Source of the DNA: a virus | Strand: one strand, 5' to 3' | Virus record (IMG/VR): IMGVR_UViG_3300005095_000164 | Span: 1-31,720 of that record | DNA length: 31,720 nucleotides | In this document: positions 1 to 31,720 of the stretch, piece after piece | How the letters are laid out: each line of letters opens with the position of its first letter | Numbering within the stretch: the first letter of the stretch is position 1 | Translations under genes and position numbers: made by a program | The notes under the pieces: model-generated | What the model was told of the DNA's origin: nothing | What the model saw: only the letters and a program-made list of their open reading frames with translations | Databases searched by the model: none

Positions 1-1782
1 GTGCCGTGTGAAGATATTGTTAGAGAAGAAGACACTCAATTTATAATTGCAACCGCGGCTGTTGGTAAAGGAAAATATAATTTTTCCGAACTTTTTTTAA
101 ATAAAACAAATATAAAAGACTATGTTTTTCTTGATAACCTCAACTGTAATGATTCGGAGACTTTTTTGGATTGTTTAAATAAGAATAATCAAACAATTAA
201 AGCTTATAGTTTGTATTTGGATGGCGAGTATAGCCAAGAAGAACTGGAGAGAAAAATAAAATATGTAATGAGTGGAAGTTATGTAAATGTTCCTAAGTAT
301 GATATTTTAGTTTATAAGCCTGAGTCAATACAGAATTTAGATTTGTATAATAAACAACCTTGCGAAAATACGGGAGCTTTAACTACTCCAGCGCCTTTGC
401 AACTTGATAATTTAAACGACTATAAAACCAAGGCAGTTGAAATTGATTTTGTTGCGGCACAAGGTCTTTATATACAAAGGAGCGATGATGATGGGGATGT
501 TTATATAGAAAGTTTTTCTATCTCAACTCAAGTTATAATACTTAAAAGAGATAGTAATGGAAATCTTATAAAAGTAAAAGATGAGGTGGTTACTTTAACG
601 GGAAGCTCTGCGATTCCTATCAGAAGAACTTTTCGTTTTGAATTAGATGAGGCTGGTCAATACTATATTCAATTTAAAAACCTCACAAAAAATGATTCAA
701 GCTGTGAGGGTAAAAAAACAGATTCACAAAGAACAAAAGCTGGGAGCGTGGTAATTGAAAATGTAAAATCAATCCTAACTACAACAAACAAATTTAGATT
801 TGATGATACAACTCTCTTAGTATTTAAGCTATTAATAAATGAGTCTCTTGGGCAACAAAATTCTCTTAAAATTAGTGTTAAGGCTAATAGAGTTGGGCTT
901 TCAAAACTAAAAGATGTTGTGCCTTATATTTATAATAAATCTAAATTGCCTAACCTAACCAACTCATTTCAACTTAATGACGAAGTCAATGTTAAGCTGG
1001 ACTCAAAAAAATCCGTTTATGACTGGCTAACAAATTTATTAAGACCTCGCTTCTACTATATAAAGCCAACCTTGAGTGGTTTTGAAATAGAAAAATTTAG
1101 AGATAACAAGCCAGTTGTGGCTGTTTTCGACACTAATAATATTAAGAAGGGTTCTCTTAAATTTACGGCTTCGCCGCTGGTTGATTTTTCATATGACTGT
1201 TATGAAGGAGTGTATTATGCCGAGAATGGCGAGAAAATGTCAGAATTTTACCCAGTTCGCGGCTATTATCCCCAAAAAATCGATGTTTTCGGGCTGAACA
1301 ATCAAAACGATGTGGCAGCCTATCTAAGGATGTTGTGGTATCAAAAAATCAAAGAGAATGAATCTTGCGAACTTGTAACAACTTTAGAAGGGCTTACTGT
1401 AGAATTAGGGGATAGAGTGAAAATTCTTGATATTTATGATAATGATTTTATCTTTAATAGTAAGATACTGGATATTACCAATAACAAAATATTTGTATTG
1501 GATGATTTTGAACACATTTACAATCAAGAAGAAAGTTATTTTCTTCTGGTTAAAAGCGGCGAGAAAATAGAAAGTTTTTCTATTATTGGTGTTAATAGGA
1601 AAGAAATAGAGTTAGATAGAAATATAGATATTGAGCTGGAAGGCGCTAATTTCGTAATACTTAAAAACGAGGGGTCATTTAAAGATTTTTATGTTAAAGA
1701 GATTTCTCCTCAAGATAAAAACGAAGTAAAACTTAAACTACTAAAATATAGCGACGAGCCTTATACTCACATTCCAGCTTAA
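1..1782 (+). CDS. Tail tip protein, J-like host-specificity protein (5' truncated)
   Basis: The reading frame is open from the first base, so the GTG at position 1 is probably internal and the protein has lost its N-terminus at the window edge. The first residues (VREEDTQFIIATAAVGKG) resemble the part of lambda J-family tail-tip proteins where a conserved N-terminal region meets the first beta domain. Further on, the stretch around residues 265-300 (TTLLVFKLLINESLGQQNSL, then KISVKANRVG) matches the J-family pattern of a value-limiting beta domain before the central hub. J proteins form the tail tip and contact the receptor. Family membership comes from recalled motifs and not from a search. 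Downstream are a terminator and two small genes that probably belong to the same tail module. The rightward gene cut off at the other window end could be the missing front of this gene. Confidence 0.7.
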   Translation: MPCEDIVREEDTQFIIATAAVGKGKYNFSELFLNKTNIKDYVFLDNLNCNDSETFLDCLNKNNQTIKAYSLYLDGEYSQEELERKIKYVMSGSYVNVPKYDILVYKPESIQNLDLYNKQPCENTGALTTPAPLQLDNLNDYKTKAVEIDFVAAQGLYIQRSDDDGDVYIESFSISTQVIILKRDSNGNLIKVKDEVVTLTGSSAIPIRRTFRFELDEAGQYYIQFKNLTKNDSSCEGKKTDSQRTKAGSVVIENVKSILTTTNKFRFDDTTLLVFKLLINESLGQQNSLKISVKANRVGLSKLKDVVPYIYNKSKLPNLTNSFQLNDEVNVKLDSKKSVYDWLTNLLRPRFYYIKPTLSGFEIEKFRDNKPVVAVFDTNNIKKGSLKFTASPLVDFSYDCYEGVYYAENGEKMSEFYPVRGYYPQKIDVFGLNNQNDVAAYLRMLWYQKIKENESCELVTTLEGLTVELGDRVKILDIYDNDFIFNSKILDITNNKIFVLDDFEHIYNQEESYFLLVKSGEKIESFSIIGVNRKEIELDRNIDIELEGANFVILKNEGSFKDFYVKEISPQDKNEVKLKLLKYSDEPYTHIPA

Positions 1783-1789
1783 TTAAAAG

Positions 1790-1804
1790 AGAGGCTTCGC
1801 CTCT
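1790..1804 (+). terminator. Hairpin terminator after the J-like gene
   Basis: Perfect 6-bp stem AGAGGC/GCCTCT with a TTC loop, 8 bp after the stop codon and followed by TTGTTCCT. The same hairpin follows the tape measure gene (10563-10577) and, on the minus strand, the portal (4189-4201) and tail tube (27124-27136) genes. In each case the dispersed inverted-repeat element follows directly. Confidence 0.75.
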
Positions 1805-1806
1805 TG

Positions 1807-1889
1807 TTCCTGAAAAAAGGAAAAGGTTAGCTCTTACAGGAAAGTTTAAATCTTGCAAAAAATAATCTCCCTTCTCTTTCTTTAAGGAA
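1807..1889. repeat. Dispersed inverted-repeat element, copy E1
   Basis: The left end TTCCTGAAAAAAGGAAAAGG is an imperfect inverted repeat of the right end, which finishes CTTTCTTTAAGGAA. The spacer is about 45 bp. Elements with the same two ends occur about ten times in the window, nearly always between a gene end and the next feature. Confidence 0.6.
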
Positions 1890-1918
1890 AAAAGAAAACC
1901 TCAATCAACCAACCAACT

Positions 1919-1947
1919 TTGCCATTTCCAGCCAAACATAGTATAAT
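1919..1947 (+). promoter_or_regulatory. Sigma70-type promoter for the 1971 gene
   Basis: TTGCCA (1919-1924), 17-bp spacer, TATAAT (1942-1947). An AAAAAAGGA ribosome-binding site and the ATG at 1971 follow. Confidence 0.6.
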
Positions 1948-1970
1948 TAAAACTAAAAAAGGAATCCAGA

Positions 1971-2468
1971 ATGACACTACCCGCAAAACCAGTCCAGCTA
2001 ATTTTATCAGATAATACAATAAAAATATTTGAAACAGAAGGCGGCTCAATTATAACAAGCCCAGCTAATATTACCACTCAAAAACTCCAAGCTAAATTCA
2101 TTTTAAACAGTAACCAAAGAGAGCTTTTTTATCTATTCTTAAATAATTTTATAAAAAGCGATGACGATTTTTTCCAATTAGAATACAGCGATACATTTTT
2201 TGATGTGACTGGACCTGTTGGAAATATTCAAGAAAAAGAAAAAGATAGACATTATGAGATAGATTGTGTTTTTATAATTAAAAAAGATATATGTTCTCAG
2301 GTAAAGGCTGAAATTGTTAAAAGCTCCGCGGATTTAATTAAGGTATTAGATTATGAAGATATATATACAGAAGATGTTAGCCAATGTAGTTTAGAAAAAT
2401 CCGAGTTGATTGAGTATTCCAACTGGCTTATCCAGTTGTTAAATTTAATAAAAATAGAGGAGCTATAA
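1971..2468 (+). CDS. Small phage protein of unknown function, probably tail-associated
   Basis: A 165-residue protein with a good Shine-Dalgarno site (AAGGAATCC) before the ATG. It is predicted to be soluble, mixed beta and helix. I do not recognise the family. Residues about 35-65 (AKFILNSNQRELFYLFLNNF, then a short F-Q-L-E-Y strand) resemble residues about 55-85 of the next gene, where a beta strand is followed by an aromatic helix and then FKID. The two may therefore share a domain. Position directly after the tail-tip gene and one base before the next ATG argues for an accessory tail role. The cysteines near the C-terminus show no clear metal-binding spacing. No signal peptide or membrane segment is visible. 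Confidence 0.55.
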   Translation: MTLPAKPVQLILSDNTIKIFETEGGSIITSPANITTQKLQAKFILNSNQRELFYLFLNNFIKSDDDFFQLEYSDTFFDVTGPVGNIQEKEKDRHYEIDCVFIIKKDICSQVKAEIVKSSADLIKVLDYEDIYTEDVSQCSLEKSELIEYSNWLIQLLNLIKIEEL

Positions 2469-2469
2469 A

Positions 2470-2802
2470 ATGGAAAATCTTGATACAAAAAAATTTGGCA
2501 AGCCGCTTGTTTCTTCATATACTAAAAGTATTAACCTTGGTATAAGAGCCATAAATAAAGATTTTGAAGACGATTCCGTTAAATTTAATAAAAACTATGT
2601 AGGAGGAGCTGTTGTTGTAAATGTAGTTTTAAAATTCAATATTAAGTTTTTAGATGATTGGGACTTCTTCTATTACTATATTTTAAAAAATGGGGCGGAG
2701 TATTTTAAAATAGATAATAAAATATATAAAGTAATAGAGAATCCTAAAACAACTATTCAAGCTAACTTAGTTTCGGTTAGTTTTAAGGCTGAGGTTCATT
2801 AA
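2470..2802 (+). CDS. Small phage protein of unknown function, cotranscribed with the 1971 gene
   Basis: A 110-residue protein starting one base after the stop of the preceding gene, with the site GAGGAGC overlapping that gene's end, so translation is probably coupled. It is beta-rich (GGAVVVNVVLKFNIKFLDDW) with an aromatic stretch FFYYYILKNGAEYFKID. This segment has the same pattern as the middle of the upstream protein. Short proteins of this shape are common in siphovirus tail modules, so a tail accessory or tip-assembly role is plausible, but it rests on location only. The gene ends in a convergent arrangement with the minor head gene, with element E2 between them. Confidence 0.55.
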   Translation: MENLDTKKFGKPLVSSYTKSINLGIRAINKDFEDDSVKFNKNYVGGAVVVNVVLKFNIKFLDDWDFFYYYILKNGAEYFKIDNKIYKVIENPKTTIQANLVSVSFKAEVH

Positions 2803-2827
2803 GATTGAGGAAATCTTTATTTGTTTT

Positions 2828-2997
2828 TTCCTTAAAGAAGAAGAAAGAGGGGGATTGGATTTCTCTTCTTTTGGATTCTTTCTTTCTTTAGCTTGGGTTT
2901 CTTTTTTTTTAAAGAGAGAGATTTGATGTGATAGATAGATGTTTCTTTTCTTTTATTAAAAAGCACCACTTTTCTTTTTTTAAGGAACTCAAAGCTC
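2828..2997. repeat. Dispersed inverted-repeat element, copy E2 (long, possibly two nested copies)
   Basis: Lies between the convergent genes ending at 2802 and 3012. The left end TTCCTTAAAGAAGAAGAAAG and the right end, finishing CTTTTTTTAAGGAA, are the family ends. The interior holds further pyrimidine-rich and AAAGAG-type half-ends, so it may be two overlapping copies. It probably acts as a two-way terminator region. Confidence 0.5.
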
Positions 2998-3011
2998 TCT
3001 TTTATTATTTA

Positions 3012-4076
3012 TCATTTATAAGTATTAGTTAATTGAAGAAAAATATTAACCATTTCTTTTTGGCTTAAAAAGCCACAAGTTTTAACTCCTCTTTTGTTTT
3101 TTTTGCAATATATAAAGTCTTTAATTTTAAGGTCTTTATTTTTGTCTTTTAGATAAAGAATATCTTTTAGCTTTTTCTTTCCAATTATCTTTTCTGCAAT
3201 TTTTGGATGTTCCATTATAAAATCATCAAATTCGTAACCTAAATGTTTTGGTCCCGAAATAGCTTGGCGCAAATATCTGTCTCTGTCTCTCTTATCTTGT
3301 ATTAATACAAGATGACTTCTGCAATTAAAATGTAAAGGCGGAACGGCTCCCGTGGCTTCTCTACTTATATATTTTTTCTTTGGGTAAAAATTATTATCGT
3401 GTTTTATACAAATAGGACTCGTTCTACTATCCAGAGTTGCCACATATAACCAGCCCTCAGCCTTCATTTCTTTCTCAATTTCACTTTTAATTCTTTCTCT
3501 ATATACCTTTGCGGTAGTTCTATATATTGTTTTAAACCTGCCCTCTAAATTACTTAAATACACATTTATGTCCGCAAACTTCTCTTTCAAACCAACACTT
3601 CCCTTGTAATTTTTATCAAAAATCTTCTCATTAACTCCCATATCAGCCATAGCCTCCATTAGCTCCAGCGCTTTCTTTTTATTTATTGCATTTGCACCTT
3701 TTAAAAGTTCATTTATAGTATAACCCAAAATCTCATCCTTTAAGCTTAAGCTTATTTTTGATAGGCTTGCAGTTAGTAAATCTTCACTCAGCTTTCCTTT
3801 ATATTGTATTAATGCGATTTCTTTTTCTGTTTGTAAATGTGTATTTAGGTCTTCCTCTATATTAAAGTTGTTTAATTGTTCTTTTAGCTCTTTTTTAAAT
3901 TTAGTTAGGATAGTTTTAGTTTGAGCTTTGTTTGCGTTCTCAAGTAATATTGTATATTTTTTTAGTAGGTCGTATAAATTATCTATTAGATTGTTTAAGT
4001 TTGAATGTTTTAGGTTGTAGTGTAGTAGTTCTTTTAGTAGTTCTTGTTCTAATTCTCTTTTAAGTTGTTGTGTCAT
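3012..4076 (-). CDS. Minor head protein, SPP1 gp7 / Mu F-like head morphogenesis family
   Basis: A 354-residue protein, start ATG at 4076 preceded by AAAGGAAACCAAG. The N-terminal two thirds are helical and charged. Residues about 209-254 carry the family signature: WLYVATLDSRTSPICIKHD, then PPLHFNCRSHLVLI, in which the C...C...H...CRS residues suggest a metal-binding fold. In the SPP1 gp7 / Mu gpF family this domain marks a minor capsid protein that binds the portal and helps DNA ejection or head assembly. It lies directly downstream of the portal gene on the same strand, the usual order. About 90 residues follow the signature, with clusters of lysine. A two-Cys motif (CKKNKRGVKTC) near residue 330 is an extra feature. 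It is called from motif recognition. Confidence 0.85.
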   Translation of the reverse strand: MTQQLKRELEQELLKELLHYNLKHSNLNNLIDNLYDLLKKYTILLENANKAQTKTILTKFKKELKEQLNNFNIEEDLNTHLQTEKEIALIQYKGKLSEDLLTASLSKISLSLKDEILGYTINELLKGANAINKKKALELMEAMADMGVNEKIFDKNYKGSVGLKEKFADINVYLSNLEGRFKTIYRTTAKVYRERIKSEIEKEMKAEGWLYVATLDSRTSPICIKHDNNFYPKKKYISREATGAVPPLHFNCRSHLVLIQDKRDRDRYLRQAISGPKHLGYEFDDFIMEHPKIAEKIIGKKKLKDILYLKDKNKDLKIKDFIYCKKNKRGVKTCGFLSQKEMVNIFLQLTNTYK

Positions 4077-4099
4077 CTTGGTTTCCTTTTATATTTTTT

Positions 4100-4201
4100 T
4101 TCCTTAAAGAAAAGAAGAAGGGTGGTCTTTCTCTTGGTAGTTAGCTTTTCTCTCTTTTAGGACTCTCTCTTTTTTCTTTTTTAGGATAGAGGCGAAGCCT
4201 C
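4100..4201. repeat. Dispersed inverted-repeat element E3 with gene-end hairpin
   Basis: The end TTCCTTAAAGAAAAGAAG at 4100 and the partner end, finishing TTTTTTAGGAT at about 4187, frame a pyrimidine-rich centre. On the minus strand the hairpin GAGGC-TTC-GCCTC (4189-4201) comes first, just after the portal stop, and then the element, the same order as at 1790 and 10563. It separates the portal and minor head genes, so some termination or RNA processing inside this operon is likely. Confidence 0.55.
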
Positions 4202-4207
4202 AAAAAA

Positions 4208-5569
4208 CTACAAGCTATTAGCTAACATTCCCATTTCTTCTTCAATCTTTCTCTCTTCGTCTTCATTTTCCCTCTCTATTTTAAGGATATTTGTATCTTT
4301 AATATTATCGCGAAGTGTAGCTCTACTTATAATATTATCATCCACAAGCTTAATTCCAAGCTCTATTGCCTCCAAATCTGTTATTAAGCTATCCAAATCT
4401 TTGTTAAAAGTTATAGACACTTTAGGAGTATAAGCTAAATGCCCAAACATTATATTTGTTGCAACAATCAAAACCTCATTAAATTTGTCTTCTAAGCCCT
4501 GTATAAACCCTTTTAGCTCCGCAGAGGTCTCCTGTAGTCTTATTTTGGCTTCGGCAGCCGTCATAGTTTTTGAGGTTATAAAAGAATAAATTTCCGACTT
4601 CAAATCCTCCTTCAATTCTTTTAGCTCGTTAGTAAGCGCATTGTAGGGCGCTTCGGGTAAGGTTTCAATTTGAATATTTTCCTCTAATCCTAATACCAGC
4701 GTCTCTGCGTCTTTTATTGCATTTTGATTACTATTAAGAGCCTTTTTAACTTCGTTTTGACTATCGTCAGCCTTAACTATATAATAAGGAATCCCCATAC
4801 TATTTGCATACTTCAATTTTCTGGTTTGTATTTCAATTAAATTAAACGAAAGCTCCAAAATATTATAAGGAGGTATCGCTGCCTCTATACTAACATTTTC
4901 GCCAAATAGAATTAATGGACACATTTCTTCTTCTTTCTCTTCCTCCAAAAAATAATCTCCACTATGACTATCTTCCAAATAAACCGCAACTTGTTTACCA
5001 AAAACTAAATACAAGTAATTATTAAAATGTTCTTCTAAAACAGGAAAAGGCACTTCTTTTTTAGGAACTTTTTTCAAAAAGGCAACTCCCTCAATCTTCC
5101 CCTCAACTGTTCTAATATTAACTATATCCTCTCTCTTAACTATACTCAAAAAAGGATTTCCTCCAGAATTTTCCACATAAACCCCTGCATAACCAGCCAC
5201 AAGAACCTCTTGTATTACTTCGTTTACCAATTGTATAAAAGTTTTATTTGCACCATTAACATTATATAAAAATTTATCTATCTTATCTTTGTTTACTCCA
5301 GCTTTTCTTATCTTCGGCTCTGTTTTAAGTAAGAGAGACATTTTCTTTTTTACAGAGCTATATATATAGTTTTTGGTATTTGCAGTTTCAAGTCTTTTTG
5401 TATAAGCTTCAAAACTTTCTCTATCATCTTTTGTAATAAAATTTATAAGGTTATCTCTTAGTTTAACACCTCCTTCAAATGCAATTCTAACCTTTGATAG
5501 TTCTTCTTTATACAAATCTTGATTTTCGTTTTTTATTAGAGAAAAATCTATTTTTTGTGGAAAATTCAT
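4208..5569 (-). CDS. Portal protein (DUF4055 / SPP1 gp6-like)
   Basis: A 453-residue protein. I place the start at the ATG at 5569, which has AAAGGATTTAATA before it. An upstream ATG at 5641 would add 24 basic residues without a comparable site. Features matching portal proteins of the DUF4055 type are: an N-terminal helix with repeated R-E-S-F-E-A-Y-T-K-R pattern, a central beta-rich wing, the segment PPYNILELSFNLIEIQTRKL, and a C-terminal helical stem with TMTAAEAKIRLQETSAELKG. That last segment is highly typical of this family. The portal forms a dodecameric ring at the capsid vertex and docks the terminase. It is followed by the minor head gene. Terminase and capsid lie 15 kb away on the same strand, an unusual separation. 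Confidence 0.85.
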   Translation of the reverse strand: MNFPQKIDFSLIKNENQDLYKEELSKVRIAFEGGVKLRDNLINFITKDDRESFEAYTKRLETANTKNYIYSSVKKKMSLLLKTEPKIRKAGVNKDKIDKFLYNVNGANKTFIQLVNEVIQEVLVAGYAGVYVENSGGNPFLSIVKREDIVNIRTVEGKIEGVAFLKKVPKKEVPFPVLEEHFNNYLYLVFGKQVAVYLEDSHSGDYFLEEEKEEEMCPLILFGENVSIEAAIPPYNILELSFNLIEIQTRKLKYANSMGIPYYIVKADDSQNEVKKALNSNQNAIKDAETLVLGLEENIQIETLPEAPYNALTNELKELKEDLKSEIYSFITSKTMTAAEAKIRLQETSAELKGFIQGLEDKFNEVLIVATNIMFGHLAYTPKVSITFNKDLDSLITDLEAIELGIKLVDDNIISRATLRDNIKDTNILKIERENEDEERKIEEEMGMLANSL

Positions 5570-5612
5570 TATTAAATCCTTTTTTTTTGAATTTTTTGTA
5601 TTTTTTTTGATT

Positions 5613-5622
5613 ATTATACCTA
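5613..5622 (-). promoter_or_regulatory. Leftward promoter of the portal operon
   Basis: On the minus strand, AGGTATAAT (TATAAT at 5618-5613) lies about 45 bp upstream of the portal ATG. It is back to back with the rightward promoter at 5645-5656. Confidence 0.55.
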
Positions 5623-5644
5623 TTAAAGTTTTTAAAGTCAAAAA

Positions 5645-5656
5645 TTGTGGTATAAT
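5645..5656 (+). promoter_or_regulatory. Rightward extended -10 promoter
   Basis: TTGTGGTATAAT, an extended -10 box. The same form occurs at 14764, 19310 (-), 20742 (-) and 30174 (-). It would drive the 43-residue ORF at 5683. Confidence 0.6.
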
Positions 5657-5682
5657 ATATATATAGAAAAGGAAATGCGGGA

Positions 5683-5814
5683 ATGTTTTCGCAAGATTTT
5701 ATCTCTTATCTCGGTTTCCTTCTTCTGATTCTTCTTATTTTTTCCTCTTATTCTCTTATTATTATTCTTATCTTTGATATTCTTTGTTATCTGTGTTTTG
5801 ACACATTTCATTAA
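5683..5814 (+). CDS. Small hydrophobic membrane protein, 43 residues
   Basis: It starts MFSQDFISYLGFLLLILLIF and continues as almost unbroken hydrophobic sequence for about 35 residues, enough for one or two membrane spans. It has its own extended -10 promoter (TATAAT at 5651-5656) and AAGGA nine bases before the ATG. A competing ATG at 5676 gives only 17 residues and is too near the ribosome-binding site. The stop codon overlaps the first copy of an 11-bp tandem repeat. Function is unknown. A small membrane protein with a private promoter between two late operons could be a holin/antiholin, a superinfection-exclusion peptide or a type I toxin-like peptide; nothing in the sequence decides between these. 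Confidence 0.5.
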   Translation: MFSQDFISYLGFLLLILLIFSSYSLIIILIFDILCYLCFDTFH

Positions 5815-5854
5815 CTTTTCATTAACTTTTTATTAATCTTTCGTTAATCTTTTG
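5811..5854. repeat. Four tandem 11-bp repeats (TTAACTTTTCA-like)
   Basis: TTAACTTTTCA, TTAACTTTTTA, TTAATCTTTCG and TTAATCTTTTG follow each other without gaps (5811, 5822, 5833, 5844). One helical turn per copy suggests a protein-binding array or iterons. It is found at R1 only and not at R2 or R3. Confidence 0.7.
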
Positions 5855-5880
5855 TGTTTTTTAGTGATTTTTGATGGTTT

Positions 5881-6060
5881 TGCCACATCCTGCCACATAG
5901 CCTGCCAGTAGGAAACGCCCAGCCACAGGGGCTTTGCGAGGATTCGTGCCACTTCCTGCCACATTCTGCCACATTATGCCAAGAGAATTTTCGATGTGGC
6001 ATAGCGCGCAAACGCCCTTGTAGTGGGGCTTTGCGAGGATTTTCTGCCACATTGCCAGTA
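5881..6060. promoter_or_regulatory. Control region R1, left arm (TGCCA decamers plus two GC hairpins)
   Basis: TGCCA sites begin at 5881, 5891 and 5903, then at 5947, 5957, 5967 and 5977 (exactly 10 bp apart), then 6045 and 6053. An opposite-strand TGTGGCA is at 5995-6001. Two GC-rich hairpins lie between the clusters: AAACGCCC with GGGCTTT (5913-5935) and GCAAACGCCC with GGGCTTTGC (6008-6034). Read outward (leftward), it has the same order of parts as the right arm at 6314-6424, with one extra hairpin and site cluster. Confidence 0.75.
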
Positions 6061-6145
6061 AAATCGCAGAAAATTGATTTATAAATTTTAGGTATTCGTC
6101 GTCTTATATAGTGGTTATCTTGGCTGGACTTTCGTGTGTTTTTTT

Positions 6146-6230
6146 TTCCTGAAAGAAAGGAAGTGGATGGGATTTTCTCTTGACATTGTTATCTTTCTTG
6201 TAAGCTCAACCTTTTCCCTTTTTTAAGGAA
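6146..6230. repeat. Dispersed inverted-repeat element E4 inside R1
   Basis: The ends TTCCTGAAAGAAAGGAAG and CCTTTTTTAAGGAA pair imperfectly around a pyrimidine-rich centre. Closely similar copies sit in the same place in R2 (25382) and R3 (31226). Confidence 0.65.
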
Positions 6231-6231
6231 T

Positions 6232-6281
6232 GCGAAGCGAAGCGTAGCTATTTTATACAATACATTACACACTTGTTACAC
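6232..6281. promoter_or_regulatory. R1 core: GCGAAG repeats and two TTACAC sites
   Basis: GCGAA-GCGAA-GCGTAGC (from 6233) is followed by TTACAC at 6265-6270 and again at 6276-6281, 11 bp apart. TTACAC is close to the half-site of the dyad at 6464-6483 read on the other strand. The same core is found at 25468-25519 and 31309-31359. Confidence 0.65.
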
Positions 6282-6313
6282 TATTTTTTATTTTTTAAAA
6301 ATTATATAAAAGA

Positions 6314-6424
6314 TGTGGCAATGTGGCATAAAAACCCTGCAAATGCCCAGCCACAGGGCGTTTGCGAGCCTTGCCACATCCGAAATTCTCTTGGCATTCA
6401 CTGGCATTATGTGGCAGAATGCCA
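6314..6424. promoter_or_regulatory. Control region R1, right arm
   Basis: Order: TGTGGCA (6314), TGTGGCA (6322), the hairpin GCAAATGCCC/GGGCGTTTGC with 7-base loop AGCCACA (6339-6365), TGCCACAT (6372), then TGGCA at 6392, 6402 and 6412 (period 10) and TGCCA at 6420. It is matched almost part for part by 25553-25663 and 31393-31503. Confidence 0.75.
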
Positions 6425-6463
6425 GATAAAAAGACCTAAAACTGCTCAAATCAGACCCTATAT

Positions 6464-6483
6464 TTGTGTAATACACTACACAA
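6464..6483. promoter_or_regulatory. Dyad TTGTGTA-N6-TACACAA upstream of the tape measure operon promoter
   Basis: Perfect 7+7 inverted repeat with a 6-bp spacer. Its centre is about 60 bp upstream of the expected start of transcription from the promoter at 6497-6526, a position typical for an activator that contacts RNA polymerase. The 6+6 form is kept at 25691-25708 and 31541-31558. Confidence 0.7.
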
Positions 6484-6496
6484 ACAAGCTAAAATT

Positions 6497-6526
6497 TTGC
6501 AATTATAACTACTAATACGCTATAAT
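6497..6526 (+). promoter_or_regulatory. Promoter of the tape measure operon
   Basis: TTGCAA (6497-6502), 18-bp spacer, TATAAT (6521-6526). R3 has the same arrangement at 31573-31601. Confidence 0.7.
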
Positions 6527-6548
6527 ACTAATAAAAAAAGGGATAACA

Positions 6549-6998
6549 ATGATTAAAAAACTTAATAAATTCATTCACAAGCTTACTACCACCAATAAAA
6601 CAATAAAAGAAGAAAAAGGTTTAGAGCTTTTTAATACTATTACTATTAATAATAATGATAAAGCTTTCAATAATACCAAGTATCAATCACAAAATTTTGA
6701 GCTTGTATTTGAAAAGCCGAGTAAATATAGTGTTTTAAAAGATATAGAGAAAATTGAAAAATATTCTCAAGATATTACAAAAGAATTTGAAAATCTTGAG
6801 CCTGTTGTATTTAATTATCAATTATTATTATATATATTTAGTTTACTAATAGAATCAAAAGGTATCAAGTATAAAAACAACGAGTTATCAGCCAGCCAAC
6901 TAAAAAAAATAACATACAAAGACGCGGCAGGTAGCTTAGATATAGACTTTCTTGAGGCAATCACTATGTTAGTGTATCAAAAAATAATGGAGTCTTAA
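6549..6998 (+). CDS. Protein of unknown function before the tape measure; candidate tail assembly chaperone
   Basis: A 149-residue protein with AAAAGGGATAACA before the ATG. It begins with a basic, Asn/Thr-rich stretch and ends with a compact helical part (FNYQLLLYIFSLLIESKGIK, then ITYKDAAGSLDIDFLEAITM). I do not recognise the family. In siphoviruses the slot between tail tube genes and the tape measure gene usually holds two overlapping tail assembly chaperone genes (lambda G and GT), and this gene and the next fill that slot. Here the second gene starts by stop-start overlap (TAATG) rather than an obvious slippery-site frameshift. The assignment is positional. Confidence 0.5.
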   Translation: MIKKLNKFIHKLTTTNKTIKEEKGLELFNTITINNNDKAFNNTKYQSQNFELVFEKPSKYSVLKDIEKIEKYSQDITKEFENLEPVVFNYQLLLYIFSLLIESKGIKYKNNELSASQLKKITYKDAAGSLDIDFLEAITMLVYQKIMES

Positions 6999-7366
6999 TG
7001 CAAAATATCATATCGTATTTTAAGTGGGCAATACAAAAAAAAGGCATACAAAAATGCCAAGCCTGCCTACAATTTGCCAAGCTCAACAATAAACAAGTAA
7101 ACTGCCTAAGCTGTCAGGACGCGCCTCCAAGCCTAACAATACTTGAGAAAGCCATTACTCAAGATATTAGTTTACTTTTAACAACCTGTTATAATAGCGA
7201 ACAATTTAAACCAGAAATTACCTGCGCAAACACAATTTTAAGCGCAACATACCCAAAAAATGTGGCTTCTCAAATAATTAAGACCTTTGTAAAAATTTGT
7301 GATTTGTATTATACGGATTATGTAGTTCAAGAAGCGCAAAAACAATTAAATAAATCAAAAGGATAA
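6998..7366 (+). CDS. Small protein with a CxxC...CxxC knuckle, tape-measure-adjacent
   Basis: A 122-residue protein whose ATG shares a base with the previous stop codon, so translation is probably coupled. Residues about 20-41 contain CQAC and CLSC separated by 12 residues (KCQACLQFAKLNNKQ, then VNCLSC), a spacing suited to a zinc knuckle. The remainder looks helical, with three more cysteines. It ends four bases before the tape measure ATG, whose ribosome-binding site lies in its last codons. A tail assembly chaperone role is suggested by location, but a metal knuckle is not a feature I know from such proteins, so a regulatory or scaffold function is also possible. Confidence 0.5.
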   Translation: MQNIISYFKWAIQKKGIQKCQACLQFAKLNNKQVNCLSCQDAPPSLTILEKAITQDISLLLTTCYNSEQFKPEITCANTILSATYPKNVASQIIKTFVKICDLYYTDYVVQEAQKQLNKSKG

Positions 7367-7370
7367 AAAA

Positions 7371-10300
7371 ATGAAAAATACAGAAAATGGACAGTTAGAT
7401 ATTGTATTCAATATTAAATACGACCCCAAAACACTCGAAAAATTAGAAAAATCTCTTGTTAGTGTAAAAAAAGAATTTAAAAGTGGAGTCAAAGAGAGCG
7501 AAGCTTTTGGTAAAAGTTTTGCAGGAGCTTCTTCAAAAATAAATAATTTTAATAGGTATTTAGGATATGCCAAGTCTGGCTTGAGTAGTTTAGGTAGTAA
7601 AGTTGGAGCGGCGGCTTCTTCTTTTTTTAGGCTTTCAGGTAGTTTAGATAGCGCTGGGAGCGCGAGTAGAAGGTCATCTTCTTCTTTTTTAGGTACAAGG
7701 CGTAGCCTTAATTTATTAACTACAAGTGCAACAAAAGCTAAGTCTGCAATTTCTTCTTTGGGTAGTAAGCTTAAATCCGTTGCAACTACCACGCTAAAAT
7801 GGGGCGCTTTAGGCGCTGGGCTTGCAGGTGCAGGTAGTATAATTGGTATAGGTAAAAAAATTGGTAGCGACGGTATTAGCTTTTTAAGTCAAATGGAAAA
7901 ATTTCAGGGGGTCCTCGAGGCTGTTACCAAAAGTAGCGAAAAAGCCCAAAAAAGTATGCAATGGATAAAAGAATTTGCAGAAAAAACCCCCTTTGATTTA
8001 AACGCTACAGCCGAGGCTTTTGTGCAACTAAAAGTAAAAGGAATCGAGCCAACCAATGGCACACTCAAAATTTTAGGCGACACCGCTGCCGCAATGAATA
8101 AGTCTATAGTGGATGCCGTGGAGATGTTAGCTGACGCACTTATTGGTGATAACGAGCGCCTTAATAGCTTTGGTATTAAAGCCAAGGTGGTTGGCAACAA
8201 AATAGCCTACGGCTGGACGGACTCAAGTAACAAATCCAAACTTGTTATTATAGATAACAATAAACAAATTATACAATCCACTCTCTTAGCTATATATAAT
8301 AGTAAATATGCAGGTGCAATGCAAAAACTGGAATCAAGCTGGCAAACTAAAATGTCCAATTTAAAAGCCGCGTGGTCTTCTTTTGCAGGTAAAATAATGA
8401 AAGATAGTGGTATTTTTGATATTTTAAAAGGAACTATAGGCGACACTACAAAAGAATTAAAGAAGTTTACCAACAGTAAAAAAGATTTAAGTGGTATACG
8501 CGCAGGCTTTGTTGCACTTGTAAATTTAGCTTTTAAGCTTGCAAAAGGTATGGTTTACGCAGGCGGCGCTGTTGTTGTAGCGTTTAGTAACATAGGTAAT
8601 GCAATACAAGTTGCAAAGTATTACTTAAATAAATTTACAAATGCGCTTGTAGCTACGGGCTTGGCAGCCTTGGATGTTTTGCATAATATAAGTATATTTG
8701 GCTTGAGCGACGCCAAATTTAAAGAATATACAAACCAGCTACTTGAGTTTAAAAAGGCAGCCAAATTTAAAGATGTGCAAACTCCAGAAGAATTTACAAA
8801 AAAATTTACTGGAGATATGGAAAAAATAAAAGATGGCGTTAAAAGTGTAAATAAAGTTATAGATAATTTACAAAATAATTTAAATAAAAATGCAAAAAAT
8901 TACGATAAAAAGCCTAAAGTAGCGCCAAAAAATGGAACTACTGCGCCAACTACAACAGTGCCAGGCGCAATTAATGGGGACTTGAGTGACGCAGAAAAAA
9001 TCATCAAGAGTCAAAAAAAAGAAGACCCTCTTGATAGCTTAAACAAACAGCTTGCCATTGCAAAAGCTATAAATAATGAGGAAAAAATAAGAGAACTCCA
9101 GCTAAAAAAACTTGAGCTGGAATTAAGAAAGAGCGGAGCTACTCAAGAACAAATACAAAAAGCCATAGCCAAAAAAAGAGAGGAATTTGCAAAAAAAGAT
9201 ATGCAATTAACACAAACTCAAAAAGAAAAAGCTCTAAGCGCAACAATAGCTAAACTTGCAAAAGAAGAAGAATACTACGAAACAATTGGAAATAAAGAAA
9301 AATACAGAGAGGCTCATCTTAAAAAAATGGAGTTAATGTATAAAAGAGAAGGCTATTCTCAATCAAAAATTAACCAAATGTTAGCCGCTGAAAAAGAAAG
9401 ATTAATTCAAAAAGAACAAAAATTACACCTGACTCAAGAAAAAAGATTAAACTCAATAGCTAAAAAAGAAGAAAAAGAAATAGAAAGAGCGCAACAATTG
9501 GCTGCGCAAAAAGAACAACAATATAAAGCTGCCTTACAACAATACTACCAAATTATGGGTATGAAAAGAGAGGCAAACGAATTACAAGTAGAAAATACAG
9601 CCGAAAACCTTTTAAAGGGTGGCTTAAGCCAAGAACAAGTTGCACAAGCTGTTAGTAAGCTAAATACTCAATTTAATATAAAGCTTAAGATAGAAAATAA
9701 GGAACAACTTCTTGAGTATTACAATACAATTAAAAACAGCGAAAAAGCTCTTCAACTTGAGTTGGAAATTACCAAATTAAAATGGCAGGAAAAAGGTTTT
9801 ACAGCTGCGCAGATTCAAGATATGTTAGCTGTTAAAACTCAAGAAATTAATGATAAGCTCAAGGCGCAACAAAACACTATATTTGGTGGGCTTTATAAAT
9901 ACCACCTCGAGTTAAAAAAGAAGATTCTGGATACAAACAACTTAACTTACCAAAGCTTTAATAAAATTGAAAACGGGCTTGTAAATGGATTCACAAACTT
10001 TTTTGATGTTACAAGTAAGGGTTTTTTAAACTTTAAAACCTTATCCAAAACCCTTTTTAAGGACATATTAGTAGAAATAGAAAGATTAATTATTAAAACT
10101 TTAGTGTTAAAAGCTATTCAAGCCTCACTTGGGTTTTTCGGGTTTAGTAAAGGTGGTGTATTTGGAGGTGGAGATGTTCAGCCGTTTGCAAAGGGTGGTG
10201 TTTTATATAATGGCGCAGAGCGCTTCGCTTCGGGAGGCGTTTTTTCTTCTCCTACTTTTTTTGGTATGCAAAGCGGGCTGGGGGTATTAGGCGAAGCTGG

Positions 10301-10559
10301 TCCCGAGGCAATTCTTCCTTTAAAAAGAGGTAAAAATGGCAGCTTAGGCGTAGTTGCACACCAAAACCAAGGCGCAAATGTTAATGTTATAGTAAATAAT
10401 AATGCACCTGTTGCAGTATCAACAGCGCCAAAAAATGGTGGTATTGAAGTAAATATAGAAGAAATTAAAGCCGAAATTGCACAGGAGTTTAACACAGGAG
10501 ATGGCGTTGTAGCTAATAGCCTTACAAATAATTATGGAGTATCAAAAGTTTTAAGATAA
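7371..10559 (+). CDS. Tail tape measure protein
   Basis: A 1,062-residue protein, the longest in the window. The start is a Gly/Ser/Ala-rich coiled region. Residues about 170-250 carry the tape-measure N-terminal domain (MEKFQGVLEAVTKSSEKAQK, then FAEKTPFDLNATAEAFVQLK). Hydrophobic segments follow near residues 370-410. The middle has four diverged helical repeats (about residues 551-600, 628-682, 714-767 and 776-826). The C-terminus has the lambda-H-like Gly-rich motif FASGGVFSSPTFFGMQSG, then LGEAGPEAILPL. It sets tail length and takes part in DNA ejection; at 0.15 nm per residue it predicts a tail near 160 nm. It is followed by the standard hairpin terminator. Confidence is high because motifs, size and neighbours agree. 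Confidence 0.95.
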   Translation: MKNTENGQLDIVFNIKYDPKTLEKLEKSLVSVKKEFKSGVKESEAFGKSFAGASSKINNFNRYLGYAKSGLSSLGSKVGAAASSFFRLSGSLDSAGSASRRSSSSFLGTRRSLNLLTTSATKAKSAISSLGSKLKSVATTTLKWGALGAGLAGAGSIIGIGKKIGSDGISFLSQMEKFQGVLEAVTKSSEKAQKSMQWIKEFAEKTPFDLNATAEAFVQLKVKGIEPTNGTLKILGDTAAAMNKSIVDAVEMLADALIGDNERLNSFGIKAKVVGNKIAYGWTDSSNKSKLVIIDNNKQIIQSTLLAIYNSKYAGAMQKLESSWQTKMSNLKAAWSSFAGKIMKDSGIFDILKGTIGDTTKELKKFTNSKKDLSGIRAGFVALVNLAFKLAKGMVYAGGAVVVAFSNIGNAIQVAKYYLNKFTNALVATGLAALDVLHNISIFGLSDAKFKEYTNQLLEFKKAAKFKDVQTPEEFTKKFTGDMEKIKDGVKSVNKVIDNLQNNLNKNAKNYDKKPKVAPKNGTTAPTTTVPGAINGDLSDAEKIIKSQKKEDPLDSLNKQLAIAKAINNEEKIRELQLKKLELELRKSGATQEQIQKAIAKKREEFAKKDMQLTQTQKEKALSATIAKLAKEEEYYETIGNKEKYREAHLKKMELMYKREGYSQSKINQMLAAEKERLIQKEQKLHLTQEKRLNSIAKKEEKEIERAQQLAAQKEQQYKAALQQYYQIMGMKREANELQVENTAENLLKGGLSQEQVAQAVSKLNTQFNIKLKIENKEQLLEYYNTIKNSEKALQLELEITKLKWQEKGFTAAQIQDMLAVKTQEINDKLKAQQNTIFGGLYKYHLELKKKILDTNNLTYQSFNKIENGLVNGFTNFFDVTSKGFLNFKTLSKTLFKDILVEIERLIIKTLVLKAIQASLGFFGFSKGGVFGGGDVQPFAKGGVLYNGAERFASGGVFSSPTFFGMQSGLGVLGEAGPEAILPLKRGKNGSLGVVAHQNQGANVNVIVNNNAPVAVSTAPKNGGIEVNIEEIKAEIAQEFNTGDGVVANSLTNNYGVSKVLR

Positions 10560-10562
10560 AAG

Positions 10563-10577
10563 AGAGGCTTCGCCTCT
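10563..10577 (+). terminator. Hairpin terminator after the tape measure gene
   Basis: AGAGGC-TTC-GCCTCT, followed by TCTTCT, just after the stop codon. Same hairpin as at 1790-1804. Confidence 0.75.
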
Positions 10578-10659
10578 TCTTCTAAAAAAAAAGAATGAGG
10601 CTTAACTCAAAAGAAGAAAAATCTCCCCTCTCTCACCCAGCCTCTCTCTTTTTAAGGAA
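10578..10659. repeat. Dispersed inverted-repeat element E5 (diverged)
   Basis: Directly after the terminator hairpin. The left end is TCTAAAAAAAAAGAATGAGG and the right end finishes CTCTTTTTAAGGAA. More diverged than E1 or E4, but in the same order relative to the gene end. Confidence 0.4.
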
Positions 10660-10838
10660 AAAAAGAAAACTCCTAAAGAAAGAAAAACTCTCAACCACCA
10701 AAAACCCAATCCTTCCCTTTTTAAAGAAAAAAAATAAAAGAAATTTACTACTTTTTACTACTTTTTAGCTATTTAAGCGCTTATCTATCTTAAAAAAGAA
10801 TATAACATATATATATAAAAACACAAAATGGAGAAAAT

Positions 10839-10880
10839 ATGAAAAAAATCACAAAAAATTTTAAAAAATACCCTGTTTAA
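10839..10880 (+). CDS. Array A unit 1 mini-ORF, 13 residues
   Basis: MKKITKNFKKYPV, with GGAG six bases before the ATG. The stop TAA is part of the next unit's -35-like TTTAAGAGC. Too short to assign a function; listed because the unit has a promoter and a ribosome-binding site. Confidence 0.3.
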   Translation: MKKITKNFKKYPV

Positions 10881-10942
10881 GAGCTTCTTGCCAAAAGTTT
10901 TTAATATAACATATATATATAGAAACACAAATAAGGAGCCAA

Positions 10943-11020
10943 ATGGAAAGAAATTTAAAGAAATTTGCATTTTTTTTACTAAAAATACTAATTAAGAGAA
11001 GATTTGGTTATCTTCTGTAA
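10943..11020 (+). CDS. Array A unit 2 mini-ORF, 25 residues
   Basis: The ORF starts MERNLKKFAFFLLKILIKRR and ends FGYLL, with AAGGAG six bases before the ATG. The peptide has a basic start, a hydrophobic middle and then a basic end, which could insert in or lie on a membrane. It is similar in its first ten residues to the products at 11168, 11278 and 16065. The stop TAA overlaps the next unit's TAATATAAC. Confidence 0.4.
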   Translation: MERNLKKFAFFLLKILIKRRFGYLL

Positions 11021-11167
11021 TATAACAATTATATAAGTAGTTAAGAAAGGTGCAAAAATGGAAATTTAAAGAAATTTAAGGTTTTTTTTAAAAATAAGTG
11101 GTTTAGGAGCTTCTTAGTGAAACTTTCCAATATAACATATATATAGAAAGTTTAATAAGGAGTAAAA

Positions 11168-11257
11168 ATGAGAAATTTTAAAAAATTCACTATTTTTTTA
11201 AAAATAGATGGTTTAAGAGCGTTTTCTTTCAAATTTTATAATATAACAATAGTATGA
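11168..11257 (+). CDS. Array A unit 4 mini-ORF, 29 residues
   Basis: It begins MRNFKKFTIFLKIDGLRAF and has AAGGAG before the ATG. The coding stretch runs through the next unit's promoter and ends at a TGA within its leader. The same basic plus hydrophobic start is found in the sibling ORFs. No function can be given. Confidence 0.4.
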   Translation: MRNFKKFTIFLKIDGLRAFSFKFYNITIV

Positions 11258-11277
11258 GAAAGTCAAAAGGAGAAAAT

Positions 11278-11367
11278 ATGAGAAATTTAAAGAAATTGCA
11301 ACTTTTTTTTCAAAAAAAGGCAATTAAGAGCTTCTTTCAAAAAGTTTTTAATATAACAATTATATAG
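11278..11367 (+). CDS. Array A unit 5 mini-ORF, 29 residues
   Basis: It begins MRNLKKLQLFFQKKAIKSFF. AAAGGAG lies eight bases before the ATG. It is nearly the same length and design as unit 4 and also reads through the next promoter (ending N-I-T-I-I, encoded by the AATATAACAATTATA box). Shared ends therefore come from the shared promoter sequence. Confidence 0.4.
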   Translation: MRNLKKLQLFFQKKAIKSFFQKVFNITII

Positions 11368-11388
11368 AAACAAACAAAAGGAGTAAAA

Positions 11389-11607
11389 ATGAAAAAAAAC
11401 CAAGAAAAACTTAAAATTAAACTAACTAAAGTTTTTATTTTTAAAAACTATGTTATAATAAATATAGAAAAGCTGATAAGGACATTGCGGTGTCTTTACC
11501 AGCCCGCTCTTAATAACAAAGAGCGGCAAAGGAAAGCCCGAGGTGCTACCAAAAGGGTAGCTAAAAAAATAAAATCTCAAAAAAATAAAAAAAAGGAATC
11601 ACAATGA
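11389..11607 (+). CDS. Array A unit 6 ORF, 72 residues, overlapping the leader RNA element
   Basis: It starts MKKNQEKLKIKLTKVFIFKN after AAAGGAG and ends in a very basic tail. Its stop codon overlaps the ATG of the 11604 gene by four bases (ATGA), normally a sign of coupled translation. However, its second half (from about 11461) is the structured leader RNA described below, and a second promoter (TATAAT at 11454-11459) lies inside it. The loops of that RNA change length between copies, which does not fit conserved protein coding. It may be a leader peptide whose translation affects RNA folding. Confidence 0.35.
   Translation: MKKNQEKLKIKLTKVFIFKNYVIINIEKLIRTLRCLYQPALNNKERQRKARGATKRVAKKIKSQKNKKKESQ
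11454..11459 (+). promoter_or_regulatory. Internal promoter before leader RNA copy 1
   Basis: TGTTATAAT, with transcription expected to start near 11466, just before the first hairpin of the leader RNA (11477). No clear -35 box. Confidence 0.5.
11477..11561 (+). ncRNA. Structured leader RNA element, copy 1 (three hairpins)
   Basis: Hairpin 1: TAAGGACA pairs with TGTCTTTA around the loop TTGCGG (11477-11498). Hairpin 2: CCGCTCTT/AAGAGCGG with loop AATAACA (11504-11526). A linker CAAAGGAAAG leads to hairpin 3: GCTACC/GGTAGC (11545-11561). The gene start is at 11604. Copy 2 at 12156 has the same three hairpins with compensatory base changes. I do not recognise a known riboswitch class. Confidence 0.7.
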
Positions 11608-12101
11608 CAAATTCAAAAGTAAACACAAACAAGGCATTAGTAAAAGAGGCAGTTAAAGTATATACAAAGTATTTAACAAAAGTTCAAAACCAAAAAAACG
11701 CTCAAAAAAGAGCCGAAGAGGTAGTTGCAAAGGTAGCTAAAAAAGGAGACGAAGCCTTAAAAAGAGCTATCAATGGCACAAAAATCTGGCTAAATAAAGA
11801 TGTTATAGGTTTAGATAAAAACATTAAAAAGTTAGCTGGTAAAAATATAAAAATTGGAAAAGATATTGAAATAGATAAATACACAACTAAAAACGAAGAG
11901 CTTTTAATAAATGCAAAGGCATTAGCTTGTTTAGCTAAAGTAGCTAAAGCTCAAGAGGAAGAGAGATATGCACATATAGTTGAAAGTGCAGATAAAATTG
12001 AGGTATATTTAAGCGAGTATCCAATTCTTGAGGCTTGGAACTATATTGATGATAGTGCAGAAGACGAAAACGCAGAGCTTGTTTTAAGCTTCGCAATCTA
12101 A
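11604..12101 (+). CDS. Lysine-rich protein of unknown function with acidic C-terminus
   Basis: A 165-residue protein with AAAAGGAATCACA before the ATG. The first half is basic and helical (NKALVKEAVKVYTKYLTKVQ, then AEEVVAKVAKKGDEALKRA) and the last 30 residues are acidic (YIDDSAEDENAELVLSFAI). No domain is recognised. It is the first full gene after array A and carries leader RNA copy 1, the element also found before the helicase and the 16384 and 17346 genes. A shared control of these four genes is likely, so an early or replication-linked role, perhaps DNA binding, is possible but unproven. A strong terminator follows at 12106. Confidence 0.6.
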   Translation: MTNSKVNTNKALVKEAVKVYTKYLTKVQNQKNAQKRAEEVVAKVAKKGDEALKRAINGTKIWLNKDVIGLDKNIKKLAGKNIKIGKDIEIDKYTTKNEELLINAKALACLAKVAKAQEEERYAHIVESADKIEVYLSEYPILEAWNYIDDSAEDENAELVLSFAI

Positions 12102-12105
12102 GCGC

Positions 12106-12126
12106 AAGCCCCTAAAAATGGGGCTT
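12106..12126 (+). terminator. Intrinsic terminator
   Basis: AAGCCCC-TAAAAAT-GGGGCTT, a perfect 7-bp stem followed by CTTCTTCTTT, five bases after the stop of the 11604 gene. Confidence 0.85.
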
Positions 12127-12155
12127 CTTCTTCTTTCAGGAAAAAAAAATCCTTA

Positions 12156-12248
12156 ATTATTGAGAGCGTTAAGGCGCTTTCAATAATCCTCTCTTAAGTA
12201 ACAAAGAGAGGAAAGGAAAGTAACAATGAGGCGCTACCAATGGGTAGC
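12156..12248 (+). ncRNA. Structured leader RNA element, copy 2 (upstream of the helicase)
   Basis: Hairpin 1: ATTATTGAGAGCG/CGCTTTCAATAAT, 13 bp with one G-U pair and loop TTAAGG. Hairpin 2: CCTCTCTT/AAGAGAGG with loop AAGTAACA (12188-12211). Linker AAAGGAAAGTAACAATGAGG. Hairpin 3: GCTACC/GGTAGC (12233-12248). Relative to copy 1, hairpin 2 swaps a G-C pair for a T-A pair, which preserves the stem. The linker also holds a ribosome-binding site and an ATG. Confidence 0.75.
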
Positions 12249-12321
12249 CAACAAAAGAAATAAAATCTCAAAAAAAACAAAAAGAAAGGATTTATTATGG
12301 AAAAAATTAAAAACCATTTAA
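12226..12321 (+). CDS. Possible 31-residue leader peptide overlapping the helicase start
   Basis: ATG at 12226 lies four bases after GGAAAG. The peptide starts MRRYQWVANKRNKISKKTKR and ends 25 bases inside the helicase gene in another frame. Ribosomes translating it would pass through hairpin 3 of the leader RNA. This would suit control of the helicase by upstream translation, but copies 3 and 4 have no matching ORF. Confidence 0.3.
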   Translation: MRRYQWVANKRNKISKKTKRKDLLWKKLKTI

Positions 12322-14003
12322 CTAAAAATTTAGGCTGGAGTAGTGAAAGAGCTTTTACTTATGCAAGTAAAGCCTTAAAATTTGCAAATATAAAAAACGA
12401 ACAAACTGTAGAGTATGGAACAGGCGCGGATTTTTATGAGGAAATCTATAAGAACACTTGTTCAATTAATTGTGACTACTCTACATTTGTTTTTGCAGAA
12501 TCCAAAACACCAAGATTCGCTTTAACAATATTAGATATAATGAAAAACGAGAATGGAGATATAATAGATGTGACTCTTAAAAGTAACGGTAATGTTACCG
12601 ATTTACACACTAAAGTAAGCGCATTTAAACAATTTGGCGCTCAGAAGTGGCTGAAGAGCCTTGGCAAGAACGCTATGTATAATACAGCGCGCTCAGATTT
12701 TTTACCTGATGAGCCTTTTGGTTACAACCCTAAAACAGGAACTTTTAACTTTTTTGTTAAGGGTCTTGCAGGTAAAAGCTACCAAAAAATGGACATAGAA
12801 TTAAATGAGGATAATATTATTGATTATTTAAAAAGCTATACCCCAGCCATATATCTTATTGCAAAAAATGTTTTTGGAGAAAATTTATTAATTAAATATG
12901 CAATAAATAGATTAGCTTATGTGTTACAAAATAACACAAAAGCGCCTACTGCACTTGTATTAGTTGGAGAACAGGGAACTGGAAAAAGCCTGTGGACCGA
13001 TGTTATAAGTAAAACTTATTTCGGAAAATATGGAAAAATTATGAGTGGCGATGAGATAGTAGGTAGTTTTAGAGATAATCTGATAAACACTACATATGCA
13101 GCGGTGCCAGAATTTTTTACCGATATTAATAACAAAAAGGCAACAGGAGTTCTTAAATCTCTTATTACAGATAAAGAAATCGTGATAAATAGAAAAGGTG
13201 TTACAGCTGTTACAATTAGTAACAATATTACGCTTGATTTGACAACTAACCACATTAACGCTATACACATTGAAGAAACAGATAGACGCTTTTGTATTGC
13301 AGAAAGCCAAAATAAACAGCTGAAAGATTTGGTATGGGCAAATTTAGAAGAGTTTGGTTTGGATAGAGAAAAAAATCGCAAAAATTATATGAAGATTTTT
13401 GTTGAGGAAATTCTTCAAAAGGAGCTTGAAATATTTGGGCGTGTATTATACAGCTATGACGCAAATTTTATGGATATTGTTAATATACCAACAACAAAGG
13501 CAAAACTTGAGGCATTAGCGCAAACAAATAGTGACACTTTTATGCCAGTTTTTTATTTAAATAATGGTAAATATAGCGATTTTACGGAAGTTCTTTTAGA
13601 TAATTTAGCTTACAAAAATGGAGAAGCTGTTGCAAAAAAATATGCCATATCTTTATTAAAAAGGATAAAAAATGAACTGGAAGAAATTGGTGGGCTTACC
13701 AATGCAACTCAAGCGGATATTCTTGAGGCAACAACAAACGGCGATATTTTTATAGGTATAAATGAAAATGGAGAAATGAAGATAGATAATTATACTAAAA
13801 AATATAAAAATGCAAAGTTAGTGGGAGCTAAATTTAAGAATTTACCACAAAAAAGAATTAGTAATAAAAGAGTGAGAATACCTAAAGTTGTTGATTTAGA
13901 AAAATTAGAAAAAGCTATCAATCTCTTGAGTTTAGATAATACTCAAGAAAACCTTGAATACAAGAAAATGCAAGAAGAGTTTGAAAAAATAATAGGCAAG
14001 TAA
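12297..14003 (+). CDS. SF3-type replicative helicase, DUF5906-like
   Basis: A 568-residue protein with AAAGGATTTATT before the ATG. The Walker A motif GEQGTGKS (residues 224-231, Lys230) sits in the context LVLVGEQGTGKSLWTDVIS. It is followed by an acidic Walker B-like AAVPEFF near residue 265 and the sensor/arginine region TTNHINAIHIEETDRRF (ending at residue 332). This arrangement is typical of the helicase part of phage and plasmid primase-helicases (D5/P4 alpha class, DUF5906), which act as hexamers unwinding DNA at the fork. The N-terminal 200 residues do not show a primase motif that I recognise, so the primase may be absent or encoded elsewhere. Only clear replication gene in the window; transcribed with its own leader RNA element. 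Confidence 0.8.
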   Translation: MEKIKNHLTKNLGWSSERAFTYASKALKFANIKNEQTVEYGTGADFYEEIYKNTCSINCDYSTFVFAESKTPRFALTILDIMKNENGDIIDVTLKSNGNVTDLHTKVSAFKQFGAQKWLKSLGKNAMYNTARSDFLPDEPFGYNPKTGTFNFFVKGLAGKSYQKMDIELNEDNIIDYLKSYTPAIYLIAKNVFGENLLIKYAINRLAYVLQNNTKAPTALVLVGEQGTGKSLWTDVISKTYFGKYGKIMSGDEIVGSFRDNLINTTYAAVPEFFTDINNKKATGVLKSLITDKEIVINRKGVTAVTISNNITLDLTTNHINAIHIEETDRRFCIAESQNKQLKDLVWANLEEFGLDREKNRKNYMKIFVEEILQKELEIFGRVLYSYDANFMDIVNIPTTKAKLEALAQTNSDTFMPVFYLNNGKYSDFTEVLLDNLAYKNGEAVAKKYAISLLKRIKNELEEIGGLTNATQADILEATTNGDIFIGINENGEMKIDNYTKKYKNAKLVGAKFKNLPQKRISNKRVRIPKVVDLEKLEKAINLLSLDNTQENLEYKKMQEEFEKIIGK

Positions 14004-14043
14004 ACTATCAGAAGAGAAAACACAATTCTCTTCTTTTTTAGGA

Positions 14044-14049
14044 TATAAT
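14044..14049 (+). promoter_or_regulatory. -10 box for the spanin genes
   Basis: GGATATAATAAAT, 22 bases before the ATG at 14071, with AAAGGAT between. No clear -35 box. Confidence 0.45.
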
Positions 14050-14070
14050 AAATAAAAAAAAGGATTAACA

Positions 14071-14370
14071 ATGATAAACATATTAACAAAACTTATAAGT
14101 TTTGTAAACTTTAACAAAATTACTTATATAGCTATTGCAAGCTTAATTGCATATACAAGTTACTTAAAGTTACAAATAAGTAAATGTAATAATGTGATAG
14201 AAGAAAAACAAAATCTGATAGATAGTAGAGAGGCTAAAAGTCTATTAGATAAAACTAAATGCAATAACGCAAAAAATGAACAAATGTTCACAAAAATTAA
14301 AGTAGATAATGAGGCTGAAAGTCCCGAGGACTTTCTTTTAAAATTAAAAAACACAAAAAAGGATAACTAA
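14071..14370 (+). CDS. Inner-membrane spanin subunit (Rz-like)
   Basis: A 99-residue protein with one N-terminal membrane span (about residues 17-33, ITYIAIASLIAYTSYLK) followed by a charged, probably coiled-coil periplasmic part. This is the usual i-spanin design. The next gene encodes a short lipoprotein starting at this gene's stop codon (TAATG). Such a pair forms a bridge between inner and outer membranes and joins them in the last step of lysis of Gram-negative hosts. Two cysteines in the periplasmic part could crosslink subunits. The assignment rests on topology and pairing, since spanins have little sequence conservation. Confidence 0.7.
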   Translation: MINILTKLISFVNFNKITYIAIASLIAYTSYLKLQISKCNNVIEEKQNLIDSREAKSLLDKTKCNNAKNEQMFTKIKVDNEAESPEDFLLKLKNTKKDN

Positions 14371-14627
14371 TGAAAAAAAACTTATTAATATTAATTACTA
14401 TTACAGGCTTATTTACAGGATGTGCAACAACTAACCCAGATTTACCAGAGCCACTTTTAATTGAAATTGCACCACACGCAGATGTGCAAGATATACCAAA
14501 AAATGGGACTAATTACACAAAAATTAAGGCGCTTTTTAAAAAAGAGTATATAAATAATGATAAAAATATTGAGACTTTAAAGGCAATTAGAAGGATTTTT
14601 GAGAGAGCCGAAAGGGAGAGGAAGTAA
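14370..14627 (+). CDS. Outer-membrane spanin lipoprotein (Rz1-like)
   Basis: An 85-residue protein starting MKKNLLILITITGLFTGCAT. The signal peptide ends in a lipobox, LFTGC, with Cys18 as the lipidation site. Thr at +2 and +4 does not suggest retention in the inner membrane. Proline-containing sequence (PDLPEPLLIEIAP) follows, as in many o-spanins, then a basic helical tail. The ATG overlaps the stop of the Rz-like gene. Together they form a separate-gene spanin pair, which shows that the host has an outer membrane. The rest of the lysis genes (holin, XhlA-like, transglycosylase) are 11-16 kb away on the other strand. Confidence 0.75.
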   Translation: MKKNLLILITITGLFTGCATTNPDLPEPLLIEIAPHADVQDIPKNGTNYTKIKALFKKEYINNDKNIETLKAIRRIFERAERERK

Positions 14628-14628
14628 A

Positions 14629-14745
<117 letters not shown>

Positions 14746-14763
14746 TATAATATTAACTAATAT

Positions 14764-14774
14764 TATGGTATAAT
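14764..14774 (+). promoter_or_regulatory. Extended -10 promoter for the 14807 gene
   Basis: TATGGTATAAT, 32 bases before the ATG. Same form as the promoters at 19310 (-) and 20742 (-). Confidence 0.65.
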
Positions 14775-14806
14775 ACTATTAATAAATATTAAAAGGAATT
14801 ATAAGA

Positions 14807-15241
14807 ATGGCTTATAGAAAGTTTGAAAACCCAGAAGACTTAGATTTATTGTATGAGGCAGCCCTAAAGTTTGATGATAATATGTCCATACTTTCGGCTT
14901 ATATACATTTTTTGCAAGGCAGAAATGCAGAGCTACCACCATACAAAATTGAAAATGATTTATTAACTGGTAGTATATATAAATATAAGCGCTACTTATT
15001 GCAGATTATTAATAATACTAATCTGGACGAAATAGAAAATTTTATGAACTTATATAACTTTAACTTAAATAAAATGTTGAGAAACTTAGATAAGAGCTGT
15101 AATATTATAAAAGATAAGCTAAATAAGAAAGAAAAAGTTAATATTAATATATATAAAATAGATAAAATTATCTCAAAATTATTAGAAATTAAAGGACTTG
15201 CAATTGTTAATACTAAAAAATATGAAAAGGAGAAAAAATGA
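14807..15241 (+). CDS. Helical protein of unknown function, coupled to the candidate TerS
   Basis: A 144-residue protein with AAAAGGAATTATAAGA before the ATG and its own extended -10 promoter. It looks wholly helical, with tyrosine-rich and lysine-rich segments. No family is recognised. It shares a four-base ATGA overlap with the next gene, so the two are probably made in a fixed ratio. If the next gene is the small terminase, this could be a partner or accessory packaging factor, but that is only context. Confidence 0.55.
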   Translation: MAYRKFENPEDLDLLYEAALKFDDNMSILSAYIHFLQGRNAELPPYKIENDLLTGSIYKYKRYLLQIINNTNLDEIENFMNLYNFNLNKMLRNLDKSCNIIKDKLNKKEKVNINIYKIDKIISKLLEIKGLAIVNTKKYEKEKK

Positions 15242-15633
15242 GAAGAGAAGAAGCCTTAGCTTTACTACAAGACGCAGTTAATGAAGAAATAATAGATAGC
15301 GAACAAGCCCATTTTTTGGCAGTATTTGCACAAACTGGCAATGCAACAGAAGCTCTTAAAGAAAGCCATCTATCTTTTATAAAATTTGGAAATGCGCTTG
15401 CAGAAAGAGGCAGCTTCGCAATTTTATATGATTTAATATCAAATTTGAAAAAAGAAGATGCCAAAAAACACATAGAAGATTTACTACAAGACGATAAAAC
15501 TAATAAGGTTCAGCTTCTTAATTTTATTTTAAGCGATAAATTTCAACCTGAAAATTTATCTAATGTTATTAAAAAATATGAAAAAGATGACGCAAATGAT
15601 AGCCTTGATAATATGGAATTTAAGGAAGCTTAA
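15238..15633 (+). CDS. Candidate small terminase subunit (TerS)
   Basis: A 131-residue protein. Residues about 25-65 (HFLAVFAQTGNATEALKESH, then LSFIKFGNALAERGSFAILY) follow the pattern of terminase small subunits: a helix, the phrase tGNatEA, a recognition helix, then an aromatic/charged segment ending near FA-x-x-YD. TerS binds the packaging site and loads TerL. The rest is helical and acidic, suitable for an oligomerisation and TerL-binding part. It lies on the opposite strand and about 5 kb from TerL, which is unusual. An alternative is a general helix-turn-helix regulator. Confidence 0.5.
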   Translation: MRREEALALLQDAVNEEIIDSEQAHFLAVFAQTGNATEALKESHLSFIKFGNALAERGSFAILYDLISNLKKEDAKKHIEDLLQDDKTNKVQLLNFILSDKFQPENLSNVIKKYEKDDANDSLDNMEFKEA

Positions 15634-15652
15634 TATTAAATAATATATTTAT

Positions 15653-15667
15653 GCAGCCAAAGGCTGC
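15653..15667 (+). terminator. Hairpin after the candidate TerS gene
   Basis: GCAGCC-AAA-GGCTGC, perfect 6-bp stem, followed by TTGCCTTAAAAAAGG, the left end of a dispersed element. Confidence 0.6.
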
Positions 15668-15746
15668 TTGCCTTAAAAAAGGGGGATGTGCTAACTTAAG
15701 AAGAAAAAGAAATCATCTCCCATCTCTCACTCTCTCTCTTTCAGGA
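15668..15746. repeat. Dispersed inverted-repeat element E8
   Basis: Left end TTGCCTTAAAAAAGGGGG, right end finishing CTCTCTTTCAGGAT, with TCTCCC in the middle as in E1 and E5. It directly follows a terminator hairpin. Confidence 0.5.
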
Positions 15747-15836
15747 TAAAAAGTCCACTATTTTTTTCAATTTTAACTACTTTAGAGCTTTTTCTCTCAT
15801 AAATACAATATAACATATATATAGAAAGGAGAAAAA

Positions 15837-15887
15837 ATGAAGAAATTTAGAGAAATTTGCAAAAATTTACTAAAAAAAGGCTATTAA
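15837..15887 (+). CDS. Array B unit 1 mini-ORF, 16 residues
   Basis: MKKFREICKNLLKKGY, with AAAGGAG before the ATG. Its stop TAA is in the next unit's ATTAAGAG box. Very short; function unknown. Confidence 0.3.
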   Translation: MKKFREICKNLLKKGY

Positions 15888-15942
15888 GAGAAGATTTGGC
15901 TATCTACTATAATATAACAATTATATATTAACAAGGAGCTAA

Positions 15943-15993
15943 ATGAAAGAAAAAAAGAAAATTAAAGAAATTGAAGATTTTTTTTTAAAATAA
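15943..15993 (+). CDS. Array B unit 2 mini-ORF, 16 residues
   Basis: MKEKKKIKEIEDFFLK, with AAGGAG before the ATG. Charged rather than hydrophobic, so the peptide is not conserved between units. Confidence 0.3.
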   Translation: MKEKKKIKEIEDFFLK

Positions 15994-16064
15994 GCTGTTT
16001 AAGAGCTTCTTAGCTAAAATTTATAATATAACAATAGTATAGAAATTAACAAAGGAGCTAAAAT

Positions 16065-16139
16065 ATGAAAAATTTAAAGAAATTTGCACTTTTTTTTCAA
16101 AAAAAGGTGTTTAAGAGCGTTTTTCTTCTAACTCTATAA
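16065..16139 (+). CDS. Array B unit 3 mini-ORF, 24 residues
   Basis: It starts MKNLKKFALFFQKKVFKSVF and ends LLTL, with AAAGGAG before the ATG. This is the unit closest to the array A peptides (10943 and 11278): basic start, hydrophobic middle, basic, then hydrophobic end. Its stop codon overlaps the next unit's TATAATATAAC. Confidence 0.4.
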   Translation: MKNLKKFALFFQKKVFKSVFLLTL

Positions 16140-16169
16140 TATAACAATATAAGAAGGAGTTAAAAGAGA

Positions 16170-16271
16170 ATGCCAAAGAAAGAAAAAAAACAAAAACCTT
16201 TTAGGTTGGATATAACCAAAAAAAGTAAAAAATTTGAAGAAATTTTAAATTTTTTACCAAAAAAGGGATAA
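16170..16271 (+). CDS. Array B unit 4 ORF, 33 residues
   Basis: It starts MPKKEKKQKPFRLDITKKSK and ends FEEILNFLPKKG, with AAGAAGGAG upstream. Unlike its siblings it has lost the FALFFQKK core and is charged. TATAACCAAA inside it can pair with TTTGGTTATA at about 16289, and AAAAGGG/CCCTTTT spans its stop codon, so the transcript may fold into a long stem before the next leader hairpin. Confidence 0.4.
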   Translation: MPKKEKKQKPFRLDITKKSKKFEEILNFLPKKG

Positions 16272-16324
16272 AAAGTCCCCTTTTGCAAATTTGGTTATAT
16301 ATATAGGTGTAACAGAAAAACAAA

Positions 16325-16346
16325 GGCGCTCCTAAAAAAAAGGAGC
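16325..16346 (+). ncRNA. Leader hairpin, copy 3
   Basis: GGC then GCTCCT/AGGAGC around seven A bases (16328-16346). Compared with GCTACC/GGTAGC in copies 1, 2 and 4, two base pairs have changed on both sides, so the stem is kept. The A-rich tail and AAAGGAAAGTAAA lead to the ATG at 16384. Confidence 0.65.
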
Positions 16347-16383
16347 TAAAACTAAATAATCCAAAAAAAGAAAGGAAAGTAAA

Positions 16384-17271
16384 ATGGAAAAAATTAAATT
16401 TTTACAAAAAGATATAAAAAGATTAAACAAAAACATTGGTAAACTTGAAGCTAAAAAAGCTGAAGTTGTGGCTATTTTAAAAGAAAACCCGCAAAACGGA
16501 ACTATGGAAGATAAGTTAAAAGAAATAAATAAAAGAATTGACTTTTATAATACATTACTTAAAAATACTAAAAAAGCTCTTGCAGAGCTTACTAAAGAAG
16601 AGCCTAAAAAGGAAGAAATAGCTAAAGAAGAAACTATTGAAGAGATAGAAGAAAAACTTCTTGCAACAGTGCAAGCTCTTATTTTTGACACAGGCTTGTT
16701 GGTGGAAAGCTGTGTAAGTGAAGACGCTTATAACGCTTTAAGCTTTTTAGCTAATACTAATATAATAGAGCTTGATGATAACACGCAAGCTCTTGTTGAT
16801 AAAGCCTTAAAACATAAAGAGCTTATTAAAGAGAGAAGCGAGCTTAAACAAGAGCTTAAAGAACTTAGTTTAGAGCTTGAGCTTGCAAAAACAGATGACG
16901 ACACTATATATATAGAAGAGCTTGAAAAAGAAATAGAAGAAGTAAGAGAAAAGCTTTCTTCTTCTTCTTTAGATAGTGATTTAGATTTAACACAACTAAA
17001 AGCGGAATTAGCTAAAAAAAATCTGGAAATTGCAGAGCCTACACTACAATGTGCAGAGTATTTAATAAGTGAAAATGAGGAAAACGCTACTAAAAAACTT
17101 AACACTATTTTAAAAGCGTTATTAGTAGTTTTAAACAAAGCTAAAGCTTTTGATACTAAAAAATATGTGGATATAGGTAAGGATAACTGGGGCAACACAG
17201 TAGCTTACCTTACTAATAGTAACGATGGCGCTGGTGTAGCGCCAGAAATTGAGCCTGACTATATTATATAA
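16384..17271 (+). CDS. Coiled-coil protein of unknown function
   Basis: A 295-residue protein with AAAGGAAAGTAAA before the ATG. It is mostly charged helix with strong heptad character: residues 1-75 (KIKFLQKDIKRLNKNIGKLE) and about 140-205 (ELKQELKELSLELELAKTDD, then EELEKEIEEVREKL). A run of Glu/Lys lies between (KEEPKKEEIAKEETIEEIEE). The C-terminus is different, short and glycine-containing (DIGKDNWGNTVAYLTNSNDG). The start resembles that of the 17346 product (M-K-x-L-x-x-D-I-K-x-I). No family is recognised. The leader hairpin links it to the helicase and the 11604 gene. A structural scaffold in replication or a host-takeover protein is possible. Confidence 0.6.
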   Translation: MEKIKFLQKDIKRLNKNIGKLEAKKAEVVAILKENPQNGTMEDKLKEINKRIDFYNTLLKNTKKALAELTKEEPKKEEIAKEETIEEIEEKLLATVQALIFDTGLLVESCVSEDAYNALSFLANTNIIELDDNTQALVDKALKHKELIKERSELKQELKELSLELELAKTDDDTIYIEELEKEIEEVREKLSSSSLDSDLDLTQLKAELAKKNLEIAEPTLQCAEYLISENEENATKKLNTILKALLVVLNKAKAFDTKKYVDIGKDNWGNTVAYLTNSNDGAGVAPEIEPDYII

Positions 17272-17284
17272 TATAAAAGAAACC

Positions 17285-17306
17285 GAGGTGCTACCATTTG
17301 GTAGCC
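17285..17306 (+). ncRNA. Leader hairpin, copy 4
   Basis: GAGGT then GCTACC/GGTAGC around the loop ATTT (17290-17305), 40 bases before the ATG at 17346. The sequence GAGGTGCTACC is the same as in copy 1, and the following AACAATCATATT is A-rich like the others. Confidence 0.65.
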
Positions 17307-17345
17307 AACAATCATATTAAAAAATAAAAAACAAAAGGATAGATA

Positions 17346-17837
17346 ATGAAAAAATTAGAAAGAGATATAAAAAAAATAGAAAAAGGCATTAAACTAACAC
17401 AAGATATAGTAAGGCTGTTGATAGAGAAGGAAGCTAATAATAAATATAATACAACTAAAGATTTATTAAGATTAGTTATATTTTATAATTTTGACACTAA
17501 ATTAAACGAGAAATTATCAATTTTAATAGATAATGATTTTGAAGAAGAGGTGTTGTTTAGTTATGAACAAATTAACAAAAATAAAGCTCTACTAAGAGAT
17601 TTTGTTATAAATGAATTTGTAGAAAGAGGTGAAACCCCCCAAATATTGGAAATATTTGAGCTAATGCAAGAGTATGAGTATGCCTTTGAGTATATTGCGG
17701 AAATTTTTTCTGATTTTGAGCTTTTAAAAAAAGAAGTTGAACTTTGCGCTCTATTAAAAGAAATGGATAAAAAAGATTGGCAAGAGCTAAAAATGACAGC
17801 TAAAGCTAATTATGTTATGGCTTTTGCGCAGGCTTAA
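17346..17837 (+). CDS. Helical acidic protein of unknown function
   Basis: A 163-residue protein with AAAAGGATAGATA before the ATG. Entirely helical by appearance, with an N-terminal charged helix (KKLERDIKKIEKGIKLTQDI) and later paired helices rich in Glu, Phe and Leu (LEIFELMQEYEYAFEYIAEI). No motif is recognised. It follows the coiled-coil gene by 74 bases, with leader hairpin copy 4 between them, so both probably respond to the same control. A strong hairpin follows its stop codon. Confidence 0.6.
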   Translation: MKKLERDIKKIEKGIKLTQDIVRLLIEKEANNKYNTTKDLLRLVIFYNFDTKLNEKLSILIDNDFEEEVLFSYEQINKNKALLRDFVINEFVERGETPQILEIFELMQEYEYAFEYIAEIFSDFELLKKEVELCALLKEMDKKDWQELKMTAKANYVMAFAQA

Positions 17838-17858
17838 GAGAGAAGAGGCTTTCTCTCT
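17837..17858 (+). terminator. Hairpin terminator
   Basis: AGAGAGAA-GAGGCT-TTCTCTCT, a perfect 8-bp stem starting one base after the stop of the 17346 gene, followed by TTCTTCT. Confidence 0.7.
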
Positions 17859-17895
17859 TTCTTCTATGATAAAAAAAACAAAAAAAGGACTATAA

Positions 17896-18006
17896 ATGAA
17901 AACTAAAACTTATATAAATTTAAAACACACAGCGCTTAAAGTGTTACTAATAGTAGCAACTTTAGGTTTTTCTCAATTAATTTTAACCGCAATAGTATTT
18001 AGATAA
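17896..18006 (+). CDS. Small membrane protein, 36 residues
   Basis: It starts MKTKTYINLKHTALKVLLIV and continues with a hydrophobic segment ending ILTAIVFR. One membrane span with a basic N-terminus, so the C-terminus probably faces the periplasm. AAAAGGACTATAA precedes the ATG. It lies between a terminator and the TnpB-like gene and might be cotranscribed with the latter. Function unknown. Confidence 0.45.
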   Translation: MKTKTYINLKHTALKVLLIVATLGFSQLILTAIVFR

Positions 18007-18030
18007 AAGAAAAAAAAGGAAGGTAACATA

Positions 18031-19212
18031 ATGATAATGAATGATATATCAAGATATAGCTATAATATATCTTTCAAAAAGATAAAGAGAGCTTATATAG
18101 TAAGATTAGAAAAGCTTATGCAAGCGCAAAATTATATATATAATATGGCGCTTAGATTGCATAACAAAGGGTTTAGTAAAGAACAAATAATTGTTTATCT
18201 AAATGAAAAATTTAAAAATATAACTACTAAAGATGGCAAAACTTGTTATGTGTGTAATAAAAGTGTAATACAAACAGCTGTAAACAATTATTTTACTGCA
18301 TATTTTAATTATATAAAAGGAAATAATGCAGGTAGTTTAGAGGGCTTTAGATATGAAAAACCGAAACCAAAAGATATTAATGATTACTCCAACTTTTTTT
18401 ATCTAAATGACTTTCTTTTAAAAGATTTTGGTAGCTTAATATTAAATAATACAAAGAAAAGGATAGAGTTTAAGTTTTTAGATATAAAGCTTTATATTCC
18501 TTTTAAATATAATATAAATAACATTACCAAATTAAGAAGTATAAGATTATATTATAAAGAGGGATATATAAAAGTTATGATTGAAATGTATAAAAATACA
18601 GAAGTTAATATTAATAAATATAAGAGTAAAAAAGTGGTAGCTATTGATATAGGAAGCTCAAATCTTTTAACTTGTTTTTATAATTTTAAAAACCCAGAAA
18701 TTTACACATTCTCTCAATGTTACTTTAAAAAAAAGGAAAACTTGAGATTTGGAGATTTAGAGTATTATAAAAAATATATAATAACTAATATCTTAAACAA
18801 GTTCATTTCTAATATTAAAAAATATGGAGTTAATGTAATTTATATAGGTAATATGATGAGTGCGAAGTATACTAAAGATAAGAAAGATAAGAGCTTTTTT
18901 ATCTCAATTTTCCATTATTACTTATACATTAAGTTAGACAGAATAGCTCGAAAAAATGGTATTATTGTTAAAAGAATTGACGAAAGCTATACGAGTAGAG
19001 CCAGTTTTTTAGACGGAGATAAAATGGAACATTTCTCCTCTTTTTCTGGAAAAAGAATAAAAAGAGACATATATTTGACACAAAATGGTTACTTAATTAA
19101 TGCAGATATAAACGGTGCCGCTAATATATTAAGAAAAATTGATAGTAGATATAAAAATGATTTAACAGAAAAGCTTATATTGCAAAAGCCCAAAAGATTT
19201 TTATTCTCTTAG
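18031..19212 (+). CDS. Stand-alone TnpB-like RuvC protein (IS200/IS605 OrfB family)
   Basis: A 393-residue protein with AAAGGAAGGTAACATA before the ATG. The N-terminal half matches the RNA/DNA-binding part of TnpB. The RuvC parts are: VVAIDIGSSN with Asp206; an expected second block VNVIYIGNMMSAKYTK with no Glu; DESYTSRASFLDGD with Glu318; and LINADINGAANILRK with Asp359. The CxxC zinc finger of typical TnpB is replaced by FSGKRIKRDIY, as in a known TnpB subgroup in which the catalytic Glu appears to have moved to the ESYTS motif. A D-E-D set is therefore present, and RNA-guided cleavage is possible but unproven. No TnpA gene and no clear element ends are visible, so it may be a domesticated phage gene. 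Confidence 0.8.
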   Translation: MIMNDISRYSYNISFKKIKRAYIVRLEKLMQAQNYIYNMALRLHNKGFSKEQIIVYLNEKFKNITTKDGKTCYVCNKSVIQTAVNNYFTAYFNYIKGNNAGSLEGFRYEKPKPKDINDYSNFFYLNDFLLKDFGSLILNNTKKRIEFKFLDIKLYIPFKYNINNITKLRSIRLYYKEGYIKVMIEMYKNTEVNINKYKSKKVVAIDIGSSNLLTCFYNFKNPEIYTFSQCYFKKKENLRFGDLEYYKKYIITNILNKFISNIKKYGVNVIYIGNMMSAKYTKDKKDKSFFISIFHYYLYIKLDRIARKNGIIVKRIDESYTSRASFLDGDKMEHFSSFSGKRIKRDIYLTQNGYLINADINGAANILRKIDSRYKNDLTEKLILQKPKRFLFS

Positions 19213-19291
19213 GCTTTTTTCTCCTTTTATTATCTCAAAAAACAAAACAAAGGAATGCGTATGAAAGGAAAGTAACATTGTAACTTTTTGT
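19213..19291 (+). other. TnpB 3' flank: terminator-like stem and orphan leader sequence
   Basis: AAAAGCC near 19186 pairs with GGCTTTT at 19212-19218, then CTCCTTTTATT follows. Next comes ATCTCAAAAAACAAAACAAAGGAAT, close to the tails of leader RNA copies 1 and 2, and GAAAGGAAAGTAACATTG (19263-19280), 17 of 18 matching 12211-12228 before the helicase. No gene follows. It could be the remnant of a leader, or part of a guide RNA made from the tnpB 3' end. Confidence 0.4.
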
Positions 19292-19300
19292 TACAGTAAT

Positions 19301-19310
19301 ATTATACCAT
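19301..19310 (-). promoter_or_regulatory. Leftward extended -10 promoter facing tnpB
   Basis: On the minus strand ATGGTATAAT lies just beyond the end of the connector operon. Transcription would start near 19294, first make the hairpin GTAAC-AAAAA-GTTAC, and then run antisense into the tnpB 3' end. Confidence 0.5.
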
Positions 19311-19315
19311 AATTT

Positions 19316-19615
19316 TTACTCAAGGTCAAGTCTTTTTATATAATCTTTTAAAACAGGAAGAAGTCCTTGTGGTAGTTGTTTAGATTTGCCATCTATTAAA
19401 ATATACTTAGCGTATTCAGCTACATTTCGTAACACTATCTGTTTTTGTGTTACTTTTGGTAACATATAAGAAGCCTTTAGATTTCCTGTATCTACTGGAG
19501 TCACGATTTCAGCTTGAGTTTTTAAAGAATAAGCTACCTTTGGTAACTCCTCTTCTATCTTTTTGTTGATTTTTTGTTTTAATAGAAGCTCAATATCTAC
19601 TTTTGATAAGTTCAT
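19316..19615 (-). CDS. HK97 gp10-like tail completion / neck protein
   Basis: A 99-residue protein, last of the head-tail connector genes. The motif VTPVDTGNLKASYMLPK (about residues 39-55) is the hallmark of the HK97 gp10 / tail completion family, followed by a beta strand and YAKYILIDGKSKQLP. These proteins link the tail to the connector or help close the tail tube. It is short for the family (often 110-150 residues) but has both conserved halves. It starts one base after the preceding gene ends. A leftward promoter just beyond its stop would not transcribe it. Confidence 0.8.
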   Translation of the reverse strand: MNLSKVDIELLLKQKINKKIEEELPKVAYSLKTQAEIVTPVDTGNLKASYMLPKVTQKQIVLRNVAEYAKYILIDGKSKQLPQGLLPVLKDYIKRLDLE

Positions 19616-19616
19616 T

Positions 19617-19970
19617 TTATATTTCCGATAAATTTAATTTATAAGCTGCGATTTGATTTGGTAATAGATAAGCTTGCACTTCTTCTATTCTATATTTTTT
19701 TTCCTGAAAAAGAAGAAGAGTTGAATCTTTATTTAAGATATTTAAGCTCACATCGCCTTTAATATACCCTGTAAATACCCCCATTTTATCGCAATTTTCT
19801 TCACGACTTTTACTAATTACAGAAGAAACAGCTAAAGTTACAGGGATTTGTCCCTCTACCTTTTCTTCTTTTAGGGTTTCTGCATTATAACTTGAGCTAT
19901 AAGATAAAATTATAGCTGGCACACCAAATCTATCAATCAAATTATTAATATTTTTTAATATAATATCCAT
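19617..19970 (-). CDS. Probable head-tail stopper / connector protein
   Basis: A 117-residue beta-rich protein with AAAGGTAACAAAATG at the start. The order helix, beta barrel, then a strand-rich C-terminus (FTGYIKGDVSLNILNKDSTL, then YRIEEVQAYLLPN) fits small siphovirus stopper proteins (SPP1 gp16-type), which close the head after packaging. It lies between an adaptor-like gene and the HK97 gp10-like gene, the normal place. No unique motif was recognised, so size and position carry most of the weight. Confidence 0.55.
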   Translation of the reverse strand: MDIILKNINNLIDRFGVPAIILSYSSSYNAETLKEEKVEGQIPVTLAVSSVISKSREENCDKMGVFTGYIKGDVSLNILNKDSTLLLFQEKKYRIEEVQAYLLPNQIAAYKLNLSEI

Positions 19971-19974
19971 TTTG

Positions 19975-20361
19975 TTACCTTTCTACACAGCCATATATAG
20001 TATTATTTGAGCTTGTTGCGAAATCAATTAAACTACTAATATAAATTGGATAGCTTGAATCTTTTTGAGAATCATTATCAACATCAAATTCCACCTGAAT
20101 ATCTCCCAATTTCTGGCTTTTTATTTTTTCTTTTTGATTAAGAGCTTCAACATCTAATGTTTGGTAGTAGTAACAAAAGCGAGCTACCAGCTTTAAATAT
20201 AAGCCAAACTCAACACTTTCTTCATTAATATCAATTAAATTTAATTCGAATTTTGCATTTTGATAAAGATTATCGATTTCGCTATCACTCAAGTTGTCCC
20301 AACTGTAACTTTTTGTAACAATGTCTGAGTTTAGTTCATTTTTTAGTTCTTCCAGAGTCAT
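19975..20361 (-). CDS. Probable head-tail adaptor
   Basis: A 128-residue protein. I use the ATG at 20361 (MTLEELKNELNSDIV...), which has GGGGACTAAA before it, and not the one at 20409 inside the preceding gene. The N-terminal helices with YYQTLDVEALNQKEKIKSQK and a C-terminus near SSLIDFATSSNN fit the helical bundle of gp6/gp15-type adaptors that bind the portal. Its start is two bases from the stop of the upstream gene, so translation is coupled. Assigned by size, helical content and place in the connector cluster. Confidence 0.5.
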   Translation of the reverse strand: MTLEELKNELNSDIVTKSYSWDNLSDSEIDNLYQNAKFELNLIDINEESVEFGLYLKLVARFCYYYQTLDVEALNQKEKIKSQKLGDIQVEFDVDNDSQKDSSYPIYISSLIDFATSSNNTIYGCVER

Positions 20362-20362
20362 T

Positions 20363-20710
20363 TTAGTCCCCTTTTTTAAGTTTATTAAGATATAAAAGAG
20401 CCGAGCCAAGATAGTTGAATGTTTTATCTTTTACTATATATTTACCATTTTTAATCTCAAGTTTAACTTCTTCTTTTTCTTTATCTTGAGTTTTTGTGTT
20501 TTTACTATTAATATTTGCAAGTAAATTAAGCTCTTCTATCTTGTAATCTTCAATTTCTTTTTTTAAAACTACTCCCATTTTATCTAACTTTTGAGCTATT
20601 TCTAATTTTTCCAATAGTTCTAACAGCTCATCTTTCTTTAAGCTACTTAAATTTTCTTGATGATAATTGAAATCTTCTTCAATTTTTTTGATTATATCTT
20701 TTTTAGTCAT
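20363..20710 (-). CDS. Lysine/glutamate-rich helical protein of unknown function
   Basis: A 115-residue protein with AAAGGAAATCTAA before the ATG and its own extended -10 promoter. Residues 1-70 look like a coiled coil (TKKDIIKKIEEDFNYHQENL, then LLELLEKLEIAQKLDKMG). The end is a short mixed domain (GKYIVKDKTFNYLGSALLYL) that resembles small phage structural proteins with a flanking coiled coil. It is the first of four closely packed connector genes and may be a head decoration or connector accessory. No family is recognised. Confidence 0.5.
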   Translation of the reverse strand: MTKKDIIKKIEEDFNYHQENLSSLKKDELLELLEKLEIAQKLDKMGVVLKKEIEDYKIEELNLLANINSKNTKTQDKEKEEVKLEIKNGKYIVKDKTFNYLGSALLYLNKLKKGD

Positions 20711-20731
20711 TTAGATTTCCTTTTTATTGTT

Positions 20732-20742
20732 ATTATACCATA
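20732..20742 (-). promoter_or_regulatory. Promoter of the connector operon
   Basis: TATGGTATAAT on the minus strand (TATAAT at 20737-20732), 22 bases before the ATG at 20710. Confidence 0.65.
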
Positions 20743-20833
20743 AAAAAGGAAAAAGAGGAAGAATTTTAAGAAGTTGAGAGATAGAAGAGAGAGAGGGAGA
20801 GAGAAAAAGCCCCCTCTTCTCTTTCTTTTAGGC
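20743..20833. repeat. Dispersed inverted-repeat element E9 (diverged, purine-rich)
   Basis: Between the terL stop and the connector promoter. The left end AAAAAGGAAAAAGAGGAAG and the right end CTTCTCTTTCTTTTAGG pair imperfectly. The centre holds repeated GAGAGA. On the minus strand it comes directly after terL. Confidence 0.45.
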
Positions 20834-20846
20834 AAAAAACAAACTA

Positions 20847-22181
20847 TTACTTTTTGTTATAGGTAGCTTTAAACATTTCAAGTTTTTTTCCAAAAATACC
20901 ATAAACCAAATAGCCAAATGCGTCCAAAATATGGTCAAAACCTTGCGTTTTATCTGGCTGCCCATTTTTTAAAACCTGTTGTTCCAGACTACTTATTAGT
21001 GATTCGTTTTTATCAGGATAAGTAATAGTTATATTGTTTTTTTCAAAATTATTATTTACCACCAATACTCTATCCTTAATTAAAGGATTAGTTTTTTTAG
21101 CTTTTACTATAAAGCCAGCCTCCTTTAGTAGCTTTATGTCTGTTTTTGAAGCGCCTGTTGTTGTGCGCTGATTGCCAGCTGAGTCGGGATAAATAATAAT
21201 TTCTTCTAAATAACTATAATTTTCTTTTATATATTGAATGGCGGCTGGAGTATCTAATAAATCGTTTTTAGATTCAATTATAAAAAGATGATTATTTACA
21301 AGAACACCCACTACTATTGCCATTTTTTCTATGTTAAAATCCATTCCAATAACAACATTTTTTGGGCTTATTAAACTTAAAATGTCTATATTTTTAACAT
21401 ATTTTTCTCTTTTAAATTTGTAATAAACTGGCTTGTTGTTTAAATTTACAAACTCGCCATTAAGGTAAGCTTTTAATTGTTCTTTTGGATAGTTTTCTAT
21501 TAGGTTTTGTATATAAGTTTTTGGTAAAAATTTATTATCAATGGTTTTAGCTTTTATCAAAATTTTTTGGGGACTTTCTTTCTCCTTTACAAATTTTTTA
21601 TAAACAAACCTAAAACCCTCGGGAGTTGTTGTGATTCCAACTGTATTTAATCCATTATTAAAACTTTTTGGCTTCTTGGCACGATTTCTTCCTATAATTT
21701 TTTCAAAAACATCTTGAGCTTTAGTAGCTGAAAGAGTGTCAAGCTCATCAATGATACAATCGTGTGTCTCAAACCCGACGATTCTTTCAGGATTTGACAT
21801 ACTCCTCATAATTATTTCTATCTTTCCATTATAAAGAGAAAAAATATAGTCCGATTTGTTTAACTTATACTCAATTTTATTTTGACTAAAAAAAGCCTCG
21901 AACTTATCTTTAATTAAAATCTGTTTAATTAAATCATAAGTCGGCTCGTATAGAGCTATCACATATTTCTGCATTTTGCCACTTTTTATACATTTTTTGG
22001 CTTGTTTAATGAAATTAATGGTGCGATACATTAAAGCTTCGGTTTTGCCAGAACCATAGCCACCTACTAAAGCTACCAATTGTTTATCAACAGTTTCAAT
22101 CGCAAATTTTTTTTGGTGAGGCAACAGCGCAATGTATTTTTTCTTTTTTTCTTTGTCTATTTTTTTTACAAATAGTGCCAT
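20847..22181 (-). CDS. terL: Terminase large subunit (TerL)
   Basis: A 444-residue packaging motor with a two-part design. ATPase part: Walker A GGYGSGKT (residues 40-47) and Walker B with catalytic Glu in DCIIDELD (141-148), followed by the coupling region TTTPEGF (185-191). Nuclease part: Asp281 in VIGMDFNIEK, Asp333 in IIYPDSAGNQ and Asp420 in GFDHILDAFGY, the RNase H-like triad. It cuts concatemeric DNA and pumps it through the portal. Length is normal for the SPP1/T4-like group. It is preceded by two carbohydrate-binding-like genes rather than by TerS, and a TerS candidate is on the other strand at 15238. Confidence 0.93.
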   Translation of the reverse strand: MALFVKKIDKEKKKKYIALLPHQKKFAIETVDKQLVALVGGYGSGKTEALMYRTINFIKQAKKCIKSGKMQKYVIALYEPTYDLIKQILIKDKFEAFFSQNKIEYKLNKSDYIFSLYNGKIEIIMRSMSNPERIVGFETHDCIIDELDTLSATKAQDVFEKIIGRNRAKKPKSFNNGLNTVGITTTPEGFRFVYKKFVKEKESPQKILIKAKTIDNKFLPKTYIQNLIENYPKEQLKAYLNGEFVNLNNKPVYYKFKREKYVKNIDILSLISPKNVVIGMDFNIEKMAIVVGVLVNNHLFIIESKNDLLDTPAAIQYIKENYSYLEEIIIYPDSAGNQRTTTGASKTDIKLLKEAGFIVKAKKTNPLIKDRVLVVNNNFEKNNITITYPDKNESLISSLEQQVLKNGQPDKTQGFDHILDAFGYLVYGIFGKKLEMFKATYNKK

Positions 22182-22194
22182 TTTATCGTCCTTT

Positions 22195-22773
22195 TTATGT
22201 TATGTCGTATATAATGAACTCTGAATCACCTGAATAGAGATTACTGTCTCCCGACCATTCTCCAAGTCTATATTTGATGGCGGATTCGTTTGAACTTCCG
22301 CTGCCGCCCCTAACAAATATTTTTGTGGAGTCGTCTGTATTATTTACGCCTGGAGTAACCAATATTAATGGGTTTACAAAATCTGAGCCATCAGCCTTAG
22401 TTATAGTTATTTTTCTATTTGAATCACTATCTATATCTATATTAATATTATCACTTTTAGCTACAACATTCCAGTTTTGTAGCTTACCAAAAGCGAAAAT
22501 ACTCAGGTTTTGCGGGACTATTGTAGTGCTACGCTTAATCCAATAATTTTCGTTGTCAATAGGGATTATTCCCCTATTATAATTGCGTTTTGACATATAA
22601 ATACTTCCATTGTATGTAACTATGTCATCTTTATTATAAAGTTGGTATGGTAGCCAGCTTGTTCCTGTATAGTTAAGGGATTTTTCAATATCTCTCTCAA
22701 AGTTATCTGTTATATTGTCATATAGACTATCTGCGTTGTTGCAAATTGAAAGTTCACATTGTTTTGTAGTCAT
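22195..22773 (-). CDS. Virion protein with a chitin-binding-like (CBM5/12-type) module, copy 1
   Basis: A 192-residue protein with AAAGGAGAAAAAA before the ATG. Residues about 38-75 hold the pattern W-L-P-Y-Q-x-Y-N-K-D-D-I-V-T-Y-N-G-S-I-Y followed by MSKRNYNRG, then W at the end. This is the aromatic pattern of carbohydrate-binding modules of the CBM5/12 class found in phage fibres and decoration proteins. The C-terminal half is beta-rich with a Gly-Ser turn (VRGGSGSSNE). It is one of three diverged paralogues (with 22791 and 26374) that share this module but have different ends. Probable roles are attachment to surface sugars or capsid/tail decoration. Confidence 0.65.
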   Translation of the reverse strand: MTTKQCELSICNNADSLYDNITDNFERDIEKSLNYTGTSWLPYQLYNKDDIVTYNGSIYMSKRNYNRGIIPIDNENYWIKRSTTIVPQNLSIFAFGKLQNWNVVAKSDNINIDIDSDSNRKITITKADGSDFVNPLILVTPGVNNTDDSTKIFVRGGSGSSNESAIKYRLGEWSGDSNLYSGDSEFIIYDIT

Positions 22774-22790
22774 TTTTTTCTCCTTTTTTT

Positions 22791-23387
22791 TTAATTAAAT
22801 ACGGTAATATGGAGGTATTTGTAATCGTAATAGTCATATTTTCTACTTTCTATTGTAAAATAAGTAGAAGTTTTTTCGATGATATAGCTACTATACATAT
22901 CTGAATCGTATTTGCCCTGAGATACTAAAACAGTATAGTTAGTATCTGTAATTCCTGCGCCAGAATCCAGATAAAATTTTACCTGCATATTATCGTCATT
23001 TTTTGTGTATTCGTAACTACTTATGTTTATATTAGCTTTAAGCTCGTTTGTATCTTTGTATCTAAAAAAGACAGCCGTGGCAACTGGAACAGCGCTTCCT
23101 TTAGTAATATTAGTTGCAGGAGCCAACTTCCAATCACTACTATCTAAACTACTGGTGTTGTCATCCTTTTGACTTATGTAAATACCTCCATTATATGCAA
23201 CTATATCGCCTTCGGCATATGTTATATCTGGATTATGTTGAGAACAAAGTTGGCGTGTTTGTTCCTTTCTTACTTTATCAATATTATCTACATTTAATTC
23301 ATTTGGAATCGTTAAAGGTCCAAATAAAATGTTATTAAATGAAGTGGCAAGAGATTTTGTAAAAGATAAAAGCTCTTCTAAAGTCAT
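22791..23387 (-). CDS. Virion protein with a chitin-binding-like module, copy 2
   Basis: A 198-residue protein. I choose the ATG at 23387, with AAAGGAATACACA before it, over the one at 23438, which lies upstream of the promoter. The module is at residues about 60-90 (YAEGDIVAYNGGIYISQKDD, then a Ser/Asp turn and a W). The C-terminus is beta-rich and tyrosine-rich (RKYDYYDYKYLHITVF). It has its own promoter, TTGCAA-17-TATAAT, so it can be expressed apart from the capsid genes upstream. Likely a decoration or adhesion protein; the ligand is unknown. Confidence 0.65.
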   Translation of the reverse strand: MTLEELLSFTKSLATSFNNILFGPLTIPNELNVDNIDKVRKEQTRQLCSQHNPDITYAEGDIVAYNGGIYISQKDDNTSSLDSSDWKLAPATNITKGSAVPVATAVFFRYKDTNELKANINISSYEYTKNDDNMQVKFYLDSGAGITDTNYTVLVSQGKYDSDMYSSYIIEKTSTYFTIESRKYDYYDYKYLHITVFN

Positions 23388-23409
23388 TGTGTATTCCTTT
23401 TTTGAATAC

Positions 23410-23438
23410 ATTATATCAAAATTAAGAAGAGATTGCAA
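23410..23438 (-). promoter_or_regulatory. Promoter of the carbohydrate-binding-like / terL genes
   Basis: Minus strand TTGCAA (23438-23433), 17-bp spacer, TATAAT (23415-23410). Same arrangement as 27005-27033 and 31573-31601. Confidence 0.7.
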
Positions 23439-23466
23439 AATTTGAAGAGGTTTGAGTTTTTTTTTA

Positions 23467-23543
23467 TTCCTGAAAGAAAAAGAGGAGAGCTATTTTTAAT
23501 TAGACAAGCCAGCTTACAAGCCAGCCCATCGTTTTTTAGGAGA
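23467..23543. repeat. Dispersed inverted-repeat element E10
   Basis: Directly after the capsid gene on the minus strand. One end is TTCCTGAAAGAAAAAGAGG, the other finishes TTTTTTAGGAGAGA. The centre also has AGCTGGCTTGT twice on the minus strand. Confidence 0.5.
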
Positions 23544-23548
23544 GAATA

Positions 23549-24574
23549 TTAAAGAGCGTATTCTACATTTCCAAAAAATACAGGAGTGTTACTTTCTGTA
23601 TCAACTATTTCCCAATTATCTGCCACAACAACATCTGTTAAGCCTGGCACTTCACTTGCAACATTAGCTGTTTTAAAAGAGAAAGTAGAAGTTGGAGCTA
23701 TAATATTTCCGAATCTTACAATTCCAGTTGTTGCACCGAACCCATCAACAGCGTTTTTCTCCCTATCAATTTCAAATGATTTACCATCTGCACCCAGAAT
23801 TTTCTCAGTATTAATTGGAGTATACTCGTAGCCACTCGCTTTAATAAATACAATTTTATGGTAAACTTTGTTGTTATCGCTATCTACTGTAATAAGAACG
23901 CTCTCTTTTTCTGTTGGAACTTTTACAATTTTGATACCCTCGAAATCTATATAACTGTAGTCCTTGTTGAAAGGGTCAGTTTTTACTAAAAGATTGCCAC
24001 CTTTTTGGTATTTATCTACTATATCTGCGCTCATCTCCGAAAAAACTTTTGCAGTTACAAGAACAGTTGTTCCTGCGCCAAAGCCTCTTTCAATCAACAT
24101 TTTAGTTAATTGAGGTAAAGTTGGAGCCGCAGTCATATCGCTGATAATGTTAAATGAAGCTGATTTTGCCTTTTCAAAGATACCTACGGCTTGGTATAAT
24201 AGAACTGAGAAGCTTCCAGAATCTACAATTCTAAGTGCATTTGCACCAATGTAATTTGCAAAATTAGCCATTTTACCGCCGATTTGAAAATTTTCAAGAG
24301 CTGTAAGCTTGAATGCGTCTGCATACGCTCCTACATAAGCTTCCACTCTTTTTTGATTTGCAGTTTGCGCTGTAAGAGGAGCTTTAGTTTTACCTAACGG
24401 ATTAACGCTTGTGTTAAACCCGATAGTGTCCCTTAAAACTGGACCTAAACTTAAAGATTTGCCAACATAATCTGAACTTCTGTTCACCACGGCTCCCAAT
24501 CTTTTAAGAATTGGTTTATTTGCAACTTTGTTTACTGCAACAATACCTGCATTTTGTAGTTTTTGTGTAATCAT
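23549..24574 (-). CDS. Probable major capsid protein
   Basis: A 341-residue protein with AAAAGGATATACA before the ATG. Size, a scaffold-like gene just upstream and a terminase cluster downstream make this the capsid candidate. The sequence has an N-terminal arm (residues 1-65), an alpha/beta body with a long helix near the middle (LTKMLIERGFGAGTTVLVTA), a strand-rich portion and a C-terminal beta region, compatible with an HK97 fold. It is Ala/Val/Gly-rich and less Lys-rich than its neighbours, as expected for a highly expressed shell protein. The family was not recognised from a specific motif. Confidence 0.7.
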   Translation of the reverse strand: MITQKLQNAGIVAVNKVANKPILKRLGAVVNRSSDYVGKSLSLGPVLRDTIGFNTSVNPLGKTKAPLTAQTANQKRVEAYVGAYADAFKLTALENFQIGGKMANFANYIGANALRIVDSGSFSVLLYQAVGIFEKAKSASFNIISDMTAAPTLPQLTKMLIERGFGAGTTVLVTAKVFSEMSADIVDKYQKGGNLLVKTDPFNKDYSYIDFEGIKIVKVPTEKESVLITVDSDNNKVYHKIVFIKASGYEYTPINTEKILGADGKSFEIDREKNAVDGFGATTGIVRFGNIIAPTSTFSFKTANVASEVPGLTDVVVADNWEIVDTESNTPVFFGNVEYAL

Positions 24575-24596
24575 TGTATATCCTTTTTTTGTTTAT

Positions 24597-24602
24597 ATTA
24601 TA
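24597..24602 (-). promoter_or_regulatory. -10 box before the capsid gene
   Basis: AAGCTATAATA on the minus strand between the scaffold stop and the capsid ATG. The same AAGCTATAAT block precedes the scaffold gene (25151-25156) and the transglycosylase gene (30940-30945). It would add transcripts for the capsid gene. Confidence 0.5.
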
Positions 24603-24604
24603 GC

Positions 24605-25117
24605 TTAAAATTTTTCAAGATTGAAGTCGCCTGTAAAATCGTCTACTTGAGTTTGATTTTGAGCTGACCAATCTATCTCTTCTTGAGTTTTGTTTTCTTG
24701 ATTTTCCTCTTTTGCGAAAAATAAAGATAGCTCCTCATCTTTTTGAATTTCAGCCAAGGCTTTTTCTGGCTCTACACCGTTTTTCAGATTTTCGATTACT
24801 TTTTCTTTTACTATATTTTTAGAGATTGTGTTAATAAAGTTGTGATTAGCTAATACAGTTTCAGCTTGCATTTCCAAACTTTTTTGTGTAAATTCTTCCT
24901 CTTTTTGAGCTAAAAGATTTTCTTTTTCATTTAAAGCTTCTTGAGTTTCATTTAGTTTAGTTGAAAGTGTATCTCTTTCTTGAGTTAATTGAGTGTTTTG
25001 TTCTGTTAATAGTCTTGCAGAAGTTTCTAAATCACTTATTAAAGGATTTAATTTTTGACCATCTTCCATATTAATAATGTGGTTTTTTAAACTTGCAATT
25101 ACTTGTAGTAAGTCCAT
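24605..25117 (-). CDS. Probable capsid scaffolding protein
   Basis: A 170-residue protein. The ATG at 25117 has AAGGAACTAAAA before it and is chosen over the one at 25204, which lies upstream of the promoter. It is almost entirely helical and acidic, with a long coiled coil (LTEQNTQLTQERDTLSTKLN, then ETQEALNEKENLLAQKEEEF) and an acidic C-terminus ending DFTGDFNLEKF. This is the typical make-up of phage scaffold proteins, which act as an internal core for shell assembly and then leave. It lies immediately upstream of the capsid gene. R2 is directly upstream of it. Confidence 0.75.
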   Translation of the reverse strand: MDLLQVIASLKNHIINMEDGQKLNPLISDLETSARLLTEQNTQLTQERDTLSTKLNETQEALNEKENLLAQKEEEFTQKSLEMQAETVLANHNFINTISKNIVKEKVIENLKNGVEPEKALAEIQKDEELSLFFAKEENQENKTQEEIDWSAQNQTQVDDFTGDFNLEKF

Positions 25118-25150
25118 TTTTAGTTCCTTTTTTTTTAATTTAATATTAGT

Positions 25151-25156
25151 ATTATA
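25151..25156 (-). promoter_or_regulatory. Promoter of the scaffold/capsid operon
   Basis: AAGCTATAATAC on the minus strand, 34 bases before the ATG at 25117 and about 45 bp from the first TGGCA site of R2. Confidence 0.55.
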
Positions 25157-25198
25157 GCTTAAAAAGTAGTCAAAGTCAATTAAATTTAAGTGTTTTAC

Positions 25199-25309
25199 TG
25201 GCATTTATGCCGCATAATGCCAGTAAATGCCAAGAGAAAATTCTATGTGGCAGGCGCGCAAAGCCCCTGCACAAGGGCGTTTGCGAGGATTTTATGCCAG
25301 ATGCCACAT
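25199..25309. promoter_or_regulatory. Control region R2, left arm
   Basis: TGGCA at 25199, then TGCCA-type sites at 25208, 25218 and 25228 (exact 10-bp steps), TGTGGCA at 25246, the GC hairpin GCAAAGCCC/GGGCGTTTGC (25258-25284), TGCCA at 25295 and TGCCACAT at 25302. It lacks the second hairpin and outer cluster seen in R1 and R3. Confidence 0.75.
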
Positions 25310-25381
25310 AAATTAGAGGAAAACTGTTTATAAAATTTTTAAGTAGATAGTTAGCTATCAAGTAGCTCGGAGTTTATTTTT

Positions 25382-25467
25382 TTCCTTAAAGAAAGGAAGA
25401 GGATTGATTTCTCCTGCAAGATTGTATCTTTTATTAAAAGCCCCACCTTTTCCCTTTTTTTTAGGAA
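25382..25467. repeat. Dispersed inverted-repeat element E11 inside R2
   Basis: The end TTCCTTAAAGAAAGGAAGAG pairs with the partner end finishing CCTTTTCCC...TTAGGAA. Same place as E4 in R1 and E13 in R3. Confidence 0.65.
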
Positions 25468-25519
25468 CAGCGAAGCGAAGCGTAGCTATTTTATACAATA
25501 TATTACACACTTGTTACAC
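25468..25519. promoter_or_regulatory. R2 core: GCGAAG repeats and two TTACAC sites
   Basis: GCGAAGCGAAGCGTAGC, then TTACAC at 25503-25508 and 25514-25519, 11 bp apart as in R1 and R3. Confidence 0.65.
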
Positions 25520-25552
25520 TATTTTTTTATTTTTAAAAATTATATAAAAGAA

Positions 25553-25663
25553 GTGGCATATGTGGCACAAACACGCGCAAAGCCCCAGTAGATGGTCGTT
25601 TGCAGGCTATGCCACATAGAAAAATCTACTGGCATCTCTTGGCAAAATGTGGCAGAACTGCCA
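25553..25663. promoter_or_regulatory. Control region R2, right arm
   Basis: GTGGCA at 25553, TGTGGCA at 25561, a hairpin with GCAAAGCCCC and a changed partner GGTCGTTTGC (25577-25603), TGCCACAT at 25610, TGGCA at 25630, 25640 and 25650, and TGCCA at 25659. It is kept although no operon starts on this side. Confidence 0.75.
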
Positions 25664-25690
25664 AGAGAAACATAAAAAAATGACGACTAA

Positions 25691-25708
25691 TGTGTAATAC
25701 ACTACACA
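25691..25708. promoter_or_regulatory. Dyad TGTGTA-N6-TACACA at R2
   Basis: Same dyad as in R1 and R3, but here only 10 bp from the 3' end of the XhlA-like gene, with no TTGCAA/TATAAT promoter after it. Confidence 0.65.
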
Positions 25709-25717
25709 AACAGAAGG

Positions 25718-26053
25718 TTATTTATGAGTATAAAAGTAATTAGAAACAAAAACAATAACTGCAATAGTAATACTAACTGCAATTTTCCAAAAATTGGCTC
25801 CTATTGTTTCTATCTTTTTTTCAATATTACTAACACGCATATCTAAAGGAAGCGCTTCTTTGTTTTCTTCTTTTAGAACAGAAACATCTTTTTCTAAATG
25901 AGCTATTTTTTCTTTTACAATATGAATTTCGCTATTTTGGTTACGAATAATCTTGTTTAGAGAAGTATAGTCCTCTTTTAATCTTTCAACTATTGTTGCA
26001 GTTCTTTCTGTATTTATAAGAATTTTTTCTATTTTATCATTTTGACTTGACAT
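25718..26053 (-). CDS. XhlA-like coiled-coil membrane protein (lysis)
   Basis: A 111-residue protein. The ATG at 26053, with GGGAGTATTG before it, is preferred over the one at 26095 inside the preceding gene. It has a long coiled coil (NDKIEKILINTERTATIVER, through IAHLEKDVSVLKEENKE) and a C-terminal membrane span (FWKIAVSITIAVIVFVSNYF). This is the layout of XhlA/haemolysin-type proteins, which act with a holin in phage lysis. It follows the holin-like gene. The stop codon faces R2. The call is from topology and context. Confidence 0.6.
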   Translation of the reverse strand: MSSQNDKIEKILINTERTATIVERLKEDYTSLNKIIRNQNSEIHIVKEKIAHLEKDVSVLKEENKEALPLDMRVSNIEKKIETIGANFWKIAVSITIAVIVFVSNYFYTHK

Positions 26054-26079
26054 CAATACTCCCTTTTTTTGAGAGTATT

Positions 26080-26340
26080 TTAGCTTAAAAGCCAAGCCAA
26101 TGCAATAGCTACGCCAACAAACCTTACTGCATAGTAAACTTCTCTATTTTTTAAACCCTCAACAAAATCAACACCAATGATTCTATCCGCATATCTTAAT
26201 GTGATAAAAAGAGCCGCGAAGAAGAAAGAAGCTTTAAAGCCTGCAATTAAAACACCTTGTAACATTGCGTTATCAACAAATAAGCTTCCTGCAAAAATTG
26301 CCAAACTTAAAACTAAAGCTGTGATTGTGTATTTATTCAT
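26080..26340 (-). CDS. Putative holin
   Basis: An 86-residue protein with AAAAGGATTTATA before the ATG. It has hydrophobic spans at about residues 6-22 (ITALVLSLAIFAGSLFV), 28-48 (LQGVLIAGFKASFFFAALFI) and 68-85 (YAVRFVGVAIALAWLL). Three short spans with a basic loop fit a class I-like holin, which forms holes in the inner membrane at a set time. It is next to an XhlA-like gene, in the operon that begins with the transglycosylase gene. Another small membrane protein cannot be excluded. Confidence 0.55.
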   Translation of the reverse strand: MNKYTITALVLSLAIFAGSLFVDNAMLQGVLIAGFKASFFFAALFITLRYADRIIGVDFVEGLKNREVYYAVRFVGVAIALAWLLS

Positions 26341-26373
26341 TATAAATCCTTTTTATTTTTTTTTTATTTGGTA

Positions 26374-26982
26374 TTATAGCGCAAAAAACAACAAATGTAT
26401 CTGGTTTGGATTAATTTTGGTTTCGTTGTTTTTTTGAAAGCCTTGAACGAAATAATTTGATTCTTCTTCTTCACGCCAATACATAATAATCCAGTTGCCA
26501 TCATTAGACTCATCTATATAATAGGCGGTTGGAATCACGATATATCCATTATCATAATTGTTTTTTAATGTAAATTTGTATAAGCCGTCCTGAAGTTTTT
26601 CTACATTATCAATAATATTGCCCGTGTCTTTTATAATTCCATTGTCTTTATCCCAAAGAACTATGTCGGCTCCAATTACCTCGCCTCCACCATCTGTGTT
26701 ACTACTCGCCTGCCAAGCCGCGGCGTTATCTGGCGATTCTGTATTGTTATCAATTTTTGAAAGGTAAATATCCCCGTTATATGTAACTAAATCGCCCTTC
26801 TGGTATATTTCTGTGTCTTTGTATTTTGAGCCTAATTTATCTTTTTTCTCACCTATCACAGTTTTATAAGTTTTTACTCCGTCAATTTCTGAATCATCAG
26901 TGTTAGTAAGAAGGTTTTTTAGCCAAGTAGAAGCGCTTTCTAATTTATTTTTACAAGCTTCAAAGTCAATTATATAAGCCAT
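26374..26982 (-). CDS. Virion protein with a chitin-binding-like module, copy 3
   Basis: A 202-residue protein with AAAGGAATAAGA before the ATG and a TTGCAA-17-TATAAT promoter. The module is at residues about 60-90: IYQKGDLVTYNGDIYLSKID, then NNTESPDNAAAW. The following part (GADIVLWDKDNGIIKDTGN) and the C-terminal strands differ from the two other copies. It lies after the tail tube gene, so it may be a tail decoration or a fibre-like adhesin. The three copies diverged in their ends but kept the module, which suggests selection for sugar binding. Confidence 0.65.
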   Translation of the reverse strand: MAYIIDFEACKNKLESASTWLKNLLTNTDDSEIDGVKTYKTVIGEKKDKLGSKYKDTEIYQKGDLVTYNGDIYLSKIDNNTESPDNAAAWQASSNTDGGGEVIGADIVLWDKDNGIIKDTGNIIDNVEKLQDGLYKFTLKNNYDNGYIVIPTAYYIDESNDGNWIIMYWREEEESNYFVQGFQKNNETKINPNQIHLLFFAL

Positions 26983-27004
26983 TCTTATTCCTTTTTTAGA
27001 AACA

Positions 27005-27033
27005 ATTATATCGAGATTTTATAGGGATTGCAA
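27005..27033 (-). promoter_or_regulatory. Promoter of the 26374 gene
   Basis: Minus strand TTGCAA (27033-27028), 17-bp spacer, TATAAT (27010-27005). Confidence 0.7.
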
Positions 27034-27039
27034 AATTTT

Positions 27040-27136
27040 TTCCTGAAAGAAGAAAAAGTTCAGAATTATAAGAAGAAGAATTTTATATCAAGAAAGCCCA
27101 CCTCTTCCCTTTTTTAAGGAAAAGAGGCGAAGCCTC
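27040..27136. repeat. Dispersed inverted-repeat element E12 with gene-end hairpin
   Basis: On the minus strand, the hairpin GAGGC-TTC-GCCTC (27136-27124) follows the tail tube stop, then the element runs from 27121 to 27040, with ends TTCCTTAAAAAAGGGAAGAG and CTTCTTTCAGGAA. Same hairpin-then-element order as at 1790, 10563 and 4201. Confidence 0.65.
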
Positions 27137-27147
27137 AAAAAGAAGAA

Positions 27148-28488
27148 CTAATAAGAAGCCACCTCATTCTCTAACAATACACTAAAATAAGTATGCGGAA
27201 TAATATCCAAATCAACACTTACCGCTCCACCACCACTAATTGCAGGACTTACTGGCTGAACAGTTGCAGTCGGGAAGTTAAATGTTAATTTGTTGCCGCT
27301 TTTACTTGTTAGCTGAACCTCAACTGCGACATCAAGATTTTCATTTGCCACATCAAGGCTGTTTGAAAGTTCCTCGCCATAAAGAAATTTCATTGATAGC
27401 TTAGGCTTTACAACACCCTCGAGAATTGCGCCAACATAGCCATTACCGCCAATAAATCTTTCCGAGCTTAAATCATTTTCAAAACTAAAGCTTGATTCTG
27501 TTGCGAATCCGCTAATTGAAGCTTCGCTTGAGCTGATTTTAACTTTAGCGTGAGTAAAGATTTCGCCGCTTAAGTCCTGATAAATATTTTGTTGCGCAAC
27601 AAAGTCGCTTGTAGTTACTGCAAAAGAAAGAGGTTTTTCAAGCTCTATTGTTTCGCTATCTATAATACTTTTTACTAAGTTTAATTGAGAGTTTTTAACA
27701 GCTGTTCCAGTTGCAATATCGCCATTTAATGGTGTAGTTAAAACAATGGTGTTGTTTAAAACCTTAGAAATGTAATACATTTCGCTTTCAATTTCTACAA
27801 AACCTCTTTCTGCAAATTTTGTGCCATCTTCTACTTCTATAAAATTCTCTCCTTTACTATGAGCTTTTGTTGTTGAGCTTCCACTTCCTATTACCACTAA
27901 TAAATCACTCTCTCTAATATTAGCTGTGTCGATTTTTAATTGAGTAGCTCCAGAATCTGCGTCCTGAGTAATACTAATATGAACCTCCCCACCTAAAAGA
28001 GGAGTTCTTTTTTCAGAAATACCTTCAACTTCAACTTCTCCAATAACCTCACCCTCACCATCAAATTTTACACTAAAAGATTTAGCTTTGTTACCTAAAT
28101 AAGTATAGCTTGCGCCATTTTTAAGAAATTTAACAATACTAAATGTAGGAAGAGTATCAGCCACTTCATATTTATGTAAATACTTACCACTATCTAAAGA
28201 TTCAGTCTCAACTTTACCAAAGATAAGAGATAAAAGATTTCCGAAGTTTTTATCAAAAAGACCCACCTCTAATTTACCTGATACCTCAACATTTCCAAGT
28301 TCAGCTTTACTATTATACCTGCCTCCCTTAATTAGCTTAGAATCAACTAACTTTTTCTCTTGTTTAATGTCTATTGAGCTATATTTAAATTTTGATAAAT
28401 TAGTAGAGATAACCCCACACTCAGTTTCTCTACCTACTAATAAAGAAAAATCTGAGCCTTTAATAAAATTTGTATTACAATTTGCCAT
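27148..28488 (-). CDS. Major tail tube protein
   Basis: A 446-residue protein with AAAGGATATATA before the ATG. The N-terminal part (KKLVDSKLIKGGRYNSKAEL, then GNVEVSGKLEVGLFDKNFGN) is typical of siphovirus tail tube proteins of the long, decorated type. Beta sandwich sequence continues with a middle insert (about residues 165-260, TQLKIDTANIRESDLLVVIG...) that looks like an extra exposed domain. The last part returns to the tube fold (PKLSMKFLYGEELSNSLDVA). Hexamer rings of this protein stack to form the tail tube round the tape measure. It is preceded by a probable tail terminator gene, as is usual. Confidence 0.8.
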   Translation of the reverse strand: MANCNTNFIKGSDFSLLVGRETECGVISTNLSKFKYSSIDIKQEKKLVDSKLIKGGRYNSKAELGNVEVSGKLEVGLFDKNFGNLLSLIFGKVETESLDSGKYLHKYEVADTLPTFSIVKFLKNGASYTYLGNKAKSFSVKFDGEGEVIGEVEVEGISEKRTPLLGGEVHISITQDADSGATQLKIDTANIRESDLLVVIGSGSSTTKAHSKGENFIEVEDGTKFAERGFVEIESEMYYISKVLNNTIVLTTPLNGDIATGTAVKNSQLNLVKSIIDSETIELEKPLSFAVTTSDFVAQQNIYQDLSGEIFTHAKVKISSSEASISGFATESSFSFENDLSSERFIGGNGYVGAILEGVVKPKLSMKFLYGEELSNSLDVANENLDVAVEVQLTSKSGNKLTFNFPTATVQPVSPAISGGGAVSVDLDIIPHTYFSVLLENEVASY

Positions 28489-28510
28489 TATATATCCTTT
28501 TTTTATTTAA

Positions 28511-28885
28511 TTATAGCGTAAAAGTAGCTAAAATTAGATACTCCGAAAAATTTTTTCCCTTCTCGTATATTTTTTCAACTTGGGTATTTCTTGTTGAAAA
28601 ATTTTGGCTTGAAAATAGTTCGCTTTGAAGCTCTTCTATTAACTCGAGAAGCTCCACTTCGTTTTCTTTTTTACTATATAAATGAAAGCCCAAAACTACT
28701 TCGTCTCTACATTTTTCTTCATTTATAAAATGATAAGGAGAAAGAGGATGAGCTACTACTTCCAGTTTAAACTCACTCTCTTCTTCTATTTCAGGATTTA
28801 ATTTTTGATTTAGCGAAACAAGACACAATCTATCTGAAAATTTCTCTATCAACAGGTTGTTTACTTTTTTAATTACATTTAACAT
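28511..28885 (-). CDS. Probable tail terminator protein
   Basis: A 124-residue alpha/beta protein. It begins MLNVIKKVNNLLIEKFSDRL, a helix like that at the start of gpU/gp17-type terminators, followed by strands (FKLEVVAHPLSPYHFINEE) and a helix with ELLELIEELQSELFSS before the final strands. Tail terminators cap the tail tube after it reaches length. Overlaps the end of the NlpC-like gene by 17 bases and lies directly before the tail tube gene. No unique motif; size, secondary structure and position support the call. Confidence 0.5.
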   Translation of the reverse strand: MLNVIKKVNNLLIEKFSDRLCLVSLNQKLNPEIEEESEFKLEVVAHPLSPYHFINEEKCRDEVVLGFHLYSKKENEVELLELIEELQSELFSSQNFSTRNTQVEKIYEKGKNFSEYLILATFTL

Positions 28886-29285
28886 TAGCTACCTTTATAT
28901 ATTTTATTTCGTCATAAACATTAAACCTCATAATTTGTTTTGAGGTTTGAAGCGCAAAACCTTGGTCTTTGTCTCCGTGCAAAATAAACCTACCCTCAAG
29001 AAGAACTCCTGTGTGCAAAGCCTTTCCTTTGTAAAAAAATACTGCAAGATAAACCTCTGAACTTTTAATTATAGAGGAGTATTTAAACACACGCTCTTCT
29101 TTTTTAGTATTTACCGCATTTAAGCCAGCGTAATTTTTCAGCTTAAAAATAGACTTATTAGTAAACTCCACATTATTTTTTCCTAAAAGAAGAGAAAGAA
29201 AATCTAAACTCATCTCCAAACAATTCCCTCTCTTGCCTAACACACTATCTATCTCTTTTTTAAGAACCCCCATAACATCACACAT
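28869..29285 (-). CDS. NlpC/P60-like or papain-fold tail-tip protein
   Basis: A 138-residue protein with GGAG seven bases before the ATG. It has a Cys near the N-terminus of a helix (GNCLEMSLDFLSLL) and later a His before strands (ALHTGVLLEGRFILHGDKDQ, then GFALQTSKQIMRF). This Cys-helix then HxGVxLxxGxFIxH pattern is that of tail-tip NlpC/P60 peptidases (lambda K-like), which cut peptidoglycan during infection. The first motif is not the canonical DC, so activity is uncertain. It overlaps the upstream gene by 8 bases, which supports the same tail-tip operon. Confidence 0.55.
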   Translation of the reverse strand: MCDVMGVLKKEIDSVLGKRGNCLEMSLDFLSLLLGKNNVEFTNKSIFKLKNYAGLNAVNTKKEERVFKYSSIIKSSEVYLAVFFYKGKALHTGVLLEGRFILHGDKDQGFALQTSKQIMRFNVYDEIKYIKVANVKCN

Positions 29286-29778
29286 TAAACAACTCCAGAC
29301 TTGGCAAGTTAGCTGGCGTATAAATATCGCGCGGAAAAGCTGTATTTATATAATCACCGATTTTAGCTTGCGCGGTAAGAGTATAGTTTTGAATACTCCA
29401 ATCTGACACTTCAAAATTTAAAGGACCGATTATTGCGTTGTCAAAGTCGCCATATTTATAAGCTATTAAAGTAAGTTTGATTTTTTCTTTGTGCATATCA
29501 GCTGTATTTTGAACATTGTTTAGCTCTTGTATTACCTGTTTATCAATAACATCTAATGAAAAATTTATGGTTTGTTCGAGCTTTTCTTTAAAGCTTGGAA
29601 GAGTTACTTTAAAATTTGATGGTAGATACTCTTTGCCTTTTATAACAAGAGGCTCTGTATATTTTACCAAGTTGTATGTTTTTGTAAAAGAAGAATGAGA
29701 AAGTTCCACGCACTCTATTACATATTTTTTTTGATAATCTTCTTTAAAAAATTTTAATTGTTCATTACTTAATGCCAT
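29278..29778 (-). CDS. Tail assembly protein, DUF1833-like
   Basis: A 166-residue protein. The pattern of an N-terminal strand with KYTEPLVIKGKEYLPSNFKV, then LPSFKEKLEQTINFSLDVID, then IGPLNFEVSDWSIQNYTLTA resembles the DUF1833/DUF2163 group of siphovirus tail proteins, in which a beta domain next to the tail tip helps build the baseplate-like end. In many phages this gene is directly upstream of the NlpC/P60 gene, as here. The family call is from memory of pattern and gene order. The ATG shares a base with the previous stop codon (TAATG). Confidence 0.55.
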   Translation of the reverse strand: MALSNEQLKFFKEDYQKKYVIECVELSHSSFTKTYNLVKYTEPLVIKGKEYLPSNFKVTLPSFKEKLEQTINFSLDVIDKQVIQELNNVQNTADMHKEKIKLTLIAYKYGDFDNAIIGPLNFEVSDWSIQNYTLTAQAKIGDYINTAFPRDIYTPANLPSLELFNV

Positions 29779-30128
29779 TAAACCTCCTTATTAAGTAGAA
29801 TATTTTTGATTTCAAGAGAAGTTAAGTCTTCTTTTTCTTTTAGGAATTTTAAAAAAGAAGCTTTAGCTTTTTCTTCTCTTTCACCACTAACATTTAAATT
29901 TGTATCTTTATTTTTTGCAATACTAAGAGAATACGGAAGAGGTCTAAAAGCTTCTTTTCCTTCCTCGCTATAACAAAAGCTCAACATTAAAGAGTATGGA
30001 AACTCATTTAACATAGCTTTAACTAAACTAAAATTTCTATCTTTTTTAGCTTTTAAATATGTATCTCTTATAGTTTTAAGAGAGCTACTCTTTAAATTTT
30101 TTAAAATTACTAAATTTGACTTCTTCAT
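29778..30128 (-). CDS. Basic helical protein of unknown function in the tail operon
   Basis: A 116-residue protein starting MKKSNLVILKNLKSSSLKTI, with AAAGGATTGTGA before the ATG and its own promoter (GTGGTATAAT at 30174-30165). The C-terminal half is coiled and charged (GEREEKAKASFLKFLKEKED). No family is recognised. It is the first gene of a tightly packed group (stop-start overlap with the DUF1833-like gene) leading to the tail tube gene, so it is probably structural or a tail assembly factor. Confidence 0.5.
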   Translation of the reverse strand: MKKSNLVILKNLKSSSLKTIRDTYLKAKKDRNFSLVKAMLNEFPYSLMLSFCYSEEGKEAFRPLPYSLSIAKNKDTNLNVSGEREEKAKASFLKFLKEKEDLTSLEIKNILLNKEV

Positions 30129-30157
30129 TCACAATCCTTTTTTTTGTTTTTTTTTGA

Positions 30158-30916
30158 TTACTTAATTATACCACAAAACTTTAATATTGCCAAACAAAAA
30201 CCTGAAGGTTTTTTAATTAAGAGTGTTTCTTGTTTATTTGTTACTGGTTTGGGTTTTGGTTTACTCTTTTTTGTTTTTGTTTTTTTATGATAGGTTGGCT
30301 TTGGAGGCTTGGGTAAGTGGGCTTTGTATTTTTCCATTCTTCCATAGTAATACCATATCTTTTTTACATACTTTAGGGTTTCCTTGTGGTGCAAGCCTGT
30401 TATATAGTGCAAGTGACTGGATATTTCACTATATCTATTGCAGGTTTTACCTGTTTTTCTTTTGCATATTTTTTGAGCTTTGTAAAGATTGCCAAGACCC
30501 GCATTGTAGCTTGCAAAAGTAAGAGATAGGCGGTCTTTAAGGGTTCTCTTTGCGGACCATCTTTTGTATAATTTTTTATCATAATAAGCCCCCGCTCTTA
30601 TCGACTCTTTTGGACTTCTGATATTCACTACTCCGATTTCGCGCTGCATTTGGCGCCAAGTCGCTGGCATAAATTGCATTACACCCGCAGCTCCTACATA
30701 ACTCGTAATCCAAGGGTTTAATGTCGATTCTTGTATGCCTTGAGCCTTTAGAAGCTTCCAAGTATAAATATGATTAATGTCATTAAAGTATTTATTATAG
30801 TATTTATAGAAGTAAATATCATATGGATGTTTGCCAAGTAATTTGTATGGGTTGTTATAATGGTTTTTGGCAAATAAACTACTTATTAATAGTAATATTA
30901 GTAATAGCTTCTTCAT
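30158..30916 (-). CDS. Secreted lytic transglycosylase (SLT family), probable endolysin or tail-associated lysin
   Basis: A 252-residue protein with AAAAGGACACCAA before the ATG. A signal peptide (MKKLLLILLLISSLFA) is followed by a soluble SLT domain: catalytic Glu63 in KAQGIQESTLNPW, then GAAGVMQFMPATW (75-87), an AGAYY block and ASYNAGLGN, all hallmarks of the Slt70-type fold that cuts peptidoglycan glycan strands. The C-terminal tail is rich in Lys and Pro (PKPPKPTYHKKTKTKKSKPK) and could bind the cell wall or envelope. It is the first gene leftward from R3 and heads the lysis/tail operon. Signal-dependent export would make lysis independent of holin for enzyme release, with the holin needed for triggering. 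Confidence 0.88.
   Translation of the reverse strand: MKKLLLILLLISSLFAKNHYNNPYKLLGKHPYDIYFYKYYNKYFNDINHIYTWKLLKAQGIQESTLNPWITSYVGAAGVMQFMPATWRQMQREIGVVNIRSPKESIRAGAYYDKKLYKRWSAKRTLKDRLSLTFASYNAGLGNLYKAQKICKRKTGKTCNRYSEISSHLHYITGLHHKETLKYVKKIWYYYGRMEKYKAHLPKPPKPTYHKKTKTKKSKPKPKPVTNKQETLLIKKPSGFCLAILKFCGIIK
30165..30174 (-). promoter_or_regulatory. Promoter of the tail operon
   Basis: GTGGTATAAT on the minus strand, 37 bases before the ATG at 30128. It lies in the last codons of the transglycosylase gene, so tail genes can be expressed apart from it. Confidence 0.6.
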
Positions 30917-30939
30917 TTGGTGTCCTTTTTTTAGTTGAT

Positions 30940-30945
30940 ATTATA
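30940..30945 (-). promoter_or_regulatory. Promoter of the transglycosylase gene
   Basis: AAGCTATAATATC on the minus strand, 24 bases before the ATG at 30916. R3 begins 27 bp further upstream. Confidence 0.55.
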
Positions 30946-30971
30946 GCTTTTTTAGTGTTTTTAGTGGGAAG

Positions 30972-31150
30972 TGCCGCATTGTGCCACATAGCGTGCCAGT
31001 GCCAAAGCCCCAGTGGTAGGGCGTTTGCGAGCTTTTATGCCGCGTTTTGCCACTTCCTGCCACATTCTGCCAAGAGAAAAAAAGATGTGGCAGGCGCGCA
31101 AAGCCCCATCAGCTGGGCGTTTGCGAGGAATCTCTGCCACATTGCCGCAT
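30972..31150. promoter_or_regulatory. Control region R3, left arm
   Basis: TGCCR-type sites at 30972, 30982 and 30994; a GC hairpin CAAAGCCC/GGGCGTTTG (31003-31027); sites at 31038, 31048, 31058 and 31068, all 10 bp apart; TGTGGCA at 31086; a second hairpin GCAAAGCCCC/GGGCGTTTGC with the loop core ATCAGCT (31098-31124); TGCCACAT at 31135 and TGCCGCAT at 31143. Same parts in the same order as the R1 left arm. Confidence 0.75.
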
Positions 31151-31225
31151 ATTTTGGATTTTTTGTTTTATGTTTTTTTACATTTACTGCCATTGTATGG
31201 GCATATCGGTTTTTCTGTATTTTTT

Positions 31226-31308
31226 TTCCTGAAAGAAAGGAAGAGGTTATTGTTTCTCTTAGATTGTTATCTTTCTTTAAGCTTGAACTCTTTCTCTTTT
31301 TTAAGGAA
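31226..31308. repeat. Dispersed inverted-repeat element E13 inside R3
   Basis: The ends TTCCTGAAAGAAAGGAAGAG and CTCTTTTTTAAGGAA pair imperfectly around a pyrimidine-rich centre, as in E4 and E11. Confidence 0.65.
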
Positions 31309-31359
31309 CAGCGAAGCGAAGCGTAGCTATATATACAATATATTACACACTTGTTACAC
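31309..31359. promoter_or_regulatory. R3 core: GCGAAG repeats and two TTACAC sites
   Basis: GCGAAGCGAAGCGTAGC, then TTACAC at 31343-31348 and 31354-31359, 11 bp apart. Confidence 0.65.
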
Positions 31360-31392
31360 TATTTTTTTATTTTTAAAAATTATATAAAAGAA

Positions 31393-31503
31393 GTGGCATA
31401 TGTGGCACAAACACGCGCAAAACCCCATCAGCTGGGCGTTTGCGAGCCTTGCCACATACGAAATTCTCTTGGCATCTCTTGGCAAAATGTGGCATAACTG
31501 CCA
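31393..31503. promoter_or_regulatory. Control region R3, right arm
   Basis: GTGGCA at 31393, TGTGGCA at 31401, the hairpin GCAAAACCCC/GGGCGTTTGC with loop core ATCAGCT (31417-31443), TGCCACAT at 31450, TGGCA at 31470, 31480 and 31490, and TGCCA at 31499. Spacings are the same as in the right arms of R1 and R2. Confidence 0.75.
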
Positions 31504-31540
31504 GTAGAAAACTTCAAAAACACCAAAAAACAATACCTAA

Positions 31541-31558
31541 TGTGTAATATACTACACA
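31541..31558. promoter_or_regulatory. Dyad TGTGTA-N6-TACACA at R3
   Basis: Perfect 6+6 dyad ending 14 bp before the -35 box of the rightward promoter, the same geometry as at R1. Confidence 0.7.
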
Positions 31559-31572
31559 AACAAGCTTAAACT

Positions 31573-31601
31573 TTGCAATTTTAATACTAATAAGTTATAA
31601 T
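31573..31601 (+). promoter_or_regulatory. Rightward promoter after R3
   Basis: TTGCAA (31573-31578), 17-bp spacer, TATAAT (31596-31601). An AAAAAGGAATAAACT leader and the ATG at 31627 follow. Confidence 0.7.
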
Positions 31602-31626
31602 AATACCTAAAAAAAGGAATAAACTA

Positions 31627-31720
31627 TGCCAAAAATTTTAATACAAGAGTTCAACAAGGAATTAAAACATTACAATATCCAAGAGAACGAAACCCCTTAT
31701 TCTTTTTTAAGGAAAAAATA
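31627..31720 (+). CDS. Start of a rightward gene cut by the window end (possible N-terminus of a J-like tail protein)
   Basis: The product starts MPKILIQEFNKELKHYNI after AAAAAGGAATAAACT. Only about 30 codons are visible and I am not certain that the frame stays open to the last base. The I-x-I-Q-x-F-N-x-E start resembles the small beta-grasp domain that begins many J-like tail-tip proteins, and the J-like gene at the other window end lacks its start. If the genome is circular or longer, both may be one gene. Confidence 0.4.

Follow-up and report, generated by a model that had tools for sequence, protein, structure and literature searches.

The window analyzed here, a 31,720-nucleotide stretch of viral DNA (positions 1 to 31,720 of IMG/VR record IMGVR_UViG_3300005095_000164), contains five late strand blocks, and each of the five is headed by one of three noncoding regions, R1 (approximately 5881–6530), R2 (25199–25712), and R3 (30972–31605). 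R1 lies between the portal block on its left and the tape measure block on its right, R3 between a lysis/tail block on its left and a J-like tail block on its right, and R2 adjoins the scaffold–capsid–terminase block, on its left side only. The three regions are paralogous, 500–650 bases long, and in identical orientation, with pairwise identities of 74–76%. Using R1 as a blastn query against its own record, R3 was recovered with an E-value of 1.9e-120 and R2 with 6.5e-82; the three regions are genuine and lie beyond chance. The sequence-only reading had assigned them a common plan, and this is borne out by the homology together with the landmarks, which lie where that reading placed them: in all three copies, two mirror-image arms flank an asymmetric AT-rich core. 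R1 and R3 carry an additional outer left module that R2 lacks. The right halves of R2 and R3 are 89% identical over 189 bp and their left arms 77%, and the homology between R1 and R3 extends through the promoter and RBS with no element boundary. As the three-copy alignment has gap lengths that are not multiples of three and so break the frame, R is unlikely to be coding, and we rejected that reading. A "dispersed element" that had been counted as part of the plan is not specific to R; it is a polypyrimidine/AAGGAAAAAA element of intergenic sequence in general, with numerous copies outside R (families D7, D9, and D12). Identical GAGGCTTCGCCTC-type hairpins follow gene ends at 1791, 4191, 10564, and 27126, adjoining these genome-wide recurrent elements.

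The arms are composed of TGCC boxes at fixed spacing: 10, 10, 20 to an inverted box, 47–48 to the next, and 7–9 to the last, with the right arm mirroring the left. The left arms occupy the plus strand at 5947–6057 (R1; boxes at 5947, 5957, 5967, 5977, 5997 (inverted), 6045, and 6053), 25199–25307 (R2), and 31038–31147 (R3), and the right arms the minus strand at 6316–6424, 25554–25663, and 31394–31503, respectively. The left arm had been described as largely the reverse complement of the right, and the two are indeed inverted copies at 72–81%. The pattern TGCC-N6-TGCC-N6-TGCC-N17-GGCA-N41..44-TGCC matches the window exactly six times, once per arm and three times on each strand, and was never matched in 100 shuffles. 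The shorter pattern TGCC-N6-TGCC occurs 16 times against 0.3 expected, and every occurrence is within R. Across the six arms, identity is 98% at box positions and 61% at inter-box positions. The 47–48 bp gap of each arm encloses a 29-bp imperfect palindrome with an 11-7-11 layout, found at 6007–6035 and 6338–6366 in R1, 25257–25285 and 25576–25604 in R2, and 31097–31125 and 31416–31444 in R3. The outer left modules also carry TGCC boxes, three of them in R1 (5881–5945, with a partial 29-bp dyad at 5910–5938), and the R3 module (30972–31036) has its dyad at 31001–31029, bringing the total to eight dyads. The spacer is 7 bp in all eight and variable in sequence, and the same 2-bp mismatch between the halves is kept in seven. 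The spacers of R1L1 and R1R are identical in direct orientation, as are those of R3L2 and R3R, despite the inversion of the arms, a pattern that points to local conversion or exchange inside each of these two regions. Positions 5811–5860, immediately left of R1 and upstream of the gene for the portal, hold four near-repeats of the CATTAACTTTT/CGTTAATCTTTT type.

The core is the most conserved part of R, with 92–96% identity in all three copies over approximately 75 alignment columns (426–500). This segment contains most of GCGAAGCGAAGCGTAGCTAT, a TTACAC-N5-TTACAC pair, a half-degenerate copy of an 18-bp dyad that recurs outside the arms, and a leftward TATAAT. The cores span 6232–6312 (R1), 25471–25552 (R2), and 31312–31392 (R3). 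Each has GCGAAG repeats, together with the degenerate dyad (6254–6271, 25492–25509, and 31332–31349) and the TTACAC pair (6265–6281, 25503–25519, and 31343–31359). The AT-rich tract of the core ranks in the top 0.4–0.8% of the 60-bp windows of the genome by AT content. A promoter scan returned a leftward candidate in every core (r-TGCCA, 17–18 bp, TATAAT), with consensus matches for the −10 and −35 at 6306–6301 and 6329–6324 in R1, 25544–25539 and 25568–25563 in R2, and 31384–31379 and 31408–31403 in R3. The outer 18-bp dyad, TGTGTAATAYACTACACA, stands outside the right arm in all three copies, at 6465–6482 in R1 (as TGTGTAATACACTACACA), 25691–25708 in R2, and 31541–31558 in R3. The GCGAAG repeats, the two TTACAC sites, and the dyad of the sequence-only reading are therefore present in all three regions. 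In R1 and R3 the outer dyad is centred approximately 59 bp upstream of the start point inferred for a rightward promoter; R2 retains the dyad even without a rightward operon beyond it. In every copy, 62 bp separate the core dyad from the right arm. Between the two arms the distance is 263, 252, and 251 bp, values that lie approximately one helical turn or 1 bp apart despite many indels. Helical phasing of the arm–arm and dyad–dyad distances is weak and suggestive at most (p 0.06–0.11; arm–arm approximately 0.06). The copies, their geometry, the promoter-like matches, and the pattern of conservation are matters of direct observation.

We examined how R is placed relative to promoter-like sites, which throughout are consensus matches modestly above shuffled expectation (88 versus 64 and 80 versus 66). 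Rightward sites follow R1 at 6497–6526 (plus strand; TTGCAA-18-TATAAT, before gene 6549 of the tail/tape measure block) and R3 at 31573–31601 (plus strand; TTGCAA-17-TATAAT, before the J-like start at 31627). On the minus strand, R2 is adjoined by 25151–25179 (TTGACT-17-TATAAT; gene 24605–25122) and R3 by a −10 TATAAT at 30940–30945 with a poor −35 (gene 30158–30916 of the lysis/tail block). The best site of the portal gene, at 5613–5641 on the minus strand (TTGACT-17-TATAAT), lies outside R1, approximately 240 bp to its left. Of 36 gene starts, 15 have a TATAAT no more than 50 bp away, where approximately 2.7 would be expected from its overall density; four of these 15 sites adjoin an R and 11 do not (1971, portal, 14071, 14807, 20363, 22791, 23549, 26080, 26374, 27148, and 29778). 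The R-less sites precede the capsid-position gene (23549), minor tail and neck genes, and a spanin-like 14071/14370 cassette, whose spanin assignment is weak (E 0.03), and they include TTTTGCAAT-N17-TATAAT like those beside R1 and R3. Because such sites stand before other, mostly late, genes, a late promoter does not require an adjacent R, and the earlier statement placing R at the head of every late transcription unit is wrong. The claim that each R faces outward in both directions holds for R1 and R3, which have late blocks on both sides, and fails for R2, where the late operon is on the left only; the genes to its right run towards R2, and gene 25718–26095 ends approximately 10 bp from the R2 dyad.

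Several other features of the contig were recorded. Two arrays with a repeat unit of approximately 110 bp, at 10819–11400 and 15747–16254, carry in each unit TTTAAGAGC and a TATAATATAACAA-type promoter along with an RBS and a tiny ORF; they look like repeated early promoters. A hairpin, GAGGYGCTACC..GGTAGC, recurs at 11540–11565, 12226–12250, and 17284–17310, as a 5′ leader element that the downstream genes 11604, 12297, and 17346 share. The plus-strand gene 18031–19212 encodes a TnpB/Cas12f1-like protein (PF07282, 3e-7) in which inspection by eye finds the usual RuvC-II glutamate and zinc-finger cysteines absent or displaced; transposon ends were not noticed around it. The segment 14071–15633, in an early-side plus-strand block, holds the spanin-like pair, a homologue of a gene of the relative L040, and, at the position of the small terminase, a protein that is all-helical. 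Gene 14807 is the one similar to the L040 gene (8e-5), which in L040 adjoins the small terminase and TerL; in the present contig the genes of this segment stand apart from TerL, whereas in L040 they adjoin. The J-like ORF (31627–31720 and 1–1782) is out of frame, two bases short, when the contig ends are joined, and in its phrog_469 match residue 139 corresponds to profile position 413. From these two observations the contig is probably incomplete.

No copy of R was found in IMG/VR, phages, plasmids, or Campylobacterota genomes. The arm layout had one match in IMG/VR, in an unrelated GC-rich stretch, leaving it without a credible match in 2.9 million viral contigs, and it was absent from all 397 Campylobacterota genomes searched. 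R2 DNA gave matches of only 24–53 bp, in 6 of 121 Campylobacterota genomes, no match in a plasmid collection, and only weak partial matches in a phage collection. The outer-dyad pattern was found in 92 viral stretches, as a single site in each and with R-like context in none. A MITE, insertion element, or host repeat was rejected on these grounds, since matches elsewhere are short, of low complexity, or compositional and the R1/R3 homology continues into the promoters; as far as these collections reach, R is neither a host repeat nor a known insertion element. By protein, TerL has relatives of up to 51% identity and the tape measure one of 45%. Among named phages, Nitratiruptor phages NrS-1 to NrS-3 are the best relatives, the nearest being NrS-1 (39% over 29% of the query for the tape measure; 30% for the helicase domain), and a bacterial virus of a campylobacterotal host is plausible. 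No R-like sequence was found in the terminase or tape-measure relatives, the closest of which, L040, spans only 4.4 kb. In another tape-measure relative, L018, three TATAAT sites (L018:934–994, 6563–6623, and 9291–9351) are preceded by paired AACAAAATGTAAT-type repeats approximately 20 bp apart; one of them is near the L018 tape measure gene, and the arrangement is simpler than R.

The proteins of the window were then considered as possible partners of R. Among those scanned with Pfam, no regulator with a recognizable DNA-binding domain was found, and the search for a phage protein that would bind the arms gave no candidate. Ogr/Delta (PF04606) had no match at E ≤ 10 in this possibly incomplete contig, the CII family had none among the proteins scanned, and neither had integrases or recombinases. 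ParA, ParB, ParM, and RHH families were likewise absent from the Pfam-scanned proteins, with the same reservation on completeness. That gene 11604 might encode a CII-like protein ahead of the primase, the arrangement in NrS-1, was rejected for want of similarity to the NrS-1 CII-like protein; the predicted structure of 11604–12101 is poor (pLDDT 41). Gene 15238–15633 gave no useful fold match. The primase-helicase at 12297–14003 has a DUF5906 helicase related to the helicase domain of the NrS-1 polymerase. A structured RNA was also rejected, as a hairpin is not required: the dyad halves keep their mismatch in seven of eight cases, and arm fold z-scores range from −0.7 to −3.9. Rfam gave only weak sub-threshold matches, none inside R.

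We compared R with known systems and assign it to none of them. P2/P4 late promoters use an Ogr/Delta site, TGT-N12-ACA, which in P2 lies near −55. The outer dyads at 6465–6482 and 31541–31558 likewise read TGT-N12-ACA over 18 bp and are centred at approximately −59 of TATAAT promoters; however, the window has no Ogr/Delta, the TGCC arms have no counterpart in that system, and the R2 dyad has no rightward promoter. Lambda CII-type sites consist of TTGC-N6-TTGC across the −35, that is, tetramer direct repeats 10 bp apart. R shares tetramer direct repeats at this distance near a −35 region, but its boxes are TGCC rather than TTGC, come in runs of three or four with inverted boxes, and are accompanied by no CII match. 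A tyrosine-recombinase core site has inverted arms of 11–13 bp, a 6–8 bp spacer, and a recombinase; all eight R dyads have the 11-7-11 geometry, and a recombinase was not seen in the scanned proteins. NrS-1, the nearest named relative by protein, has no comparable repeated region in its genome. Closest in plan are the baculovirus hrs and repeat arrays such as pSM19035 parS. Baculovirus hrs contain imperfect palindromes of approximately 30 bp and can act as origins (PMC6669502), and a passage of PMC2834656 describes them as enhancers. Like R, they are several dispersed, homologous, noncoding, AT-rich regions with such palindromes, but the likeness is in plan only: they share no sequence relation with R, which has two inverted phased-TGCC arms and an asymmetric core. 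In pSM19035, parS sites of 7–10 heptads overlap three promoters, and the RHH ParB omega serves as repressor and also binds the centromere (PMC9499535). R too has short direct and inverted repeats and a phased array overlapping a promoter, although with a 10-bp period with larger fixed gaps instead of contiguous heptads, and no par genes were found. Mycobacteriophage stoperators, which a passage of PMC9283540 presents as phage-specific binding sites repeated across the genome, are numerous single asymmetric sites, in contrast to three complex regions with mirrored arms.

Our leading interpretation, a tentative one that falls somewhat short of probable, is that R may be a late-gene control region working as an assembled DNA–protein complex; we infer that proteins bind R, that the DNA loops, that promoters are activated or repressed, and that the genes at R are expressed late. 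A phage-encoded protein would bind the TGCCA boxes cooperatively, at helical-turn spacing in the two inverted arms, and the bound arms would pair and shape the AT-rich core between them. The putative leftward promoter of the core, whose −35 would itself be a TGCCA box and whose start region would hold the TTACAC half-sites, would face the left late operon, namely portal (R1), scaffold/capsid/terminase (R2), and lysis/tail (R3). A second regulator recognizing TGTGTA half-sites may bind in the core and also at the outer 18-bp dyad; in R1 and R3 this dyad would act from approximately 59 bp upstream on the rightward late promoter. In this way the late strand blocks would be linked, through the three copies, to common regulators. 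This control reading is supported by R heading all five late blocks, by spaced boxes that are confined to R at strictly kept distances, by conservation that peaks in the core, leftward TATAAT and TTACAC pair included, and by a dyad equidistant from the two rightward promoters. It is weakened by the portal promoter lying approximately 240 bp from R1 and by promoter matches only modestly above shuffles, and a position at operon boundaries would be expected of any noncoding element. The repeated late-gene switch proposed from sequence survives in part: the headed blocks, the −59 dyads, and the promoter-like core fit it, but most late genes have R-less promoter-like sites. R2 is informative here. 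A right half needed solely for a right-hand operon should have disappeared from R2, where it is nonetheless present. This is explained by an asymmetric unit facing left, each of the three copies having a late operon on its left side.

A replication origin in three copies, or an origin plus enhancer like the baculovirus hrs, would also explain the kept right half, and we therefore retain it as a serious rival, if a somewhat unlikely one. Inverted initiator-binding arms would flank an unwound AT-rich core, where the primase-helicase (12297–14003) or a partner would be loaded. The iteron-like inversion of the arms, the AT rank of the core, the retention of arms, core, and dyad in R2 with no right-hand operon, the late promoters of the same type that occur without R, and the phage's own DUF5906 helicase all fit an origin. 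Three near-identical origins in 32 kb would, however, be unusual for a phage, and no initiator was found. A DnaA-type origin was rejected, with no exact TTATNCACA in the window and one one-mismatch site in R against 2.5 expected; GC skew tracks gene strand and has nothing specific at R2. Baculovirus hrs are a precedent in plan (PMC6669502), and we regard it as unlikely, but worth stating, that R is hr-like in being origin and late-transcription enhancer at once, with origin firing and late expression coupled via one protein–DNA loop. Quite improbable, in our estimation, is a centromere-like or genome-organizing site for partition, clustering, or packaging, whose repeat-binding protein would also repress the promoters it overlaps, as with pSM19035 parS. 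Phased direct and inverted box arrays that overlap promoters and are dispersed over the replicon recall that plasmid, but the Pfam-scanned proteins include no ParA, ParB, ParM, or RHH match, and nothing points to a plasmid prophage. A packaging site, moreover, normally occurs only once. We give very little credence to R as copies of a mobile element or as recombination sites, which the resemblance of the 29-bp dyads to tyrosine-recombinase core sites brings to mind. The constant 7-bp spacer, the 2-bp half mismatch, and the directly oriented identical spacers within inverted arms would suit recombination, yet the scanned proteins include no integrase, other phages, plasmids, and host genomes no copies, and the R1/R3 homology passes into promoter and RBS without an element boundary; gene conversion within R explains the spacers equally well.

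With six near-identical arms, three cores, three dyads, and R2 as a natural variant, R offers a small and clean test set. If the working inferred for the control region is true, one element plan used three times would tie the late strand blocks of this virus to shared regulators, and perhaps to replication.

Follow-up and report, generated by a model that had tools for sequence, protein, structure and literature searches.

The DNA analysed here, which we call the window, spans a complete virus record (31,720 bases), and the question it raises is what is built from, and what might read, the short TGCCA and TGGCA sites that step along it at intervals of exactly 10 bp. The initial annotation had described such clusters in six places, and direct inspection of the sequence found all six at the coordinates given; 18 of the 20 pentamers are indeed TGCCA or TGGCA, while those at 25208 and 31038 read TGCCG. 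The periodicity that the annotation proposed comparing with randomised controls is borne out by them: same-strand pairs at exactly 10 bp number 13, whereas 300 first-order Markov copies average 0.02 and never exceed 1, and there are six 10-bp triples, as compared with none in all 300 copies. A scan of the window finds no such triples at any other period from 6 to 30, and no 10-bp triples outside the three elements described below, which hold 46 of the window's 101 TGCCA/TGGCA sites in 1613 bases (5% of its length). Among all 5-mers with at least three different letters, 10-bp triples are confined to TGCCA (3), TGGCA (3) and the shifted readings GCCAC (1) and ATGCC (1). As the triples are limited to this word and this period, they are not a composition effect, and the objection that the same period might be common in coding sequence fails.

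The arrays are the arms of a single element of about 500 bases, present in three copies in the same orientation in this 31.7-kb phage genome (c1, c2 and c3, Table 1). Each copy has two mirror-image sets of sites around a middle of 200–260 bp. On the left, an array of direct sites is followed 20 bp on by an inverted site, a quasi-palindrome and more sites, and the right arm mirrors this arrangement with the same spacings; in all three copies the order is > 10 > 20 < 47-48 > ... < 47-48 > 20 < 10 < 10 <. The spacings of 20, 47–48 and 7–9 are conserved as well as the 10-bp step, and many sites extend beyond the pentamer (TGCCACAT), the fuller word being TGCCACA/TGTGGCA. The best-conserved segment is a block of about 80 bp between the arms, consisting of GCGAAGCGAAGCGTAGC, TTACAC-N5-TTACAC and then nearly pure A/T. 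It is 91–98% identical between copies, whereas the arrays are 53–86% and the variable part of the middle 54–60% identical. In 60-bp windows of this block the AT content is 80–87%; for the whole gap between the arms it is 70–72%, against 69% for the record.

Table 1. Coordinates of the features of the window
Feature	Position	Strand	Description	Basis
Element c1	5881..6424		left arm 5881-6057, middle, right arm 6316-6424; 17 TGCCA/TGGCA sites	
Element c2	25199..25663		13 TGCCA/TGGCA sites and TGCCG at 25208	
Element c3	30972..31503		16 TGCCA/TGGCA sites and TGCCG at 30972, 31038, 31143	
10-bp array, c1 left arm	5947..5981	+	four TGCCA	direct sequence check
10-bp array, c1 right arm	6392..6416	-	three TGGCA	direct sequence check
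10-bp array, c2 left arm	25208..25232	+	TGCCG then two TGCCA	direct sequence check
10-bp array, c2 right arm	25630..25654	-	three TGGCA	direct sequence check
10-bp array, c3 left arm	31038..31072	+	TGCCG then three TGCCA	direct sequence check
10-bp array, c3 right arm	31470..31494	-	three TGGCA	direct sequence check
Quasi-palindrome, c1 left	6007..6038		CGCAAA..CCC-N7-GGG..TTTGCG	fuzzy pattern scan
Other quasi-palindromes (starts)	5910, 6338, 25257, 25576, 31001, 31097, 31416			fuzzy pattern scan
AT-rich block, c1	6232..6313		conserved GCGAAGCGAAGCGTAGC and AT-rich block with TTACAC-N5-TTACAC; candidate melting region	
AT-rich block, c2	25470..25551			
AT-rich block, c3	31311..31391			
Dyad	6465..6482 (c1); 25691 (c2); 31541 (c3), one base changed		TGTGTAATACACTACACA, just outside right arm	
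Helicase	12297..14003	+	SF3-type, 568 aa, DUF5906, VapE-like; putative cognate initiator	Pfam, PDB matches

The fuzzy pattern scan found no quasi-palindromes in the window beyond the eight within the elements, and most of their stems, by eye, share one two-base mismatch. Their 17-bp core is inverted in c1 (5910, 6007) relative to c2 and c3 (25257, 31097), and some loops are common to the arms within a copy (5910 and 6338; 31097 and 31416); on these sequence patterns, both may be signs of template switching or gene conversion. Each element has a second type of repeat, made up of a TGTGTA..TACACA dyad (Table 1) and the paired TTACAC hexamers, which step by 11 bp (6265/6276, 25503/25514, 31343/31354). 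A terminator-like unit, CTTTTTTAAGGAA..GAGGCGAAGCCTC, is repeated at gene ends (1791-1832, 4167-4206, 27095-27141), and a related unit occurs mid-element in each copy. The window contains no DnaA box (TTATCCACA, TTATNCACA) and no Rfam match. Searching with the exact core pattern revealed no further copy of the element, either in IMG/VR or among 84,980 species represented by one genome each; at the DNA level, c2 has no relatives in plasmids and three weak matches in phages.

Where the elements lie bears on their possible role. The ends of the window do not join in frame, and circularity is therefore not claimed; GC skew tracks gene direction and does not locate an origin. All three copies are found at the 5' ends of structural cassettes and none at early genes. 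Element c1 lies between the portal cassette (minus strand) and the plus-strand tail chaperone-like/tape-measure cassette, which has two small genes besides the tape measure. Element c2 is upstream of a minus-strand scaffold-like/capsid-like/terminase cassette, in which the labels scaffold and capsid rest on position, with no family match, and c3 is upstream of a minus-strand lysozyme/tail cassette, with a second gene start (plus strand) to its right. No relative of the capsid-like or the portal protein was found in phages, nor of the portal in viral contigs.

The only replication protein found in the window is the SF3-type helicase encoded at 12297-14003. It matches the DUF5906 (E 5.4e-15) and VapE-like (E 5e-7) profiles, as well as PDB 'Primase' chains 6k9c/6k9e (E 8.6e-13), which we take to be the enzyme of Nitratiruptor phage NrS-1. 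No relative of the helicase was found in viral contigs, and the quality of its AlphaFold model (pLDDT 34) is too low for a DNA-binding domain to be recognised. The elements are more than 5 kb away from the end of the helicase gene, and in the stretch behind it (14003-14900) no repeat cluster scores better than a log10P of -3.6.

Like arrays in other virus and genome contigs provide a wider context. The three-site pattern leads to one unrelated contig (L025, 60% GC) with TGCCACA/TGTGGCA arrays, and the heptamer pattern to 68 contigs, in which 9-bp repeats of coding sequence are mixed with true two-way arrays between genes. Raw heptamer counts were rejected as evidence, with a scrambled pattern reaching 47 contigs against 14 for the real two-orientation pattern. 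On inspection, the scrambled-pattern contigs hold coding repeats, some of them collagen-like, alongside genuine two-way TGGTGCA arrays; the scrambled word was therefore a poor control and became a second example.

In unrelated phage contigs, two-way TGTGGCA arrays typically start 0–150 bp 3' of a helicase-primase gene. They follow VapE in three contigs (L029, L036, L065), AAA_25 in six (L051, L058, L069, L118, L120, L123) and a DnaG-type gene in one (L042), and the scan of genome contigs adds arrays behind DUF927 (L104) and BT4734/PriCT_2 (L096). Two-way TGGTGCA arrays likewise stand behind helicase-primases in L133, L140, L143 and L166; L165 is an exception, in which the array precedes a DnaB-type helicase gene. 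A helicase stop just before the array is found in 25 of 69 rows with spacings that are not all multiples of 3, against six of 93 with coding-like spacing, a count that is not blind, the helicase queries having been drawn from the same loci, and in which three of the six belong to a single array family whose 9,9 spacing put it in the wrong class. For array context, hand-picked loci were inspected by eye. Pfam confirmed 18 of 20 neighbour proteins as helicase-primase enzymes (VapE, AAA_25, DUF5906/D5, Prim-Pol, DnaG, DnaB, DUF927 and BT4734/PriCT_2 families); the 19th is a Toprim protein and the 20th (L041) was not confirmed. The gap from stop to array ranges from -15 to 146 bp at the 18 loci listed. 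Within the contig DNA examined, a helicase just before the array is absent in, for example, L025, L041, L047, L138 and L153. TGTGGCA pairs are present in 14 of 14 records and TGGTGCA pairs in 12 of 12, and they occupy one place per record in all except the window.

Some further observations were made in these contigs. GC hairpins lie near 18 of 27 arrays, as against 9.8 expected, an excess that is partly iteron self-pairing and from which we therefore make no claim. Seven of the 23 genome-contig matches (L097, L098, L102, L105, L106, L109, L112) belong to a repeat family dispersed in two Chloroflexota assemblies, whose conserved core has three TTGTGGCA-like sites. The sequence GCTGATTATCAG follows arrays in a family of phage contigs (L042 3871-3998, L046 8935-9062) and in a Prevotellaceae genome (L095 942-968).

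The position of such arrays was also tested with no word named, by locating the best 6-mer cluster around helicase relatives in 18 named phage and satellite loci, hand-picked from the match lists, with 20 Markov copies of each locus as the null. In nine of the 18 a cluster exceeds the best of the 20 shuffles, and all nine clusters begin between -12 and +503 bp relative to the stop of the helicase gene, with a word particular to each locus. These are Moraxella phage Mcat3, Halomonas phage H4907, Pseudomonas phage vB_Pae_U5, Staphylococcus phage vB_SauS_JS02, Gardnerella phage vB_Gva_AB1, Paenibacillus phage Dante, satellite Javan86, Streptococcus phage P738 and Roseobacter phage CRP-821. No cluster beyond the shuffles was seen in Vibrio VP2, Pseudomonas LKO4, Alteromonas ZP6, Bordetella MW2, MW202621, Bacteroides BC679P2, Leuconostoc Ln-8, Bacteroides BT24 and Caulobacter GB2A. 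An annotated DNA polymerase gene lies in the stretch in six of the nine negatives (all save MW202621, BC679P2 and GB2A) and in one of the nine positives (Gardnerella AB1), a split that was seen post hoc and serves as a lead only.

On balance, we consider it somewhat probable that the elements are initiator-binding, origin-type iterons that have been displaced and triplicated. Two opposed sets of short iterons would load a phage-coded initiator, one unit per helical turn, and that initiator would most likely be the SF3 helicase. Once loaded, it would open the conserved AT-rich block between the arms, and replication might start at any of the copies. The phage would have its three sites where structural cassettes begin, and not the usual single site behind the helicase gene. 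This reading is supported by the mirror-image order and spacing, by the strong conservation of the AT-rich block, by the helicase's match to the 'Primase' chains, by the published iteron origins described below, and by the position of like arrays 3' of helicase-primase genes elsewhere, including a plasmid-like contig (L096) and a Halomonas phage (L177) whose array is far from the terminase. Several findings speak against it: no array lies behind the window's helicase, yet that position is the rule elsewhere; three places per record are exceptional; the gap between the arms, taken as a whole, has scarcely more AT than the record; all three elements are at the heads of structural cassettes; and the same word stands beside unrelated helicase families, so that the helicase may not be its reader. 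The protein pictured in the initial annotation, binding side by side with one site per turn, fits all the results of the analysis, with binding itself as something we infer. Among the candidates it listed, initiators are favoured by the comparison with other phages, a ParB-like protein has no match by Pfam in the 30 of 35 listed window proteins that were scanned, and a cooperative activator is retained because all three elements are at the heads of structural cassettes.

The closest parallel is with the origins of SaPIs and other PICIs. According to PMC6092414 and PMC7581432, these consist of short iterons in two sets, with an AT-rich stretch between them, in an element that encodes its helicase initiator; PMC7581432 places the iterons recognised by the SaPI Rep directly behind the rep gene. 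The window elements appear to work like such an origin, with two iteron sets, in this case in opposite orientation, a conserved AT-rich block as the candidate melting region, and a helicase of the matching SF3/VapE type, putatively cognate, encoded in the same genome. However, the SaPI/PICI origin is single and immediately 3' of rep, while the window element is present three times and not behind the helicase gene, and for these reasons we do not class it as a member of the PICI type. The Cch2 helicase of SCCmec, according to PMC7581432, binds 5-nt direct iterons that occupy 23 bp of the intergenic region downstream of the operon; these iterons number three, as compared with 13–17 sites in mirror arms here. 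In pRN1 and BIP-1 the origin is likewise 3' of the gene for a prim-pol and SF3 helicase, and that of pRN1 stays functional after relocation elsewhere (PMC4234260). The element recognised in pRN1 and BIP-1 is a stem-loop, however, and not an iteron array. Phage P4, like the window, has more than one iteron site per genome (ori and crr), served by one helicase-primase, the alpha protein, and its decamer and layout differ from those of the window elements. PMC6092414 mentions both P4 alpha and the ori that belongs to it.

The main rival, on account of the location of the copies, is late-gene control, in which a cooperative phage regulator would fill the arrays and switch the adjacent divergent structural promoters on or off, with no link to replication required. 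The cassette heads occupied by the elements (portal; tail/tape measure; scaffold/capsid/terminase; lysozyme/tail; tail tip) agree with this, as do TATAAT-type -10 boxes beyond the elements, on the plus strand at 6521 and near 31596 and on the minus strand at 25156 and near 5617 and 30945, and the arrays that precede terminase genes in many other phages. We nevertheless judge it unlikely. The distances from array to promoter are about 25, 45, 95, 100 and 265 bp by eye, with no constant phase; the right arm of c2 is conserved like that of c3 (86–87%) though it faces a gene end without a promoter; and elsewhere arrays follow helicases also where no terminase directly follows, as in L096 and in the Halomonas phage L177, where the array is flanked by the primase gene and an antitermination gene and the terminase is far away. 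Nor is there a match to a known array-binding regulator among 30 of the 35 window proteins. MraZ boxes are also short direct repeats, one per 10 bp, but the known boxes are few and one-sided, and no MraZ/AbrB-fold protein is found in the same set of proteins.

A further rival is a packaging site, with arrays bound by the ring-shaped small terminase subunit. The frequent position of arrays between replication and terminase genes in other contigs would suit it, yet one genome here has three far-apart copies, the window's large terminase (20847-22181) adjoins none of them, and arrays also occur in the plasmid-like contig L096 and before the antitermination gene of L177, all of which makes it quite improbable. 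Sites of the parC type are arrays of 8–11 bp repeats flanking a promoter, and the window arrays resemble them. A role in partition, as a centromere for a phage that persists in a plasmid-like state (arrays of the ParR/ParB/omega type), would also accord with L096, in which, by eye, the primase and array are followed by a ParA-like gene; the 30 window proteins scanned, of 35 listed, gave no match to ParA, ParM, TubZ, ParB or ribbon-helix-helix proteins, and we regard this role as very improbable. A transposable or recombination repeat without phage function (MITE-like or an invertase site) is the least probable of all: inverted arms of about 100 bp, three copies and oppositely directed quasi-palindrome cores recall one, but the exact core pattern is confined to this genome in the searches above, the copies are only at cassette heads, their spacing is kept while the sequence drifts, and the window proteins scanned match no recombinase or DDE transposase, TnpB being the only transposon-type protein.

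Returning to the reading of the elements as displaced origins, replication and late-gene roles may be combined. A broader version, which is tentative and rather unlikely as a whole, has three initiator-loaded origin cassettes at the heads of late operons, with the replication helicase or a partner also timing the structural genes, and has the placement rule general across tailed phages, one word each, and broken here by moving and multiplying the site. To our knowledge, the origins of most tailed phages are unknown. Our comparison suggests a simple search rule for them, namely to inspect the DNA immediately 3' of VapE/DUF5906/AAA_25-type helicase-primase genes for clustered short repeats. The placement of an iteron array behind a helicase-primase is reported, in a passage of the PICI literature, as unique to PICIs, and the array-bearing phages found here suggest that it is not. 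Among the matches listed from the open-access literature, mostly at title and abstract level, we found no description of TGTGGCA arrays or of the placement rule in tailed phages. As the window phage indicates, the module can be relocated as well as triplicated, and this makes a link between replication and late transcription testable.

Several other features of the window deserve mention. Similar leaders at 11456-11565 and 12140-12250, with paired stems CTCTT..AAGAG and GCTACC..GGTAGC, lie upstream of the genes at 11604 and 12297 and are possible structured RNA control elements, with no Rfam match. Tandem units of about 110 bp at 10833-11400 and 15840-16160 each combine a ribosome-binding site and a tiny ORF of about 15–30 codons with a TAATATAACA promoter-like box; from their sequence, they are a candidate family, present in multiple copies, of genes for tiny peptides or of leader RNAs. 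A TnpB/Cas12f-like protein (PF07282) is phage-coded at 18031-19212, between two cassettes. Finally, the genes at 22195-22773, 22791-23438 and 26374-26982 encode paralogous proteins with a YNGxIYxS motif, two of which match CBM_5_12 weakly and one of which weakly matches tail-fibre families.

Follow-up and report, generated by a model that had tools for sequence, protein, structure and literature searches.

Triplicated inverted TGCCA iteron modules with inserted 27-bp dyads: possible control regions of structural operons in a phage record

The late activators Alt and Ltr of the temperate phages TP901-1 and phi13, respectively, bind direct repeats upstream of late promoters (PMC13123087). Cooperative binding to repeats spaced one helical turn apart is known; PMC7498355 describes it together with the Apl/Cox-type sites of phages 186 and P2, direct repeats of this spacing that lie between promoters, and with directionality factors that bind repeats one turn apart. 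According to PMC7581432, the origin of SaPIs directly follows the helicase gene, and iterons of 5 nt are used by the SCC helicase Cch2. The dif/pdif sites have inverted arms around a more variable centre in an 11-6-11 arrangement (PMC6449649). Here we describe three regions, R1, R2 and R3, that resemble these known kinds of iteron regions. They are located in the window, by which we mean the whole IMG/VR virus record IMGVR_UViG_3300005095_000164 with its 31,720 bases and 31% G+C. Their combination of an inserted 27-bp dyad, inverted modules and triplication was not found described in the open-licence PMC literature or in the collections that we searched.

The record is classed as linear and is possibly incomplete. 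Its end (31690-31720) falls within a terminator-like repeat (family D11, which resembles others in the window) and truncates an open reading frame, so some sequence is probably missing between the two ends. Nitratiruptor phages NrS-1 to NrS-3 head the match list of the tape measure protein, and the D5/VapE-type helicase is related to the C-terminal part of the NrS-1 polymerase; together, these matches make a Campylobacterota host likely. Elsewhere in the window, a TnpB/Cas12f-like gene is present at 18031-19212, and no TnpA was found. Three proteins (22195-22773, 22791-23390 and 26374-26982) have in common a weak segment resembling carbohydrate-binding module 5/12 that scores below the curated cut-off.

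Table 1. Coordinates of the R regions and of features in and around them
Feature	Position	Strand	Remarks
R1	5839..6510	none	intergenic; two inverted TGCCA modules round a conserved core, divergent genes on either side
R2	25190..25735	none	R1-like, without outer left dyad and without rightward promoter or gene
R3	30930..31600	none	R1-like
Dyad R1a	5911..5937	+	GGAAACGCCC-AGCCACA-GGGGCTTTGC, core flipped
Dyad R1b	6008..6034	+	GCAAACGCCC-TTGTAGT-GGGGCTTTGC, core flipped
Dyad R1c	6339..6365	+	GCAAATGCCC-AGCCACA-GGGCGTTTGC; stretch named by the first-pass annotation
Dyad R2a	25258..25284	+	
Dyad R2b	25577..25603	+	
Dyad R3a	31002..31028	+	
Dyad R3b	31098..31124	+	
Dyad R3c	31417..31443	+	
R1 left iteron module	5881..6057	none	10 TGCCA/TGGCA sites
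R1 right iteron module	6316..6424	none	7 sites; inverted copy of R1 left module
R2 left iteron module	25199..25306	none	6 sites
R2 right iteron module	25554..25663	none	7 sites
R3 left iteron module	30982..31192	none	9 sites
R3 right iteron module	31394..31503	none	7 sites
Sigma-70-like promoter TTGCAA-18-TATAAT	6497..6526	+	before gene 6549; consensus match only
Sigma-70-like promoter TTGCAA-17-TATAAT	31573-31601		R3 counterpart of 6497..6526; consensus match only
Sigma-70-like promoter TTGACT-17-TATAAT	5613..5641	-	before portal gene; consensus match only
R2 counterpart of TTGACT-17-TATAAT	25179-25151		before gene 24605-25120; consensus match only
Palindrome TGTGTA-N6-TACACA	6465..6482	+	between R1 right module and rightward promoter; copies at 25691-25708 and 31541-31558
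D5/VapE-type helicase (DUF5906)	12297..14003	+	no R region adjacent

Repeat families and alignments identify R1, R2 and R3 (Table 1) as diverged direct copies of one another. In each, two oppositely oriented modules flank a core, the right part of which is near-identical in all three regions. When the left and right outer arrays were compared, inverted matching exceeded direct matching throughout (26 vs 11 in R1, 15 vs 11 in R2 and 19 vs 8 in R3). The regions occupy three of the largest intergenic gaps, and their 1,666 bases hold 46 of the window's 101 TGCCA/TGGCA sites where 5.3 would be expected. As in Apl/Cox-type sites with their spacing of 10-11 bp, TGCCA neighbours on the same strand lie 10 bp apart in 13 cases; further spacings are 6, 7, 8, 9 and 12 bp. 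All six modules contain an inverted TGCCA pair at 20 bp and a second inverted pair that encloses a dyad, at a distance of 47 bp in four cases and 48 bp in two. These are the six b/c elements; for the extra a elements the enclosing distance is 44 bp (R1a) and 48 bp (R3a). The constant distance between dyads and TGCCA sites asserted by the first-pass annotation is thus nearly constant. As a control, we searched 83 loci (1.05 Mb) for any pentamer with three copies at 10-bp spacing and differing spacers and found none, compared to six such TGCCA triples in the window.

The dyads follow the consensus GCAAAnnCCC-N7-GGGnnTTTGC, and all eight copies are exactly 27 bp long (10-7-10) with no or one mismatch. 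A search that allowed up to three mismatches returned these eight, compared to 0.08 on average in 100 dinucleotide-shuffled sequences, and bore out the earlier count of three elements in R1, two in R2 and three in R3. The variety of loops that had been noted was likewise recovered: AGCCACA is found in R1a and R1c, ATCAGCT in R3b and R3c and four others once each, and both pairs with identical loops sit inside a single R region. However, the constant stem proposed at first, GCAAAnGCCC with GGGCnTTTGC, is literally matched only once, at dyad R1c; arm positions 6, 7, 21 and 22 vary. Over seven pairs of corresponding copies, 108 of 112 cells are identical in the arms, 11 of 28 at the nn positions and 17 of 49 in the loop, in copies that are paralogues and whose agreement is therefore not independent. 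The contrast between constant arm and variable loop holds in these numbers, but variation also reaches into the arms.

This pattern is to be expected if a protein dimer binds the site and leaves the centre and some positions of each half-site unread, but not if a stem is maintained for its pairing. In the initial interpretation the hairpins themselves were thought to be functional, as cruciforms or single-strand structures, which we now regard as improbable. It also named the loop as a candidate address tag; neither a recombinase among the proteins scanned nor a related genome with the element was found. The outer and inner pairs are perfect in most copies, identical loops are confined to one R region, and an inversion of the core with unflipped flanks, described below, points to hairpin-driven strand switching. 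Nevertheless, positions 6, 7, 21 and 22 in the middle of the arms are unpaired in seven of the eight copies, and R1a, R2b and R3a have one further arm mismatch each. R1c alone has a stem that pairs throughout, one of its pairs being T-G. No covarying pair and hence no compensatory change was detected in the eight sequences, and none of 500 column shuffles paired less than the real alignment. As DNA, the hairpins are predicted to fold weakly (-3.2 to -8.7 kcal/mol) and unevenly, ranging from R1c (-8.7 kcal/mol) to R1a (-3.6 kcal/mol) and R2b (-3.2 kcal/mol), and the fold of R1a is at the level of shuffled sequence (z 0.15). Mismatched nn positions, the lack of compensatory change and uneven folding together disfavour a stem kept for pairing, and a hairpin stem under selection is not supported.

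Predicted RNA folds are stronger than those of DNA and reach -15.6 kcal/mol. Together with leftward promoter-like hexamers at the inner edge of each right module, this could indicate that the hairpins are RNA elements in the 5' leaders of structural transcripts. We give this idea the least credence: the dyads matched no RNA family described in Rfam, the absence of covariation applies here as well, and the sense-strand form differs between operons, so that no one RNA structure is kept.

The single-base bulge that had been reported to move between the stem arms is more aptly seen as the result of an inverted 17-bp core in R1a and R1b, which match R3a and R2a, respectively, at 14 of 17 positions when flipped. 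Two types of dyad arm occur, GCAAACGCCC and GCAAAGCCCC. In R1a and R1b the left arm is GCAAACGCCC and the right arm the complement of GCAAAGCCCC; in R2a, R2b, R3a and R3b this order is reversed. R1a, R2b and R3a each depart from these types by a single arm mismatch, and R1c and R3c are single-base variants. Reverse-complemented versus direct, the inner 17 bp match at 14 vs 9 positions for R1a-R3a, 14 vs 7 for R1b-R2a and 12 vs 8 for R1b-R3b, where six of the 17 positions (CCC and GGG) match in either orientation. The 20 flanking bases, on the other hand, match directly rather than flipped (14 vs 2, 14 vs 6 and 13 vs 8 for the same pairs). The loop alone gives weaker support, with 4 vs 3, 4 vs 1 and 2 vs 2 of its 7 positions matching flipped versus direct. 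A single core inversion accounts for four coordinated changes, whereas point mutation would need four events. Strand switching at the hairpin is the likely route for this inversion, which suggests that the palindromes did fold or template-switch at some time.

As the best explanation, which we hold tentatively and as possible rather than probable, the dyads could be dimer-type protein sites flanked by iterons that are helically phased and act cooperatively, the whole forming control regions of late operons. A dimeric protein would read GCAAA and CCC of each half-site, while the nn positions and the 7-bp centre would remain unread and drift freely. A second, oligomeric protein would fill the TGCCA iterons cooperatively, the iterons being one helical turn apart and the dyad at a fixed phase to them. 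The bidirectional control region, triplicated as R1-R3, would govern the structural (late) operons at its outer ends, and the capacity to form a hairpin would be a by-product of the dyad that probably caused the core inversion through template switching. The operator reading is favoured by the difference in identity between arms, nn positions and loop, by nn positions that never covary and by the fixed spacing of the iterons.

The pattern of the dyads is also what a recombinase core would look like. In that case, they would be core sites of a tyrosine recombinase with 10-bp arms and a 7-bp overlap, and the iterons would be arm sites or sites of a directionality factor, in line with directionality factors that bind repeats one turn apart (PMC7498355). 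Conserved inverted arms around a more variable centre are shared with dif/pdif (PMC6449649). In contrast to the latter, the organization is 10-7-10 rather than 11-6-11, the dyads are embedded in iterons, and no recombinase or integrase was found among the window proteins scanned. Unlike at Apl/Cox-type sites, no integrase, repressor or attP was found in this possibly incomplete record. In three other loci (L060, L084 and L094), repressor-like (CI-like) and integrase-like genes, named by eye, are enclosed by a pair of inverted TGCCA arrays that lie about 1.68 kb from each other, suggesting that the switch region and the attachment site there may be acted on by the same protein. A recombinase would not be expected to invert its own core, and exchange among eight sites would scramble the structural operons. 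We regard recombinase cores as very improbable. Just as slight is the chance of a more far-reaching version, in which the eight 10-7-10 sites would serve recombination or strand exchange with interchangeable 7-bp overlaps as addresses: sites with identical centres may pair, the iterons would give directionality, and the late operons would be reshuffled by exchange or by core inversion among the sites.

Returning to the favoured reading of the R regions as late-operon control regions, their arms head five structural transcription units (R1-, R1+, R2-, R3-, R3+). Leftward of R1 lie the portal and MuF-like genes, and rightward genes 6549 and 6998 followed by the tape measure gene. Leftward of R2 come gene 24605-25120, the gene of a 341-aa protein that occupies the capsid position but matched no family, and the large terminase gene. 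For R3, the leftward unit contains the transglycosylase, DUF1833 and tail-tube genes and the rightward unit a gene at 31627 that is truncated by the record end. From these products we infer that the structural units are late genes. The helicase/TnpB block (10.6-19.2 kb) has no R region, and R2, which has no rightward gene, also lacks the TTGCAA-TATAAT promoter seen in R1 and R3. Both the position of the R arms at these units and the joint absence of gene and promoter in R2 favour a role in transcription. On the left side of R3 only TATAAT is present, at 30945. The palindrome TGTGTA-N6-TACACA was found three times, always in the right arm of an R region and without mismatch, in a search that allowed up to two mismatches and for which 0.95 copies were expected at that level.

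Several direct repeats upstream of structural-gene promoters, which here are consensus matches only, are a feature shared with the Alt/Ltr type (PMC13123087). In contrast to these systems, the modules are inverted, contain a 27-bp dyad and occur in three copies. The repeats of TP901-1 are located at -76 to -32, whereas the nearest iteron to the predicted start, determined by hand, is at about -55 for R2-, -105 for R3+, -110 for R1+ and -275 for R1-. This range argues against late control, as a simple activator site would be expected at a more constant distance. Promoter-like matches in the R regions are barely above those in shuffles (8 vs 4.4, sd 2.4; 3 vs 2.6; 4 vs 2.4), and the position of the R regions in large intergenic gaps could reflect tolerance. 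Furthermore, no regulator or activator gene was identified in the window, where most early proteins are without family match; a 165-aa protein yielded a predicted structure with a pLDDT of 40. Sigma-54 sites were also considered and dropped by eye for their wrong spacing. Two tandem arrays of units of about 110 bp lie at 10750-11390 and 15760-16270; each has a conserved AATATAACATATATATAGAAA-type element, AGGAG, a start codon and an open reading frame of about 16-37 codons, and they look like serial promoters with tiny related genes.

In the main rival explanation, which we regard as unlikely but as a serious competitor, the D5/VapE-type helicase of the phage would read the iterons of the R regions in the manner of a replication origin, as happens in SaPI and SCC elements. 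Short iterons and a phage-encoded helicase of this type are common to both (PMC7581432). The main support for this rival comes from an unrelated phage (record G010, loci L029/L036) that has the iteron 8-mer TGCCACAT in common with the window, in four forward copies (538-569) and six reverse copies (700-820). These convergent arrays (538-830) enclose a core of 77% AT compared to 59% in the genome, and directly follow the end of a VapE helicase gene (Pfam 1.7e-55), the partner of which, a possible primase gene, lies upstream. By analogy, they are likely to be a SaPI/SCC-type replication origin. An AT-rich stretch between iteron sets is typical of such origins. The convergent arrangement was found only in this record, in L057 and in the window among 224 sources examined, and the helicase class encoded in the window is related to the VapE of G010.

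However, the R regions are present in three copies in 31.7 kb, and none of them is beside the helicase gene, from which the nearest, R1, is about 5.8 kb away. Between the outer arrays they are not richer in AT than the genome (59-63% vs 69%), so that they have no AT-rich core overall, and unlike SaPI/SCC origins they have dyads added, which G010 (L036) does not have. A BLASTP comparison of the helicases of the window and G010 gave no significant match (E 0.27). The structurally known helicase that comes closest is part of the NrS-1 polymerase, but neither NrS-1 nor NrS-3 contains TGCCA arrays. The priming motif of NrS-1, which has two copies there according to its paper and no arrays, was dropped as a candidate. 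If the R regions are origins, this phage would carry three.

TGCCA arrays are also found in other phages. A three-fold pattern occurred in 11 stretches, and a four-fold pattern at 10-bp spacing in 111 other viral stretches (79 distinct 35-mers, 18 pure tandem repeats). Among the 116 neighbouring proteins scanned of 266 chosen were methyltransferases, CII-type activators, terminases, repressors and ParB-like proteins. As these neighbours show no single function, we lowered the idea that TGCCA arrays mark VapE-helicase origins. Four AT-rich phages (L078, L103, L115 and L145) have such arrays, which are possible packaging sites; in L078, L103 and L145 a homologue of the large terminase subunit lies nearby. 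For the R regions, a function as packaging sites for a small terminase seems quite improbable. Four-fold TGCCA arrays do lie near terminase genes in other phages, for example L056, L078 and L103, and three of the 116 neighbouring proteins belong to the terminase small subunit family. However, the neighbours elsewhere are mixed, and the R regions occur three times in one genome. Moreover, none of the window's proteins was recognized as a small terminase; a 131-aa candidate had no family match and no significant fold match (model pLDDT 69).

The element itself appears confined to this record in the collections searched. Eight of 231 loci contained the exact dyad, all of them pieces of this record, and none of the 223 other loci did. 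The 25-bp module pattern TGCCAAGAGAA-N6-ATGTGGCA is present five times in the window and was absent from the genome contigs collection. Terminase, capsid-like, portal and helicase queries of the viral contigs collection together with an alignment query, which on the genome side gave one genome locus, returned only distant terminase relatives, with 36-44% identity among the 80 kept of 554. None of the 81 loci of these relatives had an R-like array; L160 and L163 among them have six TGCCA/TGGCA sites within 200 bases of apparently coding sequence. A blastn search with R3 against phages and plasmids gave short, weak matches only. Seven viral stretches with a hairpin arm and TGCCA pattern were judged to be chance on individual inspection. 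Loose dyads near arrays, found in 61 of 98 loci (window included) compared to 38% in mononucleotide shuffles, are too loose for any meaning.

TGCCA at 10-bp spacing is thus found next to different genes in many phages that are not related to each other, and no function should be assigned from the motif alone. The core inversion in R1 is a clean, small-scale example of how a palindrome can drive an inversion in a phage genome. If the R regions are indeed late-control regions, a single, triplicated bidirectional module would serve all structural operons of this phage, and the proteins that read it would be findable by a simple pull-down.

Follow-up and report, generated by a model that had tools for sequence, protein, structure and literature searches.

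Stabilising hairpins at mRNA 5' ends and RNase III leader sites place a stable hairpin at the 5' end of the message, before an open ribosome site. The boxB hairpin of phage lambda has a conserved loop, and the ESAS of Cluster K phages are imperfect inverted repeats with variable spacing. To our knowledge, few phages beyond the model systems have known leader RNAs. In the parts of the literature drawn on here, boxA has the consensus GYTCTTTAANA (PMC5725501); the putRNAs of phage HK022 are about 70 nt long and consist of two stem-loops, with putL directly behind an early promoter and two copies (putL and putR) in the phage (PMC9378689); and in the SAS/ESAS of actinobacteriophages one element recurs ahead of the start codons of several genes of a single phage, with a role described as unclear (PMC7302621).

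We analysed a whole IMG/VR virus record of 31,720 bases (hereafter the window), for which a first-pass annotation had proposed a leader RNA shared by four genes. We find one hairpin, P3, before all four genes and two further hairpins, P1 and P2, in the first two leaders. Judged from the sequence, this is a genuine structured leader that is non-coding and kept by compensatory change. Its kind is ordinary, that of a phage leader RNA, while its form is, within the literature searched, new and apparently phage-specific, with P3 occurring four times and P1-P2 twice. The elements of the four leaders and their genes are the following.

11454..11459, + strand: TATAAT 12 nt upstream of P1, the likely -10 box of leader 1 (read by eye; absent from the sigma-70 scan list)
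11472..11503, + strand: P1 of leader 1, 13 of 14 positions paired, centre TTGCGG
11504..11526, + strand: P2 of leader 1, 8 pairs, loop AATAACA, abutting P1
11528..11536, + strand: linker AAAGGAAAG of leader 1
11545-11561, + strand: P3 of leader 1, GCTACC-AAAAG-GGTAGC, 5' flank GAGGT
11604..12101, + strand: 165-aa gene behind leader 1, no family match
12106..12126, + strand: terminator-like hairpin between gene 11604 and leader 2
12156..12187, + strand: P1 of leader 2, 14 of 14 positions paired, centre TTAAGG
12188..12211, + strand: P2 of leader 2, 8 pairs, loop AAGTAACA, abutting P1
12212..12220, + strand: linker AAAGGAAAG of leader 2
12233-12248, + strand: P3 of leader 2, GCTACC-AATG-GGTAGC, 5' flank GAGGC
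12297..14003, + strand: helicase/primase-like gene behind leader 2 (DUF5906, E 5.4e-15; VapE-like, E 5e-7)
16328-16346, + strand: P3 of leader 3, GCTCCT-AAAAAAA-AGGAGC, two compensatory changes
16384..17271, + strand: 295-aa gene behind leader 3, no family match
17267..17272, + strand: TATAAT, possible -10 box of leader 4 (read by eye)
17290-17305, + strand: P3 of leader 4, GCTACC-ATTT-GGTAGC, 5' flank GAGGT
17346..17837, + strand: 163-aa gene behind leader 4, with a weak phrog_5156 match alone (E 0.0056)

Leaders 1 and 2 share the order P1 (14 positions and a tetraloop), P2 (8 pairs), AAAGGAAAG, P3 and an A-rich tail with ATAAAATCTCAAAAAAA. P1-P2 spans 55 nt in leader 1 and 56 nt in leader 2, with 0 nt between the two hairpins. 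We compared both copies over the 22 pairs of P1-P2 and found 8 double changes, no one-sided change, 13 unchanged pairs and 1 pair broken in leader 1. Seven of the double changes lie in P1 (14 pairs) and one in P2 (G-C to T-A). One-sided changes would be expected otherwise, so their absence suggests that the pairing is under constraint. As a control, one arm was slid by 1 to 3 columns, which left no more than one double change. Both copies have G-U at two P1 positions. The complementary strand would have A-C there, and a DNA palindrome a mismatch, which argues for a + strand RNA rather than a DNA inverted repeat. Abutting hairpin pairs are found twice on the + strand of the window, exactly at leaders 1 and 2, and once on the - strand, compared to 12 in total (maximum 2 per shuffle) in 100 one-strand shuffles. 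The first-pass annotation had described the P2 exchange, the loops AATAACA and AAGTAACA and the TTnnGG centres just as we see them; the seven double changes of P1 and the 0-nt junction had been overlooked.

P3 is a 6-bp hairpin present in four + strand copies, with AGGC or AGGT preceding the stem in every copy. Its last base lies 42, 48, 37 and 40 nt upstream of the ATG of genes 11604, 12297, 16384 and 17346, respectively, so the annotated placement of GCTACC/GGTAGC ahead of four genes is correct, at 37-48 nt. The stem sequence and the 5' flank are better kept than the loop. In leader 3, 2 of the 6 pairs are doubly changed with pairing intact, which agrees with the two pair-preserving changes noted earlier for this copy; 41 of 500 shuffles equal this result, making it weak alone. 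GCTACC is the sole 6-base arm (with at least three G/C) that forms at least three hairpins in the window, and such an arm was found in 0 of 200 shuffles. The arms GCTACC...GGTAGC occur three times in the window, compared to 2 matches in total across 1000 dinucleotide shuffles. The pattern of one shuffle count was drawn from the four copies, and the arm-unspecified test on 200 shuffles is the fairer one. The loops of 5, 4, 7 and 4 bases shift the frame between copies, which argues against coding, as had been pointed out before, and also against a DNA operator with fixed spacing.

The statistics for P1-P2 rest on two copies and those for P3 on four. The earlier claim of a structured leader RNA common to four genes is supported; the part found in all four is P3 alone, and P1-P2 is confined to two leaders, being absent from leaders 3 and 4. 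Fold z-scores for leaders 1 to 4 are -4.93, -7.11, -2.72 and -1.90, with 0, 0, 2 and 8 of 200 shuffles folding as well; leaders 3 and 4 fold just modestly better than shuffles.

To look for relatives of the leaders we used known families, patterns and covariance models. Rfam 15 gave no match over the window at the gathering score, which agrees with the annotated description of an unnamed structured RNA; with relaxed settings, freshwater-2 came closest, upstream of leader 2 (12075-12151; 19.1 bits where the family requires 49.9; E 2.7). In public viral contigs the P3 pattern matched 53 stretches, none leader-like with the flanks inspected, the P2 hairpin pattern matched 11, none leader-like in context, and P2 plus linker matched none. 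The covariance model R2 matched 1 of 397 genomes (E 9.9e-4), 0 of 120 and 0 of 104, in sets that overlap and were searched with no positive control, so that the empty results are weak. The single match sits between two chromosomal genes and was taken as chance. Among 41 sources of loci only L097 fell below 0.001 with R2, and the next ones were mostly matches to the P2 pattern. Six further sources gave no R2 match, 62 sources gave none up to E 1, and the Nitratiruptor phages NrS-1, NrS-2 and NrS-4 gave one at E 4.2. R1 covered 60 loci and the window, with best E values of 0.3 (22 sources), 0.68 (3 phages) and 0.061 (35 sources) on the loci. Within the window, the R1 match at 19530-19554 on the - strand (E 0.0054) lies inside ORF 19316-19615 and is not counted as a copy, and R2 has weak extra matches from E 0.039, the first one antisense to leader 1. 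Two GCTACC/GGTAGC palindromes, in L091 and L092, lie within a coding frame. Thus the viral contigs, the fetched loci, the Nitratiruptor phages and the genomes of the presumed host phylum that were searched yielded no other credible copy, and the covariance test is confined to the copies in this phage.

The window encodes tail, minor head, terminase, helicase/primase-like, lytic transglycosylase and TnpB-like proteins. Its terminase has 9 relatives in public viral contigs, the best about 40 % identical; relatives at about this identity are spread over several phyla, so the nearest kin are remote. The terminase alignment matched 21 loci in genome contigs. No relatives were found for the helicase or the gene 11604 protein in public viral contigs, nor for the capsid and portal among 50,697 phage records, and the helicase matches 10 of 397 genomes at 26-33 % identity. 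The phage list is topped by Nitratiruptor phages NrS-1, NrS-3 and NrS-2, with Pseudomonas and Bordetella phages more identical over a shorter stretch. A genome search with matches in 235 of 397 genomes gave mostly short A/T-rich alignments, from which only those of the tape-measure gene were used; this gene matches loci of 3 genomes of the same phylum as a genome titled uncultured Campylobacteraceae. On these similarities Campylobacterota are the likely host phylum, not a proven one.

Terminator-like sites end gene 11604 (12106-12126), the helicase gene (14010-14034) and gene 17346 (17836-17859). Leaders 1 and 2 precede one gene each, closed by such a site, and leaders 3 and 4 precede two consecutive genes before the final one. 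None of the + strand terminator-like sites (12106, 12110, 14010, 16660 and 17836) lies inside a leader, and leader 2 has no clear -10 box immediately upstream. The ribosome-site segments of leaders 1 to 4 have predicted unpaired fractions of 0.88, 0.55, 0.76 and 0.88; that of leader 2 is the least open, with AAAUCU predicted to be able to pair with AGGAUUU. P3 overlaps none of the four ribosome sites. With an assumed 16S tail, Shine-Dalgarno-like pairing of the P3 flank amounts to -9.6 kcal/mol in copies 1 and 4, -5.6 in copy 2 and -3.9 in copy 3. BLASTP among the proteins of leaders 1, 3 and 4 gave short weak alignments, the best (E 0.013 as a single comparison) covering 19 residues, suggesting that the leaders were not merely carried along by gene duplication. 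The single-sequence AlphaFold model of the gene 11604 protein is unusable (pLDDT 40). At 12225-12320, the linker AAAGGAAAGTAACAATG of leader 2 can be read as a ribosome site plus ATG that opens a 31-aa basic frame overlapping the helicase start, a frame not kept in the other leaders.

Other repeats are found across the window. Ten diverged units of about 110 bp occupy 10799-11396 and 15807-16280, six ending just before leader 1 and four before leader 3. Most have a TTAAGAG-like box, all have a AATATAACA core, and nearly all have a ribosome site plus ATG opening a tiny K/F-rich frame. ATATAACAATNNTATA with at most 2 mismatches has 13 matches in the window, compared to 1.8 expected; the array pattern also has 13 matches in public viral contigs, none with an array. 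Three related, G+C-richer intergenic blocks (5880-6515, 25205-25734 and 30960-31584) carry CGCAAAGCCCC...GGGCGTTTGCG inverted repeats and end with TGTGTAATACACTACACAAACA, an operator-like palindrome. A pyrimidine tract followed by YAGGA/AAGGA, often with an A run, is present in more than 20 copies on both strands, mostly intergenic, and is perhaps a repressor or stoperator-like site. Examples are the following.

1877, 4176, 12130, 14033, 14726, 27109, + strand: pyrimidine-tract repeat
31238, 27052, 25394, 6158, 4112, 2840, - strand: pyrimidine-tract repeat

Aligned with three TnpB relatives from viruses, the TnpB-like protein at 18031-19212 (PF07282, E 3.3e-7) retains the aspartates of RuvC motifs 1 and 3, has K in place of E in the second RuvC motif and lacks the C of TSKC; possibly it is nuclease-dead and resembles the phage TldR regulators. 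Downstream of its gene, the stretch 19225-19295 (+ strand) has ATCTCAAAAAA and GAAAGGAAAGTAACA in common with leader 2, followed by a TGTAAC-TTTTT-GTTACA hairpin with no + strand gene after it. It may be either the remnant of a degenerate leader or the guide-bearing 3' end of a TnpB RNA.

We tentatively favour, at a little short of an even chance, that the leaders are always-formed 5' UTR modules in which P1-P2 protects the message and P3 recruits, giving joint high expression. The leaders of four phage transcripts would have been copied within one genome and then have diverged under selection for RNA folding. Transcription would start from the nearby TATAAT boxes. In leaders 1 and 2, the end-to-end stack of P1 and P2 would lie at the 5' end or close to it, where it may protect the message and stop the transcript start from folding back onto the ribosome site. 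P3 with its purine flank AGGYG may be a common recognition element for the ribosome or for a phage or host RNA-binding protein, and recruitment would take place there, with an open, A-rich ribosome-binding region following downstream. A replication-type set of genes would in this way be expressed jointly and at a high level. The lack of a terminator in the leaders and the mostly open ribosome sites are more in line with a leader that stabilises or recruits than with an on/off switch. That the leaders control early genes is plausible from the sequence, and the interpretation made in the first-pass annotation is, as a whole, partly supported. Alternatively, the leaders may represent a new class in which a coaxial P1-P2 acts on RNA polymerase or message life and P3 serves as a tag, one factor tuning a number of unrelated genes of replication type. 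These genes would form an RNA regulon, fed by the two tandem promoter-like arrays directly upstream of leaders 1 and 3; we consider this alternative unlikely.

Another explanation is that P3, and P1-P2 with it, is an operator RNA through which a specific phage protein represses or activates translation of the four genes in a feedback. The better conservation of the P3 stem and 5' flank than of the loop is as in a specific binding site, and P3 precedes genes that do not look like paralogs. However, no RNA-binding protein was identified, the product of gene 11604 having no family match and an unusable model, and P3 is clear of all four ribosome sites; we find this reading unlikely. Put-like processive antitermination by P1-P2, with read-through of terminators such as 12106-12126, is possible by analogy with HK022 and in our view rather improbable. 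The two abutting stem-loops of 55-56 nt close behind TATAAT in leader 1 would suit it, as would the terminator-like hairpin after gene 11604 with leader 2 beyond, devoid of a clear promoter of its own. Against it, R2 has no match in the HK022 interval 26000-39000, the bulge, the non-canonical pairs and the triplex of put cannot be made out, and neither the second copy past the terminator nor P3 would have a role. A site of the lambda nut type, with boxA in P2 and P3 as boxB, is suggested by GCTCTT plus TAACA in leader 1 and CTCTT plus TAACA in leader 2. Yet two or three additional bases interrupt the motif, which lies in a conserved stem, and in P3 it is the stem and not the loop that is kept. 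With at most one mismatch, GYTCTTTAANA has 27 matches in the window compared to 22 expected, none in a leader on the + strand, and a boxA-like sequence that precedes the 16S genes of some of 30 rrn loci does not match the leaders. On the split motif and the lack of a proper boxA match in the leaders we reject this reading, to which we give almost no credence.

If the inverted repeats acted as DNA, they could be operators, cruciforms or a replication origin beside the helicase/primase-like gene. The G-U pairs conserved in P1, the variable P3 spacer, the constant orientation and the similar distance to four start codons speak against this, and we judge it very unlikely. A ligand-sensing riboswitch or attenuator seems to us just as improbable: AAAUCU of leader 2 could pair with the GAGG before P3 or with the ribosome site, but by inspection this alternative pairing is weak in leader 1 and not seen in leaders 3 and 4, no terminator lies inside the leaders and no Rfam family matches. 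Finally, with few copies in A/T-rich sequence, chance or a coding artefact might be suspected. The count of pair changes, the count of abutting hairpins and the arm-shuffle test oppose chance, and the frame shifts between loops oppose coding, leaving this explanation barely credible.

Four copies in one genome offer natural material for testing a small RNA regulon, and compensatory variants are built in, in P3 of copy 3 and in P1 of leaders 1 and 2. The significance would rise sharply if P1-P2 or P3 acts. Should P1-P2 be an antitermination RNA, RNA-only antitermination would reach beyond lambdoid phages.

Compared with the described systems, the likeness to the HK022 putRNAs lies in two neighbouring stem-loops in a phage leader, present in two copies (leaders 1 and 2). 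The putRNAs suppress termination through the beta' zinc-binding domain. In contrast to them, P1 and P2 are plain hairpins 0 nt apart, P3 is an additional element shared with two leaders that have no P1-P2, and the R2 search of HK022 26000-39000 gave no match up to E 5. With the lambda nut and rrn boxA sites the leaders share a hairpin and a nearby pyrimidine-rich motif, but no uninterrupted boxA is present in them, the motif is paired, and the P3 loops (AAAAG, AATG, AAAAAAA and ATTT) differ. As in SAS/ESAS, an element is repeated just upstream of several starts, here as four copies of P3; unlike SAS/ESAS, there is no conserved 13-bp motif, the four ribosome sites differ, the sequences and hosts are others, and compensatory changes point to RNA pairing in P1 to P3. 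Relative to 5'-end stabilising hairpins and RNase III sites, the sequence common to the four leaders exceeds what generic stabilisers share.
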